A DNA stretch of 61,166 nucleotides from assembly GCA_945883615.1 (NCBI GenBank), contig CAMCYB010000005.1, forward strand, positions 1-61,166. Reading direction: 5' to 3'. Shown here one piece after another: positions 1-61,166 of the stretch (position 1 is its first letter; the number at the start of each line of letters is the position of its first letter). This stretch comes from Bordetella parapertussis. Its GTDB lineage: Bacteria > Pseudomonadota > Gammaproteobacteria > Burkholderiales > Burkholderiaceae_B. The notes beneath the pieces were generated by a model. That model was given only the letters and a program-made list of their open reading frames with translations, had not been told where the DNA came from and made no database searches. Both the position numbers and the translations under genes were made by a program.

Positions 1-2
1 GG

Positions 3-146
3 CGCAGTACCCTGATTCGGGGTGCTAAACGGGCTAAAATGCCCAAATATCTGTCCATATTGGGCAAAAAAGTAAATATTATTGAATCAGTAAATTTCTA
101 CCGCGGAAATTTCCGCTTTAAACCGACTTATTCAGACCTTCCCTAA
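3..146 (+). other. Possible 3' remnant of a transposase gene
   Basis: A reading frame open from the window edge ends with TAA at 144-146. Its first residues (STLIRGAKRAKM) loosely resemble the C-terminal pattern of IS110-type transposases, where a leucine-rich segment is followed by HGAR. The rest of the frame is not recognisable. The match is short, so this may be chance. The sequence to the left, outside the window, would decide it. Confidence 0.15.
103..116. repeat. Perfect 14-bp palindrome GCGGAAATTTCCGC
   Basis: The sequence GCGGAAATTTCCGC is perfectly self-complementary. It lies about 135 bp upstream of the membrane protein gene at 252 and inside the doubtful reading frame 3-146. It could be an operator or the end of a mobile element, but no second copy or nearby regulator supports either. 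No T-tract follows, so it is not a terminator. Confidence 0.3.
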
Positions 147-251
147 GTCATGTTTATATATGGAAGTGCGAGCCTAAAGTTTTTCTTAATTCAATCTACA
201 AACTACATTCATTTAAATAAAGCCAGTTATCTTAAAAAAAATTCAAAATAA

Positions 252-839
252 ATGATGAAAATATTATTTAATGATCATGTTAGTTTGAAATTAAGTTTCA
301 CTATCGTTGTTTGCATAGCCCTATTGTGGTGCTCAGTTTATTACTTGAATGAATGGTTGTTCAGCAACTTTATTTTTGTTCAAAACGCCATTAACTGGGT
401 ATTTTTACCTGCAGCAATCAGGTTGTTTGCTGTACTTTTGGCAGGCTGGGTTGGTGTGTTTGGGTTGTTCTTAGGTTCAATTGTCACATCTACATGGGTG
501 TGGGGTGAAGATCAGGTGGTCACACAAATCTTGGTTCTCGCAACCATATCTTCTATGGCACCCATGTTGGGGCTTTTGGTCTGTACTCGGGTTCTAAAAA
601 TAAATAATAATTTTCAAGGCTTAAGCGCTTTAAATTTGTTGTGGCTTTGTGCAACCATTGCCTTTTTAAGTGTGCTGGCCCACAATTTTGCTTATTATTA
701 TTTTGGGCGTACTGTCAACATTTTAGGTGGCATAGGGCCTATGTTTGTTGGTGATTTTTTAGGTATGTTAATTGTGCTCTATGTTGTGAAATTAACATTA
801 CCTAAAAAAGCTAAATTACACAATCAAGCATTCTCTTAA
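252..839 (+). CDS. Hypothetical integral membrane protein, MASE1-like
   Basis: A 195-residue protein made almost entirely of hydrophobic segments, about five or six predicted transmembrane helices, with short polar loops and a basic C-terminus (KLTLPKKAKLH). The segment around residues 50-80 (FLPAAIRLFAVLLAGWVGVFGLFLG) resembles the MASE1 membrane sensory domain, but no output domain such as GGDEF or kinase follows. ATG codons at 252 and 255 are both possible starts and no clear Shine-Dalgarno sequence is visible. It stands alone, 273 bp before the next gene. I do not recognise a specific function. Confidence 0.6.
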   Translation: MMKILFNDHVSLKLSFTIVVCIALLWCSVYYLNEWLFSNFIFVQNAINWVFLPAAIRLFAVLLAGWVGVFGLFLGSIVTSTWVWGEDQVVTQILVLATISSMAPMLGLLVCTRVLKINNNFQGLSALNLLWLCATIAFLSVLAHNFAYYYFGRTVNILGGIGPMFVGDFLGMLIVLYVVKLTLPKKAKLHNQAFS

Positions 840-1112
840 TCTATTTGCTTGCTTTATTCCCAGGCGTTCTTAAAATAACTATTCGGTCACATTTATTGTT
901 TTGACTGCTGCTTCAGACCCTGCTTAAAAAGATACATTCCCATATACATTGGCATTCAAGGCATATGAACCTCTCTTGTTGGGTTTCTTCAAATGTAATT
1001 GAACGCAATTCAATTTTTTAATTTTACCCAGACACACAATTTATCTTGCAATGGTTTAGTAGGCATGTTTATGTATATATTGTTGTAACCACTACAGTAT
1101 TTAAAATTAAAT
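840..1112. other. Intergenic region without a gene
   Basis: An AT-rich stretch of 273 bp with stops in all frames. A small inverted repeat, ATTGAA-cgcaa-TTCAAT at 998-1014, is followed by a T-run. It could act as a weak terminator for the preceding membrane protein gene. The promoter of the regulator gene at 1113 should also lie here, but I could not assign its -35 and -10 boxes with confidence. Confidence 0.4.
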
Positions 1113-1472
1113 ATGAACTCTTCTAAGTCTTACTCATCTATGTACTTGCGTTTTGTCAATCTTATGCATGCCATAAGAGAGTTACCAACATTTCCTAAGA
1201 TTGATCCGGTTGAAGAGCGATTGCTCAATATGTTTGCCCTATGTTGGTTAAAAGAGCAAAAGTTGACTGTGCTTGAAGCAATGAATATGTCACCCGATGT
1301 ATCACCAACCACTGTGCATCGTCGCCTTAAATCATTGCGTAGTAAAGGTTTGGTTGATTTGTCGATTGATGAAATTGACACCCGCATCAAATACATTGTG
1401 CCAACGAAACTGACCGAGCAATATTTTGCGTCAATCGGCAAATGCCTAGACGACGCAGTGCCAGCGCAGTAA
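1113..1472 (+). CDS. Winged-helix (MarR-like) transcriptional regulator
   Basis: A 119-residue protein with a helix-turn-helix of the MarR/winged-helix type around residues 50-90. SPTTVHRRLKSLRSKGLVDL is the recognition helix running into the wing, and DEIDTRIKYIVPT is the wing strand. The N-terminal part is helical and should serve dimerisation. No ligand-binding domain is added. It lies beside the sulfide dehydrogenase and sox genes, which makes a role in regulating sulfur oxidation possible, but that is inference from position only. Confidence 0.65.
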   Translation: MNSSKSYSSMYLRFVNLMHAIRELPTFPKIDPVEERLLNMFALCWLKEQKLTVLEAMNMSPDVSPTTVHRRLKSLRSKGLVDLSIDEIDTRIKYIVPTKLTEQYFASIGKCLDDAVPAQ

Positions 1473-1501
1473 AAAAAACGTCTCGTTTAAAACGAGACGT
1501 T
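1471..1501 (-). terminator. Rho-independent terminator of the soxF unit
   Basis: AACGTCTCGTTT at 1477-1488 pairs with AAACGAGACGTT at 1490-1501. Read leftward, the hairpin is followed by eight T residues (the A-run at 1471-1478), a strong intrinsic terminator for the leftward unit ending at 1587. Rightward the tail is poor in T, so stopping of the regulator gene transcript is less certain. Confidence 0.85.
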
Positions 1502-1586
1502 GTATTTGCAACTTAGCGAAATTTGTACCTCGGTTAGAAGCTGCTCATCTTACAGCTGCTAGCGAAGCTGTTAGTAACTGCTTTGT

Positions 1587-2867
1587 TTACCCAATCGAGT
1601 CAGACCAAATGTTTTTTGCCCAACCCCATGCGTAAACCCCTTCAAGTGCGTTAGGTGCTGGTGATAAACCACCCGAACCTGCGACCGTTTTAAAGGTTTT
1701 TTCTGCAGCATCATATTGATGCACGCTCGCCACATGAACCACATCTCTGTCATTAACAAAGCTATAGCATGTATTGGTCAAAACAGGGCTTGGGTTCACA
1801 GGGTAACCGCTTAACTCACAGATAATCGCGGCGGCGGCTACTTTGCCATGTTGGTTGGCCATATGCCCCGACTTAGGCATAGCAGGCGCGATTTGAATCG
1901 AGTCACCTAAGACGTGAATATCTTTAGCTGCAGTTGATTCAAAGTTTAAAAAGTTAACCTGAGCCCAACGACCGTTAGCATTCGCTAAACCCGTATCAAC
2001 AACTAACCCACCTGCACTCATTGGGGGCAAGACATTTAAGATGTCTGCTTTGAAGTCATCACTTAATTCAAATTTAAGTGTCTTATTTTTAGCATCAACA
2101 CCAACAACGTTTGCGCCAGCTTGATATTCAATTAAGCCTGGGTATTGTTCGTCCCAAACGGCTTGGAATAATTTACCTTTAGAAGCAATACCTGGGTTGG
2201 CATCAAACACCACGACTTTTGATTTGGGTTTGTTTTTCTTCATGTAGTTAGCTACTTGACAGGCACGCTCGTAAGGTCCTGGTGGGCAACGGTAGGGCGC
2301 TAATGGAATAGTCAATGCAAAAACGCCACCATCACGCATTTCAGCAAGCTGTTTATGTAGTGCAACCGTTTCAGGGCCCGCTTTCCATGCTTGTAATGTG
2401 ATGCCCGCTTTGTTCGCCTCAGCAAGACCTTCTATTTTATCAAGCATTAAACCGATGCCAGGTGACAAAACAAGTTTGTCGTAAGGCATGATCGTACCCG
2501 AAGCCAGTTGCACGGTTTTTTTCACTGGGTCAATTTTGCTAACACTGTCTTTGACCATCTTGACCCCATACTTTTTAACAAGACCGTCATAGGGTGAGGT
2601 GATGGCATTAATTTGTTGGGCGCCGCCAACAACGAGATTTGACATTGGGCATGAAATAAATTCAGCTTGGGGTTCGATCAGTGTGACATCAGCGCTGTTG
2701 TTTGACAGTGAGCGCAAATACTTGGCTGCTGTCGCGCCACCATAACCTGCACCCACAACAATAATTTTAGCTTTTTGCAAATTGCTGGCTTGCGCTGCAA
2801 ATGCTGGTAAAGCTGATGCGGCACCTATTAGTGCAGCACTTTGACCCATAAAAAGTCGACGGTTCAT
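1587..2867 (-). CDS. soxF: Flavocytochrome c sulfide dehydrogenase flavoprotein subunit
   Basis: A 426-residue periplasmic flavoprotein that oxidises sulfide and passes electrons to a partner cytochrome c. It begins with a Tat-like signal (MNRRLFMGQSAALIGAASALPAFAA), followed by the FAD-binding GAGYGGATAAKYL at residues 39-51. Cys73 in ISCPMSN matches the cysteine that carries covalent FAD in the FccB family. Cys194/Cys203 in YRCPPGPYERAC and the late cysteine in NTCYSFV fit the redox-active disulfide region. The cytochrome gene lies 12 bp upstream in the same unit. SoxF and FccB are homologous names; the sox neighbours favour soxF. Confidence 0.9.
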   Translation of the reverse strand: MNRRLFMGQSAALIGAASALPAFAAQASNLQKAKIIVVGAGYGGATAAKYLRSLSNNSADVTLIEPQAEFISCPMSNLVVGGAQQINAITSPYDGLVKKYGVKMVKDSVSKIDPVKKTVQLASGTIMPYDKLVLSPGIGLMLDKIEGLAEANKAGITLQAWKAGPETVALHKQLAEMRDGGVFALTIPLAPYRCPPGPYERACQVANYMKKNKPKSKVVVFDANPGIASKGKLFQAVWDEQYPGLIEYQAGANVVGVDAKNKTLKFELSDDFKADILNVLPPMSAGGLVVDTGLANANGRWAQVNFLNFESTAAKDIHVLGDSIQIAPAMPKSGHMANQHGKVAAAAIICELSGYPVNPSPVLTNTCYSFVNDRDVVHVASVHQYDAAEKTFKTVAGSGGLSPAPNALEGVYAWGWAKNIWSDSIG

Positions 2868-2879
2868 GTTGAGCTCCTT

Positions 2880-3212
2880 TTAGTTTTTCTTGCCAAGCAT
2901 TAATGCAATGGTATTGATTTGTTCATCGGTGTAGCCCTTTGCTAATTGCGGCATGATCGTGCCCTGACGAGCGCCAGATTTATAGTCGAGTAAGCTTTTT
3001 TTAATCTGTTCATGCGTTAAATCATTAATTTTTGGCATATCACCACCCGCTACGCTGACGCCGTTGGTTCCGTGGCAGTTAGCACAGGTAGCAGCTAAGC
3101 TCATGTTGTAAATTTGTTCTGCCGAATTTGGCTGGGCTAATGCGGTGAGTGGAATGGCAAAACTTACCGCTGAAACAGCAACAACATATTTTAATTTTTT
3201 CATCATTTTCAT
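2880..3212 (-). CDS. soxE: Monohaem cytochrome c, partner of sulfide dehydrogenase
   Basis: A 110-residue c-type cytochrome with a signal peptide ending near ALAQ (residue 27), a single haem site CANCH at 43-47, and a likely axial methionine in GTIMPQLA near residue 87. The family (FccA/SoxE, class I cytochromes) accepts electrons from the sulfide dehydrogenase flavoprotein, whose gene follows 12 bp downstream. The start at 3212 is supported by GGAG eight bases upstream on the minus strand. The symbol soxE rests on context; fccA would be equally defensible. Confidence 0.82.
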   Translation of the reverse strand: MKMMKKLKYVVAVSAVSFAIPLTALAQPNSAEQIYNMSLAATCANCHGTNGVSVAGGDMPKINDLTHEQIKKSLLDYKSGARQGTIMPQLAKGYTDEQINTIALMLGKKN

Positions 3213-3292
3213 TACTTTGTCTCCGTAAAATAACTTTAATAATACTTAAAAAAAATCGATAAAAACAGTTGGGATAAATTTAATTATAAGGT

Positions 3293-4258
3293 TCAGGCAA
3301 CACCATTAGATTTAAACCAAGCTAAGCATTTTTGCCAACCATCTTTCGCGGCATCAGCGCGGTAACTGGCACGGTAGTCTGCGTTAAAAGCATGGGGTGC
3401 CTGTGGGTAAACCTCAATTATTGATTTCTTGGCAGCTGGGTTTGATGCGCCCGCTTGAGCTAATGCTTGACGCATTATTTCAACTGTATCAAGTGGAATA
3501 CCCGGGTCATCACCGCCGTACAACCCTAAAACAGGGCCTTTAAGCGATGCGGCAATGTCAACTGGGTGCAAAGGAAAATTATCAGATTTATCACCGACTA
3601 GGCGCCCGTACCATGCTACGCCCGCTTTCATTTGTGGTATTAGTGCACAGGCCAACCATGTCACCCGGCCACCCCAACAAAAACCGGTAATACCAACTTT
3701 ATTCAGATCGCCTTGGTTTTTTCCGGCCCAAGTCAGGCAGGCTGAAATATCACCCATCACTTGTTTGTCAGAGGTCTTGGCAACGATTTGACTCATTATT
3801 TCAGCGATGGTAGCCAAAGAGGTTGGGTCACCTGCACGCGTAAAAAACTCGGGCGCAATAGCCATATAACCTTGTTTGGCAAAACGACGTGCCATGTCTG
3901 CAATATGTTCATGCACACCAAATATTTCGCTCGCCACAATCACAATTGGTAGGGGGCCTTTAGCATTTGCAGGTTTTGCTACGTAAGCATAAAGATCGAG
4001 ACCATTTTCTTTGACGTGAATTTCATCTGCCTCAATACCATCAAAGTCAGTACTGATTACTTGGCTCAAAACAGGGTCAGCTGCTAAAGCAAAACCACCC
4101 AATAAGCTAACTGCCGATGCATTACGTATGAATGTTCGACGTGATTGCTGAAGAGATGGACTGAGAGAAACAGCCTCTTTCGCAAGGTCACTATTCAAAA
4201 TTTGAAGCTCCTGAAGTGTTGTTTTACTATGACATTTATGATAATTGTTATGTGACAA
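3293..4258 (-). CDS. Exported dienelactone hydrolase family protein
   Basis: A 321-residue alpha/beta hydrolase. The nucleophile motif is GFCWGGR, with cysteine as in dienelactone hydrolases. The acid is in GGDDPGIP and the histidine in PHAFNADYR, so the catalytic triad looks intact. An N-terminal stretch of about 40 residues precedes a twin-arginine segment, SRRTFIRNASAVSLLGGFALA, implying Tat export or a membrane anchor. It is divergent from soxC and 80 bp upstream of the cytochrome gene. Similar proteins are found in sox clusters but their substrate is unknown to me. The true start could be internal. Confidence 0.8.
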   Translation of the reverse strand: MSHNNYHKCHSKTTLQELQILNSDLAKEAVSLSPSLQQSRRTFIRNASAVSLLGGFALAADPVLSQVISTDFDGIEADEIHVKENGLDLYAYVAKPANAKGPLPIVIVASEIFGVHEHIADMARRFAKQGYMAIAPEFFTRAGDPTSLATIAEIMSQIVAKTSDKQVMGDISACLTWAGKNQGDLNKVGITGFCWGGRVTWLACALIPQMKAGVAWYGRLVGDKSDNFPLHPVDIAASLKGPVLGLYGGDDPGIPLDTVEIMRQALAQAGASNPAAKKSIIEVYPQAPHAFNADYRASYRADAAKDGWQKCLAWFKSNGVA

Positions 4259-4333
4259 TTTTAATAGCCCCTAGCATTTAGGGTTTATCTCTATATATGG
4301 ATGACTTTTTTTAAATTACTTTGTAAACTATCC

Positions 4334-4389
4334 TTATAACTTATAACTTATAACTTATAACTAATAACTAATAACTAATAATTTATAAC
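4334..4389. repeat. Heptanucleotide tandem repeat in the soxC divergent promoter region
   Basis: Eight contiguous 7-bp units run from 4334: four TTATAAC, two TAATAAC, one TAATAAT and one TTATAAC. The array is about 60 bp upstream of the soxC start and 75 bp upstream of the divergent hydrolase start. A change in copy number would move promoter elements by 7 bp. No gene overlaps it. Confidence 0.9.
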
Positions 4390-4452
4390 TATTAAAATTT
4401 TGACTGGTTTTTGCCAGTTTTGAACCAATAATAAATTTTTTTGGAGATTTGC

Positions 4453-5823
4453 GTGAGTGCTGATTATGTTTCTCGCAAACCGGGTCGTTTAAAGCGTGCA
4501 CCGGAAAATTTTTTGTCAAGCGATTTTGCTACCGATGTCACCAAAAGCGGGCTAGATGATTCACGTCGAGGTTTTTTACGTAAAAGTTTCTTAGGTGCTG
4601 TTGCTGCCGGAGCAGGTGCTACCGGTTTATCTTCTGCCGCCTTTGCGCAAAATGGCCCAGATGATCCCGCCATTATTACTAAACAAATGTGGCAAACGAC
4701 GTTAGGTCAGCCCGTTGCAGTTAAGCCTTATGGCGAACCGTCAACGTATGAAAATTATTTACAACGTCGCGAGTCACCAGGTCTAACCCGAGTTTCTGCC
4801 GCTTCTGTTTCTTTTGCACCCTTACAGGGCTTTTTTGGCATCATAACGCCAAATGGTTTGCATTTTGAACGCCATCATCAAGGCTGGTACAACATTGACC
4901 CAAATCAACACCGCTTGATGATAAACGGTATGGTCAAAAAAGAAATGGTTTTCACGATGGATGCCCTCATGCGCTTGCCCGCTGTATCGCGCGTGCATTT
5001 TATTGAATGTGGCGCCAATACAGGTATGGAATGGGGAAATGTGGCAGTGCCCACAGTTCAATATACGCATGGCATGTTGTCATGTTGTGAATTTACCGGC
5101 GTACCACTGTCAATGTTGCTTGATATGGCGGGTTACGACAAAACAAATGGCAAATTTGTGTTGGCCGAAGGTAATGATGGGTCTGGTATGACTCGCACAC
5201 TGCCCATTGAAGCCGCGCTTGATGACGTCGTTGTGGCTTGGGCAATGAATGGCGAAATGCTGCGTCCAGAAAATGGCTACCCTTTACGTTTAGTTGTGCC
5301 TGGTGTTCAGGGCGTTAGCTGGGTTAAGTGGCTGCGCCGCATAAAAGTGGGTGATTAGCCTTGGGCAACCAAAGACGAGGCCGTTCACTACATTGATTCC
5401 ATGCCAGATGGTCAACACCGTCAATACACCTCAATTCAAGAATGTAAATCAGTGATTACCACGCCTTCAGGTGGTCAGCAGTTGCTTGAAGCGGGTTTTT
5501 ACAACATCACGGGCTTGGCTTGGTCAGGGCGTGGAAAAATTAAACGTGTTGATGTGTCAACAGACGGTGGAAAAAATTGGCGCGAAGCCAGACTTGAAAC
5601 GCCCATTCAAACTAAAGCGTTGACTCGTTTCAACATTGATTGGGTTTGGGACGGTAAAACCGCTATTTTACAATCACGCGCCATTGATGATACGGGCTAT
5701 GTTCAACCTGCCATTCGTCAATTGCGTGATGTAAGGGGAACACGTTCTGTTTATCACAATAATGCAATTCAATCTTGGAAAATCGATACTAATGGTGAGG
5801 TGAGCAATGTTCAAGTTGGCTAA
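4453..5823 (+). pseudogene. soxC: SoxC sulfane dehydrogenase, interrupted by an in-frame amber codon
   Basis: SoxC is the molybdenum-cofactor subunit of the Sox(CD)2 sulfane dehydrogenase in the periplasm. The start is taken as GTG 4453, with GGAG seven bases upstream. A Tat signal (SRRGFLRKSF) leads into the sulfite-oxidase-type domain with the Mo-ligand cysteine in HFIECGANTG (Cys186). After 301 codons a TAG at 5356-5358 interrupts the frame inside a segment where the family reads IKVGDQPW. The same frame then continues to 5823 with the complete Mo-co dimerisation domain. A single C-to-T change in CAG would explain it. Readthrough or a sequencing error are alternatives. Its 3' end overlaps soxD by 17 bp. 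Confidence 0.85.
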
Positions 5824-6892
5824 ACCCGCAGCGATTGCGGCACTACTGTTTTTGGGTGCATCACATGCTTGGGCACAAAACACCACATCTTACCCAGGTG
5901 TGGGTCGTGCAGCCACCGTCAATGAAGTAAACGCATGGAATATTGACGTGAGGCCAGATTTTAAAGGCTTACCTAAGGGATCGGGAACTGTCGATCAAGG
6001 TACCGTTATTTGGGAAAATAAATGTGCCAGTTGTCACGGTGCGTTTGGTGAGTCAAATGAGGTGTTTACCCCGATCGTAGGTGGCACCACAAAAAAAGAT
6101 CAAGAAACAGGTCATGTACAAGCGTTAGTCACTAACTCGCAACCGCAACGCACCACAATGATGAAAGTGGCAACCATTTCAACGCTATACGATTACATTT
6201 ATCGCGCCATGCCTTGGAATGAACCCCGTTCACTCACACCTGACGACACGTATGCAGTCATGGCCTATATTTTAAATTTAGCCGAAATCGTGCCTGATGA
6301 CTTTACGCTGAGCAATACTAATATCGCTGAAATTCAAAGTCGCATGCCAAATCGTAACGGCATGACACTTGATCATGGTATGCGTACGGTTGACGGTAAA
6401 CCAGACGTCATAGCAGTCGCTTGTATGAAAGACTGTGTAAAAGAAGTCGTCATAACTTCTTCGCTTCCAGACTTTGCACGTGATGCTCACGGCAACATCG
6501 CGACTCAAAATCGCAATTTTGGTCCGACTCGTGGTGCAGATACAACTCAACCAACCTTAGCGAAATTACCCGGTGCGGGTTATCAAATGAAAGTCGTTGC
6601 CATGGCAGCACCTGCAGCAGGTGGTGCCACCACAGGCGGTGCAGCTGCAAAAGAACTCTTTACCAAAAATAATTGTGCGGTCTGTCATGCCGCCAATTCA
6701 AAAATGGTGGGGCCATCGATTGCAGATGTTGCTGCAAAATACAAGGGCAATTCTGATGCTGTTGCACTAATGGTTAAAAAAGTTAAAGTCGGTGGTGCGG
6801 GTAATTGGGGTTCGATACCTATGCCGCCGCACCCACAAATTTCTGATGCTGACTCAACGACAATGGTAACTTGGATGTTGGCTACACCTTAA
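5807..6892 (+). CDS. soxD: Sulfane dehydrogenase dihaem cytochrome c subunit SoxD
   Basis: A 361-residue periplasmic dihaem cytochrome c that takes electrons from SoxC during oxidation of the sulfane sulfur bound to SoxY. It has a signal peptide ending at AWAQ (residue 24), haem sites CASCH at 73-77 and CAVCH at 290-294, and a likely axial-methionine segment GSIPMPPHP near the end. An Ala/Gly-rich linker around 267-282 separates the domains. The start lies inside the last codons of soxC, which indicates translational coupling. This gene is intact although its partner soxC has a stop codon. Confidence 0.92.
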   Translation: MFKLAKPAAIAALLFLGASHAWAQNTTSYPGVGRAATVNEVNAWNIDVRPDFKGLPKGSGTVDQGTVIWENKCASCHGAFGESNEVFTPIVGGTTKKDQETGHVQALVTNSQPQRTTMMKVATISTLYDYIYRAMPWNEPRSLTPDDTYAVMAYILNLAEIVPDDFTLSNTNIAEIQSRMPNRNGMTLDHGMRTVDGKPDVIAVACMKDCVKEVVITSSLPDFARDAHGNIATQNRNFGPTRGADTTQPTLAKLPGAGYQMKVVAMAAPAAGGATTGGAAAKELFTKNNCAVCHAANSKMVGPSIADVAAKYKGNSDAVALMVKKVKVGGAGNWGSIPMPPHPQISDADSTTMVTWMLATP

Positions 6893-6964
6893 GTTATCAG
6901 TTTTTCGGTTTTTTTGTTATCTTTTGATTATTGTCTTAATTTTGAATTTATTGGGGAATGAAAT

Positions 6965-7420
6965 ATGAATCTGCAACGTCGTAATCTTATGCAAATGACG
7001 GCACTCGTTGGTTTAATGGCCAGTGCTGGTCTGTTGACCCAAGCGGAAGCCGCTCAATGGGACAAGGCTGCTTTTGAAGCCAAATCAGTTGATGATGTGG
7101 TGAAAGCATTAGGTGGTTCTGCACCCACCGTTTCTGACAAAGTGACTTTGCGCGCACCAGATATTGCTGAAAACGGTGCGGTTGTACCTGTTGGTGTTGA
7201 AAGTACATTAAATAATGCAACGCAAATGGCTATTTTGGTTGAGAAAAACCCCAGTGCATTAGCAGCAATGTTTATCTTGCCACCTGGCTCTGATGCTTGG
7301 GCATCAACCCGAGTCAAAATGGGTCAAACATCAAATGTTTTTGCCTTGGTTAAATCTGATGGCAAATGGTTTATGTCAACAAAAGAAGTTAAGGTCACAT
7401 TGGGTGGCTGTGGCGGCTAA
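6965..7420 (+). CDS. soxY: Sulfur carrier protein SoxY
   Basis: A 151-residue periplasmic carrier that holds sulfur intermediates on the cysteine of its C-terminal swinging arm. The sequence ends in the diagnostic GGCGG. The N-terminus has a Tat-type signal (LQRRNLMQMTALVGLMASAGLL) ending near AEAA. It is followed by soxZ, its structural partner, after 81 bp. Upstream GGGGAATGAAAT supplies the ribosome binding site. Cys149 would be the thiosulfate attachment residue. Confidence 0.95.
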   Translation: MNLQRRNLMQMTALVGLMASAGLLTQAEAAQWDKAAFEAKSVDDVVKALGGSAPTVSDKVTLRAPDIAENGAVVPVGVESTLNNATQMAILVEKNPSALAAMFILPPGSDAWASTRVKMGQTSNVFALVKSDGKWFMSTKEVKVTLGGCGG

Positions 7421-7501
7421 TTTTCTGTTCAGCCAAAGTACAAATTTGATTGCCCGCTTGGGTTAATAGGCGTAAAGCCAACAAGATTTAGTGAGGAAAT
7501 T

Positions 7502-7816
7502 ATGTCAAGTCCAATGAGAATTCGTGCAACTGAGCAAGACGGTGTGGTCGATGTCAAAGTGCTCATGCGTCATGCGATGGAAACAGGTCAGCGTAAAGAT
7601 GCTGAAGGTAAAGTGATTCCAGCTTGGTTTATTACAGTTGTTGATGCAAAAGTTAAAGATAAGGTTGTCTTCACCGCCGAGTTTGGTCCTGCTGTTTCGA
7701 AAGACCCATTTTTAAATTTCAAACTTAAAGGCAGCGCCAAAAAAGGTGACGCCCTGGCTGTAACTTGGGTTGACAATAAAGGCGAGACTCAAACTGATAC
7801 AGTAGAAGTTAAATAA
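7502..7816 (+). CDS. soxZ: SoxZ, partner of the SoxY sulfur carrier
   Basis: A 104-residue beta-sandwich protein forming the SoxYZ heterodimer on which thiosulfate is oxidised. The motif MRHAMETGQRKDAEGKVIPAWF near residues 24-44 is typical of the family. It has no signal peptide and should be exported together with Tat-bearing SoxY, as is known for SoxYZ. The start ATG at 7502 is preceded by GAGGAAATT. Length is normal. Confidence 0.95.
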   Translation: MSSPMRIRATEQDGVVDVKVLMRHAMETGQRKDAEGKVIPAWFITVVDAKVKDKVVFTAEFGPAVSKDPFLNFKLKGSAKKGDALAVTWVDNKGETQTDTVEVK

Positions 7817-7881
7817 ATTTTCGATCTAATAATAATGGGTTGATTTTAAGTTTGAAAGAAAGCCCAACGGAGGAGCAAAAG

Positions 7882-8688
7882 ATGAAACGTTACGCCATAC
7901 TCGGTACCTTTATAGTTGCATTGAGTGCTGTTGTTGCGCCGCAGGTTTGGGCGCAATCTGCAGCAGATCAGCTCAAAGCATATCGTGATGCCTTAGCCGA
8001 CGGTAACCCCGCAGAACTTTACGAGATGGAAGGTGAAGAGCTCTGGAAAAAACCCATGGGCCCGAAAAATGCCAACCTTGAAAAATGTAACCTCGGTTTA
8101 GGTGATGGTGTTGTAAAAGGCGCTTCTGCTCAGCTGCCCCGTTACTTTAGCGATACCAATAGGGTTCAAGATCTTGAGTCGCGTTTAATGACCTTTATGG
8201 AAACATTACAAGGTATTCCTCAGTCAGAAACGATTGATGCAGCGTGGGGCAAGGGGCAGAAAAAAGTCATGGACGCCGTCGTGGCTTATGTCGTGACACA
8301 ATCTAAAGGTATGAAAGTTAACGTACCCGCCAACTTGCCGCAAGAAAAGAAAATGCTTGCTTTAGGTGAGAAATTGTTTTACCAACAGGGCGGCCCGATG
8401 GATTTTTCATGTGCATCGTGTCACTCAGTTGATAATCAGCGTATTCGCATGCAAGATTTGCCTAATTTAACCAAGTCAGCTGGTGCGCAAGCCGGTTGGG
8501 GTAGTTGGCCTGCTTACCGCGTGTCAAATGGCCAGTTCTGGACCATGCAACATCGGTTGAATGATTGTTATCGCCAGCAACGTATGCCGTTTCCGATTTA
8601 TGGTTCAGATGCCACCATTGCCTTGTCGCTTTATATGGCAAACCAAGCAAATGGTGGTGAAATCATTACCCCCGGCATCAAGCGTTAA
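7882..8688 (+). CDS. soxA: SoxA, diheme-family cytochrome c with one haem site
   Basis: SoxA with SoxX forms the cytochrome that couples thiosulfate to SoxY. GGAGGAG just upstream fixes ATG 7882 as the start, giving 268 residues, although the frame is open further upstream. A signal peptide ends near VWAQ. The N-terminal domain keeps only a lone cysteine (Cys69 in EKCNLGLG), so it lacks the first haem. The C-terminal domain has CASCH at 177-181. Cys229 in RLNDCYRQQRMP matches the active-site cysteine that becomes a persulfide haem ligand. This is the monohaem SoxA type. Confidence 0.94.
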   Translation: MKRYAILGTFIVALSAVVAPQVWAQSAADQLKAYRDALADGNPAELYEMEGEELWKKPMGPKNANLEKCNLGLGDGVVKGASAQLPRYFSDTNRVQDLESRLMTFMETLQGIPQSETIDAAWGKGQKKVMDAVVAYVVTQSKGMKVNVPANLPQEKKMLALGEKLFYQQGGPMDFSCASCHSVDNQRIRMQDLPNLTKSAGAQAGWGSWPAYRVSNGQFWTMQHRLNDCYRQQRMPFPIYGSDATIALSLYMANQANGGEIITPGIKR

Positions 8689-8715
8689 TCGCCCCGTTCA
8701 TTGGAGACTCAAGTT

Positions 8716-9348
8716 ATGAAAAAGCAATTAAATTTAATGAACTGTTTATTGGCGTTGGGCATCGTTTCCTTAGCCACTCTTAACGTTTCATATGCGCAAA
8801 CAACTGACCCGCAAGTGACCGAAACATTAAACAATAGTTTTGTATCAAGAGGTATTGCAAAAAAAGATCGTGTCATACCTGATGATATTCAGGTTTTATG
8901 TTCAGACAAAGTCTTTTTTGAAAGCCCTGCAGGTCAAAAAAGAGCGGTTGAGTTGCAAACCATTGCTCTTCAATCAGTCAAGCCACCTTCAGACGGCAAA
9001 TATCTGGGCGACTGGAAAGAAGGTGAGAAAATAGCTCAAAGTGGTCGAGGCGCAACGTGGTCTGACAATGAAAAAACAGTCAATGGCGGAAGTTGCTACA
9101 ACTGTCATCAGGTCACAAAGGCCGAAGTCTCACACGGTACCATTGGCCCATCGCTTCTAAACTATGGCAAATTACGTGGTAGCAGCGAAGCAATAACCGT
9201 CTACACCTGGAACCGTTTAAACAACTCGAAAGCTTATAACGCTTGCAGCAATATGCCTCGTTTTGCACACTTCGATTTGCTTAGCGAAAAACAGATTCAA
9301 GATGTTATGGCGCTGTTGTTAGACCCACAGTCGCCAGTCAATCAATAA
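8716..9348 (+). CDS. soxX: SoxX, monohaem cytochrome c
   Basis: The monohaem subunit of the SoxAX complex, which accepts electrons when thiosulfate is conjugated to SoxY. ATG 8716 has GGAG nine bases upstream, giving 210 residues. The signal peptide ends near SYAQ (28). The haem site is CYNCH at 127-131 and the likely axial methionine is in CSNMPRF. The N-terminal region before the haem is longer than in the shortest SoxX proteins, as in the larger type II forms. It follows soxA by 27 bp. Confidence 0.93.
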   Translation: MKKQLNLMNCLLALGIVSLATLNVSYAQTTDPQVTETLNNSFVSRGIAKKDRVIPDDIQVLCSDKVFFESPAGQKRAVELQTIALQSVKPPSDGKYLGDWKEGEKIAQSGRGATWSDNEKTVNGGSCYNCHQVTKAEVSHGTIGPSLLNYGKLRGSSEAITVYTWNRLNNSKAYNACSNMPRFAHFDLLSEKQIQDVMALLLDPQSPVNQ

Positions 9349-9376
9349 TCGTTAAATTTTCTTTAGTTGTTTTCTG

Positions 9377-9415
9377 ACAAACCCGCCATGTGTGAAAAAT
9401 GGCGGGTTTGTTTTC
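9377..9415 (+). terminator. Intrinsic terminator between soxX and soxB
   Basis: ACAAACCCGCCAT at 9377-9389 pairs perfectly with ATGGCGGGTTTGT at 9399-9411, a 13-bp stem with a 9-base loop followed by TTTTCTT. This is strong for rightward transcription and lies just 36 bp before the soxB start. Either soxB has its own promoter or it is expressed at a reduced level by readthrough. Confidence 0.85.
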
Positions 9416-9450
9416 TTATGTTCTGTCAGTTTAAATTTTAGGTGTCAAGT

Positions 9451-11178
9451 ATGAGTATGAATCGTCGTGAATTCGTCCAACTTTTAAGCATAGCTTCTGC
9501 CGCAGGCATGGTGCTCAAACCTGGTTTTGCACAAGCCCAAACGGCTGCGAGTACCCTGTACGATGTGCCTAAATTTGGTAATGTGCATTTCATGCATTTT
9601 ACTGACTGTCATGCTCAGCTTACTCCCATTTACTTCCGTGAGCCGAGCGTTAATCTTGGCTTTGGCACCATGAAAGGTCAACCCCCACATTTAGTGGGCG
9701 AGTATCTTTTGAAGTTTTATGGTATTCAACCGAATACGCGTGAAGCGCATGCAATGACGTATCTTGATTTCGATAAAGCAGCTCAAACTTATGGCAAAGT
9801 GGGCGGTTTTGCACATTTGTCTACATTAGTTAAACAAGTCCGCGCGTCACGTCCTGGCGCTTTATTGCTTGACGGTGGTGATACTTGGCAGGGTTCAGGT
9901 ACGGCGTTATGGACCGACGGTCAAGATATGGTTGATGCTTGTTTAGAGTTAGGGGTCGACATCATGACCGCTCACTGGGAAATGACGCTAGGTGAAAAAC
10001 GTGTCAAAGAAATTGTTGATAAAGACTTTAAAGGTAAAGTCGCCTTTGTTGCACAAAACATTAAAACAGCAGACTTCGGTGACCCAGTATTTGAAGCCTA
10101 CACGATGCGTGAAATGAATGGCATTAAAGTTGCTGTCATTGGTCAAGCCTTTCCTTATACACCGATTGCCAACCCGCGCTACCTAGTTCCAAACTGGACA
10201 TTTGGTATCGACGATGAAAACATGCAAGTCACTGTCGATGCAGCGCGTGCAGCAGGCGCTAAAGTCGTTGTTGTGTTGTCACACAACGGTATGGATGTTG
10301 ACTTAAAAATGGCATCGCGTGTCACGGGTGTTGACGCGATTATGGGCGGCCATACCCATGACGGTGTTCCAGCACCAGTAAAAGTGAAAAATGCGGGTGG
10401 TGTTACCTTGGTGACCAATGCGGGTTCTAATAGTAAGTTTTTAGCAGTGCTCGATTTTGATGTGAAAGAGGGCAAAGTGGCAGATTTCCGCTACAAGCTC
10501 TTGCCTATTTTTTCAGACTTGATTAAAGCAGATGCCGGTATGGCAGCCTTGGTCACCAAAATACGTTCCCCTTATGAAGCGAAGCTAGCTGAAAAGTTAG
10601 CCACCACAGAAGGTACCCTTTATCGTCGCGGTAATTTTAATGGCACTTTCGACCAAGTCATAGTTGATGGTTTGATAAAAATGAAAAATGCTGAAATTGC
10701 TTTTTCACCCGGTTTTCGCTGGGGAACATCACTACTGCCAGGTCAGGCCATCACGATGGAGCATTTGCTTGACCAAACGGCCATTACTTACCCGTACACC
10801 ACGGTTACCCCCATGACAGGTGAGACCATTAAAGTGGTGCTAGAAGATGTGGCTGATAATCTTTTTAACCCTGATCCTTACTACCAACAGGGTGGCGATA
10901 TGGTTCGTGTCGGTGGCATGCAATACACGATTGACCCCACCGCATCAGCCGGTAATCGCATATCAAATATGATGCTTAACGGCAAGCAAATTGAAGCGGG
11001 CAAAACGTATAAAGTGGCTGGTTGGGCGCCCGTTTCTGAGCAAGCTAAAGAGGCGGGTGGTGAACCTATTTGGGATGTCATGGCTGCATATTTACGCGAT
11101 GTCAAAACCATACCGGCAAAGGCACCCAATACGCCAGTTATTAAGGGTGCAGAAGGCAACCCTGGTTACGCACCTTAA
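9451..11178 (+). CDS. soxB: Thiosulfohydrolase SoxB
   Basis: SoxB is the dimanganese hydrolase that releases sulfate from the SoxY-thiosulfonate adduct in the periplasm. The Tat signal is MSMNRREFVQLLSIASAAGM, cleaved near FAQAQ. The metallophosphatase domain shows HFTDCHAQL, LLDGGDTWQGSG, AHWEMTLG and GGHTHDG; the C-terminal 5'-nucleotidase domain follows. ATG 9451 is preferred over GTG 9442 because it begins the Tat signal directly and has AGGTG upstream. The 575-residue length is normal. A terminator separates it from soxX. Confidence 0.95.
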   Translation: MSMNRREFVQLLSIASAAGMVLKPGFAQAQTAASTLYDVPKFGNVHFMHFTDCHAQLTPIYFREPSVNLGFGTMKGQPPHLVGEYLLKFYGIQPNTREAHAMTYLDFDKAAQTYGKVGGFAHLSTLVKQVRASRPGALLLDGGDTWQGSGTALWTDGQDMVDACLELGVDIMTAHWEMTLGEKRVKEIVDKDFKGKVAFVAQNIKTADFGDPVFEAYTMREMNGIKVAVIGQAFPYTPIANPRYLVPNWTFGIDDENMQVTVDAARAAGAKVVVVLSHNGMDVDLKMASRVTGVDAIMGGHTHDGVPAPVKVKNAGGVTLVTNAGSNSKFLAVLDFDVKEGKVADFRYKLLPIFSDLIKADAGMAALVTKIRSPYEAKLAEKLATTEGTLYRRGNFNGTFDQVIVDGLIKMKNAEIAFSPGFRWGTSLLPGQAITMEHLLDQTAITYPYTTVTPMTGETIKVVLEDVADNLFNPDPYYQQGGDMVRVGGMQYTIDPTASAGNRISNMMLNGKQIEAGKTYKVAGWAPVSEQAKEAGGEPIWDVMAAYLRDVKTIPAKAPNTPVIKGAEGNPGYAP

Positions 11179-11265
11179 AGTGATGATGTTTTTAAGGCCT
11201 TTTTTTTCAGGCCCTATATTTGCGTAAACGAAGTAAACAGACCAGACGTAATGTAATAATGAAGC

Positions 11266-11294
11266 CATGAGCGATAGCTTAATCAGCGCTCATG
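11266..11294. repeat. Hairpin between soxB and the thioredoxin gene
   Basis: CATGAGCG at 11266-11273 is the perfect complement of CGCTCATG at 11287-11294, with a 13-base loop. No T-run follows on either side, so Rho-independent termination is uncertain. It lies between the convergent ends of soxB and the thioredoxin-like gene. Two copies of GCTCATTCAA follow at 11311 and 11326. Confidence 0.45.
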
Positions 11295-11331
11295 ACTACA
11301 TTCAACATTTGCTCATTCAACGTTAGCTCAT

Positions 11332-11850
11332 TCAAGGTTTGCCATAGTCAGCTAAATCAAACACATCTAAATCAATCATTTCGCCATAATCTTTTTGTAC
11401 GACCACGCCTTTCGGGTCAATGACGTATAACTCTGGTATGCCTCGTCGCTTGCCAATTGCTTTTGATAGTTCAGGGGTCATCATCGTGTTGGGAAAGTTG
11501 ATTTTATTTTTCTCAACATAAGCGACGACCTCTTCTTGTTTTTTATCAACTGATATGCCGATGACTTGCAGTGGCATGTCTTTTGTCATGTTAACCAGCT
11601 TGACCAAATGTTGATTTTGTCGATGGCAAAACGGGCACCATGTGGCCCACACTTCGATGATGACGTACTTGTCTTTTAAATCTTGTGCAGTGATCACGCG
11701 GCCGTCAATAGTGGTGATTTGATCAATCTTTAAGGTGTCACCCACCTCGATTGCTTTGACTGACAAAGAGCCCAAAGCAAGACTCATAACTAGCCAAAAT
11801 TTCACCCAAAACTGAACACGGGCTAGAGCCCCGATGTATGCGGTTTTCAT
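11332..11850 (-). CDS. TlpA-like periplasmic thiol-disulfide oxidoreductase
   Basis: A 172-residue protein with an N-terminal hydrophobic segment (residues 13-32, signal or anchor) and a thioredoxin fold of the TlpA/ResA class. The active site is CPFC in VWATWCPFCHRQN, and the cis-proline region is RGIPELYVIDPKG. Such proteins keep haem-binding or carrier cysteines reduced in the periplasm. Next to soxB, it may act like SoxW or SoxS on SoxY or the Sox cytochromes. That assignment is from position, since it is transcribed convergently with soxB and is not part of the sox transcript. Confidence 0.8.
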   Translation of the reverse strand: MKTAYIGALARVQFWVKFWLVMSLALGSLSVKAIEVGDTLKIDQITTIDGRVITAQDLKDKYVIIEVWATWCPFCHRQNQHLVKLVNMTKDMPLQVIGISVDKKQEEVVAYVEKNKINFPNTMMTPELSKAIGKRRGIPELYVIDPKGVVVQKDYGEMIDLDVFDLADYGKP

Positions 11851-11893
11851 ATTGTCTCACCCCACTGAATTATTATGTTTTATTGTATAGCGA

Positions 11894-12829
11894 CTATGAC
11901 GAGTGGTTCGTTAAAAATACACCCGTGATCACGATGACGCCACCTAACAACATAGAGGGCAAAATGGGTTCTGACAAAATGAGTGAGCCAAAAACCACGC
12001 CAAATACCGGCACCAAGTTAGTAAATACGACGGTACGAGCAGGGCCAATCGTTTTAACGCCTTCACTGTACCAAATGAAGGCCACCGCTGTTCCAAAAAC
12101 CCCCAAATAAAGAATAGCGCCAATATTGGTTGGGCTGAACATAGCCTGGGTCAGTTGCGGTATTTCAAATAATGCCCCAATCGAAAGCAAAATTGAGCCA
12201 AATAATGTTGCGTAAGTGGTGGCGGCGATCGCGCTTAACCCTTTTAAGGCAAATCGACTCGTGATGGTGTAGGCTACCCAGCTGCATACGGCTAAAAGCA
12301 TAAACCCCTCGCCTAATTCAAAAGCATGGGTAATGGCTTGCCAACCGTTTAAAAGCTGCCCTTGTGTGACAATAATACTGACCCCTACCAACGCCATCAT
12401 GATGCCTAACCAACGTTTTGTGCCGAGTTTTTCGCGCAAAATAAAAGCAACAATTAAGGCTGTCAAAATGGGGCTTAAAGAAACGATTAAGGCTGTTTTA
12501 CCTGCAGGAATACGCTCAAGTGCAGCTAAGAAAAAAATGTTGTAAGCAAAAACGCCAGTTAAACCAAGCCCTAAGGTAGCAAAGAACTGGCTTCGATTGA
12601 GCTTGGGTAACCCGCCTTCAAATCGCCATGCAACGACCCACAAAAGAGCAAATGCGATGATAAAACGAAGTGCAGAAATGGTGAGATGTGGCATGACTTG
12701 TGCCAACACCCGACCCGAGATAAAGGTTCCCCCCCAAAAAGCGGCTACGCCCACCAGCTTAAGTTGCGGCAAAGCACGCGAATATAAAGTTTTAGGGGTT
12801 GTTTGTGGTATAGAATCAGCTGACAACAT
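11894..12829 (-). CDS. EamA/DMT-family transporter
   Basis: A 311-residue membrane protein with about ten hydrophobic segments arranged as two EamA repeats (FWGGTFISGRVLA near 33-45, then a second half from about 170). Family members export amino acids or other metabolites, or take up small solutes; the substrate cannot be told from sequence. Its start overlaps the last 14 bp of the D-2-hydroxyacid dehydrogenase gene, so the two are probably co-translated. The minus-strand start at 12829 yields a short polar N-terminus of normal form. Confidence 0.85.
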   Translation of the reverse strand: MLSADSIPQTTPKTLYSRALPQLKLVGVAAFWGGTFISGRVLAQVMPHLTISALRFIIAFALLWVVAWRFEGGLPKLNRSQFFATLGLGLTGVFAYNIFFLAALERIPAGKTALIVSLSPILTALIVAFILREKLGTKRWLGIMMALVGVSIIVTQGQLLNGWQAITHAFELGEGFMLLAVCSWVAYTITSRFALKGLSAIAATTYATLFGSILLSIGALFEIPQLTQAMFSPTNIGAILYLGVFGTAVAFIWYSEGVKTIGPARTVVFTNLVPVFGVVFGSLILSEPILPSMLLGGVIVITGVFLTNHSS

Positions 12830-13763
12830 GAACCGGTTGCCCTTGATAAAAAGCGTCTAAATTGACACGAACACCGTGCGCCAAATTGGCTAAACCTGAC
12901 TGAGCGGCCCAAGCGATATGAGGGGTAATTAATAGGTTGGGGTGGTCAAGCTTAAGCAAAGGGTGGTCAGCAATGGGGGGCTCTTCAGCCAAGACGTCAA
13001 GCGCAACCCCGCCTAAATGGCCTGTTTGCAAGCCATCAAGTAGGGCTGTTTCATTAATCAGTGGGCCACGCGCTGAATTAATAATAAACGCACCCGGTTT
13101 CATGTTTGCGACTTCTGCTTGGCTGATCATGTGACGGGTCGTTTCATTTAAAGGGCAGTGCAGGGTGATCACATCACTTTGTGCAATCACAGTTTCAAAC
13201 CGGGTATACCCTTCTCTAACTGTGGGGCGATTGCGGTGCTCAGCAAATAAAATATGCATACCCATTGCGCTAGCCCGTTGCGCGACAGCTTGACCAATTG
13301 CGCCGTTACCAAATATACCTAATGTGGCACCTTGAACATTCAAAATAGGCTGGCTATGAACGCAGAAATGTTTTGATTCAGACCATTCGGTACGACCTAG
13401 TTTTGCGTACAGTGGTAATGATCTGACCAAGGCGAACAGGCAGGCCATAACGTGCTCTGCTACGCTTAGTGCTGAATAGCCGGGTATGTTAGATACGGTC
13501 ACGCCCTGCTCACGTGCGGCACGTAAATCAATACAGTCATACCCCGTTGCAGCAACACAAATAAACTTGAGCTTTGGGCATTGCGCCAAAATGGCAGGGG
13601 TTATTTTGATTTTGTTTGTAATGCAAATTTCAGCGTCTTGTAACGCTTTCACAACTTCTTCAGTATTTTGTTCAGTAGCGGGTCGTTGTACCCATTGTGT
13701 GACCCATAATGGGTGCTCGATCGGGTAGGGTAGCGTGTCACTATCTAGAAAAACGAGTTTCAT
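12816..13763 (-). CDS. D-2-hydroxyacid dehydrogenase (glycerate/hydroxypyruvate reductase-like)
   Basis: A 315-residue NAD(P)-dependent dehydrogenase. The nucleotide-binding motif is GIFGNGAIGQAVAQRA near residues 149-164. The catalytic arginine lies in INSARGPLINE, the glutamate in DVLAEEPP and the histidine in LITPHIAWA. The closest subfamily is glycerate dehydrogenase/hydroxypyruvate reductase (HprA-like), but phosphonate or glyoxylate reductase activity is also possible. It is upstream of and overlaps the EamA transporter gene. No adjacent pathway gene narrows the substrate. Confidence 0.85.
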   Translation of the reverse strand: MKLVFLDSDTLPYPIEHPLWVTQWVQRPATEQNTEEVVKALQDAEICITNKIKITPAILAQCPKLKFICVAATGYDCIDLRAAREQGVTVSNIPGYSALSVAEHVMACLFALVRSLPLYAKLGRTEWSESKHFCVHSQPILNVQGATLGIFGNGAIGQAVAQRASAMGMHILFAEHRNRPTVREGYTRFETVIAQSDVITLHCPLNETTRHMISQAEVANMKPGAFIINSARGPLINETALLDGLQTGHLGGVALDVLAEEPPIADHPLLKLDHPNLLITPHIAWAAQSGLANLAHGVRVNLDAFYQGQPVHVVS

Positions 13764-13844
13764 ATGGTTTGGTCCTATCTCTTAAAATGCGTGTATTAAC
13801 ATTTGTATATATTGTGTGTGCTGATTCCTTACTTGTATTAAATC

Positions 13845-14534
13845 ATGCGACCACCCTGTTTAGTGAGGTACTTCATGCTTAGCCTAGCTTTTCCGGCTCT
13901 AAAAGCCATCCCTGTTTGGGGTATTCGGTTGGTGCAAGCTCGGGCTAAATCACGGCTTAAAGCGGCGTTAATCTGCGTTATAACGTTGGGCTTTGGTCTC
14001 AGCCCAACTGTAAACGTTTTGGCTCAACCAATCGCTCAACCAATCACTAAACCAATCACTAAACCAATCACTAAACCCACTTATACCCTGACTGGTAAAG
14101 TGATTAAAGTGTCTGATGGCGACACCCTGACTCTGCGAAGTGTTGAAAACCTCAAAATCAGGCTCGCCAGTATTGATGCACCTGAGAAAAAAAGTGGGTC
14201 TAATCGCCCTGCACAACCCTACAGTGAACCTTCGCGCGAATATCTAGCCAAACTTGTTGCAGGTCAAACGATAACTGTGCTGTGTTTTGAAAAAGACCGA
14301 TATGATCGACATATTTGTGACATTCCTGTGAATCAAACGACCGCCAATCGTCTGTTGGTCGAAGCAGGTTTGGCTTGGGCAAATCAGCAAGCAGGTGGCA
14401 AGTATTTACGCGACAATGATTTATTGGGTTTAGAGCAACAAGCGCGGGCAGCAAAACGGGGTTTATGGGTTGAGCCTAACCCTGTTGCGCCATGGGTTTG
14501 GCGTTATAAGTGTTGGCAACAGGGGCAATGTTAA
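13845..14534 (+). CDS. Thermonuclease-like (SNase) exported protein
   Basis: A 229-residue protein with an N-terminal hydrophobic segment (about residues 40-62) that is a likely signal or anchor. A repetitive linker (QPI/KPI units, residues 60-78) follows, then a staphylococcal-nuclease-like OB-fold. Motifs include VIKVSDGDTLTL, RLASIDAPE, EKDRYDR and the closing AAKRGLW. It should cleave DNA or RNA in the envelope or outside the cell. A later start at ATG 13875 is possible. Its stop overlaps the start of the following binding-protein gene (TAATG), so the two are coupled although functionally unrelated. Confidence 0.82.
   Translation: MRPPCLVRYFMLSLAFPALKAIPVWGIRLVQARAKSRLKAALICVITLGFGLSPTVNVLAQPIAQPITKPITKPITKPTYTLTGKVIKVSDGDTLTLRSVENLKIRLASIDAPEKKSGSNRPAQPYSEPSREYLAKLVAGQTITVLCFEKDRYDRHICDIPVNQTTANRLLVEAGLAWANQQAGGKYLRDNDLLGLEQQARAAKRGLWVEPNPVAPWVWRYKCWQQGQC
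14023..14082. repeat. 12-bp tandem repeat inside the nuclease gene
   Basis: Five 12-bp units run from 14023: CTCAACCAATCG, CTCAACCAATCA, two exact CTAAACCAATCA, and a decaying CTAAACCCACTT. They encode four-residue Pro-Ile units in the linker between membrane segment and nuclease domain. Copy-number changes would keep the reading frame. Confidence 0.9.
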
Positions 14535-16885
14535 TGATGTGTTTTCAGCGGGGTCGTGTGTTCATTTTGAAGGGGCGCTTAGCCGCTGTCTGCATGCTCG
14601 CCATAATAGTGTTGTCGTTCTCGACAGTCATGGTAAATGCGACGCCTATAAATAGCCCCCACGCTGAGGGCGCTGAAGAAACAAACACCTTGTTTACCGC
14701 ATTTACCCAACGATCGCCCAAGTACCTTGACCCTGCACGCTCTTATTCAACTGACGAAACGCCGTTTACGTACAACGTTTATGAACCGTTATATGGTTAT
14801 CACTACCTGAAACGACCCTATGAGTTAGTTGCCCGGGCCGCCGCACACGTGGTACCACCTGTTTATTTTTCTGAACAGGGTAACGTGTTAGACGCTACGG
14901 CAGCACCCGAAGACATCGCTTTTAGTGTGTATGACATTCCCATACGCCGTGGGGTTTTGTTTGCCCCACACCCCGCTTTTGCTCGTGAGGCTGACGGCGC
15001 TTATACCTACTGGCCACTGGCACCTGGTTTTTTGCAAGATAAATACTCACTGACTGATTTTAAGCAAACCGGTACACGTGAGTTAACCGCGCATGATTAT
15101 GTATACGCTTTTCGCCGCTTAGCCAGCCCCAAAGTAGCCTCGCCCATTTACTCTACTTTAGCGCAGCATGTGGTTGATTTTTCTGACTATGGCACGCGCT
15201 TACGCGAGGCTTTGAAGCGTCAGCCTCAATTACAAGAAAATCAACAAGGTCAAAGCGTCTTAAAAGATGAATGGCTTGATTTAAGGGAGAATGGTTTTGA
15301 AGGGGTCACTGCACTTGACGACTTCACATTTCGTATTCGCGTCAAAGGGCCTTACCCCCAGTTTCAATACTGGTTAGCGATGACTTTTACTGCGCCTATT
15401 GCTTGGGAAGTTGACCGCTTTTATGCCCAACCTGATATGGCCAAACATAATCTCTCGATTAATACATGGCCTGCCGGTACAGGCCCATACATGATGGTTG
15501 AGTCAATACAAAACCGTCGACATGTTTTAGCTAAAAACCCAAATTTTAGAGGCGAGCCCTACCCCTGCGAGGGCGAACCTGAAGACCAGGCAAAAGGGTT
15601 GCTCACTGATTGTGGCAAGATGACACCATTTATTGACCGCATTGTTTTTGACCTTGAAAAAGAGACCATTCCTTTGCAGGGTAAATTTATGCAGGGCTAT
15701 TATGATATGCCTCAAGTCGATCAGGGTGATTACGGTGTCGCGATGATTGTGGCAGCAGGCGACTCAAAAGAAAAGGCAGCCTTGTATGCACAACGTGGTA
15801 TTCAATTGCCCACAACCGTTGAGGCGCAAATGCAATACTTGGGCTTTAATTGGTTAGACCCCATCGTGGGTTATGGCGAGACCACTGAACAACAGCTTAA
15901 AAATCGAAAATTAAGGCAAGCGTTAAGTATTGCGTTTAATTGGGAAGCCTACGTTTCAATTTTTCAAAATGATCAGGCACAAGTTGCTTTCGGTCCTGTT
16001 CCGCCTGGCATCTTAGGCTATCAACCCTCGCCTGAAGGTATAAATCGGGTGGTGTATGACGTGGTTGATAACAAACCTGTGCGTAGATCACTTGATGTTG
16101 CACGGCAATTGCTGGCTGAGGCCGGTTACCCCAATGGTCGACATGCCCAAACTGGGGCGCCTTTGGTTTTGTATTTTGACACGGCATCAGGTGGGGGTAC
16201 CAACCCCACGCTAGAGTGGATGCGTCGTCAATTTGCCCAAATTGGTGTGCAACTTGATATTCGATCGACTGACTACAACCGCTTTCAAGAAAAGATGTCA
16301 CGCGGTGTTGCCCAAATGTTTATGTGGGGTTGGGTGGCTGATTACCCCGACGCTGAGAACTTTTTGTTTTTACTTTATGGTCAACAAGCCAAAGCTCAAA
16401 AGGGCGGTGAAAACGCCTCAAACTATCAAAATGACGAATACGACAAACTTTTTGTCAGCATGCGCGACTTGCCAGATGGGCCAGAAAAGGCCGCTATCAT
16501 CGCCAAAATGATTGAAATTGTGCAAACAGATGCACCTTGGATGTTCGGTATATTTCCTAAATCTGCGGGTGCTTATCAACAGTGGGTCGGTAATGCAAAA
16601 CCAACACAAATGGTGCGAAATACTCTGCAGTATCTCTCAATTGATACCTCGTTACGACAGCAAAAAATAAGTTCTTGGAATCAACCCATTTGGTGGCCCG
16701 TGGTCGCCATATTTGCGTTCATCTGTTTGTTAGTTTGGCCCGCTTGGGGAATGCTTAGGCAGCAACAAGTTCGAACGGCCATGGGTAACGCCGCGTCGGC
16801 AAACACTTCAGTAACGGCCTCTCAATCAAAGCAGGGTCAGTCTGAAACAGATTCAAGCCGCTCTAAAAAAGTGCGAGGTCAATAG
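14534..16885 (+). CDS. Peptide/nickel-type ABC transporter substrate-binding protein with C-terminal membrane anchor
   Basis: The binding protein of an Opp/Yej-type importer, about 783 residues. It has an N-terminal signal segment (about residues 13-35) and a family 5 extracellular binding domain with LFTAFTQRSPKYLDPARSYS and the hinge region NRKLRQALSIAFNWEAYV. Unlike typical soluble binding proteins it ends with a hydrophobic helix (WWPVVAIFAFICLLVW, near residue 720) and a polar Ser/Gln-rich tail. ATG 14534 overlaps the previous stop and has AGGGG eight bases upstream; ATG 14528 or 14537 are alternatives. The two permeases and ATPase follow directly. Confidence 0.85.
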   Translation: MMCFQRGRVFILKGRLAAVCMLAIIVLSFSTVMVNATPINSPHAEGAEETNTLFTAFTQRSPKYLDPARSYSTDETPFTYNVYEPLYGYHYLKRPYELVARAAAHVVPPVYFSEQGNVLDATAAPEDIAFSVYDIPIRRGVLFAPHPAFAREADGAYTYWPLAPGFLQDKYSLTDFKQTGTRELTAHDYVYAFRRLASPKVASPIYSTLAQHVVDFSDYGTRLREALKRQPQLQENQQGQSVLKDEWLDLRENGFEGVTALDDFTFRIRVKGPYPQFQYWLAMTFTAPIAWEVDRFYAQPDMAKHNLSINTWPAGTGPYMMVESIQNRRHVLAKNPNFRGEPYPCEGEPEDQAKGLLTDCGKMTPFIDRIVFDLEKETIPLQGKFMQGYYDMPQVDQGDYGVAMIVAAGDSKEKAALYAQRGIQLPTTVEAQMQYLGFNWLDPIVGYGETTEQQLKNRKLRQALSIAFNWEAYVSIFQNDQAQVAFGPVPPGILGYQPSPEGINRVVYDVVDNKPVRRSLDVARQLLAEAGYPNGRHAQTGAPLVLYFDTASGGGTNPTLEWMRRQFAQIGVQLDIRSTDYNRFQEKMSRGVAQMFMWGWVADYPDAENFLFLLYGQQAKAQKGGENASNYQNDEYDKLFVSMRDLPDGPEKAAIIAKMIEIVQTDAPWMFGIFPKSAGAYQQWVGNAKPTQMVRNTLQYLSIDTSLRQQKISSWNQPIWWPVVAIFAFICLLVWPAWGMLRQQQVRTAMGNAASANTSVTASQSKQGQSETDSSRSKKVRGQ

Positions 16886-16887
16886 AC

Positions 16888-17865
16888 ATGGCTCGTTATA
16901 TTTTGCGTCGCTTAATGTATGGTTTTTTTATATTGATTGGGGTCAATTTATTGACTTTCATTTTATTTTTTGCAGTCAACACACCCGATGATATGGCTCG
17001 CTTGGCCATTGGCGGCCAACGGGTGAGTGTGGACGCTATTGAGAAATGGAAAGTTGAACGCGGTTACAACAAACCTCTGTTTTTTAATGAACAGGCTCAG
17101 GGTCTAGGGCAAGTCACCGACACTATTTTTTATCAGCGATCTATACCGCTGTTGCGATTTGATTTTGGTGAGTCTGATGGGGGTCGCCAAATCGGTTGGG
17201 AAATTAAAAACCGTATGGGACCAAGTTTAGCCTTAGCGATTCCCAGCTTTATTTTAGGGCTAATGGCCAGTGTTGCTTTTGCTTTAGTTTTAGTCTTTTT
17301 TAGAACGACACCACTTGATTTTTGGGGGGTGGTGTTGTGTGTGTTGCTGCTATCTATTTCAGGTCTGTTCTACATTATTGCAGGCCAATGGTTGTTCGCT
17401 AAAGTATTACGTTGGGTGCCGTATTCAGGCTTTGCGGGTGGGCTTGACTTGATTAAATTTATGGCCTTGCCCGTTTTCGTGGCGGTTATTTCACGGGTGG
17501 GTCCCGAGGCACGTTTTTATCGTAGTTTGTTTCTTGAAGAAATGGGTAAAGATTACGTGCGCACAGCACGTGCGAAAGGTTTGACTGAGCGTATTGTGTT
17601 GTTTAGGCATGTGTTGCGCAATGCCATGCTGCCGATTTTGACCGGTACGGTTTCAGCCTTGCCTTTACTGTTTATGGGTAGCCTGATTGCTGAATCTTTT
17701 TTCGGTATTCCGGGTCTGGGTAGTTACACCATCGATGCAATTAATGCGCAAGATTTCGCCGTGGTTCGTGCAATGGTTTTTCTCGGTTCAGCGCTTTACA
17801 TTGTGGGGCTTATTTTGGCTGATTTATCATATACATGGGCTGACCCTCGTGTCCGCTTTGAGTGA
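16888..17865 (+). CDS. ABC transporter permease, OppB/YejB-like
   Basis: A 325-residue inner-membrane permease beginning with the OppB-type first helix (MARYILRRLMYGFFILIGVNLLTF). It has about six transmembrane helices and the EAA-loop sequence DYVRTARAKGLTERIVLFRHVLRNA, where the ATPase docks. It starts 2 bp after the binding protein gene and overlaps the next permease by 4 bp (GTGA), so all four genes form one translated unit. It would form half of the peptide channel. Confidence 0.9.
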   Translation: MARYILRRLMYGFFILIGVNLLTFILFFAVNTPDDMARLAIGGQRVSVDAIEKWKVERGYNKPLFFNEQAQGLGQVTDTIFYQRSIPLLRFDFGESDGGRQIGWEIKNRMGPSLALAIPSFILGLMASVAFALVLVFFRTTPLDFWGVVLCVLLLSISGLFYIIAGQWLFAKVLRWVPYSGFAGGLDLIKFMALPVFVAVISRVGPEARFYRSLFLEEMGKDYVRTARAKGLTERIVLFRHVLRNAMLPILTGTVSALPLLFMGSLIAESFFGIPGLGSYTIDAINAQDFAVVRAMVFLGSALYIVGLILADLSYTWADPRVRFE

Positions 17866-19349
17866 TCATGATGCCTAAATTTATATTACTCTGGACAGAT
17901 GCCGCACTCTTTGCTTTAGTGGCGATATGTTTGTTTTACGCATGGCATGTGAGTCGCACTCCCAAAGCGCGTGCGACATGGTCGCGAGTTGCCAAACATA
18001 CCCCGGCTATGTGTTCAGCGGTGGTGCTGAGCTTGTTTGTGGTGATTGGCTTGCTTGACTCTGTGCATTTTCAACCGCGACTACCCCCTGCAGCAGGCGC
18101 ACCTCACAACGCACCAGTGGTCTATGCGCCCAAGGTTGTGTCGTTGCTTGATGTGTTGTTGGCCGATACAGCTTTAGTTTCAACCGAAAAAACGTATTCA
18201 GCCCCACTCGCCTGGAAGCAGTTCACCAAAGAGTCGATCTTGCAAGAAGGGGGCGAACCAATACGTGATTTTCCGCGGTTACGTTTTGGTGGAAAACATT
18301 TAGAAAACCCAGAGGTTCAGTGGTTGTCAGACGTGACCTATCGAGCCACTTTGGGCGGTTTCACAGGTTTGCTGTTAACGGCCCTCATTGGGGTCATTGG
18401 CTTAAGCGTTTTAAACAGATCAAGAAGAATTGCGCAAAACTCTGTTGCACTACCTAAATTGTCTCATTCAAGCGGGTCAGGTGCGCCTTGGCGTGCCATG
18501 TTGATCACCTTTGGCATCATGAGTGTGTTGTTAGGTATCACCATTGGTTTAGCCTCTGGTTATCACGTTTTAGGTACTGACCGAACCGGTAATGACGTGT
18601 TGTGGCAAGCGTTGAAAAGCATTCGAACCGCTTGGGTCATTGGCACTTTAACCACCGTAGCTATGTTGCCACCTGCCATCATCTTTGGCTTGACGGCAGG
18701 TTACTTCAAGGGCTGGGTAGATGATGTCATTCAATACATCTACACCACACTGACTTCAGTGCCAGGTGTTTTGCTCATAGCAGCCTGTGTGTTGATGATG
18801 CAGGTTTACATCGATACGCATCCGGACTTATTTCCCACATCTGCCCAGCGTGCTGATATTCGCTTATTTTTACTATGTTTGATTTTAGGTTTAACGGGGT
18901 GGGCCGGTTTGTGCCGACTTCTAAGAGCTGAAGTCTTAAAGCTTAGAGAGCTTGAATATGTGCAAGCTGCCCGGGCATTTGGTTTGCGACCTTGGGCCAT
19001 CTTGTATCGTCATGTCTTACCCAATGTTATGCATATTATTTTAATTACGTTGGTGCTTGAGTTCTCAGGGCTCGTTTTGTACGAAGCCGTACTGTCTTAT
19101 TTGGGTATTGGTGTTGACCCCAGCATGAATTCGTTTGGCACCATGATTGATGCCTCTCGTCTTGATATGTCACGCGACCCAATGGTGTGGTGGACGTTAC
19201 TTGCTGCCTTTATGTTTATGCTCGCGTTGGTGTTACCCGCCAATCTTTTTGCTGATGGTGTGCGTGATGCTTTTGACCCACGTGGTGGCTTAATGAATGT
19301 GCCAAAGCGCCGGGCTGCTTGGGCGCAACGCTTAAAGGGGGGCGCTTAA
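17862..19349 (+). CDS. ABC transporter permease, OppC/YejE-like, extended
   Basis: A 495-residue permease, longer than usual OppC proteins (about 300) and somewhat longer than YejE. The first third carries two hydrophobic segments and a large periplasmic region (about residues 70-165) with the sequence RFGGKHLENPEVQWLSD. The permease core follows from about residue 210: HVLGTDRTGNDVLWQALK is a classic OppC entry and EYVQAARAFGLRPWAILYRHVLPN is the EAA loop. The start GTG 17862 overlaps the previous stop; ATG 17868 or 17871 are also possible. Confidence 0.88.
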   Translation: MIMMPKFILLWTDAALFALVAICLFYAWHVSRTPKARATWSRVAKHTPAMCSAVVLSLFVVIGLLDSVHFQPRLPPAAGAPHNAPVVYAPKVVSLLDVLLADTALVSTEKTYSAPLAWKQFTKESILQEGGEPIRDFPRLRFGGKHLENPEVQWLSDVTYRATLGGFTGLLLTALIGVIGLSVLNRSRRIAQNSVALPKLSHSSGSGAPWRAMLITFGIMSVLLGITIGLASGYHVLGTDRTGNDVLWQALKSIRTAWVIGTLTTVAMLPPAIIFGLTAGYFKGWVDDVIQYIYTTLTSVPGVLLIAACVLMMQVYIDTHPDLFPTSAQRADIRLFLLCLILGLTGWAGLCRLLRAEVLKLRELEYVQAARAFGLRPWAILYRHVLPNVMHIILITLVLEFSGLVLYEAVLSYLGIGVDPSMNSFGTMIDASRLDMSRDPMVWWTLLAAFMFMLALVLPANLFADGVRDAFDPRGGLMNVPKRRAAWAQRLKGGA

Positions 19350-21031
19350 TGGTTGCGCCAGTTATAACGGTTCAAGGGCTAGAGGTGGTGATTGATCGTG
19401 GCGATCAATGGGCACATGCGGTCAAGTCGTTAGCACTGACGGTGCAGCGAGGCGAAACCTTTGCTTTAGTGGGTGAGTCAGGGTCAGGTAAAAGCATAAC
19501 TGCTTTTGCTTTAATGCGTTTATTACCCGATGCACTTCACGTTGCCGCAGGTTCAATTGATTTTGAAGGTTGTGATGTCAATCAGTTACCTGAAAAAGCC
19601 ATGCAGTCAATCAGAGGCCGACGGATTGGCATGATTTTCCAAGAGCCAAGCACCAGCCTTAACCCAGTCATGCGCATTAGCGATCAATTACTTGAGGTGA
19701 TTGTGGCGCATACGCCTTTACGTGGCCAAGCTGCCCTTGAGCGAGCCATAAATTGGCTAGACCGCGTCGGTTTGCCAGACCCTGCAAAACGCGTAGACGA
19801 TTACCCGTTTCAGTTTTCAGGGGGGCAAAAGCAACGCATCATGATTGCCATTGCTTTAGCGGCTGAACCGGCGTTACTCATTGCCGATGAACCCACTACG
19901 GCGCTTGATGTGACCGTACAAGCCCAAACTCTTGACTTGCTAGCTGATATTCAAAAACAGTTGGGTATGGCTGTATTACTCATTACTCATGATTTAGCTG
20001 TGGTGCGTAGGGTGGCTGACACCGTGGCATTGATGCGCTACGGAGAAATTGTGGAATTGGCCTCAGCCGATGATTTTTTTAATCAACCTAAACACCCATA
20101 TGCGCGTGAGTTGTTTGATGCCATACCTACTTTTGCTAAACGAGGTCGTCGTTTATCAGGGTTACCTTCGGGTGAGCACTTGACTCACCAAGACAGCCAT
20201 GTTCCAACAAAGACTAAGTTTGATGCAAGTGAATCTGTTCTTTCAGTGAAAGCTTTGCATGTCACCTATCGCGGTCAGGGGGGGTTATTTCAACGTAAAA
20301 AATTGGGTAACCCAGTGGTGAAGGGGGTTGATTTTGACTTGTACGCAGGTCAAACCCTTGCGTTGTTGGGTGGTTCGGGTTGCGGCAAAACCACCGTAGC
20401 AAAAACTATTATGCGTTTAATTGATGACGTTACGCAGGTAGCTGGCCAGATCGATTTGTTGGGACAACCCTTATTAAGCGCCTCTGGCAATGTTTTACGC
20501 ACATTACGGCAGCATGTCCAAATCGTTTTTCAAGATCCGTTTGCGTCGCTTGATCCACGTATGCGGGTGGGTGATATTTTAAAAGAAGGCGTGGCTGCAC
20601 TGCTACCGCAGCAATCAGCCCAAGAGCGTCAAGACCGTGTTATGCGCCTGCTGCAACAGGTTGGTTTGCCAGATGATGCGGCCACCCGTTACCCTCACGA
20701 ATTCTCGGGCGGGCAGCGCCAACGCATTGCCATTGCGCGTGCATTAGCCGTTTCGCCACGTATGTTGATACTTGATGAGCCGACATCAGCACTTGATGTG
20801 TCGGTACAAGCTCAAATTTTAGATTTGTTGGCAGATGTTCAGCGTGAGACGGGTTTAGCTTATCTTTTTATCACTCATAATTTTAGTGTGGTTGAGTTTT
20901 TTGCAGATCGAGTCGCTGTTATGCATGAGGGTAAAATAGTAGAGATGGGCACTGCCGAGGCGGTGCTGATGAACCCTACTCACGAGGTTACGCGCAGCTT
21001 GCTGAGTGCTGTACCTAGACTTGAAATTTAA
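19349..21031 (+). CDS. Tandem ABC ATPase, YejF-like
   Basis: A 560-residue cytoplasmic protein with two complete ATPase domains, as in YejF. Domain 1 has GESGSGKS, FSGGQKQR and LLIADEPTT; domain 2 has GGSGCGKT, FSGGQRQR and LILDEPTS. Both include the OppD/F-type tail after the H-loop (LITHDL, FITHNF). ATG 19349 overlaps the stop of the preceding permease (TAATG) with AGGGGGGC upstream, so the longer open frame from 19319 is not needed. It powers the peptide importer encoded by the three genes before it. Confidence 0.92.
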   Translation: MVAPVITVQGLEVVIDRGDQWAHAVKSLALTVQRGETFALVGESGSGKSITAFALMRLLPDALHVAAGSIDFEGCDVNQLPEKAMQSIRGRRIGMIFQEPSTSLNPVMRISDQLLEVIVAHTPLRGQAALERAINWLDRVGLPDPAKRVDDYPFQFSGGQKQRIMIAIALAAEPALLIADEPTTALDVTVQAQTLDLLADIQKQLGMAVLLITHDLAVVRRVADTVALMRYGEIVELASADDFFNQPKHPYARELFDAIPTFAKRGRRLSGLPSGEHLTHQDSHVPTKTKFDASESVLSVKALHVTYRGQGGLFQRKKLGNPVVKGVDFDLYAGQTLALLGGSGCGKTTVAKTIMRLIDDVTQVAGQIDLLGQPLLSASGNVLRTLRQHVQIVFQDPFASLDPRMRVGDILKEGVAALLPQQSAQERQDRVMRLLQQVGLPDDAATRYPHEFSGGQRQRIAIARALAVSPRMLILDEPTSALDVSVQAQILDLLADVQRETGLAYLFITHNFSVVEFFADRVAVMHEGKIVEMGTAEAVLMNPTHEVTRSLLSAVPRLEI

Positions 21032-21057
21032 CGATTCGCCCACATATTATTAAGTGT

Positions 21058-21597
21058 ATGAGTTTAAAAGTGTTCGATTTGCAGTGCGATCAAGGCCATC
21101 TGTTTGAGGGCTGGTTTAGTTCGCTTAATGATTATGATGCACAGCAAGCCCGTGGGTTATTGACCTGCCCAGTCTGTCACAGCGTACACATTCAAAAAAT
21201 GTTGTCAGCACCACACTTAAACCTGACACACCCTATGGGTTCTGGCCGTGCGCTTGTGGCAAACGATGGGCCGCAGCAGTCGATGCATCGCGACGCGCAA
21301 AACCCAAATCAATTGCAAGAAATACCAAACAGCCATTTAGCAAACCAAACGGCTATGACGACAGCTGAAATGATTAAAATTCAAGCAAAAATGATGTTGC
21401 GTATGCGTGAAATGGTGCAAGCCACTGAAAATGTGGGTGTACGTTTTGCACAAGAAGCGCGCGCCATTCATGAGGGTGAATCACCTGAAAGAGCCATACG
21501 CGGTTTGACTACGCCTGACGAACGTCAGGCGTTAGCCGAAGACGGTATTATGGTCGTCACGCTGCCTGACTTTCTTGATACATCTAAACTACAATAA
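21058..21597 (+). CDS. DUF1178 family protein
   Basis: A 179-residue protein of unknown function. The N-terminal part looks like a small zinc-ribbon: LQCDQGHLFEGWF at residues 8-20, then LLTCPVCHS near 35-43. An Ala/Gln-rich middle and a helical C-terminal half (REMVQATENVGVRFAQEARAIHEG) follow, and these are characteristic of DUF1178. It follows the transporter ATPase by 26 bp and could be read from the same transcript. It ends at a bidirectional terminator shared with efp. Confidence 0.85.
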   Translation: MSLKVFDLQCDQGHLFEGWFSSLNDYDAQQARGLLTCPVCHSVHIQKMLSAPHLNLTHPMGSGRALVANDGPQQSMHRDAQNPNQLQEIPNSHLANQTAMTTAEMIKIQAKMMLRMREMVQATENVGVRFAQEARAIHEGESPERAIRGLTTPDERQALAEDGIMVVTLPDFLDTSKLQ

Positions 21598-21627
21598 AAA
21601 AAGGCTACTAAGGTAGCCCTTTTTTAT
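21596..21627. terminator. Bidirectional terminator between DUF1178 gene and efp
   Basis: GGCTAC at 21603-21608 pairs with GTAGCC at 21613-21618 around a four-base loop. The stem is flanked by an A-run on the left and a T-run on the right, so both the rightward DUF1178 transcript and the leftward efp transcript meet a T-tract after the hairpin. Confidence 0.85.
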
Positions 21628-21641
21628 TGCGGCAAAATCAG

Positions 21642-22199
21642 TTACATCACACGGCTACGATACTCACCTGTGCGGGTATCAATTTCAATTTTGTCGCCAA
21701 TATCACAAAACAACGGCACGGGTAGCTCATGACCCGTAGCAAGCTTTGCAGGCTTCATCACTTTACCTGAGGTGTCACCGCGTACGGCAGGTTCGGTATA
21801 AATAATTTCACGAACCAGCATGGTGGGTAACTCAAGAGAGATGGCGCGACCATCATAAAAAACGACTTCAACAGCCATGCCTTCTTCGAGGTAGAACATG
21901 GCATCGCCCATGCTGTCAGCTTCGATTTCATGTTGGTTGTATTCAGTATCCATAAACACATACATGGGGTCAGCAAAATATGAGTAGGTGCATTCTTTGC
22001 GATCAAGCACCACTAAAGCAAATTTTTCGTCGGCTTTGTAAACTGATTCGCTGCCTGAACCCGTTAATAAATTTTTAAATTTGAGTTTCACAACAGCCGA
22101 ATTACGGCCTGATTTGTTGTATTCAGCGCGCTGTACGACGAGGGGGTCATTGCCCACCATGATCACATTACCGACGCGCAACTCTTGTGCGTTTTTCAT
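21642..22199 (-). CDS. efp: Elongation factor P, arginine type
   Basis: A 185-residue translation factor that rescues ribosomes stalled at polyproline. It has the KOW-like N-domain, then two OB domains ending in the EF-P signature [18 protein letters not shown]. The loop at residues 27-37 reads [11 protein letters not shown], with Arg32 at the place of the modified lysine of enterobacterial EF-P. This is the form that is rhamnosylated by EarP, and earP lies 71 bp upstream in the same orientation. GGAG precedes the start at 22199. Confidence 0.96.
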
Positions 22200-22270
22200 A
22201 CTAAAAAGCTCCGTTAGGGGGTGCCCCGTGCCTCAATAGCCAGAGCTTATACGGTGTAAAGCCTATCATT

Positions 22271-23542
22271 CTAGCCTGACTCAGAGTTTTTCGTCTTGGC
22301 TTGGCAAAAATGAGCTAGATTTGTGGCTAAATCAGGCAAAAGTGCTAAGTTGTGTGTGTATTGGGTCGCTTTTATTTGCCAATCAGCCCAATTAAGTGGC
22401 ATTAAAGCGGTGCTCAAAGCTGTTTCGAGTGAGTGAGTTTGATCAGGGCTAGACCAAGCCATCATCGTCTCATGAACAGGTTTTGGCAGATTGGTTCGTG
22501 CGAGCCAAGCAGCAAGTTTGGTGAGGTGGGTGTCTTCTGTCTGGCGATAAATGTGCCAAATCATGGGTTTACCTGCCCAAAGCGCCCTTACAAAAGAGTC
22601 TTCACCGCGAACAATATTTAAATTCATTGACCAGAGCAGCCGATCATAATCGGGTTGTGTCAAAAAGGGGATGCGTTGCCAAGTAACATGGGAAGGCGTG
22701 ATTAAATCGTCTGGCAATGTCACACTCTCAGAAATTAAAACGTGTACATTTTGACGCTTGATTTTATTTTGCAGCGTGACGTCACTAAGAAAACTTTTTG
22801 CTTCACTCTTTTCAAACGTATCATTCACGCCACCCGTATCACCCGCATCAAGCGTATCAACCGTGTCACCCGTATTACCCGTATAAAGCGTATCAAGCGC
22901 ATTCAAGTCATTTACATTGAGTTCATTTAAAGCATTAAAAAAAGACTGAAAGGGGGCTTGTGGGTACGCAAACAAAGAAATCAAAAAAGGGGGTTCCCTT
23001 TCAGCATCAAAATCAACCCCGATTCTTTCTAAAAATTGCGTTTGTTGTTTAACATCAGCCTGCCAAGCATCACGTTTTTTTATTAAATCGCGCTCTCGAA
23101 TGAGTCCAGCGGTGCGATCTGTAAAACCAGGGTAAAAAAAAGTAGGCGCTAACCCATCGGCACGTTGTGAACTTAAACCGTGATGTGATTCGACCCATTG
23201 TTCGGCACTTAAATACTCAAGTTCAACCCAGCAAGGGTTAGATTCAGTCACCATACGTTCAACCCAAACAGGGCTTAATGGGCAACTGAAACTTGTGATG
23301 ACGATGGGGTAGGGAGAAAGTACAGGGCCATCAATGAGCCAGCGTCGAATATCAATTTGATCAATCAATTGCTGATCAACCTGTGTATTGACACGGGGTT
23401 CAATGTGGGAAAAAACGTTTAGATCGTCAACCCAAAGGCGAATGGCAATGTGATGTTCCGTGCGTAACTGCTTAGCCAGGCGCCATGTGACACCAACATC
23501 ACCATAATGATCAACAATCTGACAAAAAATATCAGCCTGCAT
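22271..23542 (-). CDS. earP: EF-P arginine rhamnosyltransferase EarP with a low-complexity insert
   Basis: EarP transfers rhamnose from dTDP-rhamnose to Arg32 of EF-P. The N-terminal CQIVDHYGDVGVTWRLAKQL contains the two conserved aspartates (Asp11, Asp15), and RGEDSFVRALWAGKPMIW near 312-329 is the nucleotide-sugar site with the conserved glutamate. At 423 residues it is longer than usual, about 380. The excess is a segment at residues 206-250 rich in Asp, Thr, Gly and Asn, coded by degenerate 9-bp repeats. It follows DUF2863 by 8 bp and precedes efp. Confidence 0.93.
   Translation of the reverse strand: MQADIFCQIVDHYGDVGVTWRLAKQLRTEHHIAIRLWVDDLNVFSHIEPRVNTQVDQQLIDQIDIRRWLIDGPVLSPYPIVITSFSCPLSPVWVERMVTESNPCWVELEYLSAEQWVESHHGLSSQRADGLAPTFFYPGFTDRTAGLIRERDLIKKRDAWQADVKQQTQFLERIGVDFDAEREPPFLISLFAYPQAPFQSFFNALNELNVNDLNALDTLYTGNTGDTVDTLDAGDTGGVNDTFEKSEAKSFLSDVTLQNKIKRQNVHVLISESVTLPDDLITPSHVTWQRIPFLTQPDYDRLLWSMNLNIVRGEDSFVRALWAGKPMIWHIYRQTEDTHLTKLAAWLARTNLPKPVHETMMAWSSPDQTHSLETALSTALMPLNWADWQIKATQYTHNLALLPDLATNLAHFCQAKTKNSESG
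22817..22906. repeat. Degenerate 9-bp tandem repeat inside earP
   Basis: About ten 9-bp units of the type CGTATCAMS run from 22817 to 22906 on the plus strand. Examples are CGTATCACC, CGCATCAAG, CGTATCAAC and CGTATTACC. On the coding (minus) strand each gives three residues of the type xxD or xGD, producing the string around LDT, TGD and AGD. The unit length preserves frame. Confidence 0.88.
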
Positions 23543-23550
23543 AAATGACT

Positions 23551-24750
23551 TTAATGAAACCTAACAGGGGTTTCGTCAATGTCGTCGGGTAATTCAGCAT
23601 GAACCAACTCACCCATCGGGTTGGCAAATTGTGGCGCACCACAATCTTCACAAAATTCAAGAGCAAACAAGGCGGGCAAACGTCTGACATCTGTCACGCC
23701 ATTTTCGTGAAGAATGGCAACCATCTTTTCAACTGTATCGATTTTATTATCTTCAAACTCTGCGTTAATCAAGTCTTCAAACATAAACATGGGCCAAACA
23801 ATGCCGTACAGGACCGTGTTTTGTCCTTTTTCTGTGATGCTCAAGCGATACTCTTCAATGCGGTGTTCACCAAAACCTGCAATGACAACACGAAAGGCTT
23901 GAGGGGTTTTCTTCATGGCACTGCTCAACCAGTTCACAGCAGCCTTGATGGTTAAGGGGCGAACGCGTTTGTCGGCCTCTCGCAAATTGACGTAATACGC
24001 GTCGGGTAAAACGGGTTCAAATTCGCAGCCGGCTAAAGAGGGGGCTAAAATATTGTTGATGACTTTAGACCACTTGGGTGCACATTTTTCACGGCGGTCT
24101 TCTAGTGATTCCTGCCATTTGAAAATAGGCGCTGCCAACGGGGCGGCGACAGCCATGACAATGTGGCGTGAATCGGCCAGCATGCCCACATATTCAGGTT
24201 CATCATGCAGAGTGGGCAAGCTACCTGATTGTGTAACTGCCATGTGTGCGAGTTGCTGCGTCCAGTTAAATGTTTCAGAAAATGATTGAGACATTTGATC
24301 AAGACTGATGAGGCGCGGCAAAATCGCTAAGGTTGTTTCGCTGGCAAGTACATGGTCGTGCATGGCGCTAGATAACAACTGCATTTGCACAGCCGACATC
24401 ACATGGCTGGGTATTTGGTAGCGTGTCCAGCACACAACCGGTGCCGACACCAGAAGTACTTGCCACCGTTCGCCTTGCACGTCAACAATACACGAACTTG
24501 ATAGGTTTTCTGCCAGTTCTATAAGGGCTTCAAACCCGCCGTGGTGGTGATCAGACAGGTGCTCTAAGGCGGTTTCGAGAGGCTTTTCTTTGCCTGATTT
24601 TAAAATTTTATCTAATGCTTCAATAATTTTGGCTTCCCAAAATTGATCTTCTAAGCGACTACCCGATTGATCAAGCGCAATGCACCAATCAATTAAGCGT
24701 TTGGCTTCTCGACTTAAACGAGGTGAAACAGATTTGAGTGGTTTAAGCAT
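23551..24750 (-). CDS. DUF2863 family protein
   Basis: A protein of about 399 residues belonging to a family found mainly in betaproteobacteria; function unknown. It is mostly soluble, with RLSREAKRLIDWCIALDQSGSRLEDQFWE near the start and a C-terminal CEDCGAPQFANPMGEL that may be a small metal-binding knuckle. I prefer ATG 24750 (MLKPLKSVSP) to the upstream TTG 24795, since the latter lies within a hairpin. It leads directly into earP (8 bp), so it may be co-expressed with the EF-P modification genes. Confidence 0.8.
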   Translation of the reverse strand: MLKPLKSVSPRLSREAKRLIDWCIALDQSGSRLEDQFWEAKIIEALDKILKSGKEKPLETALEHLSDHHHGGFEALIELAENLSSSCIVDVQGERWQVLLVSAPVVCWTRYQIPSHVMSAVQMQLLSSAMHDHVLASETTLAILPRLISLDQMSQSFSETFNWTQQLAHMAVTQSGSLPTLHDEPEYVGMLADSRHIVMAVAAPLAAPIFKWQESLEDRREKCAPKWSKVINNILAPSLAGCEFEPVLPDAYYVNLREADKRVRPLTIKAAVNWLSSAMKKTPQAFRVVIAGFGEHRIEEYRLSITEKGQNTVLYGIVWPMFMFEDLINAEFEDNKIDTVEKMVAILHENGVTDVRRLPALFALEFCEDCGAPQFANPMGELVHAELPDDIDETPVRFH

Positions 24751-24776
24751 AATGAAGCGTAAATAAGAAGAGTTTA

Positions 24777-24808
24777 ACCCCGACCGTACTTTCAAAGTAG
24801 ATCGGGGT
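24777..24808 (-). terminator. Hairpin downstream of acnA
   Basis: CCCCGA at 24777-24782 pairs with TCGGGG, and an inner stem TACTTT/AAAGTA closes the structure. It lies between the acnA stop (24855) and the DUF2863 start. On the minus strand the sequence after it is only moderately T-rich, so it may terminate acnA imperfectly and allow readthrough into DUF2863. Confidence 0.45.
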
Positions 24809-24854
24809 CAGGGGGCTTGCGGTTTTGCCCCATTTAAGCAGCCGGCTTATCGCA

Positions 24855-27581
24855 TCAATCGTGAGAAATTAAATCGCGCAAAACAAAAGGCAAAATACCG
24901 CCTTGCGTGTAATAAGTCACTTCAATGGGGGTGTCGATACGCAATAAAACGGCAACGCGCTGATCATCTTGCCCCGTTCGGTGAATGACTAGGGTCACAT
25001 CTTGTTGGGGGGTTATGCCGTTTTCAAGCCCTTCAATGCTGATGCGTTCATGGCCTTCAATTTTAAGGGTTTGCGCACTGTCAGCCCCTTTAAACTGCAA
25101 GGGCAAAACACCCATGCCCACCAAGTTACTTCGGTGAATACGTTCAAAGCTGCGCACCACAACGGCTTTAATACCTAACAGTTGGGTCCCTTTGGCTGCC
25201 CAATCGCGTGACGAACCGCTACCATATTCTTCGCCGGCAAAAACAACCGTTTGAGTATTATTGGCTTGATAAGCCATGGCGGCGTCATAAATTGACATAC
25301 GCTGCCCCGTGGGTTGAAAAAGGGTTTCGCCACCTTCAAATCGACTGCCATCAGCAGCAGGTGGAATCATCAAATTCTTAATACGGACATTGGCAAAAGT
25401 GCCGCGCATCATCACGTCGTGATTTCCACGGCGTGAGCCGTAACTGTTGAAGTCAGCGATTTGAACGCCATGTTCAAGCAGCCAAAGCCCTGCGGGTGAA
25501 GTCGCATCAATATTGCCGGCAGGTGAAATATGGTCTGTGGTGATCGAGTCACCAAAAATACTCAAAATGCGGGCCTCTTTTACGGGCGGCATGGGGCTGG
25601 GCTTCATGTCAAAATCATTAAAGAAAGGGGGCTCTGCGATGTATGTTGATTCAGTCCAGTCGTAGATTGCACCCGTCACACCTTCAATTTTCCCCCAAAG
25701 TTCACCGGGGTTATTTTTGATATTGCTGTAATAACCCCTGAATACGTGTGGGTCCATTGCGTATTGCAGCAGGTCATTGACTTCTTCTGTTGTGGGCCAG
25801 ATGTCACCCAGCCAAACGTCGCCGTTGGTGCCGCGCCCCACGGGTTCAGTCATGAGGTCTGTCGTCATATTGCCTGCAATCGCATAAGCCACCACTAACG
25901 GGGGTGACGCTAAATAATTAGCCTTCACATTGGGGTGAATGCGTGCTTCAAAATTACGGTTGCCTGACAAGACTGCTGCACAGATTAAGTCACCCGATGT
26001 AATCGCTTGATTGATGTCGGGAGCTAAGTCACCTGAATTGCCAATGCAGGTGGTGCAGCCATAGGCCACGACATTAAAGCCGAGCTGATTGAGGTAGGGC
26101 AGCAGGCCGGCTTTTCTTAAGTACTCGGTTACAACGCGTGAGCCCGGAGCCAGTGAGGTTTTGACATGTGATGAGATGGTCAAACCTGCTTGAACTGCTT
26201 TTTTGGCTAATAAACCTGCAGCCAGCATGACGCTTGGGTTCGATGTATTGGTGCAAGAGGTAATCGCGGCAATGACAATGTCACCGTGGTGCAAAGGTTT
26301 ACCTGATTCTGTTTGCACTGACTTTTCTCGGTTACTAATGGGTTGATTAAAACCATTTTGAGCTGGCGGGGCGGAAAACAATTTGTCGAAGTTGTGTTTA
26401 ACCTGCCCGATTTCGATGCGATCTTGAGGGCGTTTAGGGCCTGCCAAAGAGGGCGCAACTGTGGCTAAATCAAGGGTGAGCAATTGTGAAAAATCAATGT
26501 CTTGTGCGTCAGGTATACCAAACAAATCTTGCGCTTTAAAGTATGCAGATAATGCTTTGATTTCGTCTTTTGTACGCCCTGTACCTTCAAAATATTCAAT
26601 GGTGCGTTGATCAACGGGAAAAAACCCCATGGTTGCACCGTACTCAGGTGCCATATTAGCAATGGTAGCGCGGTCTGTTACAGACAAACTTTCGGTACCT
26701 GACCCACAGAACTCAACAAACTTACCCACCACTTTTGCGTTGCGCAATAATTCGGTCAGCGTCAGCACCAAATCTGTGGCTGTTACACCCCCTCTTAACT
26801 GACCTTTGAGTTCAACCCCGACAACGTCAGGCGTTAAAAGATAAACAGGTTGACCCAACATACTTGCTTCAGCTTCAATGCCACCTACCCCCCAACCGAC
26901 TACGCCAATACCATTAATCATGGTGGTGTGACTGTCGGTGCCGACTAACGTGTCAGGGTAGTACACATTCGTTTTAGCATGATGGTGAACGCCACGTGCC
27001 AAGTACTCTAAGTTGACTTGATGCACGATACCAAAGCCGGGTGGCACCACACTAAAGGTATTAAAGGCTTGCATGCCCCACTTTAAAAATTGATAACGCT
27101 CTCGGTTACGCTCAAACTCAACTTTCATATTTAAATCTAGCGCTTTTTGTGTACCAAAGTAATCAATCATGACCGAGTGATCAACCACTAAATCAACAGG
27201 CACAAGAGGTTCGATTTTTTTTGGGTTTTGCCCCATTTTGTTCGCGACAGTGCGCATTGCTGCTAAGTCTGCTAAAAGTGGCACCCCCGTAAAATCTTGC
27301 AGCACCACACGAGACACCACGAAGGGTATTTCATTGGTGCGTTGCCCTTTAGGCTGCCAACTAGCCAGTTCACGAACGTGAGCTTCAGTCACTTTATGAC
27401 CGTCAACATGACGCAGCACCGCTTCGAGCAAAATTCGAATTGAAACGGGTAAGCGACTAATCTTTTCACCAAGCGACTTTTCAAGCGCAGGTAACGAATA
27501 GAAATAGCCCTTGTGTTTACCTGCTTTAAAAGATTTAAGGGTGTTAAATGTGTCGTGAATAGATGGTTTGGTTTTAGACAT
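24855..27581 (-). CDS. acnA: Aconitate hydratase A
   Basis: A 908-residue iron-sulfur hydratase interconverting citrate and isocitrate in the TCA cycle. The cluster ligands are Cys443 in [10 protein letters not shown] and Cys509/Cys512 in [11 protein letters not shown]. The substrate-binding [21 protein letters not shown] is at about 214-234 and the swivel domain has [16 protein letters not shown]. Length and layout fit AcnA/IRP1, not AcnD, although some AcnA-type enzymes also act on 2-methylcitrate. GGGAGC precedes the start. A strong terminator lies between acnB and this gene. Confidence 0.95.
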
Positions 27582-27644
27582 GATTAGAAGCTCCCTAAAA
27601 ATTAACTACTATGATTAGCTTAATACTTTATTGCTACAAATCCA

Positions 27645-27680
27645 AAAAAAATAAAAAAAACCCCGCTTATTAGGCGGGGT
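27645..27680 (-). terminator. Intrinsic terminator of acnB
   Basis: On the minus strand ACCCCGC-ctaataa-GCGGGG is followed by eight T, then A, then eight T (plus-strand A-runs at 27644-27660). This is one of the strongest terminators in the window. It lies 37 bp after the acnB stop and before acnA, indicating that acnA has its own promoter in the roughly 65 bp ahead of its start. Confidence 0.92.
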
Positions 27681-27716
27681 TGACAAGAAATTAAATAATA
27701 TTTTGGAATGTAGTTA

Positions 27717-30302
27717 TTAACTACTAATCGTATCAGCCACGTCTTTGTAGTCTTCCATTTTGTCAAAATTCAAGTATTGATAGATTTTGTCGCTGTTTTG
27801 ATCAATGACGCCCATGTCAGCCATGTATTCAGCCCGTGTTGGAATTCGACCGAGGCGCGAGCAAATGGCCGCTAACTCTGCTGAACCCAAGTAAACATTG
27901 GCATTTTTGCCCAAACGATTAGGAAAATTCCGTGTACTGGTTGACATGACGGTGGCACCTTCGCGAACCTGTGCTTGGTTACCCATGCACAACGAGCAAC
28001 CAGGCATTTCGGTGCGTGCACCAGCTGTGCCAAATACACCATAATGACCTTCTTCAGACAATTGCTGAGCGTCCATTTTGGTTGGGGGCGCGACCCAAAG
28101 CTTAACGGGTATGTCACGCTTACCTTCAAGCAGCTTAGACGCTGCGCGAAAGTGACCAATATTGGTCATGCAGCTACCAATAAAGACCTCATCGATTTTG
28201 ACGCCCGCCACCTCTGATAATGTTTTGACATCATCAGGGTCATTGGGGCATGCCAAAATAGGTTCGACGATTTCATTCATGTCGATTTCAATCACCGTGT
28301 TGTACTCGGCGTCGGCGTCGGGGGCAAGTAGTTGAGGGGCTGCTAACCACTTTTCCATGGCATGAATACGACGCATCATGCTGCGCTCATCTTCATAACC
28401 ATTTGCGATCATCCATTTAAGCATCACAATATTGCTGTTGATGTATTCAATGATGGGCTCTTTGTTCAAGTGAACGGTGCAACCTGCGGCTGACCGTTCT
28501 GCTGAAGCGTCAGAGAGTTCAAAGGCTTGTTCAACTTTTAAATTAGGCAAGCCTTCAATTTCTAAAATACGGCCTGAGAAAACATTTTTCTTGCCTTGCT
28601 TTTCAACGGTTAATAACCCCGCTTTGATTGCATAAAGTGGTATGGCATTGACCAAATCTCGCAAGGTCACGCCAGGCTGCATTTTGCCTTTAAAACGCAC
28701 CAAAACCGACTCGGGCATATCAAGCGGCATCACACCCGTTGCTGCGGCAAAGGCCACCAAGCCAGACCCAGCTGGAAAGCTAATACCAATCGGGAAGCGC
28801 GTATGTGAATCACCACCGGTACCAACGGTATCAGGCAACAGCATACGGTTGAGCCATGAGTGAATCACACCATCACCAGGGCGCAACGAGATGCCGCCGC
28901 GAGTGCTGATGAACTCAGGAAGGGTATGGTGGGTTTTAACGTCAACCGGTTTTGGGTAAGCTGCTGTATGGCAAAACGATTGCATCACCAAATCAGCTGA
29001 AAAGCCCAAACAAGCCAAATCTTTTAACTCGTCACGTGTCATGGGGCCGGTGGTGTCTTGGCTGCCGACAGAGGTCATGTGGGGTTCACAATAGGTGCCA
29101 GGGCGCACGCCTTGACCTTCAGGCAACCCACAGGCACGACCCACCATTTTTTGTGCCAAGGTAAAACCTTTGCCGCTATCAACGGGGTCTTGCAGTAAAC
29201 GAAATAATGTCGAGGCCGGCAAGCCTAATGCCAGACGTGCTTTAGTGGTGAGACCCCGACCAATAATAAGAGGAATACGACCACCAGCGCGTACTTCGTC
29301 AAATAAGACATCTGATTTGACTTTAAATTCGGCAATAACCTTGCCATTTTTGAATGCTTTACCTTCGTAGGGGCGCAGTTCAATCACGTCGCCCATATTC
29401 ATTTCAGACACATCTAGTTCGATAGGTAGGGCACCAGCATCTTCCATCGTGTTGTAGAAAATTGGGGCAATCTTGGTACCTAAACAGACACCGCCAAAGC
29501 GCTTATTGGGTACAAAAGGAATGTCTTCACCCGTAAACCAAAGAACAGAATTAGTAGCCGATTTACGCGAAGAGCCTGTACCGACAACGTCACCAACATA
29601 AGCAATCAGATTGCCTTTTTCTTTCAAACTTTCAAGTAATTTGATTGGGCCGATTTTGCCTGCATCATCTGGCTCATTACCAGAGCGAGGGTTTTTCAAC
29701 ATCGCCAAAGCGTGAAGTGGAATGTCTGGCCGTGTCCAGGCATCTGGTGCGGGTGATAAGTCGTCGGTATTGGTTTCGCCTGTGACTTTAAATACAGTCA
29801 GCTTGATAGACTCTGGAAACTCGGGGCGGCTGGTAAACCATTCAGCGTTGGCCCAGCTTTGCATAACCGACTTGGCGTTAGCACTGCCTTTTTCAGCTTT
29901 TTGTTGAACATCATGAAACGCATCAAACATCAGCAATGTTTTCTTTAAGCTTTCGGCAGCGATAGAACCCACTACGGCATCGTCAATTAATTCGACAAGC
30001 GCAGAGATGTTGTAGCCACCCAGCATGGTGCCCAATAATTCAGTCGCTTTTTCACGTGAGATAAGGGTGCATTTTTCTGTGCCGTGGGCCACTGCTGCCA
30101 AATAAGACGCTTTGACTTTAGCGGCATCATCAACACCGGCCGGAACACGATGAATAATTAGATCGACTAAAAAATCTGCCTCGCCAGCAGGTGGCGATTT
30201 GAGTAACTCAATCAACTCAGCTGTTTGCTGAGCAGAAAGGGGTAGCGGTGGAATACCTAAGATCGCCCGCTCGGCAACGTGTTCACGATACGCTTTTAAC
30301 AT
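27717..30302 (-). CDS. acnB: Aconitate hydratase B / 2-methylisocitrate dehydratase
   Basis: An 861-residue AcnB with the N-terminal HEAT-like domain (residues 1-160), the swivel domain early in the chain ([17 protein letters not shown]) and the cluster domain later ([19 protein letters not shown]; cluster cysteines in [10 protein letters not shown] and [10 protein letters not shown]). It performs citrate-isocitrate isomerisation and, in methylcitrate pathways, hydrates 2-methylaconitate. Next to prpD, C and B and with no acnD or prpF visible, it is the natural candidate for the 2-methylisocitrate step here. Confidence 0.95.
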
Positions 30303-30365
30303 GATGATTAACCTTTACAAAAAATAAAAAAATAAGCTCGTCATTTAAGCTGCATTAAACAATGT

Positions 30366-30647
30366 CTAAGCACTCAATACCAAATCTTGGTATTGAGGAT
30401 GCCTTTTAATATATATGGCGGCATAAGAGCACATGGGCACAATTGACCAGCCTTCTTTGCGTGCACAATCAAGTGCAGCACGTGTCAAGGCAGAGGCTAA
30501 GCCTCGTCCCCCAACGGCCTCTGGCACACCTGTGTGGGTGATCGTCATGGTTTGACCATTAAGATGGTAATCAAGCACACACGTATAGCCATCGACCTCA
30601 CAGACAAAACGATGATCTTGGGGGTGATGAACAATGGCTTCAGTCAT
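30366..30647 (-). CDS. Small GNAT-like N-acetyltransferase (YjdJ/Gcn5-related)
   Basis: A 93-residue single-domain protein of the small Gcn5-related class. The core is ITHTGVPEAVGGRGLASALTRAALDCARKEGW, whose GGRGLAS loop corresponds to the acetyl-CoA pyrophosphate-binding turn. It ends SYAAIYIKRHPQYQDLV, typical of the YidJ/YjdJ family. Its start is 1 bp after the prpD stop, so it is translated with the methylcitrate genes. Substrate unknown; acetylation of a nearby enzyme is only a guess. Confidence 0.82.
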   Translation of the reverse strand: MTEAIVHHPQDHRFVCEVDGYTCVLDYHLNGQTMTITHTGVPEAVGGRGLASALTRAALDCARKEGWSIVPMCSYAAIYIKRHPQYQDLVLSA

Positions 30648-30648
30648 G

Positions 30649-32100
30649 TCAAATCACATACATGTCAACGTACTCATGAACAGGCATTTTTTCAAGTGCT
30701 TTTTGATCAAGAGATACATTTAAGATGCGATCTTGTTGCTTAGTGGGGAACATGCGCGCTAAGTTTGTACGGAATTTGGCTTCTAGTAACGGTATGCCAT
30801 CTGTGCGACGACGCTTATGACCAATTGGGTATTCACAAACGATTTCTTCAAATTTGCTGCCATCGTTGAATTCAACCGTTAAGGCGTTAGCAATAGAACG
30901 CTTTTCAGGGTCATGATAATCTTTGGTGAATTGTGGGTCTTCTACGCAAACCATTTTGTCTCGCAAGACATCTATGCGGGGGTCTGAAGCGATTTTGTCT
31001 TCGTAATCAGAAGCCGTTAATCGACCCATTAAAATGGGTAAGGCAACCATATACTGAATGCAGTGGTCACGATCTGCTGGGTTGTTTAGAGGGCCTTTTT
31101 TATCAATAATGCGAATACATGCTTCGTGTGTACGAATCGTAATTTTCTTAATGTCATCTGCTTTTTTACCTACAGCAGCTAATTTATGATGAATGTCCAT
31201 CGCGCATTCAACAGCGGTTTGTGAGTGAAACTCAGCAGGGAACGAGATTTTAAACAAGACGTTTTCCATCACATAACTGCCGTAAGGGCGTTGAAACTTA
31301 AAGGGCTGACCTTTAAATAAAACATCATAAAACCCCCAAGTTTTAGCAGACAAAACAGAGGGGTAACCCATTTCACCGGTTTTAGCGATTAACGCTAAAC
31401 GAACGGCACGGCTGGTTGCATCGCCTGCAGCCCAGCTCTTGCGACTACCCGTGTTGGGAGCATGACGATAAGTGCGTAAGCTTTGACCATCAACCCAAGC
31501 CAATGAAACCGCATTTAAGACTTCCTCGCGATTTAAACCCAACATCTGTGCAACCACCGCTGTTGAAGCGACTTTGACTAACACAACATGATCAAGACCT
31601 ACTTTGTTAAACGAGTTTTCAAGCGCAATACAACCTTGAATTTCGTGCGCTTTAATCATGCCAGTTAAAACATCGCGCATCGTTAAGGGCTCTTTGCCCG
31701 CTGCAATAGCATTGCGTGACAACCAATCAGCCGTGGCTAAAATACCGCCTAAATTATCTGAAGGGTGACCCCATTCAGCCGCTAACCACGTGTCGTTGAA
31801 GTCGAGCCAACGAATCATGGTGCCAATATTAAAAGCTGCTTGAATAGGGTCAAGTTGAAATTGTGTGCCGGGTACTTTTGCACCGTTAGGCACAATCGTG
31901 CCAGGTACAACCGGGCCCATTAATTTTTTGCAAGCCGGGTATTCAAGCGCTTCAAGGCCGCAGCCGAGCGTATCGATCAGACAATTGCGAGCTGTTTCAT
32001 ACGCAACATCGCTTTTGATTTCGTAATTTAAAACATAATCAACAATATCAACTAAAACCTGATCGGGTTCAGGACGAACATTTGAAATGTGAGCAGACAT
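30649..32100 (-). CDS. prpD: 2-methylcitrate dehydratase
   Basis: A 483-residue enzyme of the MmgE/PrpD family that dehydrates 2-methylcitrate to 2-methylaconitate in propionate degradation. Typical sequence includes [23 protein letters not shown] at about residues 92-114, [14 protein letters not shown] near 229 and [15 protein letters not shown] near 288. It is iron-sulfur free. It lies between prpC upstream and the acetyltransferase downstream in the leftward unit. Confidence 0.94.
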
Positions 32101-32191
32101 GGCATATTCCGGATAAAAGTGAGGCGTTTAAAGTAAATATCTAAAAGGTCAATCGTGTTGAGGCATATTAAAAGAGAGGCCTTAAAAAAAT

Positions 32192-33433
32192 TTAAGGTCT
32201 ACGATTTAACGGTACAAATTTCAGGTTTTCAGGGCCGACATAATTTGCAGTTGGGCGAATAATTTTGTTGTCAACGCGTTGTTCAAGAATGTGAGCCGCC
32301 CAACCTGCGGTTCTGGCAATTACAAACAACGGCGTAAACATAGCGGTCGGTACACCCATCATGTGATAAGACACGGCGGAAAACCAGTCAAGGTTAGGAA
32401 ACATTTTTTTAACGTCCCACATGACTGTTTCAAGGCGGTCAGCAATATCAAACATTTTGGTGCTACCTGCTTTTTTAGAAAGTCGGTGAGCAACCGCTTT
32501 AATGACCTTATTGCGAGGGTCAGAGATGGTGTAAACAGGGTGACCAAAACCAATCACCACTTCTTTGTTTTCAACACGTGCACGAATATCGGCTTCGGCT
32601 TGATCAGGTGTTTCATAACGCTTTTGAACTTCAAAAGCCACTTCATTGGCACCACCATGCTTGGGGCCACGTAACGCGCCAATGGCACCCGTCACGGCAG
32701 AGTACATGTCAGAGCCTGTGCCGGCAATGACGCGGCCCGTGAAGGTCGATGCATTGAATTCGTGTTCAGCGTACAAATTTAATGAGGTGTGCATGGCGCG
32801 CACCCAATCTGCATCGGGTTTATGGCCATGTAAAAGGTGTAAGAAATGCCCCCCAATGCTGTCATCATCGGTTTGTACATCAATGATGCGGCCATTGTGG
32901 CTGTAGTGATACCAGTACAGCAATGCCGAACCCAAGCTGGCAATGAGGCGGTCAGCTATGTCGCGAGCCTGGGGCGCATTGTGGTTATCTTTTTCTGGCA
33001 GTATGCAACCCAAAACAGACGTTGCGGTGCGCAAGACATCCATGGGGTGACTGGCTGCGGGCAAGCATTCAAGTGCGGCTTGAAGTTGAGCAGGTAAGCC
33101 ACGCATGCTGCGCAATTTTTCTTTATAGGCAGCCAGTTCATTTTTATTTGGCAGCTTGCCATGAATGAGTAAGTGTGCGATCTCTTCAAATTCGCAATGA
33201 TCAGCAAAATCAAGCACATCGTAACCGCAGTAGTGCAAATCGTTACCGGTGCGACCAACTGTACATAAAGCAGTATTGCCTGCAATGACGCCAGATAGGG
33301 CGACTGATTTTTTCACTTTCGGCGCTTCAGGTGTCACAGGGGCAATCGAGATGGGCGCTGGCGCGACAGGGGCTTTAACACTTTTATTAATGTCTGATTG
33401 TTTAGCCGTTTTTTTAGATACAGTAGATGCCAT
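32192..33433 (-). CDS. prpC: 2-methylcitrate synthase
   Basis: A 413-residue citrate-synthase-family enzyme joining propionyl-CoA and oxaloacetate. Active-site regions include [29 protein letters not shown] and [18 protein letters not shown], which are the PrpC versions of the citrate synthase motifs. The first 40 residues are an unusual Lys/Ala/Pro-rich extension before the usual start ([14 protein letters not shown]). GGAGCTC supports the start at 33433. gltA elsewhere in the window is the true citrate synthase. Confidence 0.94.
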
Positions 33434-33507
33434 ACGCTTAGAGCTCCTGGGCGGTAATTTGACGTGTCATGAAATGGATTATTAAATCTTTTAACTTAAA
33501 ATTTTAT

Positions 33508-34395
33508 TTACTTGCCTTGCATAAATAAGGTGTCTAATTTTTTCTCAAAGTCGTGATAACCAATGCGCTCGTAGAGTTCTTCACGCGTTTGCATCAAATT
33601 CACGACATTTTTTTGCGTGCCATCTTTACGAATGGCTTCATAAACGGCTTCAGCTGCTTTATTCATGGCACGAAATGCTGACAGAGGGTAGAGCACCATA
33701 GCGACATGAACTGATTTCAACTCTTCTACGGTAAAAAGAGGTGTTGCGCCAAACTCAGTGATATTGGCTAAAACAGGCACATGAACTGCTTTGACAAACT
33801 TTTCGTAAGTGGCTAAGTCGTAAGCCGCTTCAGCAAAAATGGCATCAGCGCCAGCTTTAACGCACGCCAGTGCACGCTCAATTGCGGCATCAACACCTTG
33901 AACAGCAATGGCATCTGTGCGGGCAATGATGTAAAACGAATCATCGGTGCGGGCATCGGCAGCTGCTTTGACACGGTCTGCCATCTCGCCAGTTGTAACA
34001 ATTTCTTTGCCCGGGCGATGACCACAGCGTTTCGCCCCGATTTGATCTTCTATGTGACACGCCGCTGCACCAAATTTAATAAGACTTTTAACTGTACGTG
34101 CAATGTTGAAGGCGGAAGGGCCAAAGCCCGTGTCAATATCAACCAAAAGAGGCACCTCACAGACGTCAGTGATGCGGCGTACGTCGGTGAGCACATCATC
34201 AAGCGTGTTGATGCCAAGATCAGGCAAACCCAAAGAGCCCGCCGCAACCCCACCACCAGATAAGTAAATGGCTCTATAACCGCTACGTTTAGCCAATAAA
34301 GCATGGTTGGCATTAATGGTGCCAATAATCTGTAATGGTGATTCTTCAGCCAGTGCAGTTCTAAAACGCATTCCAGCTGACGGTGATTGAGACAT
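33508..34395 (-). CDS. prpB: 2-methylisocitrate lyase
   Basis: A 295-residue enzyme of the isocitrate-lyase/PEP-mutase superfamily cleaving 2-methylisocitrate to pyruvate and succinate. Asp86 and Asp88 ([10 protein letters not shown]) bind Mg2+, and the catalytic cysteine is Cys124 in KRCGHRPGK. The remaining core (IIARTDA, FAEAA) is intact. It lies first among the three prp genes, just after the mdh terminator, so it probably has its own promoter there or depends on readthrough. Confidence 0.95.
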
Positions 34396-34416
34396 GTTGT
34401 GCTCCGTTAAGTGATT

Positions 34417-34446
34417 AAAAAAAGGCCTGTTTGAACAGGCCCTTTT
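34417..34446 (-). terminator. Intrinsic terminator of mdh
   Basis: GGCCTGTT at 34424-34431 pairs with AACAGGCC at 34434-34441. Read leftward the hairpin is followed by seven T residues. It lies 7-12 bp past the mdh stop and before prpB, so it should separate mdh from the prp genes. Confidence 0.87.
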
Positions 34447-34452
34447 ACAACA

Positions 34453-35442
34453 TTACTTCAGCAATGCAGCCACACCTTCGCGCTCTTCGAGCAATTCGTT
34501 CAGTGTCAAATTCATGCGTTCGCGTGAAAATGCATCAATTTCTAGACCTGTTACGCGGTGGTATTGACCCCCTTCACACGTAACGGGAACGCCGTACATG
34601 ATGCCTTCAGGAATATCGTAAGAACCATCTGAAGGAATGCCCATTGTGACCCATTTACCTTGCGAGCCGAGCACCCAGTCATGCACATGATCAATGGCGG
34701 CATTCGCAGCTGATGCAGCAGACGATAAGCCGCGTGCTTCAATAATGGCTGCGCCGCGCTTGCCGACCGTTGGCAAGAACGTGTCACGATTCCAGGCTTC
34801 ATCATTAATTAATTTGGCTACGCTTTGACCGCCAATCGTTGCAAAACGATAGTCGGGGTACATGGTAGGTGAATGGTTACCCCAAACCGCTAATTTTTGA
34901 ATGTCTGCAACAGGTCGCCCCATTTTGCTGGCTAATTGTGACAAGGCACGGTTATGGTCTAAACGCAACATGGCGGTAAAGTTATGTGCAGGCAAATCAG
35001 GCGCAGACTTCATGGCAATATAGGCATTGGTGTTGGCAGGGTTACCGACCACCAGTACGCGTACATGACGGCTTGCGACGTCATTTAATGCTTTACCTTG
35101 AACTTTAAAAATTTCAGCATTAACGGTTAAAAGATCTTTCCGTTCCATACCGGGGCCGCGTGGGCGTGATCCGACAAGTAGGGCGACATCAATATCTTTA
35201 AATGCTTCGTAAGGGTCGCTGTGCGCACTCATGCTTTGTAATAAAGGAAAGGCGCAATCGTCGAGTTCCATCATGACGCCTTTGAGTGCCTTTTGTGCTT
35301 TTTCGTCAGCAATTTCAAGCAACTGAAGTATGACGGGTTGGTCTTTACCCAACATTTCGCCAGAAGCGATGCGAAATAAAAGGGCGTAACCAATTTGACC
35401 AGCGGCGCCTGTAACAGCTACGCGCATGACGGGTTTAGACAT
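34453..35442 (-). CDS. mdh: Malate dehydrogenase
   Basis: A 329-residue NAD-dependent malate dehydrogenase converting malate to oxaloacetate. The dinucleotide motif is [12 protein letters not shown] at residues 11-22; [13 protein letters not shown] binds substrate (arginines), and the catalytic histidine is in [12 protein letters not shown]. The type is the one shared with cytoplasmic eukaryotic and Burkholderiales enzymes. It is divergent from the GntR regulator gene, with a palindromic site in between. Confidence 0.96.
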
Positions 35443-35590
35443 AAGTAGATCTCCGTAAGGGGCATGAGGAAAAATTCAATCTCAAGTGTAGCGGTTTTGC
35501 CAAATAGGTAGCGTGCAATTTAAGTCGCTACCTTTTAAACATAATTACTAAATTGTAGAAGAGTCTGACGTGCGCGTCAACTAGTCTTAT

Positions 35591-35604
35591 GTCTTATATA
35601 AGAC
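35591..35604. promoter_or_regulatory. Palindromic operator candidate between mdh and the GntR gene
   Basis: GTCTTATATAAGAC is a perfect 14-bp palindrome in the 231-bp divergent region between mdh and the HutC-type regulator gene. Its outline (GT-AC-like ends around an AT core) suits GntR/HutC regulators, and the sequence also contains TATATAAG, a plausible -10 element. I infer that the adjacent regulator binds here to control itself and mdh. I did not see another copy ahead of sdhC, sucA, prpB or acnB. Confidence 0.6.
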
Positions 35605-35673
35605 AAAAGATGTTTTGCGGTTTTTTGTATGCTGTGACACAATAAGAACTTATGAAGAACTCGCAAAACCACT

Positions 35674-36453
35674 ATGTCTGACATGCCCACCTCGGCGATT
35701 GGTTCTGAAACAAAGCAAGCAAACCTTGCTGGCGGCGCTTCTTTTAGCCCACTTTATCAACAAATTAAACAGTTACTGCTTCGCGCCCTAGATATGGGCG
35801 AGTGGAAGCCTGGTGAGGTTATTCCCAGCGAATTTGAGTTGGCTGCTCGTTTTCAAGTGAGTCAAGGCACGGTGCGTAAAGCCGTCGACGAGCTTTCAGC
35901 CGAAAATATCTTAATGCGCCGTCAAGGTAAGGGTACTTTTGTATCGACTCATCACGAACCCAACGTACGATTTCGTTTTTTGCGTTTGGCCGCCACTGAA
36001 GGTCGAACGTCACCAACACAAAGTAAAGTGTTAAGTTGCCAGCGCATTCGGGCAAACGCCCATGCTGCACAGCAGCTTGATTTACGGGTCGGTGAATCGT
36101 TGGTTTATATTCGTCGCCTACTTACTTTTGATGATTTTCCAACGGTCGTTGACGATATTTACCTTCCGGGTTTGCTTTTTAAAGGCTTGACGTCTATTTT
36201 GCTCGAGGCGCATAAAGGGGTTCCTCTGTATGGCCTGTTCGAAACCGAATTTGGCGTCAGCATGGTGCGGGCACAAGAGCAAATTAGAGCGATTGCAGCG
36301 CCTGAAGAGATCGCTGGTTTATTAAACATTAAGAAAAATACCCCTTTACTTTGTGTTGACAGAACCTCGTACACCTACGCCGATCGTCCTGTAGAATTAC
36401 GTATCGGTTTTTATTTGACTGACAAGTATTATTACCGTAACACATTGATTTAA
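35674..36453 (+). CDS. GntR-family (HutC subfamily) transcriptional regulator
   Basis: A 259-residue regulator. Residues 27-95 form the GntR winged helix (LYQQIKQLLLRALDMG, VIPSEFELAARFQVSQGTVRKAVDEL, RRQGKGTFV). The rest is a UTRA ligand-binding domain (VGESLVYIRRLLTFDDFPTVVDDIYLPGLLF, ending in RPVELRIGFYLTDKYYY), which marks the HutC group. It sits between mdh and sdhC in the classic Burkholderiales arrangement. It probably senses a TCA intermediate and controls sdh and mdh; ligand unknown. Confidence 0.9.
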   Translation: MSDMPTSAIGSETKQANLAGGASFSPLYQQIKQLLLRALDMGEWKPGEVIPSEFELAARFQVSQGTVRKAVDELSAENILMRRQGKGTFVSTHHEPNVRFRFLRLAATEGRTSPTQSKVLSCQRIRANAHAAQQLDLRVGESLVYIRRLLTFDDFPTVVDDIYLPGLLFKGLTSILLEAHKGVPLYGLFETEFGVSMVRAQEQIRAIAAPEEIAGLLNIKKNTPLLCVDRTSYTYADRPVELRIGFYLTDKYYYRNTLI

Positions 36454-36563
36454 TTAATTAAAATAGTCTGGTTTGTGATGTGGCAACTTATCAGCGAAAA
36501 TACGTATTAACAATAATAAGTTTTTTTTTAATTTGTAGGTTCTTTTCTTATAACGAGGTCGTC

Positions 36564-36977
36564 ATGGCAGAAAGCGCCGTCAAACCACGCAAATCGTTTC
36601 GCAACATTAGCGTGCCCCAAATTCTTTCTTATCGCTTGCCCCCTGCAGGGCAAATATCAATTTTGCATCGCATTAGTGGCGCACTATTGTTTCTAGCATT
36701 GCCCATTATTATTTTGCCGCTCTTCGCAATGAGCTTTGTTTCACCAGCGGGTTTCGAAGCGATCAGCGTTTTAGCAAGTTTTACGCTTGTCAAATTAGTT
36801 TTGCTGTTTTTAATTTGGGGTTATTTGCATCATTTTTGCGCGGGCATACGTTATCTGGTGCTTGACTTACATGTCGGGCTTGATAAGGTCTCGGCGCAAC
36901 GAAGCGCACGTATGGTGCTGGGTGTGAGCTTGGCATTAACGCTCGTGTTTGGTCTTAAACTTTTCGGAGCATGGTAA
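36564..36977 (+). CDS. sdhC: Succinate dehydrogenase cytochrome b556 subunit
   Basis: A 137-residue membrane anchor of complex II. ATG 36564 is chosen because it gives the family's usual MAESAVKPRKSFRNIS-like N-terminus and has AACGAGG upstream; the frame is open from 36480 but that extension is atypical. Three helices are visible. SILHRISGALLF carries the family signature and HHFCAGIRYLVLDLHVG contains the haem-ligand histidine region. Its stop overlaps the sdhD start. Confidence 0.92.
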   Translation: MAESAVKPRKSFRNISVPQILSYRLPPAGQISILHRISGALLFLALPIIILPLFAMSFVSPAGFEAISVLASFTLVKLVLLFLIWGYLHHFCAGIRYLVLDLHVGLDKVSAQRSARMVLGVSLALTLVFGLKLFGAW

Positions 36978-37360
36978 TGGCTGCACAAGAAAAAGTGGGT
37001 CAACATCGGGTTGTTGTTGGGGCGCACTACGGCACATCTCAATACATCATTCAACGTGTTACAGCCATTATTTTAGCTGTTTACACTTTAATTTTGCTCA
37101 TCGGTATTTTGAGCATGTCCGGCTTTACATTCGAAGGTTGGCGCAACTTGTTCACGTTTGACGTGTTGGGCTTGCCTGTTGGCCAAGTTTTGTCTACCTT
37201 GGCTTTTCTGTCTCTATGTTGGCACGCATACATTGGTATTCGTGACATCTGGATGGACTACGTTAAACCGACAGGTATTCGACTCGGTTTATTAGCCCTA
37301 TCTATCTTGTGGTTGGCAGGTGCCGCTATTTATTTCATTACTATCGTTTGGGGGTCATAA
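36977..37360 (+). CDS. sdhD: Succinate dehydrogenase membrane anchor subunit
   Basis: A 127-residue membrane anchor with three hydrophobic helices that complete the quinone site and haem b site of complex II. The start ATG 36977 overlaps the sdhC stop (TAATG) with GGAG eight bases upstream; ATG 36971 would be too close to that site. Family features are YIIQRVTAIILAVYTLILL and LCWHAYIGIRDIWMDYVKP, the latter with conserved His and Asp. Confidence 0.91.
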   Translation: MAAQEKVGQHRVVVGAHYGTSQYIIQRVTAIILAVYTLILLIGILSMSGFTFEGWRNLFTFDVLGLPVGQVLSTLAFLSLCWHAYIGIRDIWMDYVKPTGIRLGLLALSILWLAGAAIYFITIVWGS

Positions 37361-37362
37361 CC

Positions 37363-39141
37363 GTGGTTGCCGTTAAAAAATCTCTACCCCGCCGTCAATT
37401 TGATGTGGTTGTTGTAGGCGCGGGTGGTGCAGGTATGCGCTGCTCGTTACAGCTTGCACAGGCTGGCCTGTCTGTGGCTGTCTTGTCAAAAGTGTTTCCG
37501 ACGCGTTCGCATACGGTTGCAGCGCAAGGTGGTATTGGTGCATCGTTAGGTAACATGAGCGAAGACAATTGGTACTGGCACATGTACGACACGGTCAAAG
37601 GCTCTGATTGGTTGGGTGACCAAGACGCAATCGAGTTTATGTGCCGCGAAGCACCCAATGCCGTCTACGAACTCGAACACTTCGGTATGCCGTTTGATCG
37701 TAACGCTGATGGCACTATTTACCAGCGTCCCTTTGGTGGCCATTCAGCAAATTTTGGTGAAAAACCCGTTCAACGTGCCTGTGCAGCAGCAGATCGAACC
37801 GGTCATGCCATGTTGCATACGCTTTATCAGCGAAATGTCTCTGTTCGTACGCAATTTTTCGTCGAATGGATGGCGCTTGACCTGATTCGTAACGAAGCAG
37901 GCGATGTGCTGGGTGTGACCGCCATGGAAATGGAAACAGGCGAAATCTATATATTTGAAGCAAAAACCACTGTGTTGGCCACAGGTGGTGCAGGTCGTAT
38001 TTGGGCTGCATCAACCAATGCCTACATTAATACTGGTGACGGTATGGGTATGGCTGCGCGAGCAGGTATTGCTTTGCAAGATATGGAATTTTGGCAGTTC
38101 CACCCAACGGGCGTTGCTGGTGCCGGTGTTTTAGTGACGGAAGGTGTTCGCGGTGAAGGGGGTATTTTGCTCAACAGTAACGGCGAACGCTTCATGGAAC
38201 GCTACGCGCCAACCATGAAAGATTTGGCACCCCGTGATTTTATTTCGCGCTGTATGGATCAAGAAATTAAAGAAGGGCGGGGCTGTGGCCCTGATGCGAA
38301 CTATATTGAGCTTAAGCTAGATCATTTGGGTGCAGACGTTATCAATAAGCGCTTGCCTTCTATTCGCGAAATTGCTATCAAGTTCGCCAACGTTGACCCA
38401 ATTAAAGAGCCCATTCCCGTTGTGCCCACTATTCATTATCAAATGGGTGGTGTGCCAGCAAATATTCATGGTCAAGTGGTTTCTTGGGAGCATGGTGAAA
38501 ACAAAATTGTTAATGGCTTGTATGCCATTGGCGAAGTTGCCGCCGTTTCTGTTCATGGCGCCAACCGTTTAGGCACAAATTCATTGCTTGATTTGATTGT
38601 GTTTGGGCGTGCAGCGGGCAACCATATTGTGTCGTCGCACCCAGAGCGTCAACACGCACACCAACATTTGGCACAAGAGTCAGTTGACAAATCATTGGCT
38701 CGCATCGACGAGATCGAATCGCGTACCAGCGGCGAAAAAACCCAAGACGTGGGTAACGCTATTCGTAACACCATGCAAAAGCATTGTGGCGTGTTTCGTA
38801 CAAATGACATGCTTGCAGAAGGCTGTAGCTTAATTGATGATTTGGCTACTCAGGCATACAACGTTGCCTATAAAGACAAATCAAAAGTCTTTAACACAGC
38901 ACGTATAGAAGCACTTGAGTTAACCAATATGATTGAAGTGGCTCGTTCAACCATTCATTCGGCTCATGCACGCAAAGAAAGCCGTGGTGCACATGCTTTA
39001 AATGAGCACCCACTGCGTGACGACGACAATTGGATCAAGCATACACTTTGGTACTCTGAGGGTAATAGGCTTGATTACAAACCCGTTCAAATGAAGCCGT
39101 TAACGGTTGACAGCTTCCCACCTAAAGCCCGTACATTCTGA
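37363..39141 (+). CDS. sdhA: Succinate dehydrogenase flavoprotein subunit
   Basis: A 592-residue FAD-binding catalytic subunit oxidising succinate to fumarate. Start GTG 37363 (MVAVKKSLPRRQFD) has GGGGG upstream and gives the normal length; the longer open frame from 37309 overlaps sdhD and is rejected. FAD motif VVVVGAGGAGMRC is at 15-27, the covalent FAD histidine is His50 in TRSHTVAAQGG, and the active-site region is FHPTGVAGAGVLVTEGVRGEGG. It follows sdhD by 2 bp. Confidence 0.96.
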   Translation: MVAVKKSLPRRQFDVVVVGAGGAGMRCSLQLAQAGLSVAVLSKVFPTRSHTVAAQGGIGASLGNMSEDNWYWHMYDTVKGSDWLGDQDAIEFMCREAPNAVYELEHFGMPFDRNADGTIYQRPFGGHSANFGEKPVQRACAAADRTGHAMLHTLYQRNVSVRTQFFVEWMALDLIRNEAGDVLGVTAMEMETGEIYIFEAKTTVLATGGAGRIWAASTNAYINTGDGMGMAARAGIALQDMEFWQFHPTGVAGAGVLVTEGVRGEGGILLNSNGERFMERYAPTMKDLAPRDFISRCMDQEIKEGRGCGPDANYIELKLDHLGADVINKRLPSIREIAIKFANVDPIKEPIPVVPTIHYQMGGVPANIHGQVVSWEHGENKIVNGLYAIGEVAAVSVHGANRLGTNSLLDLIVFGRAAGNHIVSSHPERQHAHQHLAQESVDKSLARIDEIESRTSGEKTQDVGNAIRNTMQKHCGVFRTNDMLAEGCSLIDDLATQAYNVAYKDKSKVFNTARIEALELTNMIEVARSTIHSAHARKESRGAHALNEHPLRDDDNWIKHTLWYSEGNRLDYKPVQMKPLTVDSFPPKARTF

Positions 39142-39162
39142 TCAAGATTGAGGCATAACACC

Positions 39163-39879
39163 ATGAGCACATTGCGCCGCGTGAAGTTTGAAATTTACCG
39201 CTACGATCCCGATAAGGACGAGCGCCCATATATGCAAAAGCTTGAAGTTGATTTATTACCAACTGACAAGATGCTGCTTGATGCATTAATTCGTATCAAA
39301 AGTGATGTTGACGATAGCTTAACGTTACGCCGTTCATGCCGTGAAGGTGTGTGTGGTTCAGATGCAATGAACATCAACGGAAAAAACGGCTTGGCTTGTA
39401 CAACCAATATGCGTGAACTCAAAGAGCCTATTGTGTTGCGACCCCTGCCTGGCTTGCCCGTTATTCGCGATCTAATTGTTGATATGACGCATTTCTTTAA
39501 CCAATATCATTCAATTCGTCCTTACCTCATTAACAATTCACCGCCACCTGAGAAAGAACGTTTACAAAGCCCGCAAGCTCGCGAAGAACTTGACGGCTTG
39601 TATGAGTGCATTTTGTGTGCATGCTGTTCAACCTCATGCCCATCATTTTGGTGGAACCCTGACAAATTTGTTGGGCCAGCAGGCTTGTTGCAAGCTTACC
39701 GCTTTATTGCAGACAGTCGTGACGAAGCCACCTCAGAGCGTCTAGATAATCTTGAAGATCCTTATCGCTTGTTTCGTTGTCACACCATTATGAATTGTGT
39801 TGACGTCTGCCCCAAAGGGTTAAACCCAACACGCGCGATCGGTAAAATTAAAGAAATGCTCGTTCGCCGAACAGTTTAA
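39163..39879 (+). CDS. sdhB: Succinate dehydrogenase iron-sulfur subunit
   Basis: A 238-residue subunit that wires electrons from FAD to quinone. The 2Fe-2S ligands lie in [22 protein letters not shown], the 4Fe-4S and 3Fe-4S ligands in [16 protein letters not shown] and [18 protein letters not shown] 39163 is the conventional start ([14 protein letters not shown]), with GAGG upstream. sdhE follows 3 bp after the stop. Confidence 0.96.
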
Positions 39880-39882
39880 AGT

Positions 39883-40155
39883 ATGGCAACGTTGACAGAA
39901 CTTGAGCGCGCTCGCCTTCGCTGGCGCGCTCGACGTGGGTTACTTGAAAATGATTTGATCTTTACTCGATTTCTTGATGTCTATGAAGAAAATCTGACTG
40001 ATGATCAAATCGCTTCATTGGCTTTAATATTTGAGTTAGGTGATAATCAGTTACTTGATTTATTGCTCGGGCGCGTCGAGCCAACGGGTAAACTTAATCA
40101 GCCTGCTGTTATAACTTTGTTAAAACAAATTCAAGAACTTCGACTTTCATTTTAG
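39883..40155 (+). CDS. sdhE: FAD assembly factor SdhE
   Basis: A 90-residue helical protein of the SdhE/YgfY family that helps attach FAD covalently to SdhA. The signature [24 protein letters not shown] at about residues 9-32 contains the conserved RGxxE element (RGLLEND). It is encoded directly between sdhB and gltA, 3 bp and 10 bp away, which fits its role in the complex II operon. Confidence 0.93.
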
Positions 40156-40165
40156 GAACTGCAAC

Positions 40166-41461
40166 ATGAAACTATCTGAAAATAAAGCGACACTGTCATT
40201 CTCTAATGGTCAACCCTCAGTTGAGCTGCCTATGTATTCAGGTAGCGTTGGCCCTGATGTGATTGATATTCGAAAGCTATATAGCTCAACAGATATGTTT
40301 ACGTATGACCCTGGTTTTTTGGCAACCGCAGCGTGTCAGTCAGCTATAACTTATATAGATGGCGACAAAGGCGAGCTGTTGTATCGTGGTTACCCTATTG
40401 ATCAGCTGGCCACCCAGTGCGATTTTATGGATGTCTGTTATTTAATTTTGAATGGCGAGCTACCCGACTCACCTCAGAAAAAAGACTTTGATAACCAAGT
40501 CACCCACCATACGATGGTAAATGAGCAGTTACATTTTTTCATGCGCGGTTTTCGGCGTGACGCCCACCCTATGGCTGTATTAACCGGTTTAGTCGGTGCC
40601 TTGTCAGCTTTTTATCATGATTCAACTGACATTACTAACCCCCGTCATCGCCATGTATCAGCGATTCGTTTGATCGCAAAAATGCCAACCTTGGTTGCGA
40701 TGGCGTATAAGTATTCGAAAGGGCAACCCTTCATTTACCCACAAAACAGTTTGTCTTACACCGGCAATTTTTTGCGCATGATGTTTGCAAACCCATGCGA
40801 AGAGTATGTCGTCAACCCTGTGGTTGAGCGCGCGCTTGACCGTATTTTTATTTTGCATGCAGACCACGAGCAAAATGCATCGACTTCCACTGTTCGTTTG
40901 TGTGGCTCATCAGGCACCAACCCCTTCGCAGCGATTGCTGCCGGTGTTGCATGTTTGTGGGGTCCGGCGCATGGTGGTGCCAATGAAGCCTGCTTACATA
41001 TGCTTGAAACGTTGCAAGCCAACGGTGGCATTGAAAAAGTGGGTGAGTTTATGGAACAAGTGAAAGACAAAAACTCAGGTGTTCGTTTAATGGGTTTTGG
41101 TCACCGTGTTTACAAAAACTATGATCCCCGTGCCAAACTGATGCAGCAAACCTGCAAAGAGGTATTAAAAGACCTCAACCTAGAAAATGATCCTCTCTTT
41201 AAGCTCGCAATGGAAGTCGAACGCATTGCCCTTGAAGACCCGTATTTTGTTGAGCGTAAGCTTTACCCTAACGTTGATTTCTATTCGGGTATCGTGCAGC
41301 GCGCGATTGGCATTCCTACTGATTTATTTACCGCTATATTTTCTCTGGCCCGCACCGTCGGCTGGATAGCGCAATGGAATGAAATGTTGTCAGACCCTGA
41401 GTACAAAATTGGTCGCCCACGTCAGTTATATGTTGGTGCGGCGCCAAGAGATATCAAGTAA
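40166..41461 (+). CDS. gltA: Citrate synthase
   Basis: A 431-residue type II (hexameric, NADH-sensitive class) citrate synthase condensing acetyl-CoA with oxaloacetate. Conserved elements are the beta-rich N-domain ([29 protein letters not shown]), the histidine region [42 protein letters not shown] and the aspartate segment [10 protein letters not shown]. It ends the sdh gene group; 171 bp separate it from sucA. Confidence 0.96.
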
Positions 41462-41632
41462 TTTTACGAATATGTTGGTTTAGTTGTTATGTCTAGGTTA
41501 CACTTAATTTAGATGTTTCAAGGCTAGTCAAGCGCCTTCTGCTATAGCTATCCGCAAATCGGTTGGGCCGTTTTCGCGGAAGGTTTTCCTGCATCGTTAC
41601 GGGTGAAGCACCCGCCAAGGTGAAGCGTTATC

Positions 41633-44512
41633 ATGTCGTCACAATTAGATTTATTGCAAAATTCATACCTCTTTGGCGGCAATGCCCCCTATGTAGAAGA
41701 GTTATACGAGTCTTATCTCAACAACCCAGGGTCGGTACCCGACAGCTGGCGAGCTTATTTTGACCAGTTACAGCATTTTCCAGCGACTGACGGTCAAACA
41801 ACAACACATGACCAAACCCACGCACCTGTGGTTGAGTCGTTTGCTCAACAAGCCTTGCAGAACAAGTTTTCGCGGCCTGCACCCAATGCGGGCTCTAAAG
41901 CTGACCTAGAGTCTGCTGCGCGTCAAGTGCATGTGCAATCTTTGATTGCCGCTTACCGAACCTTAGGTTCGCGCTGGTCAGACCTTGATCCACTCAAACA
42001 CATTGATCGCCCCGACATTCCAGAGCTCGAGCCTAGTTTTTATGGCTTAACCGAGGCTGATCTTGATCAAGTTGTGGCAGCAACCAACACTTACTTTACA
42101 ACTGATAGCACCATGACGTTGCGTCAGATACTCAAAGCCTTGAAAGACACATATTGTCGTTCAATAGGCGCTGAGTTTATGCATATTTCTGACACCGTCA
42201 TCAAACGTTGGGTTCAACAGCGGCTAGAGTCTACACTCAGCGCACCAAGCGTCACCAACGATCGCAAACGTCATGTTTTACAGCAGCTCACTGAAGCGGA
42301 AGGGTTAGAACGCTTTTTACACACAAAGTATGTGGGTCAAAAACGGTTTTCATTAGAGGGCGGTGAAAGTTTTATTGCCGCCATGGACGAAGTCGTCAAT
42401 CACGCTGGTGACGTCGGCATTCAAGAAATTGTTGTAGGCATGGCCCACCGTGGTCGTTTGAATGTGCTGGTCAATATCATGGGCAAAATGCCAGGCGACC
42501 TGTTTGCTGAGTTTGAGGGCAAGCACAACGAGACACTTAAAGACGGCGATGTGAAATACCACAACGGTTTTTCAAGTGACTTGTCTACGCGCGGCGGCCC
42601 AATTCATTTGTCTTTAGCCTTTAACCCTTCACACTTAGAAATAGTGAACCCAGTTGTCGAGGGCAGTGTGCGTGCGCGTCAAGAGAATCGTGGTGACAGC
42701 AAAGGTAAGCAGGTTTTACCGGTCTTAGTGCACGGTGATGCCGCTTTCGCAGGGCAAGGTGTGGTGATGGAAACCTTGAACTTGGCGCAGACGCGTGGCT
42801 ATGGCACAGGTGGTACCTTCCACATTGTTATTAATAACCAAATCGGCTTCACTACCTCAGACCCGCGTGATACCCGTTCGACTATTTATTGCACTGACGT
42901 GGCAAAAATGATCGAAGCCCCTGTTTTACACGTCAATGGCGATGACACTGAGGCAGTCGTGTTTGCGTGCGGTTTAGCACTCGATTTTCGTATGCAGTTT
43001 GGGCGTGACGTGGTGGTTGATATTGTTTGTTTCCGTAAACTCGGTCACAACGAGCAAGACACGCCAGCTATGACGCAGCCCTTGATGTATAAGCGTATTG
43101 GCCAACATCCGGGCACCCGTGCTTTGTATGCCCAGAAATTAGCCACACAAGGCGTTTTGTCTGAAGATGAATCAGACCAAATGGTCAAAGATTATCGTCA
43201 ATACATGGAAGACGGTCGACGCACAATTGAGCCAGTATTAACTAATTACAAGAGTAAGTATGCCATCGACTGGAGCCCGTACCTTAACGCCAAATGGACT
43301 GATCAGGCCGATACAGCTGTGCCCTTAGCTGAACTTAAGCGAATTGGTGGGCGCATTACAACCGTGCCTGATGCGTTTACACCACACCCCCTCGTCACTA
43401 AAATGTTAAATGATCGACGAGCCATGGCGCGTGGTGATCTCAACGTTGATTGGGGTATGGCCGAGCACTTAGCCTTTGCAACATTAGTGGGTTCCGGTTA
43501 TTCATTGCGCATAACAGGCCAAGATTCAGGCCGGGGCACCTTCACACATCGCCATGCTGTTCTGCATGATCAAAATCGCGAACGTTGGGACGATGGCACG
43601 TACATTCCCCTACAAAATGTGGCTGACGGTCAAGCCCCTTTTGTCGTGATCGACTCGGTGCTGTCTGAAGAAGCGGTCTTGGCATTTGAATACGGTTATT
43701 CGTGTGCAGACCCCAATACCTTAACCATTTGGGAAGCCCAGTTTGGTGACTTCGTCAATGGCGCCCAAGTGGTCATTGATCAGTTCATTGTGTCAGGTGA
43801 AGCCAAGTGGGGTCGTCAGTCAGGTTTGACCTTGATGTTGCCACACGGTTATGAAGGCCAAGGCCCAGAGCACTCATCAGCTCGCATTGAACGCTTCTTG
43901 CAGCTTTGCGCTGACAACAATATTCAAGTTGCTCAGCCTACAACAGGCGCACAAATATTTCATTTGTTGCGCCGTCAAATGATTCGACAGTTCCGTAAGC
44001 CTTTAGTCATTTTTACACCTAAATCTTTGTTAAGAAACAAAGATGCAGCGTCGCCATTGGCTGATTTGTCTAGCAGTCGCTTTAGGCCCGTAATAGGTGA
44101 GGTTGATACAACCATTCATGCCGATAAAGTAAAGCGCGTCCTTGTCTGCTCGGGCAAAATTTATTACGAATTAATTCACGCGCGTAAAGAACGTGATGCC
44201 GACCATGTGGCGATCGTTCGCATAGAACAGCTTTACCCTTTTGCACATAAGTCATTTGATACTGAATTGCGTCGTTACCCTAAAGCAACTGAGGTGGTTT
44301 GGGTTCAAGACGAGCCACAAAATCAAGGCCCTTGGTACTACGTTCAGCATCATCTGTATGACAACATGGAAGTGGGACAAAAGTTGGCCTATTCTGGTCG
44401 CATTGCATCACCCTCGCCAGCAGCGGGTTACATGTCTAAGCATATTGAGCAACAGAAAGCGATTATTGAACAAGCATTCAGTCGGTTTCGCACTCATGCT
44501 CTGATTAAGTAA
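41633..44512 (+). CDS. sucA: 2-oxoglutarate dehydrogenase E1 component
   Basis: A 959-residue thiamine-diphosphate enzyme decarboxylating 2-oxoglutarate. The short N-terminal docking segment (NSYLFGGNAPYVEELYESYLNNPGSVPDSWRAYF, split here only by description) binds the other components. The core has GMAHRGRLNVLVNIMGK, the diphosphate site from HGDAAFAGQG to NNQIGFTTSD, and the transketolase-like domain ending FTPKSLLRNK. The 171-bp gap after gltA likely holds a separate promoter. sucB follows 51 bp later. Confidence 0.96.
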   Translation: MSSQLDLLQNSYLFGGNAPYVEELYESYLNNPGSVPDSWRAYFDQLQHFPATDGQTTTHDQTHAPVVESFAQQALQNKFSRPAPNAGSKADLESAARQVHVQSLIAAYRTLGSRWSDLDPLKHIDRPDIPELEPSFYGLTEADLDQVVAATNTYFTTDSTMTLRQILKALKDTYCRSIGAEFMHISDTVIKRWVQQRLESTLSAPSVTNDRKRHVLQQLTEAEGLERFLHTKYVGQKRFSLEGGESFIAAMDEVVNHAGDVGIQEIVVGMAHRGRLNVLVNIMGKMPGDLFAEFEGKHNETLKDGDVKYHNGFSSDLSTRGGPIHLSLAFNPSHLEIVNPVVEGSVRARQENRGDSKGKQVLPVLVHGDAAFAGQGVVMETLNLAQTRGYGTGGTFHIVINNQIGFTTSDPRDTRSTIYCTDVAKMIEAPVLHVNGDDTEAVVFACGLALDFRMQFGRDVVVDIVCFRKLGHNEQDTPAMTQPLMYKRIGQHPGTRALYAQKLATQGVLSEDESDQMVKDYRQYMEDGRRTIEPVLTNYKSKYAIDWSPYLNAKWTDQADTAVPLAELKRIGGRITTVPDAFTPHPLVTKMLNDRRAMARGDLNVDWGMAEHLAFATLVGSGYSLRITGQDSGRGTFTHRHAVLHDQNRERWDDGTYIPLQNVADGQAPFVVIDSVLSEEAVLAFEYGYSCADPNTLTIWEAQFGDFVNGAQVVIDQFIVSGEAKWGRQSGLTLMLPHGYEGQGPEHSSARIERFLQLCADNNIQVAQPTTGAQIFHLLRRQMIRQFRKPLVIFTPKSLLRNKDAASPLADLSSSRFRPVIGEVDTTIHADKVKRVLVCSGKIYYELIHARKERDADHVAIVRIEQLYPFAHKSFDTELRRYPKATEVVWVQDEPQNQGPWYYVQHHLYDNMEVGQKLAYSGRIASPSPAAGYMSKHIEQQKAIIEQAFSRFRTHALIK

Positions 44513-44563
44513 CCCTAAGATCAACCACATTTAAACCCATTTCAATTAAGACGGAATTCAATA

Positions 44564-45844
44564 ATGGCCATTACCGATGTTGTCGTGCCCCAACTTTCTG
44601 AATCAGTTTCAGAGGCAACCCTGCTCACCTGGAAAAAACAACCCGGTAGTATGGTTCAAGCCGATGAAATTTTAATTGAAATTGAAACTGACAAAGTGGT
44701 GCTTGAGGTGCCGGCTCCCGCGTCTGGCGTTTTAACTGAAATTGTTAAAATTGACTCAAGTTTGGTGACGTCAGGCGAAGTGATTGCCCGTATTGATTCC
44801 GAAGGTAAGGCCTTAAATTCTGCCCCTGCAGTAACGGTGCCTTCGCCTGCAGCCGCTGCGCCGGTTACACATGCACCTGCCACGGCAACACCGACGGCTG
44901 CTTCAACAGCCAGCGCGGGTTTAGCATCACCTGCTGCAGCTAAGATATTGGCTGATAAAGGTATGTCATCGAATGTCATTGAAGGTTCAGGGCGTGGTGG
45001 TCGTGTAACGAAAGCTGATGCGATGTCTGCACAACCTGTTGCGCAAGCAGTCGCCTTTGCTCCTGCTGCTGCTCCTGCCGCCGCACCTGCCGCCGCCGGT
45101 GCACCTAAACCTTCTCTGCCTGCCTTAGGCCAATCACTAGACGGCCGAGTTGAGCAGCGCGTTCCGATGAGTCGTTTGCGCGCGCGCGTTGCTGAGCGCC
45201 TGTTACAGTCACAGCAAGAAAACGCCATATTGACTACGTTTAATGAAGTCAATATGCAAGGCATAATTGATTTGCGTAACCGTTACAAAGATAAATTTGA
45301 AAAAGAGCATGGCGTCAAACTCGGCTTTATGTCATTTTTTGTTAAGGCGGCGGTGGCAGCTCTAAAACGTTACCCCGTATTAAATGCATCTGTTGACGGT
45401 AAAGATATTATTTACCATGGCTATTTTGACATTGGTATTGCTGTGGGTAGCCCACGTGGTTTGGTCGTTCCAATCTTGCGTAATGCTGATCAGCTCACAT
45501 TAGCCGAAGTAGAAAAAACAATTGCTGATTTTGGTAAACGAGCAGGCGAGGGTAAATTAGGTATTGAAGAAATGACGGGTGGTACCTTTTCAATTTCTAA
45601 TGGCGGTGTGTTTGGCTCAATGCTGTCAACACCCATTATTAACCCGCCTCAAGCTGCGATTTTAGGGGTTCATGCCACCAAAGACCGTGCCGTCGTTGAA
45701 AACGGTCAAATCGTTATTCGACCCATGAATTATTTGGCCATGTCTTACGATCACCGCATTATTGACGGTCGCGAAGCGGTGCTTGGGTTAGTGGCAATGA
45801 AAGAAGCCCTTGAAGACCCACAACGTTTATTACTAGAAATTTAA
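44564..45844 (+). CDS. sucB: Dihydrolipoyl succinyltransferase (E2)
   Basis: A 426-residue E2 core protein. The lipoyl domain (residues 1-77) carries the lipoylated Lys44 in [11 protein letters not shown]. An Ala/Pro-rich flexible linker leads to the subunit-binding domain ([27 protein letters not shown]), followed by a second linker and the catalytic domain with [15 protein letters not shown]. The long linkers explain a GC-rich low-complexity patch near 44840-45110. Confidence 0.96.
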
Positions 45845-45856
45845 TTCGGAAGCTTA

Positions 45857-47287
45857 ATGTCTACTAAACAATTTGATGTCGTTGTCATTGGGGCTGGCCC
45901 TGGTGGTTATATTGCTGCGATTCGTGCGGCGCAATTAGGCATGTCAGTTGCATGTATTGATGCGTGGCAAAACGATCAAGGTGGCCCTGCGCCAGGCGGT
46001 ACCTGCACGAATGTCGGTTGTATTCCTTCTAAAGCGTTGCTGCAATCATCTGAACACGTTGAGCAAGCGCAACATCATTTTGTTGATCATGGCATTGAAA
46101 TCAAAGGCCTTGAAATTAAACTCGATCGCATGTTGGGTCGAAAAAATGAAGTGGTCAAACAAAATAATGATGGTATTTTGTACTTATTTAAAAAGAATAA
46201 AGTGCAGTTTTTCCACGGTAAGGGTGTTTTTGCTGGGCAAGCTGATGGGGGTTGGCTCATAAAAGTAGAAGGCAAAGCGCCTGCTGAATTGGTGGGTCGT
46301 CACATTGTTGTCGCAACCGGCTCTTCTGCACGTGAGTTACCTGCACTACCCTTCGATGAGCAACAAGTCTTGTCAAATGATGGTGCATTGAATATTGCTG
46401 CCGTTCCAAAAAGGTTGGGTGTGATTGGGGCAGGGGTCATTGGTCTCGAGATGGGAAGCGTCTGGCGTCGTTTAGGTGCTGAGGTCACTGTGCTTGAAGC
46501 CATGCCTGAATTTTTAGCTGCGCTAGACAAACAAGTTGCCAAAGAAGCCTTAAAAATATTTACCAAGCAAGGTTTAAATATTCAAATGGGCGTCAAAATC
46601 GGTGACATCACTAAAACAGCAAAACAAATCACCGTACCTTATGTCGGCGCTGATGGCGTCGAGCATAAGCTTGTTGTCGACAAGTTGATTGTATCGATTG
46701 GTCGAGTGCCTTACACCGCAGGTCTTCAAGCTGAAACGGTCGGGCTTAAGCTAGATAGCCGAGGCTTTATCGAGGTAGATGCTGATTGCCGTACAAGCTT
46801 GCAAAATGTTTGGGCAGTGGGTGATGTGGTACGCGGCCCGATGTTGGCGCATAAAGCTGAAGAAGAGGGCGTAGCCGTTGCAGAGCGCATTGCAGGTCAG
46901 CATGGCCACGTTAATTTTAATACTGTGCCTTGGGTTATTTATACCTCGCCTGAGATTGCATGGGTCGGTAAAAACGAAGAAGAGCTTAAGGCTGAAGGTC
47001 GTGCGATTCGCACAGGTTCGTTCCCCTTCTTGGCAAACGGCCGTGCCCGGGCATTGGGTGACACCACTGGCTTTGTGAAAGTGATTGCCGATGAAAAAAC
47101 AGATGAAGTGTTAGGCGTTCACATTATTGGCCCGATGGCTTCAGAACTCATTGCAGAAGCCGTCACCATCATGGAATTCCGTGGTGCATCTGAAGATATT
47201 GCGCGTATTTGCCATGCTCACCCAACCTTATCTGAATCATTAAAAGAGGCAGCACTCGCTGTTGATAAACGCGCACTTAACTTTTAA
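45857..47287 (+). CDS. lpdA: Dihydrolipoyl dehydrogenase (E3)
   Basis: A 476-residue flavoprotein reoxidising dihydrolipoamide. FAD motif VVVIGAGPGGYIAAIRAAQLG is near the N-terminus, the redox disulfide lies in GGTCTNVGCIPSKALL, the NAD motif in GVIGAGVIGLEMGSVWRRLG and the catalytic His in CHAHPTLSESLKEA. A short insert (QNDQGGPAPGG) before the disulfide is common in betaproteobacterial enzymes. It closes the operon 12 bp after sucB, before a strong terminator. Confidence 0.96.
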   Translation: MSTKQFDVVVIGAGPGGYIAAIRAAQLGMSVACIDAWQNDQGGPAPGGTCTNVGCIPSKALLQSSEHVEQAQHHFVDHGIEIKGLEIKLDRMLGRKNEVVKQNNDGILYLFKKNKVQFFHGKGVFAGQADGGWLIKVEGKAPAELVGRHIVVATGSSARELPALPFDEQQVLSNDGALNIAAVPKRLGVIGAGVIGLEMGSVWRRLGAEVTVLEAMPEFLAALDKQVAKEALKIFTKQGLNIQMGVKIGDITKTAKQITVPYVGADGVEHKLVVDKLIVSIGRVPYTAGLQAETVGLKLDSRGFIEVDADCRTSLQNVWAVGDVVRGPMLAHKAEEEGVAVAERIAGQHGHVNFNTVPWVIYTSPEIAWVGKNEEELKAEGRAIRTGSFPFLANGRARALGDTTGFVKVIADEKTDEVLGVHIIGPMASELIAEAVTIMEFRGASEDIARICHAHPTLSESLKEAALAVDKRALNF

Positions 47288-47330
47288 GCCATCACATTTT
47301 TGTGATCATTCATTCTGATTTTCTTTCTGT

Positions 47331-47366
47331 AAGCACTGGTTATAAAAAACCAGTGCTTTGTTTTTG
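47331..47366 (+). terminator. Terminator of the sdh/suc/lpd genes
   Basis: AAGCACTGGT at 47331-47340 pairs with ACCAGTGCTT at 47349-47358, an eight-base loop, followed by TGTTTTTGT. The hairpin plus tail ends only 3-4 bases before the zapE start codon, leaving no room for a normal ribosome binding site. A smaller hairpin, ATCACA/TGTGAT at 47291-47306, precedes it. Confidence 0.87.
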
Positions 47367-47369
47367 TAT

Positions 47370-48461
47370 ATGAACGTTATTGAATATTACGAACAATCAT
47401 TAAAAGAGCGCGGTTTTAAACCCGACTCGGCACAACGACGCGCGGCAGAGCGCTTGCAGACTTTTTATGACGAATGGTCTGTTTATTTAAGTTATCGAAC
47501 AAATGCGGTGAAGCGATTGCTCAATCATCCACCTATTCCTCGTGGGGTCTACTTATGGGGTGGGGTCGGGCGCGGTAAAAGCTTTTTAATGGATGCTTTT
47601 TATAATACTGTTCCGCTTAAACGTAAAACGCGCGTGCATTTTCATGAATTCATGCGTAGTGTGCATCGCGAACTGAATGATGTAAGAGGCACTCAAGACC
47701 CACTCGACGAGGTAGCCAAACGTATCTCTCGTCGTTACCGTTTAATTTGCTTTGACGAGTTTCATGTGTCTGATGTGGCCGACGCCATGATTTTATATAA
47801 ACTTTTAACGGGTTTATTTAAAAATGGTACTGAATTTGTGATGACGTCTAATTATGAGCCTTGCACACTTTACCCTGATGGCTTACACCGAGACCGCTTG
47901 TTGCCAGCCATTGAATTCATTGAAAGCAAGATGGATATTCTCAATGTCGACAGTGGCATTGACTATCGTCGTCTTGCCTTTGACAAAGTTAAGGTTTTTC
48001 ATTACCCCAATGATGAGGTCGCCGAAGCTGCAGTGATCAACGCTTTTGAAACGCTCTCAGACACCCAACCGCTTGACCCCATATTAAATATTGAGCACCG
48101 AGAAATTAAGGCACTTGCCCGTTCGGGCAATGTGGTGTGGTTTGACTTTGCTACGCTATGCGGTGGTCCTCGATCACAAAACGATTATTTAGAACTTGCG
48201 AACCGCTTTCAAACCATTATTTTGTCAGGTGTGCCGTGTATGGGGCCGCGTCAAGCGTCTGAAGCGCGTCGTTTCACTTGGTTAATCGATGTGTTGTATG
48301 ACCACAATGTAAAGCTGATTATGTCAGCTGAGTGTGAGCCTGAAGCACTCTATACCGTTGGCCCATTGGCTAATGAGTTTCAGCGCACTGTTTCACGTAT
48401 TGAGGAAATGCAAACCAAAATGTACCTTGATCGTGAAAGACGCAAAACGGTTTCGCTTTGA
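47370..48461 (+). CDS. zapE: Cell division ATPase ZapE (AFG1-like)
   Basis: A 363-residue P-loop ATPase of the AFG1/ZapE family, which acts on the FtsZ ring and in protein quality control. Walker A is GGVGRGKSFLMDAF (about residues 65-78), Walker B is LICFDEFHVSDVADAMIL, and the arginine-bearing C-terminal region has FTWLIDVLYDHNVKLIMSAE. ATG 47370 gives the expected MNVIEYYEQSLKERGF start. No Shine-Dalgarno sequence is visible because the terminator of the preceding operon occupies that space. Confidence 0.92.
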   Translation: MNVIEYYEQSLKERGFKPDSAQRRAAERLQTFYDEWSVYLSYRTNAVKRLLNHPPIPRGVYLWGGVGRGKSFLMDAFYNTVPLKRKTRVHFHEFMRSVHRELNDVRGTQDPLDEVAKRISRRYRLICFDEFHVSDVADAMILYKLLTGLFKNGTEFVMTSNYEPCTLYPDGLHRDRLLPAIEFIESKMDILNVDSGIDYRRLAFDKVKVFHYPNDEVAEAAVINAFETLSDTQPLDPILNIEHREIKALARSGNVVWFDFATLCGGPRSQNDYLELANRFQTIILSGVPCMGPRQASEARRFTWLIDVLYDHNVKLIMSAECEPEALYTVGPLANEFQRTVSRIEEMQTKMYLDRERRKTVSL

Positions 48462-48569
48462 TTTTTTTATGACAGTCATGAGGTTTTACGCGTTAACTGA
48501 TAAGCAGTAACATGTTGGGTCTTGGTGCTTTACCCCTCTTATTTATTGATATGTTGAGTAGGCTTTAAA

Positions 48570-49940
48570 ATGAAAACGTGCGTCTTAACGGGTATTACGA
48601 CTTCGGGTACGCCGCACTTGGGGAACTATGTTGGCGCCATTCGCCCAGCTGTTCAAGCGAGTCTCACCCCCAATACTGAAGCATTTTTCTTTTTGGCAGA
48701 CTATCATGCGCTCATCAAATGTGAAGACCCTGATCGTATTGCGCGTTCGCGTCTTGAAATTGCCGCTACTTGGCTGGCAGCTGGGCTTGATCCAAATAAG
48801 GCCTTTTTTTATCGACAATCTGATATTCCCGAAATCACTGAATTAAGCTGGTTATTGACCTGTGTAACGGGTAAAGGTTTGATGAATCGAGCGCATGCTT
48901 ATAAAGCCTCGGTCGATGTGAATCGTGACAAACAAATTGAAGATGATGATGGCATCACGATGGGTTTATTTTCATACCCTATTTTGATGGCTGCTGATAT
49001 TTTGATGTTCAATGCCCATCAGGTACCCGTGGGTCGAGATCAACTGCAACATATTGAAATGACTCGAGATATTGCGCAACGCTTTAATCATTTGTTTGGC
49101 GCCGGTCGTGAGCTGTTTGTTTTGCCCCAAGCCATGATTCAAGATGACATGTCTGTCTTGCCCGGCCTAGATGGCCGAAAAATGTCGAAGAGTTATAACA
49201 ATACCGTTCCACTATTTGAAGGTGGTGCAAAAGCCCTTCAAACAGCTATCGCTAAAATCGTTACTGATTCAAAGGGCCCTGGCGAACCCAAAAATGCAGA
49301 AGACTCAAATTTATTGCCTATTTTTCAAGCCTTCGCCACCACAGATGAAGCGCAAATTTTTGTTGATAAACTCGCTCAAGGTATGAGTTGGGGCGATGCC
49401 AAAAGTGCCCTATGCTCTCAGGTTGAAGAGGCGTTAGCCCCATTGCGGGGCCGCTACGCAGACTTAATGGCACACCCAGATGATATTGAAGATATTCTCA
49501 TTAAAGGTGCGCTTCGAGCGCGTGAGCGCTCAGCCCCTTTCATGGCTGAGTTGCGCAGCGCAGTGGGGTTACGTTCATTTAAATCATCACAACCTTCAGC
49601 ACAGAAAAAAGCGACCCCTACAAAACAAAAAATGCCTCGTTTCGTGAGCTATCGCGATACCGATCAGCAATTTAGATTTAGATTACTTGATCAAGACGGC
49701 ACCGAGTTGTTTGCATCACTGCCACATACAGACCCCAAACAAGCGGGCAGTGTGATGCGTCAATTGCAACAACTGCCACAAGCAGTCACGGTAGATGTTG
49801 AATCAGACCATCAGTTTTTAGTGCGTATTGATCAGCAGTGCGTTGGCAAAAGTGTATTGTTTAACAGCCCAGCGCTTCGCGATGAGGTTTTGCAAAAAAC
49901 CCGATTGGCCATTATTGCTATCAGCCATTCTGACATCTAA
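48570..49940 (+). CDS. trpS: Tryptophanyl-tRNA synthetase with C-terminal extension
   Basis: A 456-residue class I synthetase charging tRNA-Trp. The HIGH-type motif is TTSGTPHLGNYVG at about residues 10-22 and the second motif is GRKMSKSYNN near 202. The usual bacterial enzyme is about 330-350 residues; here some 100 residues follow a Lys/Pro/Ser linker (near 340). The added domain (FRFRLLDQDGTELFASLPHTDPKQ, split repeats of beta strands) resembles the small YegP-like fold, an extension known in betaproteobacteria. Confidence 0.93.
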   Translation: MKTCVLTGITTSGTPHLGNYVGAIRPAVQASLTPNTEAFFFLADYHALIKCEDPDRIARSRLEIAATWLAAGLDPNKAFFYRQSDIPEITELSWLLTCVTGKGLMNRAHAYKASVDVNRDKQIEDDDGITMGLFSYPILMAADILMFNAHQVPVGRDQLQHIEMTRDIAQRFNHLFGAGRELFVLPQAMIQDDMSVLPGLDGRKMSKSYNNTVPLFEGGAKALQTAIAKIVTDSKGPGEPKNAEDSNLLPIFQAFATTDEAQIFVDKLAQGMSWGDAKSALCSQVEEALAPLRGRYADLMAHPDDIEDILIKGALRARERSAPFMAELRSAVGLRSFKSSQPSAQKKATPTKQKMPRFVSYRDTDQQFRFRLLDQDGTELFASLPHTDPKQAGSVMRQLQQLPQAVTVDVESDHQFLVRIDQQCVGKSVLFNSPALRDEVLQKTRLAIIAISHSDI

Positions 49941-50010
49941 AAAATCAAATCACTTAAAGTCACACCACAAGCGTGTCAGAGCGAATCATAAAACCAATGT
50001 TGCACCCATA

Positions 50011-50070
50011 TACCCAATTACACCTATTTACACCCATTTACACCCATTTACACCCATTTACACCCATTTA
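50011..50070. repeat. 10-bp tandem repeat between trpS and tex
   Basis: Four exact CACCCATTTA units occupy 50031-50070, preceded by one variant CACCTATTTA (50021-50030) and a weaker TACCCAATTA (50011-50020). The array lies in the 175-bp gap between the convergent ends of trpS and tex. No promoter or gene overlaps it and I see no intrinsic terminator in this gap. Confidence 0.92.
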
Positions 50071-50115
50071 AAAGTCTAAAACCCGTTGTTGGCGCAGTGA
50101 TACCCATTCGGTCAA

Positions 50116-52536
50116 TTATCGCTTAAGTTGACTAAAAGCCCGAGCCATGGCGCTTTCAGCGCTCGGTTGCGCGGGGCTTTTCAAACCTGATTTGCCCTGT
50201 GAACCGTAGTTTTTGTTTGCTCGATGACCTGCTTTGGCTTCGTGACCACTTGTACTGTTAGAGCTGTTTGTACTGTTGATTTGAGGCGCACGGGCGCCGA
50301 GGGCATCATCATCAAGACGCATCGTCAAGGCAATACGCTTACGAGCGGTATCGACTTCCATTACTTTAACTTTTACGGTTTGACCGACACGCACCACGTC
50401 ACGAGGGTCTTGCACAAATTGAGTTGACAGTGCCGAAATATGTACCAAACCATCTTGATGCACGCCAATATCAACAAAAGCGCCAAAGTTAGCTACGTTC
50501 GTCACCACCCCTTCTAAGGTCATACCAACTTTGAGGTCGTTAAGGCTTTCAATACCCTCTTCAAAACGAGCCGTTTCAAACGCGGGGCGCGGATCTCGAC
50601 CTGGCTTTTCAAGCTCAGACAAAATGTCTTGAACTGTGGGAATACCAAATTTGTCATCGGTAAATAAAGACGGGCTTAACGATTGCAAATGGCTTTTGTT
50701 GCCAATGGTTTGTTGAATATCAAGTTTCAAATGTCTTAAAATTTTATTCACAACCGGGTACGCTTCGGGGTGAACCGCTGACGCGTCTAGCGGGTTGTCG
50801 CCCCCGATGACCTTTAAAAACCCAGCGGCCTGTTCAAATGCTTTATCACCAAATCGGGTAACATCAAGAAGTGCTTTGCGGTTTTTAAACGCACCTTTGT
50901 TTTCGCGATGCGTCACAATGTGTTGTGCCAATGTGCTGTTCAAACCCGATACATGCATCAAAAGTGCAGCGGAAGCTGTATTGACATCAACCCCCACTGC
51001 ATTGACACAATCTTCAACAACCGTGTCGAGCGCACCCATCAATTGACGTTGATTAACATCATGTTGATACTGACCGACACCAATCGCCTTGGGCTCGATT
51101 TTGACTAGCTCAGCCAAAGGGTCTTGTAGGCGGCGAGCGATTGACACCGCACCGCGTAATGTCACATCTAGATCAGGAAATTCTTTAGCCGCGAGTTCAG
51201 AGGCTGAATAAATCGATGCGCCTGCTTCAGAGACAACAATGCGGGTGAGTTTTAAATCGGGGTTTGAGGTGCTTAAATGTGCAACCAGTTTTTCAGTTTC
51301 GCGCGATGCGGTACCGTTACCAATAGCAACCAATTCAATATTGTGTGTGCGAGCAATACGCGCTAAGGTGTTTAAACTACCGCTGACATCTTTACGCGGT
51401 TCAAATGGGTAAATGGTGGCAGTTTCAAGAACCTTACCGGTCACGTCAATCGCAGCGAGCTTCACACCAGTACGAATGCCAGGGTCAAGCCCCAATACCG
51501 CTTTAGGGCCCGCAGGGGCGGCTAGCAGCAAGTCTTTAAGGTTGGCAGCAAAAACCCGAATCGCTTCGGTTTCAGCCGACTCTCTTAAATTAGAAATAAA
51601 TTCGGTTTCAAAGGCCGTCAGCATTTTGACGCGCCACGTCCAGCGTGACACATCACCTAACCAACGTGAGCGAGCGCTGGCTTGCGGTGTAAAAGCATCG
51701 CTTGGTACGGCAAGTCGAACAGCTAAACGTTCAACGCATGGGTGCGGAATGAGAGCGTCTTCTTCAGCCGATAAACCAATACGTAAATCAAGCACACTTT
51801 GTTGACGGCCACGTAACATGGCCAGCATACGGTGCGAAGGCACTTTACGCAGCGGTTCAGAGAAATGAAACCAATCACGAAAATTGGCGCCTTCTGCTTC
51901 TTTACCTTCAACGACACGCGCATGCAAAAAACCATGTTGCCAAACATATTGACGCATATCGGCTACGACATCAGCTGTTTCGGCATACCGTTCAGCCAAA
52001 ATGTCGCGTGCACCCTCTAACGCACCTTTTGTATCAAGTATATTGGCTTCGCTGTTCAGGTATTGAGATGCCAATAACTCAGGTTCAGCTTTAAAGTCAT
52101 TTAATATCGCGTCAGCCAAGGGTTCTAAACCGGCTTCTCGGGCAATTTGCGCACGCGTTCGACGCTTGGGCTTGTAAGGGGCGTAAAGGTCTTCAAGGCG
52201 CTGTTTACTATCTGCTTCACGCAATGATTTTGCCAAAGCATCAGTCATATGCCCAAGTTGCTCAACAGAAATGATAACGGCTGTGCGCCTTTCTTCAAAA
52301 CTTGATAAATAGTCTAAGCGAGTTTCAAGGTTGCGTAGCACCGTATCATCAAGACCCCCGGTCGTTTCTTTGCGATACCGAGCAATAAATGGCACCGTGG
52401 AACCCTCATCAAGCAAACCCATGGTGGCTTTTATTTGTCTGGGTGCAACGTTGAGTTCGGTAGCGAGTTGCGTCACAATGCGTGCGCGAATGGCAGTTGG
52501 GTTTGAGAATTCAGGGCTTAATAAAATTGCAGTCAT
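50116..52536 (-). CDS. tex: Tex family RNA-binding transcription accessory protein
   Basis: An 806-residue cytoplasmic nucleic-acid-binding protein. In order it has the helical Tex N-domain (MGLLDEGSTVPFIARYRKETTGGLDD, described in parts), a YqgF/RNase H-like domain (VLGLDPGIRTGVKLAAID), helix-hairpin-helix motifs (SGLNSTLAQHIVTHRENKGAF) and an S1 domain near 650-720 (VTNVANFGAFVDIGVHQDGLVHIS). A Ser/Asn/Lys-rich tail ends it. Tex affects transcription and RNA handling; exact role is unclear in most bacteria. Confidence 0.95.
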   Translation of the reverse strand: MTAILLSPEFSNPTAIRARIVTQLATELNVAPRQIKATMGLLDEGSTVPFIARYRKETTGGLDDTVLRNLETRLDYLSSFEERRTAVIISVEQLGHMTDALAKSLREADSKQRLEDLYAPYKPKRRTRAQIAREAGLEPLADAILNDFKAEPELLASQYLNSEANILDTKGALEGARDILAERYAETADVVADMRQYVWQHGFLHARVVEGKEAEGANFRDWFHFSEPLRKVPSHRMLAMLRGRQQSVLDLRIGLSAEEDALIPHPCVERLAVRLAVPSDAFTPQASARSRWLGDVSRWTWRVKMLTAFETEFISNLRESAETEAIRVFAANLKDLLLAAPAGPKAVLGLDPGIRTGVKLAAIDVTGKVLETATIYPFEPRKDVSGSLNTLARIARTHNIELVAIGNGTASRETEKLVAHLSTSNPDLKLTRIVVSEAGASIYSASELAAKEFPDLDVTLRGAVSIARRLQDPLAELVKIEPKAIGVGQYQHDVNQRQLMGALDTVVEDCVNAVGVDVNTASAALLMHVSGLNSTLAQHIVTHRENKGAFKNRKALLDVTRFGDKAFEQAAGFLKVIGGDNPLDASAVHPEAYPVVNKILRHLKLDIQQTIGNKSHLQSLSPSLFTDDKFGIPTVQDILSELEKPGRDPRPAFETARFEEGIESLNDLKVGMTLEGVVTNVANFGAFVDIGVHQDGLVHISALSTQFVQDPRDVVRVGQTVKVKVMEVDTARKRIALTMRLDDDALGARAPQINSTNSSNSTSGHEAKAGHRANKNYGSQGKSGLKSPAQPSAESAMARAFSQLKR

Positions 52537-52645
52537 TCGTTTTTTGTCTCGCAGTATGAATTGAAAAGCTCAGGCGATTGTGCCATAAGATGATGTTCAA
52601 CACGGTGCGGGGTTATCATGCAACACACACTCAAAGAACTAAAGT

Positions 52646-54616
52646 ATGTTTGGAACTGATTTAGACGACATTTTTGCTGCTCAGGGGCCGCTGGCTAAGC
52701 AGTCTGACCGTTACCGTATGCGCGAGTCACAACGTGCTTTGGCGCACGATATTGCCCGCACCATCGAAAACCGTGGCACCCTCATTGCTGAGGCCGGTAC
52801 AGGCATTGGCAAAACATGGGCTTACCTTGTGCCCGCTATGATGGCGGGTGGCAAAGTGCTCATTTCAACCGGCACGCGCACGTTACAAGATCAACTCTAT
52901 AGCAAAGACTTTCCCCAGGTCAGAGCGTCGCTCAACGTCCCGGTTGTGACAGCCTTGCTAAAAGGTCGCAGCAACTATGTTTGCCACTATTACCTCGAAC
53001 GTTTACAAGAAGACCCACAAGGCTTGAAAGCCCGCGGCGAAGCCTATCAATTACGCCAAATCGCCCAGTTTGCAGAGCGATCAAAAACAGGTGATCGTGC
53101 CGAGTTGCAAACGGTACCAGAAGACGCTGATATTTGGTCACGCGTCACAGCCACACGCGAAAATTGCTTAGGGCAAGAGTGCCCACACGTTAAAGACTGT
53201 TTTGTTTACAAGGCTCGTCGTCTTGCGCAAGAGGCTGATGTTGTCGTGATCAATCATGCTCTCTTTATGGCCGATATGGCTTTAAAAGAAGAGGGCATCA
53301 CCGACTTACTGCCACAAGCTGACATTATTATTTTTGACGAAGCCCATCAGTTGCCTGAGACGGCTACGCGGTTTTTAGGAAAGCAGATATCAACGCATCA
53401 AATTATCGAGCTTGCACACTTAATTGAAGTGACAGGCTTAGCGCAAGCCCGTGAGGTTGCACCCTGGTCTACTTTGTCGCAAGCAATTGAAAACGCGACA
53501 AAAGTATTACGTCTTTCTTGTATCGCGCTTGAACAAATGCCCGCGCGACGGGCCACCTCAGAGGCTATACCCGACCCAGTCGCTTTCGAACAAGCCCGTA
53601 CTGAGTTAAATGAAGCGCTCGCAAAAGCACGTACTGCTTTAATTAGCCAACAAGAGCGGCATCCTGATTTGGCGGCTGCATTGCGTTCGCTTGATACGGT
53701 TCAAACGCGACTGACTCAGTGGGGGCAATCGTCAGCGTCAAACACAGTCGTACATTGGCTCGAGTTGGGTCTGCATCATTTGCGTTTACACAGCGCACCG
53801 CTATCGGTGGCCGAGCTTTTTACCAAAGAAACTGAAGTTGAACAGGCGCGCATATTTTTGTCAGCCACCTTAACTGTTAAGGGTGACTTTAATCATTTCA
53901 CTTCACGTTTAGGCCTTGAAAAAGCACAAACTGTTCGTTATGACTCGCCGTTTAGCTACCCAGAGCAAGCCTTGCTCTATGTGCCAACAGGCTTGCCGTT
54001 GCCGCAAGCGCCTAATTTTTTAAATCGCTTTGTTGATGCCTTGTTTCCCCTGATTCAAGCCGGTGAGGGCGCCACACTCGTACTGTGCACTACCCTCAGA
54101 GCGGTTGAGCGCGTGGCACAATTATTGGCCGAAATTTATGAGGCTAATCAAATTGAATGGCCTATCTTGCGGCAAGGCACACAAACCCGGCGTTTTTTAC
54201 TTGAAAAATTTCGCGATACACCCCATGCTGTTTTAGTGGGTAGCGCCAGCTTTTGGGAAGGCATTGATGTGGTGGGCAGTCAGCTAACAACTGTGGCCAT
54301 CGACAAGCTGCCTTTTGCACCGCCAGACGACCCTGTACTTGAAGCGCGGCTGAAAGTATGCCGTCAAGAAGGGGGCAACCCATTTATGTCTTTTCAGTTA
54401 CCCGAGGCGGCCATCACACTCAAGCAAGGTGCAGGTCGTTTGATACGCAGTGAACAAGATTGGGGTGTGCTGATGGTTGGCGACACCCGTTTGGTTGAAA
54501 AGCCATACGGACGTTTATTGTGGCAAGGTTTGCCGCCATTTAAACGCACACGCGTGCAGCAAGACGCTGTCAGCTTTTTAGTGACAAAGCGTGAAAGCGT
54601 AAAAACTTTAAAGTAA
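52646..54616 (+). CDS. DinG/YoaA-type ATP-dependent DNA helicase
   Basis: A 656-residue superfamily 2 helicase of the XPD/DinG group. Walker A is AEAGTGIGKT at 48-57, the Walker B box is FDEAHQLPE, and four cysteines (113, 174, 179, 185; SNYVCHYY and ENCLGQECPHVKDCF) form the iron-sulfur site. C-terminal motifs include SASFWEGIDVVG and QGAGRLIRS. It resembles YoaA more than full-length DinG. Its last 9 bp overlap the convergent bamD end. Role: DNA repair or R-loop unwinding. Confidence 0.9.
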   Translation: MFGTDLDDIFAAQGPLAKQSDRYRMRESQRALAHDIARTIENRGTLIAEAGTGIGKTWAYLVPAMMAGGKVLISTGTRTLQDQLYSKDFPQVRASLNVPVVTALLKGRSNYVCHYYLERLQEDPQGLKARGEAYQLRQIAQFAERSKTGDRAELQTVPEDADIWSRVTATRENCLGQECPHVKDCFVYKARRLAQEADVVVINHALFMADMALKEEGITDLLPQADIIIFDEAHQLPETATRFLGKQISTHQIIELAHLIEVTGLAQAREVAPWSTLSQAIENATKVLRLSCIALEQMPARRATSEAIPDPVAFEQARTELNEALAKARTALISQQERHPDLAAALRSLDTVQTRLTQWGQSSASNTVVHWLELGLHHLRLHSAPLSVAELFTKETEVEQARIFLSATLTVKGDFNHFTSRLGLEKAQTVRYDSPFSYPEQALLYVPTGLPLPQAPNFLNRFVDALFPLIQAGEGATLVLCTTLRAVERVAQLLAEIYEANQIEWPILRQGTQTRRFLLEKFRDTPHAVLVGSASFWEGIDVVGSQLTTVAIDKLPFAPPDDPVLEARLKVCRQEGGNPFMSFQLPEAAITLKQGAGRLIRSEQDWGVLMVGDTRLVEKPYGRLLWQGLPPFKRTRVQQDAVSFLVTKRESVKTLK

Positions 54617-55432
54617 ACGTAACGGGTTCCATTTGCTGTACTTATTTGGAAAACCATTGGCGATCAACGTTGTATTCGGAAAGTTTTTGAGCAAAACTCG
54701 CTCTGAATCTTTACTTAATTCAGTTAAGCCTAGTTTTTGATAAGACACCATCATAATGTAGAGCGCCATCTCAGAGGCAGGTACCCCTTCAAACTCGGTA
54801 ATGACGTTTTGGGCACGATTAATCGCTGCAACATAGGCTTGGCGATCATAGTAAAAGCGGGCTAAATGCACTTGGTGATCAGCCATAATATTAACTAGCC
54901 AATTCATACGCTTGCGCGCATCAGGTGAGTAGCGACTATCTGGAAATCGAGTCACTAAAGTGTTAAAGGCCTCGTAAGATTTACGTAATGCTTGGGGGTC
55001 ACGTTCAGACGGGTCTTGTTGGGTAAAACGAGAAAATGCTGCACTTGGGGGCGTAAATAAAATCAACCCCTTTAAGTAAAGCATGTAGTCAGTGCCTGGG
55101 TGATTGGGGTATTGCTGTTCAAAGCGAGCGATGGTCGCGAGTGCTTGTTCCGGTTCGTTTTGTTTCCATTGAACATAAGCCAAATTAATAAGTGCTTGTT
55201 GAGCAAATGGCCCAAATGGAAAGCGTGCTTCGATAGCGATGAACCGATCGCTAGCATCTTTATAATTGCCATCGTTCATTTCGGTGGTGCCGTCTTGAAA
55301 TAGCTTTTCAACAGACCAGTTTGCTGTTGGGTCAATGTCATCACCTTTAGATGCGCAACCACCTAAGGCAAGCAGAAAAAGAAACACAATCAAAACAGTT
55401 AAAAAAGACGAGCGTTTGCGACTTGAAACCAT
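54608..55432 (-). CDS. bamD: Outer membrane assembly lipoprotein BamD
   Basis: A lipoprotein of about 274 residues in the BAM complex that inserts outer-membrane proteins. The signal has the lipobox LALGGC, followed by TPR-like repeats: VEKLFQDGTTEMNDGNYKDASDRF, GPFAQQALINLAYVQWKQNEPEQA and SRYSPDARKRMNWLVN. I prefer ATG 55432 (MVSSRKRSSFLTV), which gives a compact signal peptide. GTG 55468 has a weak AAGGG upstream and would add 12 residues. It overlaps the helicase gene end by 9 bp. Confidence 0.92.
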   Translation of the reverse strand: MVSSRKRSSFLTVLIVFLFLLALGGCASKGDDIDPTANWSVEKLFQDGTTEMNDGNYKDASDRFIAIEARFPFGPFAQQALINLAYVQWKQNEPEQALATIARFEQQYPNHPGTDYMLYLKGLILFTPPSAAFSRFTQQDPSERDPQALRKSYEAFNTLVTRFPDSRYSPDARKRMNWLVNIMADHQVHLARFYYDRQAYVAAINRAQNVITEFEGVPASEMALYIMMVSYQKLGLTELSKDSERVLLKNFPNTTLIANGFPNKYSKWNPLRLL

Positions 55433-55526
55433 ACGATTCGGCAAACTATTTATAAAAGACAAAATCACAAATGATCCCTTGGTGTTAGCATTTGTACTTA
55501 TTATAAGATCTCAAAGCGTAACCAAC

Positions 55527-56501
55527 GTGGTTTCAGAAAAAGAAGTACTCGATGATGACGAAGCAGCCCGTTTTGTCGTGCCAGAATCTCTCGCGGGGGT
55601 GCGACTAGACAAGGTTTTAGCTACCCTCATGCCTGAACACTCTCGGGGTCGCATCCAAAACTGGTTGGAATCTGGTTACGTTCAGGTCAATCAACAGCCA
55701 GCTAAAATTCGCCAGACCACTAAATGGGGTGACACCATTTCAGTCTGGGCTCAGCCTGCACCCGAAGATTTGGCCTATAAACCTGAAGACGTGGCATTTG
55801 ATGTGGTCAGCGAATCGCCTAGCTGGATTATTGTGCAAAAGCCTGTTGGGCTTGTCACGCATCCGGGTTCAGGCAACTGGGGCGGCACGCTACTCAACGG
55901 GCTTTTATTTCGCTATCCAGAACTTGCTAGCGTGCCCCGCGCGGGTATCGTGCATCGGCTTGACAAAGATACGTCAGGTCTGATGGTGGTGGCGCGCACT
56001 GACATTGCCCAAACTCATTTAGTTAGGCAAATGCAGGCGCGTAGCGTGAGCCGCACATATATTGCCCTTGTGCATGGTCGCACCTTGCCTCAAGGTAAGG
56101 TTGACCGTCCAATCGGGCGTGATCAAAAAGTGCCTGTGCGCATGACCACAGAAAACCCCAATGCACCCCGTGAAGCCATTACGCATTACTCCTGCTTGCG
56201 CGAGGGCCAGTATGAAACCTTGGGTGTTTCTGAACTCATTTGCCAGCTTGAAACAGGCCGTACGCATCAAATTCGCGTGCATTTGGCTAGCCTTGGTCAC
56301 CCTTTGTTAGGCGACACCTTGTACGGTGGGCGACTCGCGGGTAGCATTAAACGGCAAATGTTACATGCCCAATCTTTGGCCTTTGACGACCCGCAAACGC
56401 AACTGCGTGTGCTGTTTGAATCAACTTTACCAGTCGATATGCAAGATATTGTCGACGCAACGGTTTGGAATCAAACCAAAACTGTTACCTATGCCAGATA
56501 A
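55527..56501 (+). CDS. rluD: 23S rRNA pseudouridine synthase RluD
   Basis: A 324-residue enzyme making pseudouridines in helix 69 of 23S rRNA. An S4 domain (GVRLDKVLATLMPEHSRGRIQNWLESGYV) precedes the RluA-type catalytic domain with active Asp in HRLDKDTSGLMVVAR and the later QLETGRTHQIRVHLASLGHPLLGD (described in parts). The frame is open from 55335, but that region overlaps bamD on the other strand. GTG 55527 gives the normal length. It is divergent from bamD, as in many proteobacteria. Confidence 0.92.
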   Translation: MVSEKEVLDDDEAARFVVPESLAGVRLDKVLATLMPEHSRGRIQNWLESGYVQVNQQPAKIRQTTKWGDTISVWAQPAPEDLAYKPEDVAFDVVSESPSWIIVQKPVGLVTHPGSGNWGGTLLNGLLFRYPELASVPRAGIVHRLDKDTSGLMVVARTDIAQTHLVRQMQARSVSRTYIALVHGRTLPQGKVDRPIGRDQKVPVRMTTENPNAPREAITHYSCLREGQYETLGVSELICQLETGRTHQIRVHLASLGHPLLGDTLYGGRLAGSIKRQMLHAQSLAFDDPQTQLRVLFESTLPVDMQDIVDATVWNQTKTVTYAR

Positions 56502-57258
56502 TTTATTTCTACCTATCAATGGCTTAAGTGAACAAGTGGCTGGCTTTTGTAGCACTCGGCAGGGTGGTGTGAGCCTACCGCCCTATAAATCTTTAAACCT
56601 AGGCTTGCATGTCGGCGACGACCCACAAGCCGTTGGCGCAAACCGAGCGCTATTAAATGCACACCTACCCAAACCACCTGTATGGTTAAACCAGGTGCAT
56701 GGTGTCAACGTCTTTGACGCTGATCAGCCATGTCAGCCTCATGCACAGCACCCCATTCCTACTGCTGACGCCGCCATTACGACACAAACTGAGCGTCCAC
56801 TCGCTATTTTGACGGCCGATTGCTTACCCATAGTGATAGCAAATCATAGCGGCACGGTCTTAGGCTTGGCTCATGCTGGCTGGCGAGGTTTGGCACAGGG
56901 GGTGCTTGAAGCTACATTGCAAGCTATGCGCCAGGCAAGCCCCTCTAAGCAAAGCTGGTCTGCATGGGTTGGCCCAGGCATTGGCGCGCAGGCATTTCAA
57001 GTCGGTCAAGATGTTTACGACACCTTTGTCGATCAAAGCGCAACCTACGCTCGTTTTTTTACGTTAGACCCTAACCAGCCCAGCAAATGGTTTGCCGACT
57101 TGGCAGGGCTTGCCGGTCATCGTTTATCGTTGCTGGGTTCACAATTTGTTCATCAAAGTCAGCGCTGTACCGTAACTGAGGCAGAGCTATTTTTTTCATA
57201 TAGACGTGACGGTCAAACGGGTCGTATGGCGACGATTGCGTGGTTAAAGAACAAATAG
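56491..57258 (+). CDS. pgeF: Purine nucleoside phosphorylase / peptidoglycan editing factor PgeF (YfiH)
   Basis: A 255-residue protein of the YfiH/laccase-domain family. It has the metal-site motifs HGVNV, TADCLP and LAHAGWRGLAQG, and a late YRRDGQTGRMATIAWL. Members have been described as purine nucleoside phosphorylases and, in E. coli, as an editing factor for cell-wall precursors. ATG 56491 overlaps the end of rluD by 11 bp, the conserved rluD-pgeF coupling. The longer frame from 56326 runs inside rluD and is rejected. Confidence 0.92.
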   Translation: MPDNLFLPINGLSEQVAGFCSTRQGGVSLPPYKSLNLGLHVGDDPQAVGANRALLNAHLPKPPVWLNQVHGVNVFDADQPCQPHAQHPIPTADAAITTQTERPLAILTADCLPIVIANHSGTVLGLAHAGWRGLAQGVLEATLQAMRQASPSKQSWSAWVGPGIGAQAFQVGQDVYDTFVDQSATYARFFTLDPNQPSKWFADLAGLAGHRLSLLGSQFVHQSQRCTVTEAELFFSYRRDGQTGRMATIAWLKNK

Positions 57259-57408
57259 ATACTGCGAAGAGGTATGGTTTATTTATCGTTAACCCTAAAT
57301 CGTATTTGTGTGAATTTCAAAGGGTTATACTGGTTTTTACCATTGACAACTATTTGCAGTCAGGTCACGATTGAACATGCTGTTAAAGTTAAAAAAATGC
57401 TTGATTAG

Positions 57409-59049
57409 GTGAAGAGCTTGAGTAAACTAAAACCAACGCCCTGGGTTTCTCCCCTGGGCTTAAGTAAAGAAGACTCCGCCGTTATTCAAAACGAATTTAT
57501 GTCTGAATGGCAAAAGCTTTCGCAATCAGCCGCCAACGGTAAATTACCGCCCGTTAAAGACCGTCGTTTTAAGGCCGATGCGTGGGGTGCAAGCCCTATG
57601 CATTTAATGATGGCGCATTTATATCTACTGTCTGGCCAAGCCATGCAAAAAATGGTTGATGTGGTGCAAGCTCCCCCTGCAGTAAAAGATAAATTGAAGT
57701 TTTCAGTGATGCAGTGGGTCGATGCGATGTCTCCTGCAAACTACCTTGCCACAAATCCAGAGGCTCAAAAAGCGCTTATTGATTCAGGCGGTGAAACGAT
57801 TCGTGCGGGCATGGCGAATTTTATTGGTGACCTCAAAAAAGGTCGCATTAGCCATACCGACGAAAGTCAGTTCGAGGTAGGTGCCAACTTAGCGTGTTCA
57901 GCGGGGCAAGTGGTTTTTAAAAATAAGTTTTTTGAGCTCATTCAATACACGCCACAAACCACTACCGTTTTTCAGCGACCCTTATTAATGGTGCCACCTA
58001 ACATTAATAAGTTTTATATTCTTGACTTGCAACCCGACAACTCGTTTGTTCGTTACATGGTTAATCAAGGTCACACTGTCTTTATGCTGGCTTGGCGTAA
58101 CCCGCTTAAAAACGATAAAGACGGTATTCAAAAAGCCACGTGGGACGATTACCTGTCTGACGGTATCTTAAAGGCAATCAGTGTTGTCTCTGAAATCAGT
58201 GGGCAAAGCAAAATCAATACGCTTGGCTTTTGTGTCGGCGGTACGATGTTAGCGAGCGCGTTAGCAGTGGCTGCTGCAAAAAAGTCACATCCTGCTGCCT
58301 CAGTCACATTGTTAACGACGATGCTTGATTTTGAAGACTCGGGTGTTTTAGGGGTGTTTGTTGACGAAGACAGCGCCACTCGCAGAGAGCAACAAATTGG
58401 TGAGGGTGGTCTCATGACCGCTCGTGAGTTGAGCAATACTTTTTCTTTTTTACGGCCCAATGAATTAGTATGGAATTACGTCGTTTCAAATTATCTCAAA
58501 GGTGAAACACCCGTTTCATTTGATTTGTTGTATTGGAATGGTGACGGTACGAATTTACCCGGGCCATTTTTTACATGGTATTTCCGCAATACATACCTTG
58601 AAAACAAATTATGCATACCTAAAGCGCTAACGTGTTTGGGTCAAAAAATTGATTTAGGCTCAATTAAAACCCCCACTTACCTCTACGCGTCACGAGACGA
58701 TCATATTGTGCCCTGGCGTTCAGGTTACAAATCAACTCATTTACTAAAAGGTGAAAATCGTTTTGTTCTAGGGGCTTCAGGCCATATCGCTGGGGTCATT
58801 AACCCACCCGATAAAAACCGCCGAAATATTTGGGTTGCGGGTAACCAAGTGGTTGACGCAAAAGCCCGTAGTGCCGAAGAGTGGTTTGACGCCGCAACTG
58901 AGGTTCAGGGTAGTTGGTGGCCCGACTATACGGCCTGGTTGGCCGATTTTGGTGGTCGCAAAGTGAAAGCCCCAGCCACGTTGGGTAACGATGAACACAA
59001 GCCTAGCCAAGCCGCTCCAGGTGCATACGTTAAAGTACGCGCCGATTAA
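57409..59049 (+). CDS. phaC: Class I polyhydroxyalkanoate synthase
   Basis: A 546-residue polymerase making polyhydroxybutyrate from 3-hydroxybutyryl-CoA at the granule surface. The N-terminal PhaC_N domain is followed by an alpha/beta hydrolase fold with the lipase-like box GFCVGGTML, whose cysteine is the nucleophile. Aspartate is in YASRDDHIVPW and histidine in LGASGHIAGVINPP. It starts at GTG 57409; TTG 57418 with GGTGAAGAG just before it is an alternative. phaB and phaR follow; no phaA is in the window. Confidence 0.94.
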   Translation: MKSLSKLKPTPWVSPLGLSKEDSAVIQNEFMSEWQKLSQSAANGKLPPVKDRRFKADAWGASPMHLMMAHLYLLSGQAMQKMVDVVQAPPAVKDKLKFSVMQWVDAMSPANYLATNPEAQKALIDSGGETIRAGMANFIGDLKKGRISHTDESQFEVGANLACSAGQVVFKNKFFELIQYTPQTTTVFQRPLLMVPPNINKFYILDLQPDNSFVRYMVNQGHTVFMLAWRNPLKNDKDGIQKATWDDYLSDGILKAISVVSEISGQSKINTLGFCVGGTMLASALAVAAAKKSHPAASVTLLTTMLDFEDSGVLGVFVDEDSATRREQQIGEGGLMTARELSNTFSFLRPNELVWNYVVSNYLKGETPVSFDLLYWNGDGTNLPGPFFTWYFRNTYLENKLCIPKALTCLGQKIDLGSIKTPTYLYASRDDHIVPWRSGYKSTHLLKGENRFVLGASGHIAGVINPPDKNRRNIWVAGNQVVDAKARSAEEWFDAATEVQGSWWPDYTAWLADFGGRKVKAPATLGNDEHKPSQAAPGAYVKVRAD

Positions 59050-59159
59050 AAAGTTATGACAGTATTTTGTAGTACGCACTAATAGTAAAACTTAGCACGA
59101 CTAACCCTCACAAAACGTATAAAAAACACGTGTGATAACAACTAAAGGAGATTTAAAAC

Positions 59160-59897
59160 ATGACAAATCGAGTCGCATACGTAACAGGTGGTATGGGCGG
59201 CATTGGTACCGCGATCTGTCAACGTCTGGCCAAAGAGGGTATGACAGTTGTTGCCGGTTGCGGCCCAAGCCGCGATTTTAAACAATGGCTCGATCAGCAA
59301 ACGGCTTTAGGTTATAAATTTTATGCTTCTGTGGGCAATGTGAGCGACTGGGATTCAACCGTTGAAGCCTTTAAAAAGGTTGTCAGTGAGCATGGGCCTG
59401 TTGATGTGTTGGTCAATAATGCAGGTATTACACGCGATGGCATGTTTCGTAAAATGACGATAGATGACTGGCGCGCGGTCATGGATACCAATCTGAACAG
59501 CATGTTCAACGTTACCAAGCAAGTGATTGATGGCATGGTTGAACGCGGTTGGGGTCGCATCATAAATATTAGCTCTGTAAACGGTCAAAAAGGGCAGTTT
59601 GGGCAGTCTAATTACGCTACCGCCAAAGCAGCTATTCATGGTTTTTCTATGTCGTTGGCACAAGAGGTGGCCAGTAAAGGTGTTACTGTTAACACAGTGT
59701 CTCCTGGTTATATCGGTACAGATATGGTTCGTGCCATTCGCCCAGATGTACTTGAAAAAATTATTGCAACCATACCTGTTAAGCGCTTAGGTGAACCATT
59801 TGAAATTGCGTCAATCGTCGCCTGGATCGCGTCTGAAGATGCGGGCTTTTCAACCGGTGCCGATTTTTCTTTGAATGGTGGCTTGCATATGGGTTAA
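59160..59897 (+). CDS. phaB: Acetoacetyl-CoA reductase
   Basis: A 245-residue short-chain dehydrogenase reducing acetoacetyl-CoA to (R)-3-hydroxybutyryl-CoA with NADPH. Cofactor motif VTGGMGGIGTAIC is at the start and NNAG follows near residue 88. The catalytic Ser/Tyr/Lys are in NISSVNGQKGQFGQSNYATAKAA. AAAGGAG precedes the start. It supplies the monomer for PhaC, whose gene lies 110 bp upstream. Confidence 0.95.
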   Translation: MTNRVAYVTGGMGGIGTAICQRLAKEGMTVVAGCGPSRDFKQWLDQQTALGYKFYASVGNVSDWDSTVEAFKKVVSEHGPVDVLVNNAGITRDGMFRKMTIDDWRAVMDTNLNSMFNVTKQVIDGMVERGWGRIINISSVNGQKGQFGQSNYATAKAAIHGFSMSLAQEVASKGVTVNTVSPGYIGTDMVRAIRPDVLEKIIATIPVKRLGEPFEIASIVAWIASEDAGFSTGADFSLNGGLHMG

Positions 59898-59948
59898 AGA
59901 CCCCGTGGGGGAGCTTGTATTTTATAAATGATTACTTTAGGAAATTAA

Positions 59949-60494
59949 ATGGTAGATGCTGCGGCTGATACATCACAACGATTAATTAAGAAATACCCTA
60001 ATCGTCGGTTGTATGACACCAAAACCAGCGCGTACATTACGTTGGCTGATGTTAAAAAATTGGTGGTTGATAACCAGCCTTTTAAGGCGGTTGACGCTAA
60101 ATCGGGTGAAGACCTCACCCGCAGCATTCTATTGCAAATCATTCTAGAAGAAGAAAGTGGCGGTGTGCCGATGTTTTCATCAGCCATGCTGTCACAAATC
60201 ATTCGTTTTTACGGCGATGCGATGCAAGGCATCATGGGTTCGTATCTTGAAAAAAATATGGAAGCATTTAAAGAAATTCAAGATCGCATGACGGAGCAAT
60301 CAACTCAACCCTATAGCAATCAGTTTGGGCCTGAAGCATGGGCTCAATTTATGAGCCTTCAATCGCCGATGTTGCAAAATGTCATGAACAATTATGTCGA
60401 TCAAAGTAAAAATTTGTTCGTTCAAATGCAAGACAAAATGCAAGACCAAACACGCCAAATTTTTACGGGTTTTCCGTACAAACCCAACGAATAA
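59949..60494 (+). CDS. phaR: Polyhydroxyalkanoate synthesis repressor PhaR
   Basis: A 181-residue regulator. The N-terminal PHB/PHA accumulation DNA-binding domain (LIKKYPNRRLYDTKTSAYITL at about 12-32) is followed by the PHB_acc domain and a Gln/Met-rich helical tail. PhaR binds both DNA and polymer granules and represses phasin and its own gene until polymer forms. It lies 51 bp after phaB. Length is normal. Confidence 0.94.
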   Translation: MVDAAADTSQRLIKKYPNRRLYDTKTSAYITLADVKKLVVDNQPFKAVDAKSGEDLTRSILLQIILEEESGGVPMFSSAMLSQIIRFYGDAMQGIMGSYLEKNMEAFKEIQDRMTEQSTQPYSNQFGPEAWAQFMSLQSPMLQNVMNNYVDQSKNLFVQMQDKMQDQTRQIFTGFPYKPNE

Positions 60495-60588
60495 TAATCT
60501 TTGTGGTGTGAACCTGTGCGGTGTGTCAATTCAAATAATGAGTGGTTTCTAGGTGCAGTTATAAAATTGAACCAACTTCTTGTTAGGG

Positions 60589-61071
60589 CTATAACGGTAT
60601 AACATGGGGCTGATTTTCTGACAAAGCCTCGCGCATACGTTCAACAGCACGATCAGCCGCATCATGAAACGGTAGAAACACGAGATCAGCACCCTTGTTT
60701 TTTAATGCTTTGATATCGTGCGATCGTTGCGTAGAGACAGCAATCTTGCCTGTGTATTTCTCGCGTTTTAACCCGTCAATCAAAATAAACCGTGGGTCTT
60801 CATGGGTGAGACCAAAGTCGTGTTGCGGAATAGCAGACACCACCCATTTCACAGATTTAAGTGGCAAGAAGCTAATAAATTCGTGGTCGCAGGCATCGCC
60901 ATACACGGCGTCGTAACCCTGTGCCTGCCAGTTCCGTACTTCTTCAGGGTTAAAGTCGACTGCAAGTAACTTAAAATTGTCACGGCGTAAATGCTCGGCG
61001 ATGGCCGAGCCGTAACGACTGAATCGCCCCGGGTTTTGAGGAGGCATTATTTTCTGAGAGAATATTGTCAT
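60589..61071 (-). pseudogene. C-terminal remnant of a CPA2-type cation/proton antiporter, cut by an IS element
   Basis: The readable 160-residue frame matches the regulatory TrkA-N (RCK) domain at the end of KefB-like antiporters: RYGSAIAEHLRRDNFKLLAVDFNPE, YGDACDHEFISFLPL and VVSAIPQ. The family normally begins this domain with a GLGRxG nucleotide loop after a long membrane domain. Here the sequence changes at RYGSA, and upstream residues are coded by the insertion sequence (junction 61019/61020). The ATG at 61071 lies inside the IS. The transport domain is missing unless it resumes beyond the window, so the gene is broken. Confidence 0.85.
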
Positions 61072-61166
61072 GAAAAAATCAAATACCTTTTCCCCCGAAG
61101 TCCGTGAGCGTGCTGTGCGAATGGTGCAAGAACATCGGGATGAATACCCATCGCTTTGGGCAACCT
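61020..61166 (+). mobile_element. IS3-family insertion sequence, left end, running off the window
   Basis: The element begins with TGAATCGCCCCGGGTTTTG at 61020, a terminal repeat of the TGAACCGCCCCGGG type found in one group of IS3 elements. After about 50 bp comes the first transposase frame. The right end, the second frame and the target duplication lie outside the window. The left end is placed by the point where antiporter homology stops. Confidence 0.85.
61070..61166 (+). CDS. IS3-family transposase OrfA, 5' part
   Basis: The 32 visible residues ([20 protein letters not shown] onward) match the N-terminal helix-turn-helix of IS3-family OrfA proteins, in which [13 protein letters not shown] and EYPSxWA are hallmark strings. 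OrfA binds the terminal repeats and is normally fused to the OrfB integrase domain by a -1 frameshift. The start overlaps the ATG of the opposite-strand antiporter fragment by two bases. The gene continues past the window end. Confidence 0.9.

Follow-up and report, generated by a model that had tools for sequence, protein, structure and literature searches.

The soxC gene of the window (the whole 61,166-nucleotide stretch of DNA analysed here) is interrupted by a single in-frame TAG codon at 5356–5358 on the + strand, and on balance we favour the explanation that this codon is a genuine and very young single-base nonsense allele in an otherwise ordinary soxC, by which the SoxCD sulfane dehydrogenase would have been lost. 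We infer that the organism does carry the TAG, that the truncated SoxC is inactive and that metabolism is affected. The preliminary description of this sequence had proposed a choice among recent loss of the enzyme, readthrough of the codon and an error in the sequence; that three-way choice stands, and below we weigh its members against each other and against a true two-gene form. The finding itself is an ordinary one, an instance of a known phenomenon that was observed once; we found no description of a nonsense allele of soxC in the literature searched.

The soxC reading frame extends from GTG at 4453 to TAA at 5821–5823 on the + strand and comprises 456 residues when the TAG is counted as a residue. 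The TAG is the sole stop within it: the earlier claim of one interruption in an otherwise open 456-codon frame is confirmed, with no second internal stop. Read through, the protein matches the SoxC model TIGR04555 over positions 1–408 of 408 with 617.7 bits, above the cut-off of 420, whereas either half alone falls below that cut-off: the 5′ part (4453–5358, with the TAG at its end; 301 residues by conventional translation) scores 360 bits, and the 3′ part (5359–5823; the 154 residues after the TAG) scores 236.5 bits against positions 258–408. The TAG occupies codon 302, just where the match to PF00174 (residues 145–304) runs out and upstream of the match to PF03404 (residues 330–440), and thus lies between the two domains of SoxC, as had been noted. 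The 5′ part consists of an export-signal region, which we take to be of the twin-arginine type, and the molybdopterin domain (PF00174); the 3′ part consists of a linker and the Mo-co dimerisation domain (PF03404) and shows no decay. The two domains are accordingly not encoded in one uninterrupted chain, PF00174 preceding the stop and PF03404 following it. The first in-frame start codon after the TAG is an ATG at 5401–5403 (+ strand), which has no close ribosome binding site. A predicted structure of SoxC (25 rows) had a mean pLDDT of 35, too low for use.

The genes around the TAG are those of a sox cluster, soxCDYZAXB, at 4453–11178 on the + strand; soxC lies directly 5′ of soxD and is followed further on by soxYZAXB, the context that marks a SoxC gene. 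Recognisable SoxC sequence was said to continue beyond the TAG in the same frame and to run into soxD, and it does: the 236.5 bits to TIGR04555 come from this stretch, and the last 17 bases of the frame also belong to soxD (5807–6892, + strand, starting with ATG at 5807), an overlap that the nearest relative, L001, shares. SoxD has 361 residues, as in L001, and contains cytochrome c domains; no NCBIfam model matched it above its cut-off, and its dN/dS relative to L001 is 0.044. The remaining genes, all on the + strand, match their models above cut-off and end to end: soxY (6965–7420, TIGR04488), soxZ (7502–7816, TIGR04490), soxA (7840–8688, TIGR04484), soxX (8701–9348, TIGR04485) and soxB (9442–11178, TIGR04486).

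Upstream of soxC, at 4333–4390, the window holds a tandem array of a heptamer (period 7, 8.3 copies, 92% matches) that by eye has no counterpart in L001; such an array might vary in length from strain to strain and might affect soxC expression. Also 5′ of the sox genes, on the − strand at 1587–3212, lies a gene for a flavoprotein resembling sulfide quinone reductase, although its score against NF049943 (97 bits) is far below the cut-off of 525. It adjoins a gene for a small protein with the motif CANCH, presumably a c-type haem motif.

We compared soxC with its relatives at three levels, and the TAG was found in none of them. A scan of genome contigs confirmed 406 relatives; among the best 80 of these, no aligned soxC locus has an internal stop, and residue 302 is encoded by a sense codon throughout (M in 52, Q in 12, K in 8, A in 7 and I in 1). 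In the genus of the nearest relative's genome (G001), a match is present in seven of nine genomes and is free of internal stops in each; the other two, G003 and G004, have no match to the window SoxC and have either lost Sox or are incomplete. In the family of G001, the genus included, 97 of 268 genomes match above the TIGR04555 cut-off, giving 117 matches, a few of which are partial and all of which lack internal stops. Nor did we find a split soxC among the 80 loci (best 80 of 406), the seven genus genomes or the 117 family matches. Thus, among the relatives examined, the TAG at residue 302 appears to be confined to the window sequence, and residue 302 appears to be a tolerant position and not a fixed glutamine. 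The assertion that the family normally has glutamine here therefore needs correction (methionine is far more frequent among the 80), but glutamine is indeed the residue of the nearest relative among them, L001 (from the metagenome-assembled genome UBA6179, genome G001), with which the window protein shares 96% identity.

Protein searches with the full-length, 5′ and 3′ queries recovered no second copy of the TAG allele among the matches listed, an absence that is weak evidence, given a protein set clustered at 90% and listings of 120 matches per search. Among the matches listed, full-length relatives reach at most 96% identity and 3′ pieces at most 92%. All 120 matches listed for the 5′ part are full-length proteins of 452–469 residues. 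Those listed for the 3′ part include pieces of 140 to 265 residues, the best of them 92% identical; of 11 such records inspected, six are 155 residues long and start with methionine in the position of residue 302, and a single record of 140 residues starts where ATG 5401 would be. These seven records (P0131, P0134, P0136, P0138, P0140, P0142 and P0184) are encoded on contigs between 574 and 1415 bases long. Plasmids gave no match, and the two stretches of viral contigs that fitted a pattern do not encode a relative. Two side observations emerged from the same comparisons. Genome G008 holds, beside a soxC copy 91% identical to that of the window, a second soxC-like gene (L089, C175:836–2062) that is 47% identical to the window's and above the SoxC cut-off. 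At residue 298 (5344–5346), 12 bases or four codons 5′ of the TAG, the window SoxC has K, whereas 79 of the 80 relatives (best 80 of 406) have E.

Comparison with L001 also bears on the age of the stop. The 154 residues of the 3′ part are all identical to those of L001, with 50 synonymous and no nonsynonymous differences (dS 0.76), while the 5′ part carries 19 nonsynonymous and 105 synonymous differences. In the mature protein all 10 residue differences from L001 precede the TAG (P = 0.006 under an even spread over 390 sites); if anything, the 3′ part is more constrained than the 5′ part. It is not frozen in general: a relative with 91% identity, L083, differs from the window protein at 12 positions after the TAG and at 28 before it. 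We found neither decay nor a second lesion 3′ of the TAG relative to L001, and the gene does not have the character of a decayed pseudogene. Because downstream decay is absent, the stop is likely to be extremely young, or read through, or an error of the consensus. If the 3′ part is assumed to have been neutral from the origin of the stop onwards, zero replacing changes in 357.7 sites place the age of the stop below 0.0084 changes per site (95%), approximately 1% of the window/L001 dS of about 0.8; on this bound a real stop must be very recent, unless it is read through. The proposal that SoxC was lost only recently thus finds support in the absence of replacing changes from 154 downstream codons. 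The low dN/dS around and beyond the TAG (0 vs. 50 changes downstream) would look the same if the stop had arisen too recently to leave a trace.

A fresh nonsense allele accounts for these observations as follows. The host would be a Burkholderiales bacterium, kin of UBA6179; and translation of soxC would stop at residue 301 and yield a product with the molybdopterin domain and no dimerisation domain. Because the dimerisation domain would be lost and the 3′ part lacks a good start of its own, the SoxCD sulfane dehydrogenase is predicted to be inactive. SoxXA, SoxYZ and SoxB would remain; the incomplete Sox system that they form would probably still oxidise thiosulfate, at a lower rate and with sulfane sulfur appearing transiently. 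Against a fresh allele it has to be said that the TAG was seen once, with no second sequence of the species found, and that the strong purifying selection on soxD and on the 3′ part of soxC fits a young loss or no loss equally well. Substitution errors are generally rare in consensus sequence, and for this reason we prefer a real allele to an error.

The first and main alternative is that one base of the TAG is wrong, through a sequencing or assembly error or a mixed-strain consensus, and that the soxC of the organism is intact; we regard this as a possibility to be taken seriously, though doubtful. It is favoured by the fact that the allele was seen once, by the absence of any trace of decay in the 3′ part, and by the protein searches, in which the 120 matches listed per search include neither a 5′ half nor a 3′ piece that is near-identical. 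The K298 change, the second odd change within a few codons, might indicate that the consensus is weak in this stretch, or it may be chance. The rest of the window argues in the opposite direction. An NCBIfam scan covered 45 of the 49 other window genes (four being outside it). Of the 45, 27 match a model above cut-off nearly end to end, and the 18 that remain are uninformative because they have no model above cut-off or a partial match, e.g. the EarP gene (22271–23542) and the gene for a double ABC ATPase (19319–21031). Because these 27 genes match their models nearly end to end, the consensus outside the soxC TAG looks sound. We also searched the window for in-frame stops with at least 60 open codons on either side, a scan that bears on stops and not on frameshifts. 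It returned 17, of which those outside other listed genes are the soxC TAG and seven ordinary gene ends (TAA or TGA, never TAG), and no second stop resembles that of soxC. Of all possible single substitutions in the 50 window genes, 4.2% create a stop, so that a sizeable error rate would be required to produce one by error; and the change is a substitution, not an indel in a homopolymer. As an unrelated feature of the window, the sucA RNA motif RF01070 was found at 41545–41627 (45.4 bits), directly 5′ of the sucA gene at 41633.

A second alternative is readthrough of the TAG: either a suppressor tRNA or leaky termination would allow some full-length SoxC to be made, residue 302 being a tolerant position. 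We consider this unlikely, although the absence of replacing changes downstream of the TAG and the variability of residue 302 among relatives (M, Q, K, A or I) are both consistent with it, and the sections of PMC7918605 considered here describe in-frame stops accompanied by low dN/dS from across the bacteria. That study demanded a stop in at least two genomes, whereas we saw this TAG in no relative examined. In the window, TAG acts as a terminator: among 49 other genes chosen from lists of open reading frames, 36 end in TAA, eight in TGA and five in TAG. One of the five is the PgeF gene (56326–57258), whose TAG lies at a natural gene end, because its model is matched above cut-off to position 222 of 223. 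Reassignment of TAG is unlikely and was set aside, because TAG ends five of these 49 genes. A search for other genes with in-frame TAG had been suggested as a check; within the window, the scan with at least 60 open codons on either side found no further gene with a comparable internal TAG. The window contains no tRNA gene. As a weak proxy for the organism itself, 30 loci were taken from 33 tRNA matches in the relatives G001 and G008; ARAGORN named tRNAs at 29 of them, none with a CUA anticodon. The tRNA set of G001, with only 8 matches, is incomplete. A more specific version, to which we give little credence, is a functional leaky amber codon at a tolerant interdomain site: low readthrough or a strain-specific suppressor tRNA would yield a little full-length SoxC, the truncated Mo-domain protein would be the main product, and one codon would balance a complete Sox system against an incomplete, sulfane-releasing one.

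The remaining alternative, a true two-gene form with one protein carrying the Mo domain and another the dimerisation domain, is very improbable: the TAG does lie at a domain border, and the 3′ records that start with methionine, the sole result that leaves this reading some room, show that gene finders can call a start there, but the seven records sit on contigs so short that contig ends are the simpler and probable cause, no split was seen among the loci, genus genomes and family matches examined, and the 3′ part lacks an export signal, whereas SoxC acts in the periplasm. A split gene starting at ATG 5401 was likewise disfavoured: the preliminary description had judged a split protein the less likely because no ribosome binding site sits near this codon, and this holds, as the ATG begins 42 bases past the TAG and, of seven Shine-Dalgarno-like words sought in the interval, only GAGG occurs, 20 bases 5′ of the ATG. 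The conserved split in a relative that would have spoken for two genes was not encountered at any of these levels.

Compared with known SoxC proteins, the window protein is alike over the full TIGR04555 model and, when read through, over residues 68–455 in alignment with its best solved relative, 2xts_A, which is named a sulfite dehydrogenase; it differs by the one in-frame TAG at residue 302, which leaves each half short of the SoxC cut-off. The closest published parallel to the allele itself is the survey of Belinky et al. (2021), which describes in-frame stops as widespread among bacterial genes and as often subject to purifying selection (PMC7918605). The parts of that survey considered here share with our case an in-frame TAG and low dN/dS, and its worked example is likewise a TAG opposite a sense codon in relatives; however, its criterion of occurrence in at least two genomes, intended to lower the number of errors, excludes the soxC TAG, which was seen in one sequence only.

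For the predicted consequence, the nearest known system is the soxCD deletion of Cupriavidus pinatubonensis JMP134, as reported in the portions of PMC9959259 drawn on here: thiosulfate oxidation was slower, sulfane sulfur reached approximately 80 µM at 2 h and was later gone, and what thiosulfate had been consumed ended up as sulfate, with the help of a persulfide dioxygenase. The word “tetrathionate” does not occur in the main text of that paper, and the earlier statement that loss of SoxCD would leave sulfur or tetrathionate as products goes too far, given that the JMP134 deletion produced sulfane sulfur transiently and then sulfate. The likeness is that sulfane dehydrogenase is missing while the other Sox proteins are present, as would apply to the window; the difference is that the JMP134 deletion was engineered and removed both genes, whereas soxD of the window is intact and the inactivity of SoxC is predicted. 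A genome such as this one should be scored neither as SoxCD-positive from gene fragments nor as SoxCD-negative from one unchecked base. Sox systems with and without SoxCD both exist (as described in PMC9959259), and if the stop is real, the window would have caught the first step from a complete Sox system to one without SoxCD.
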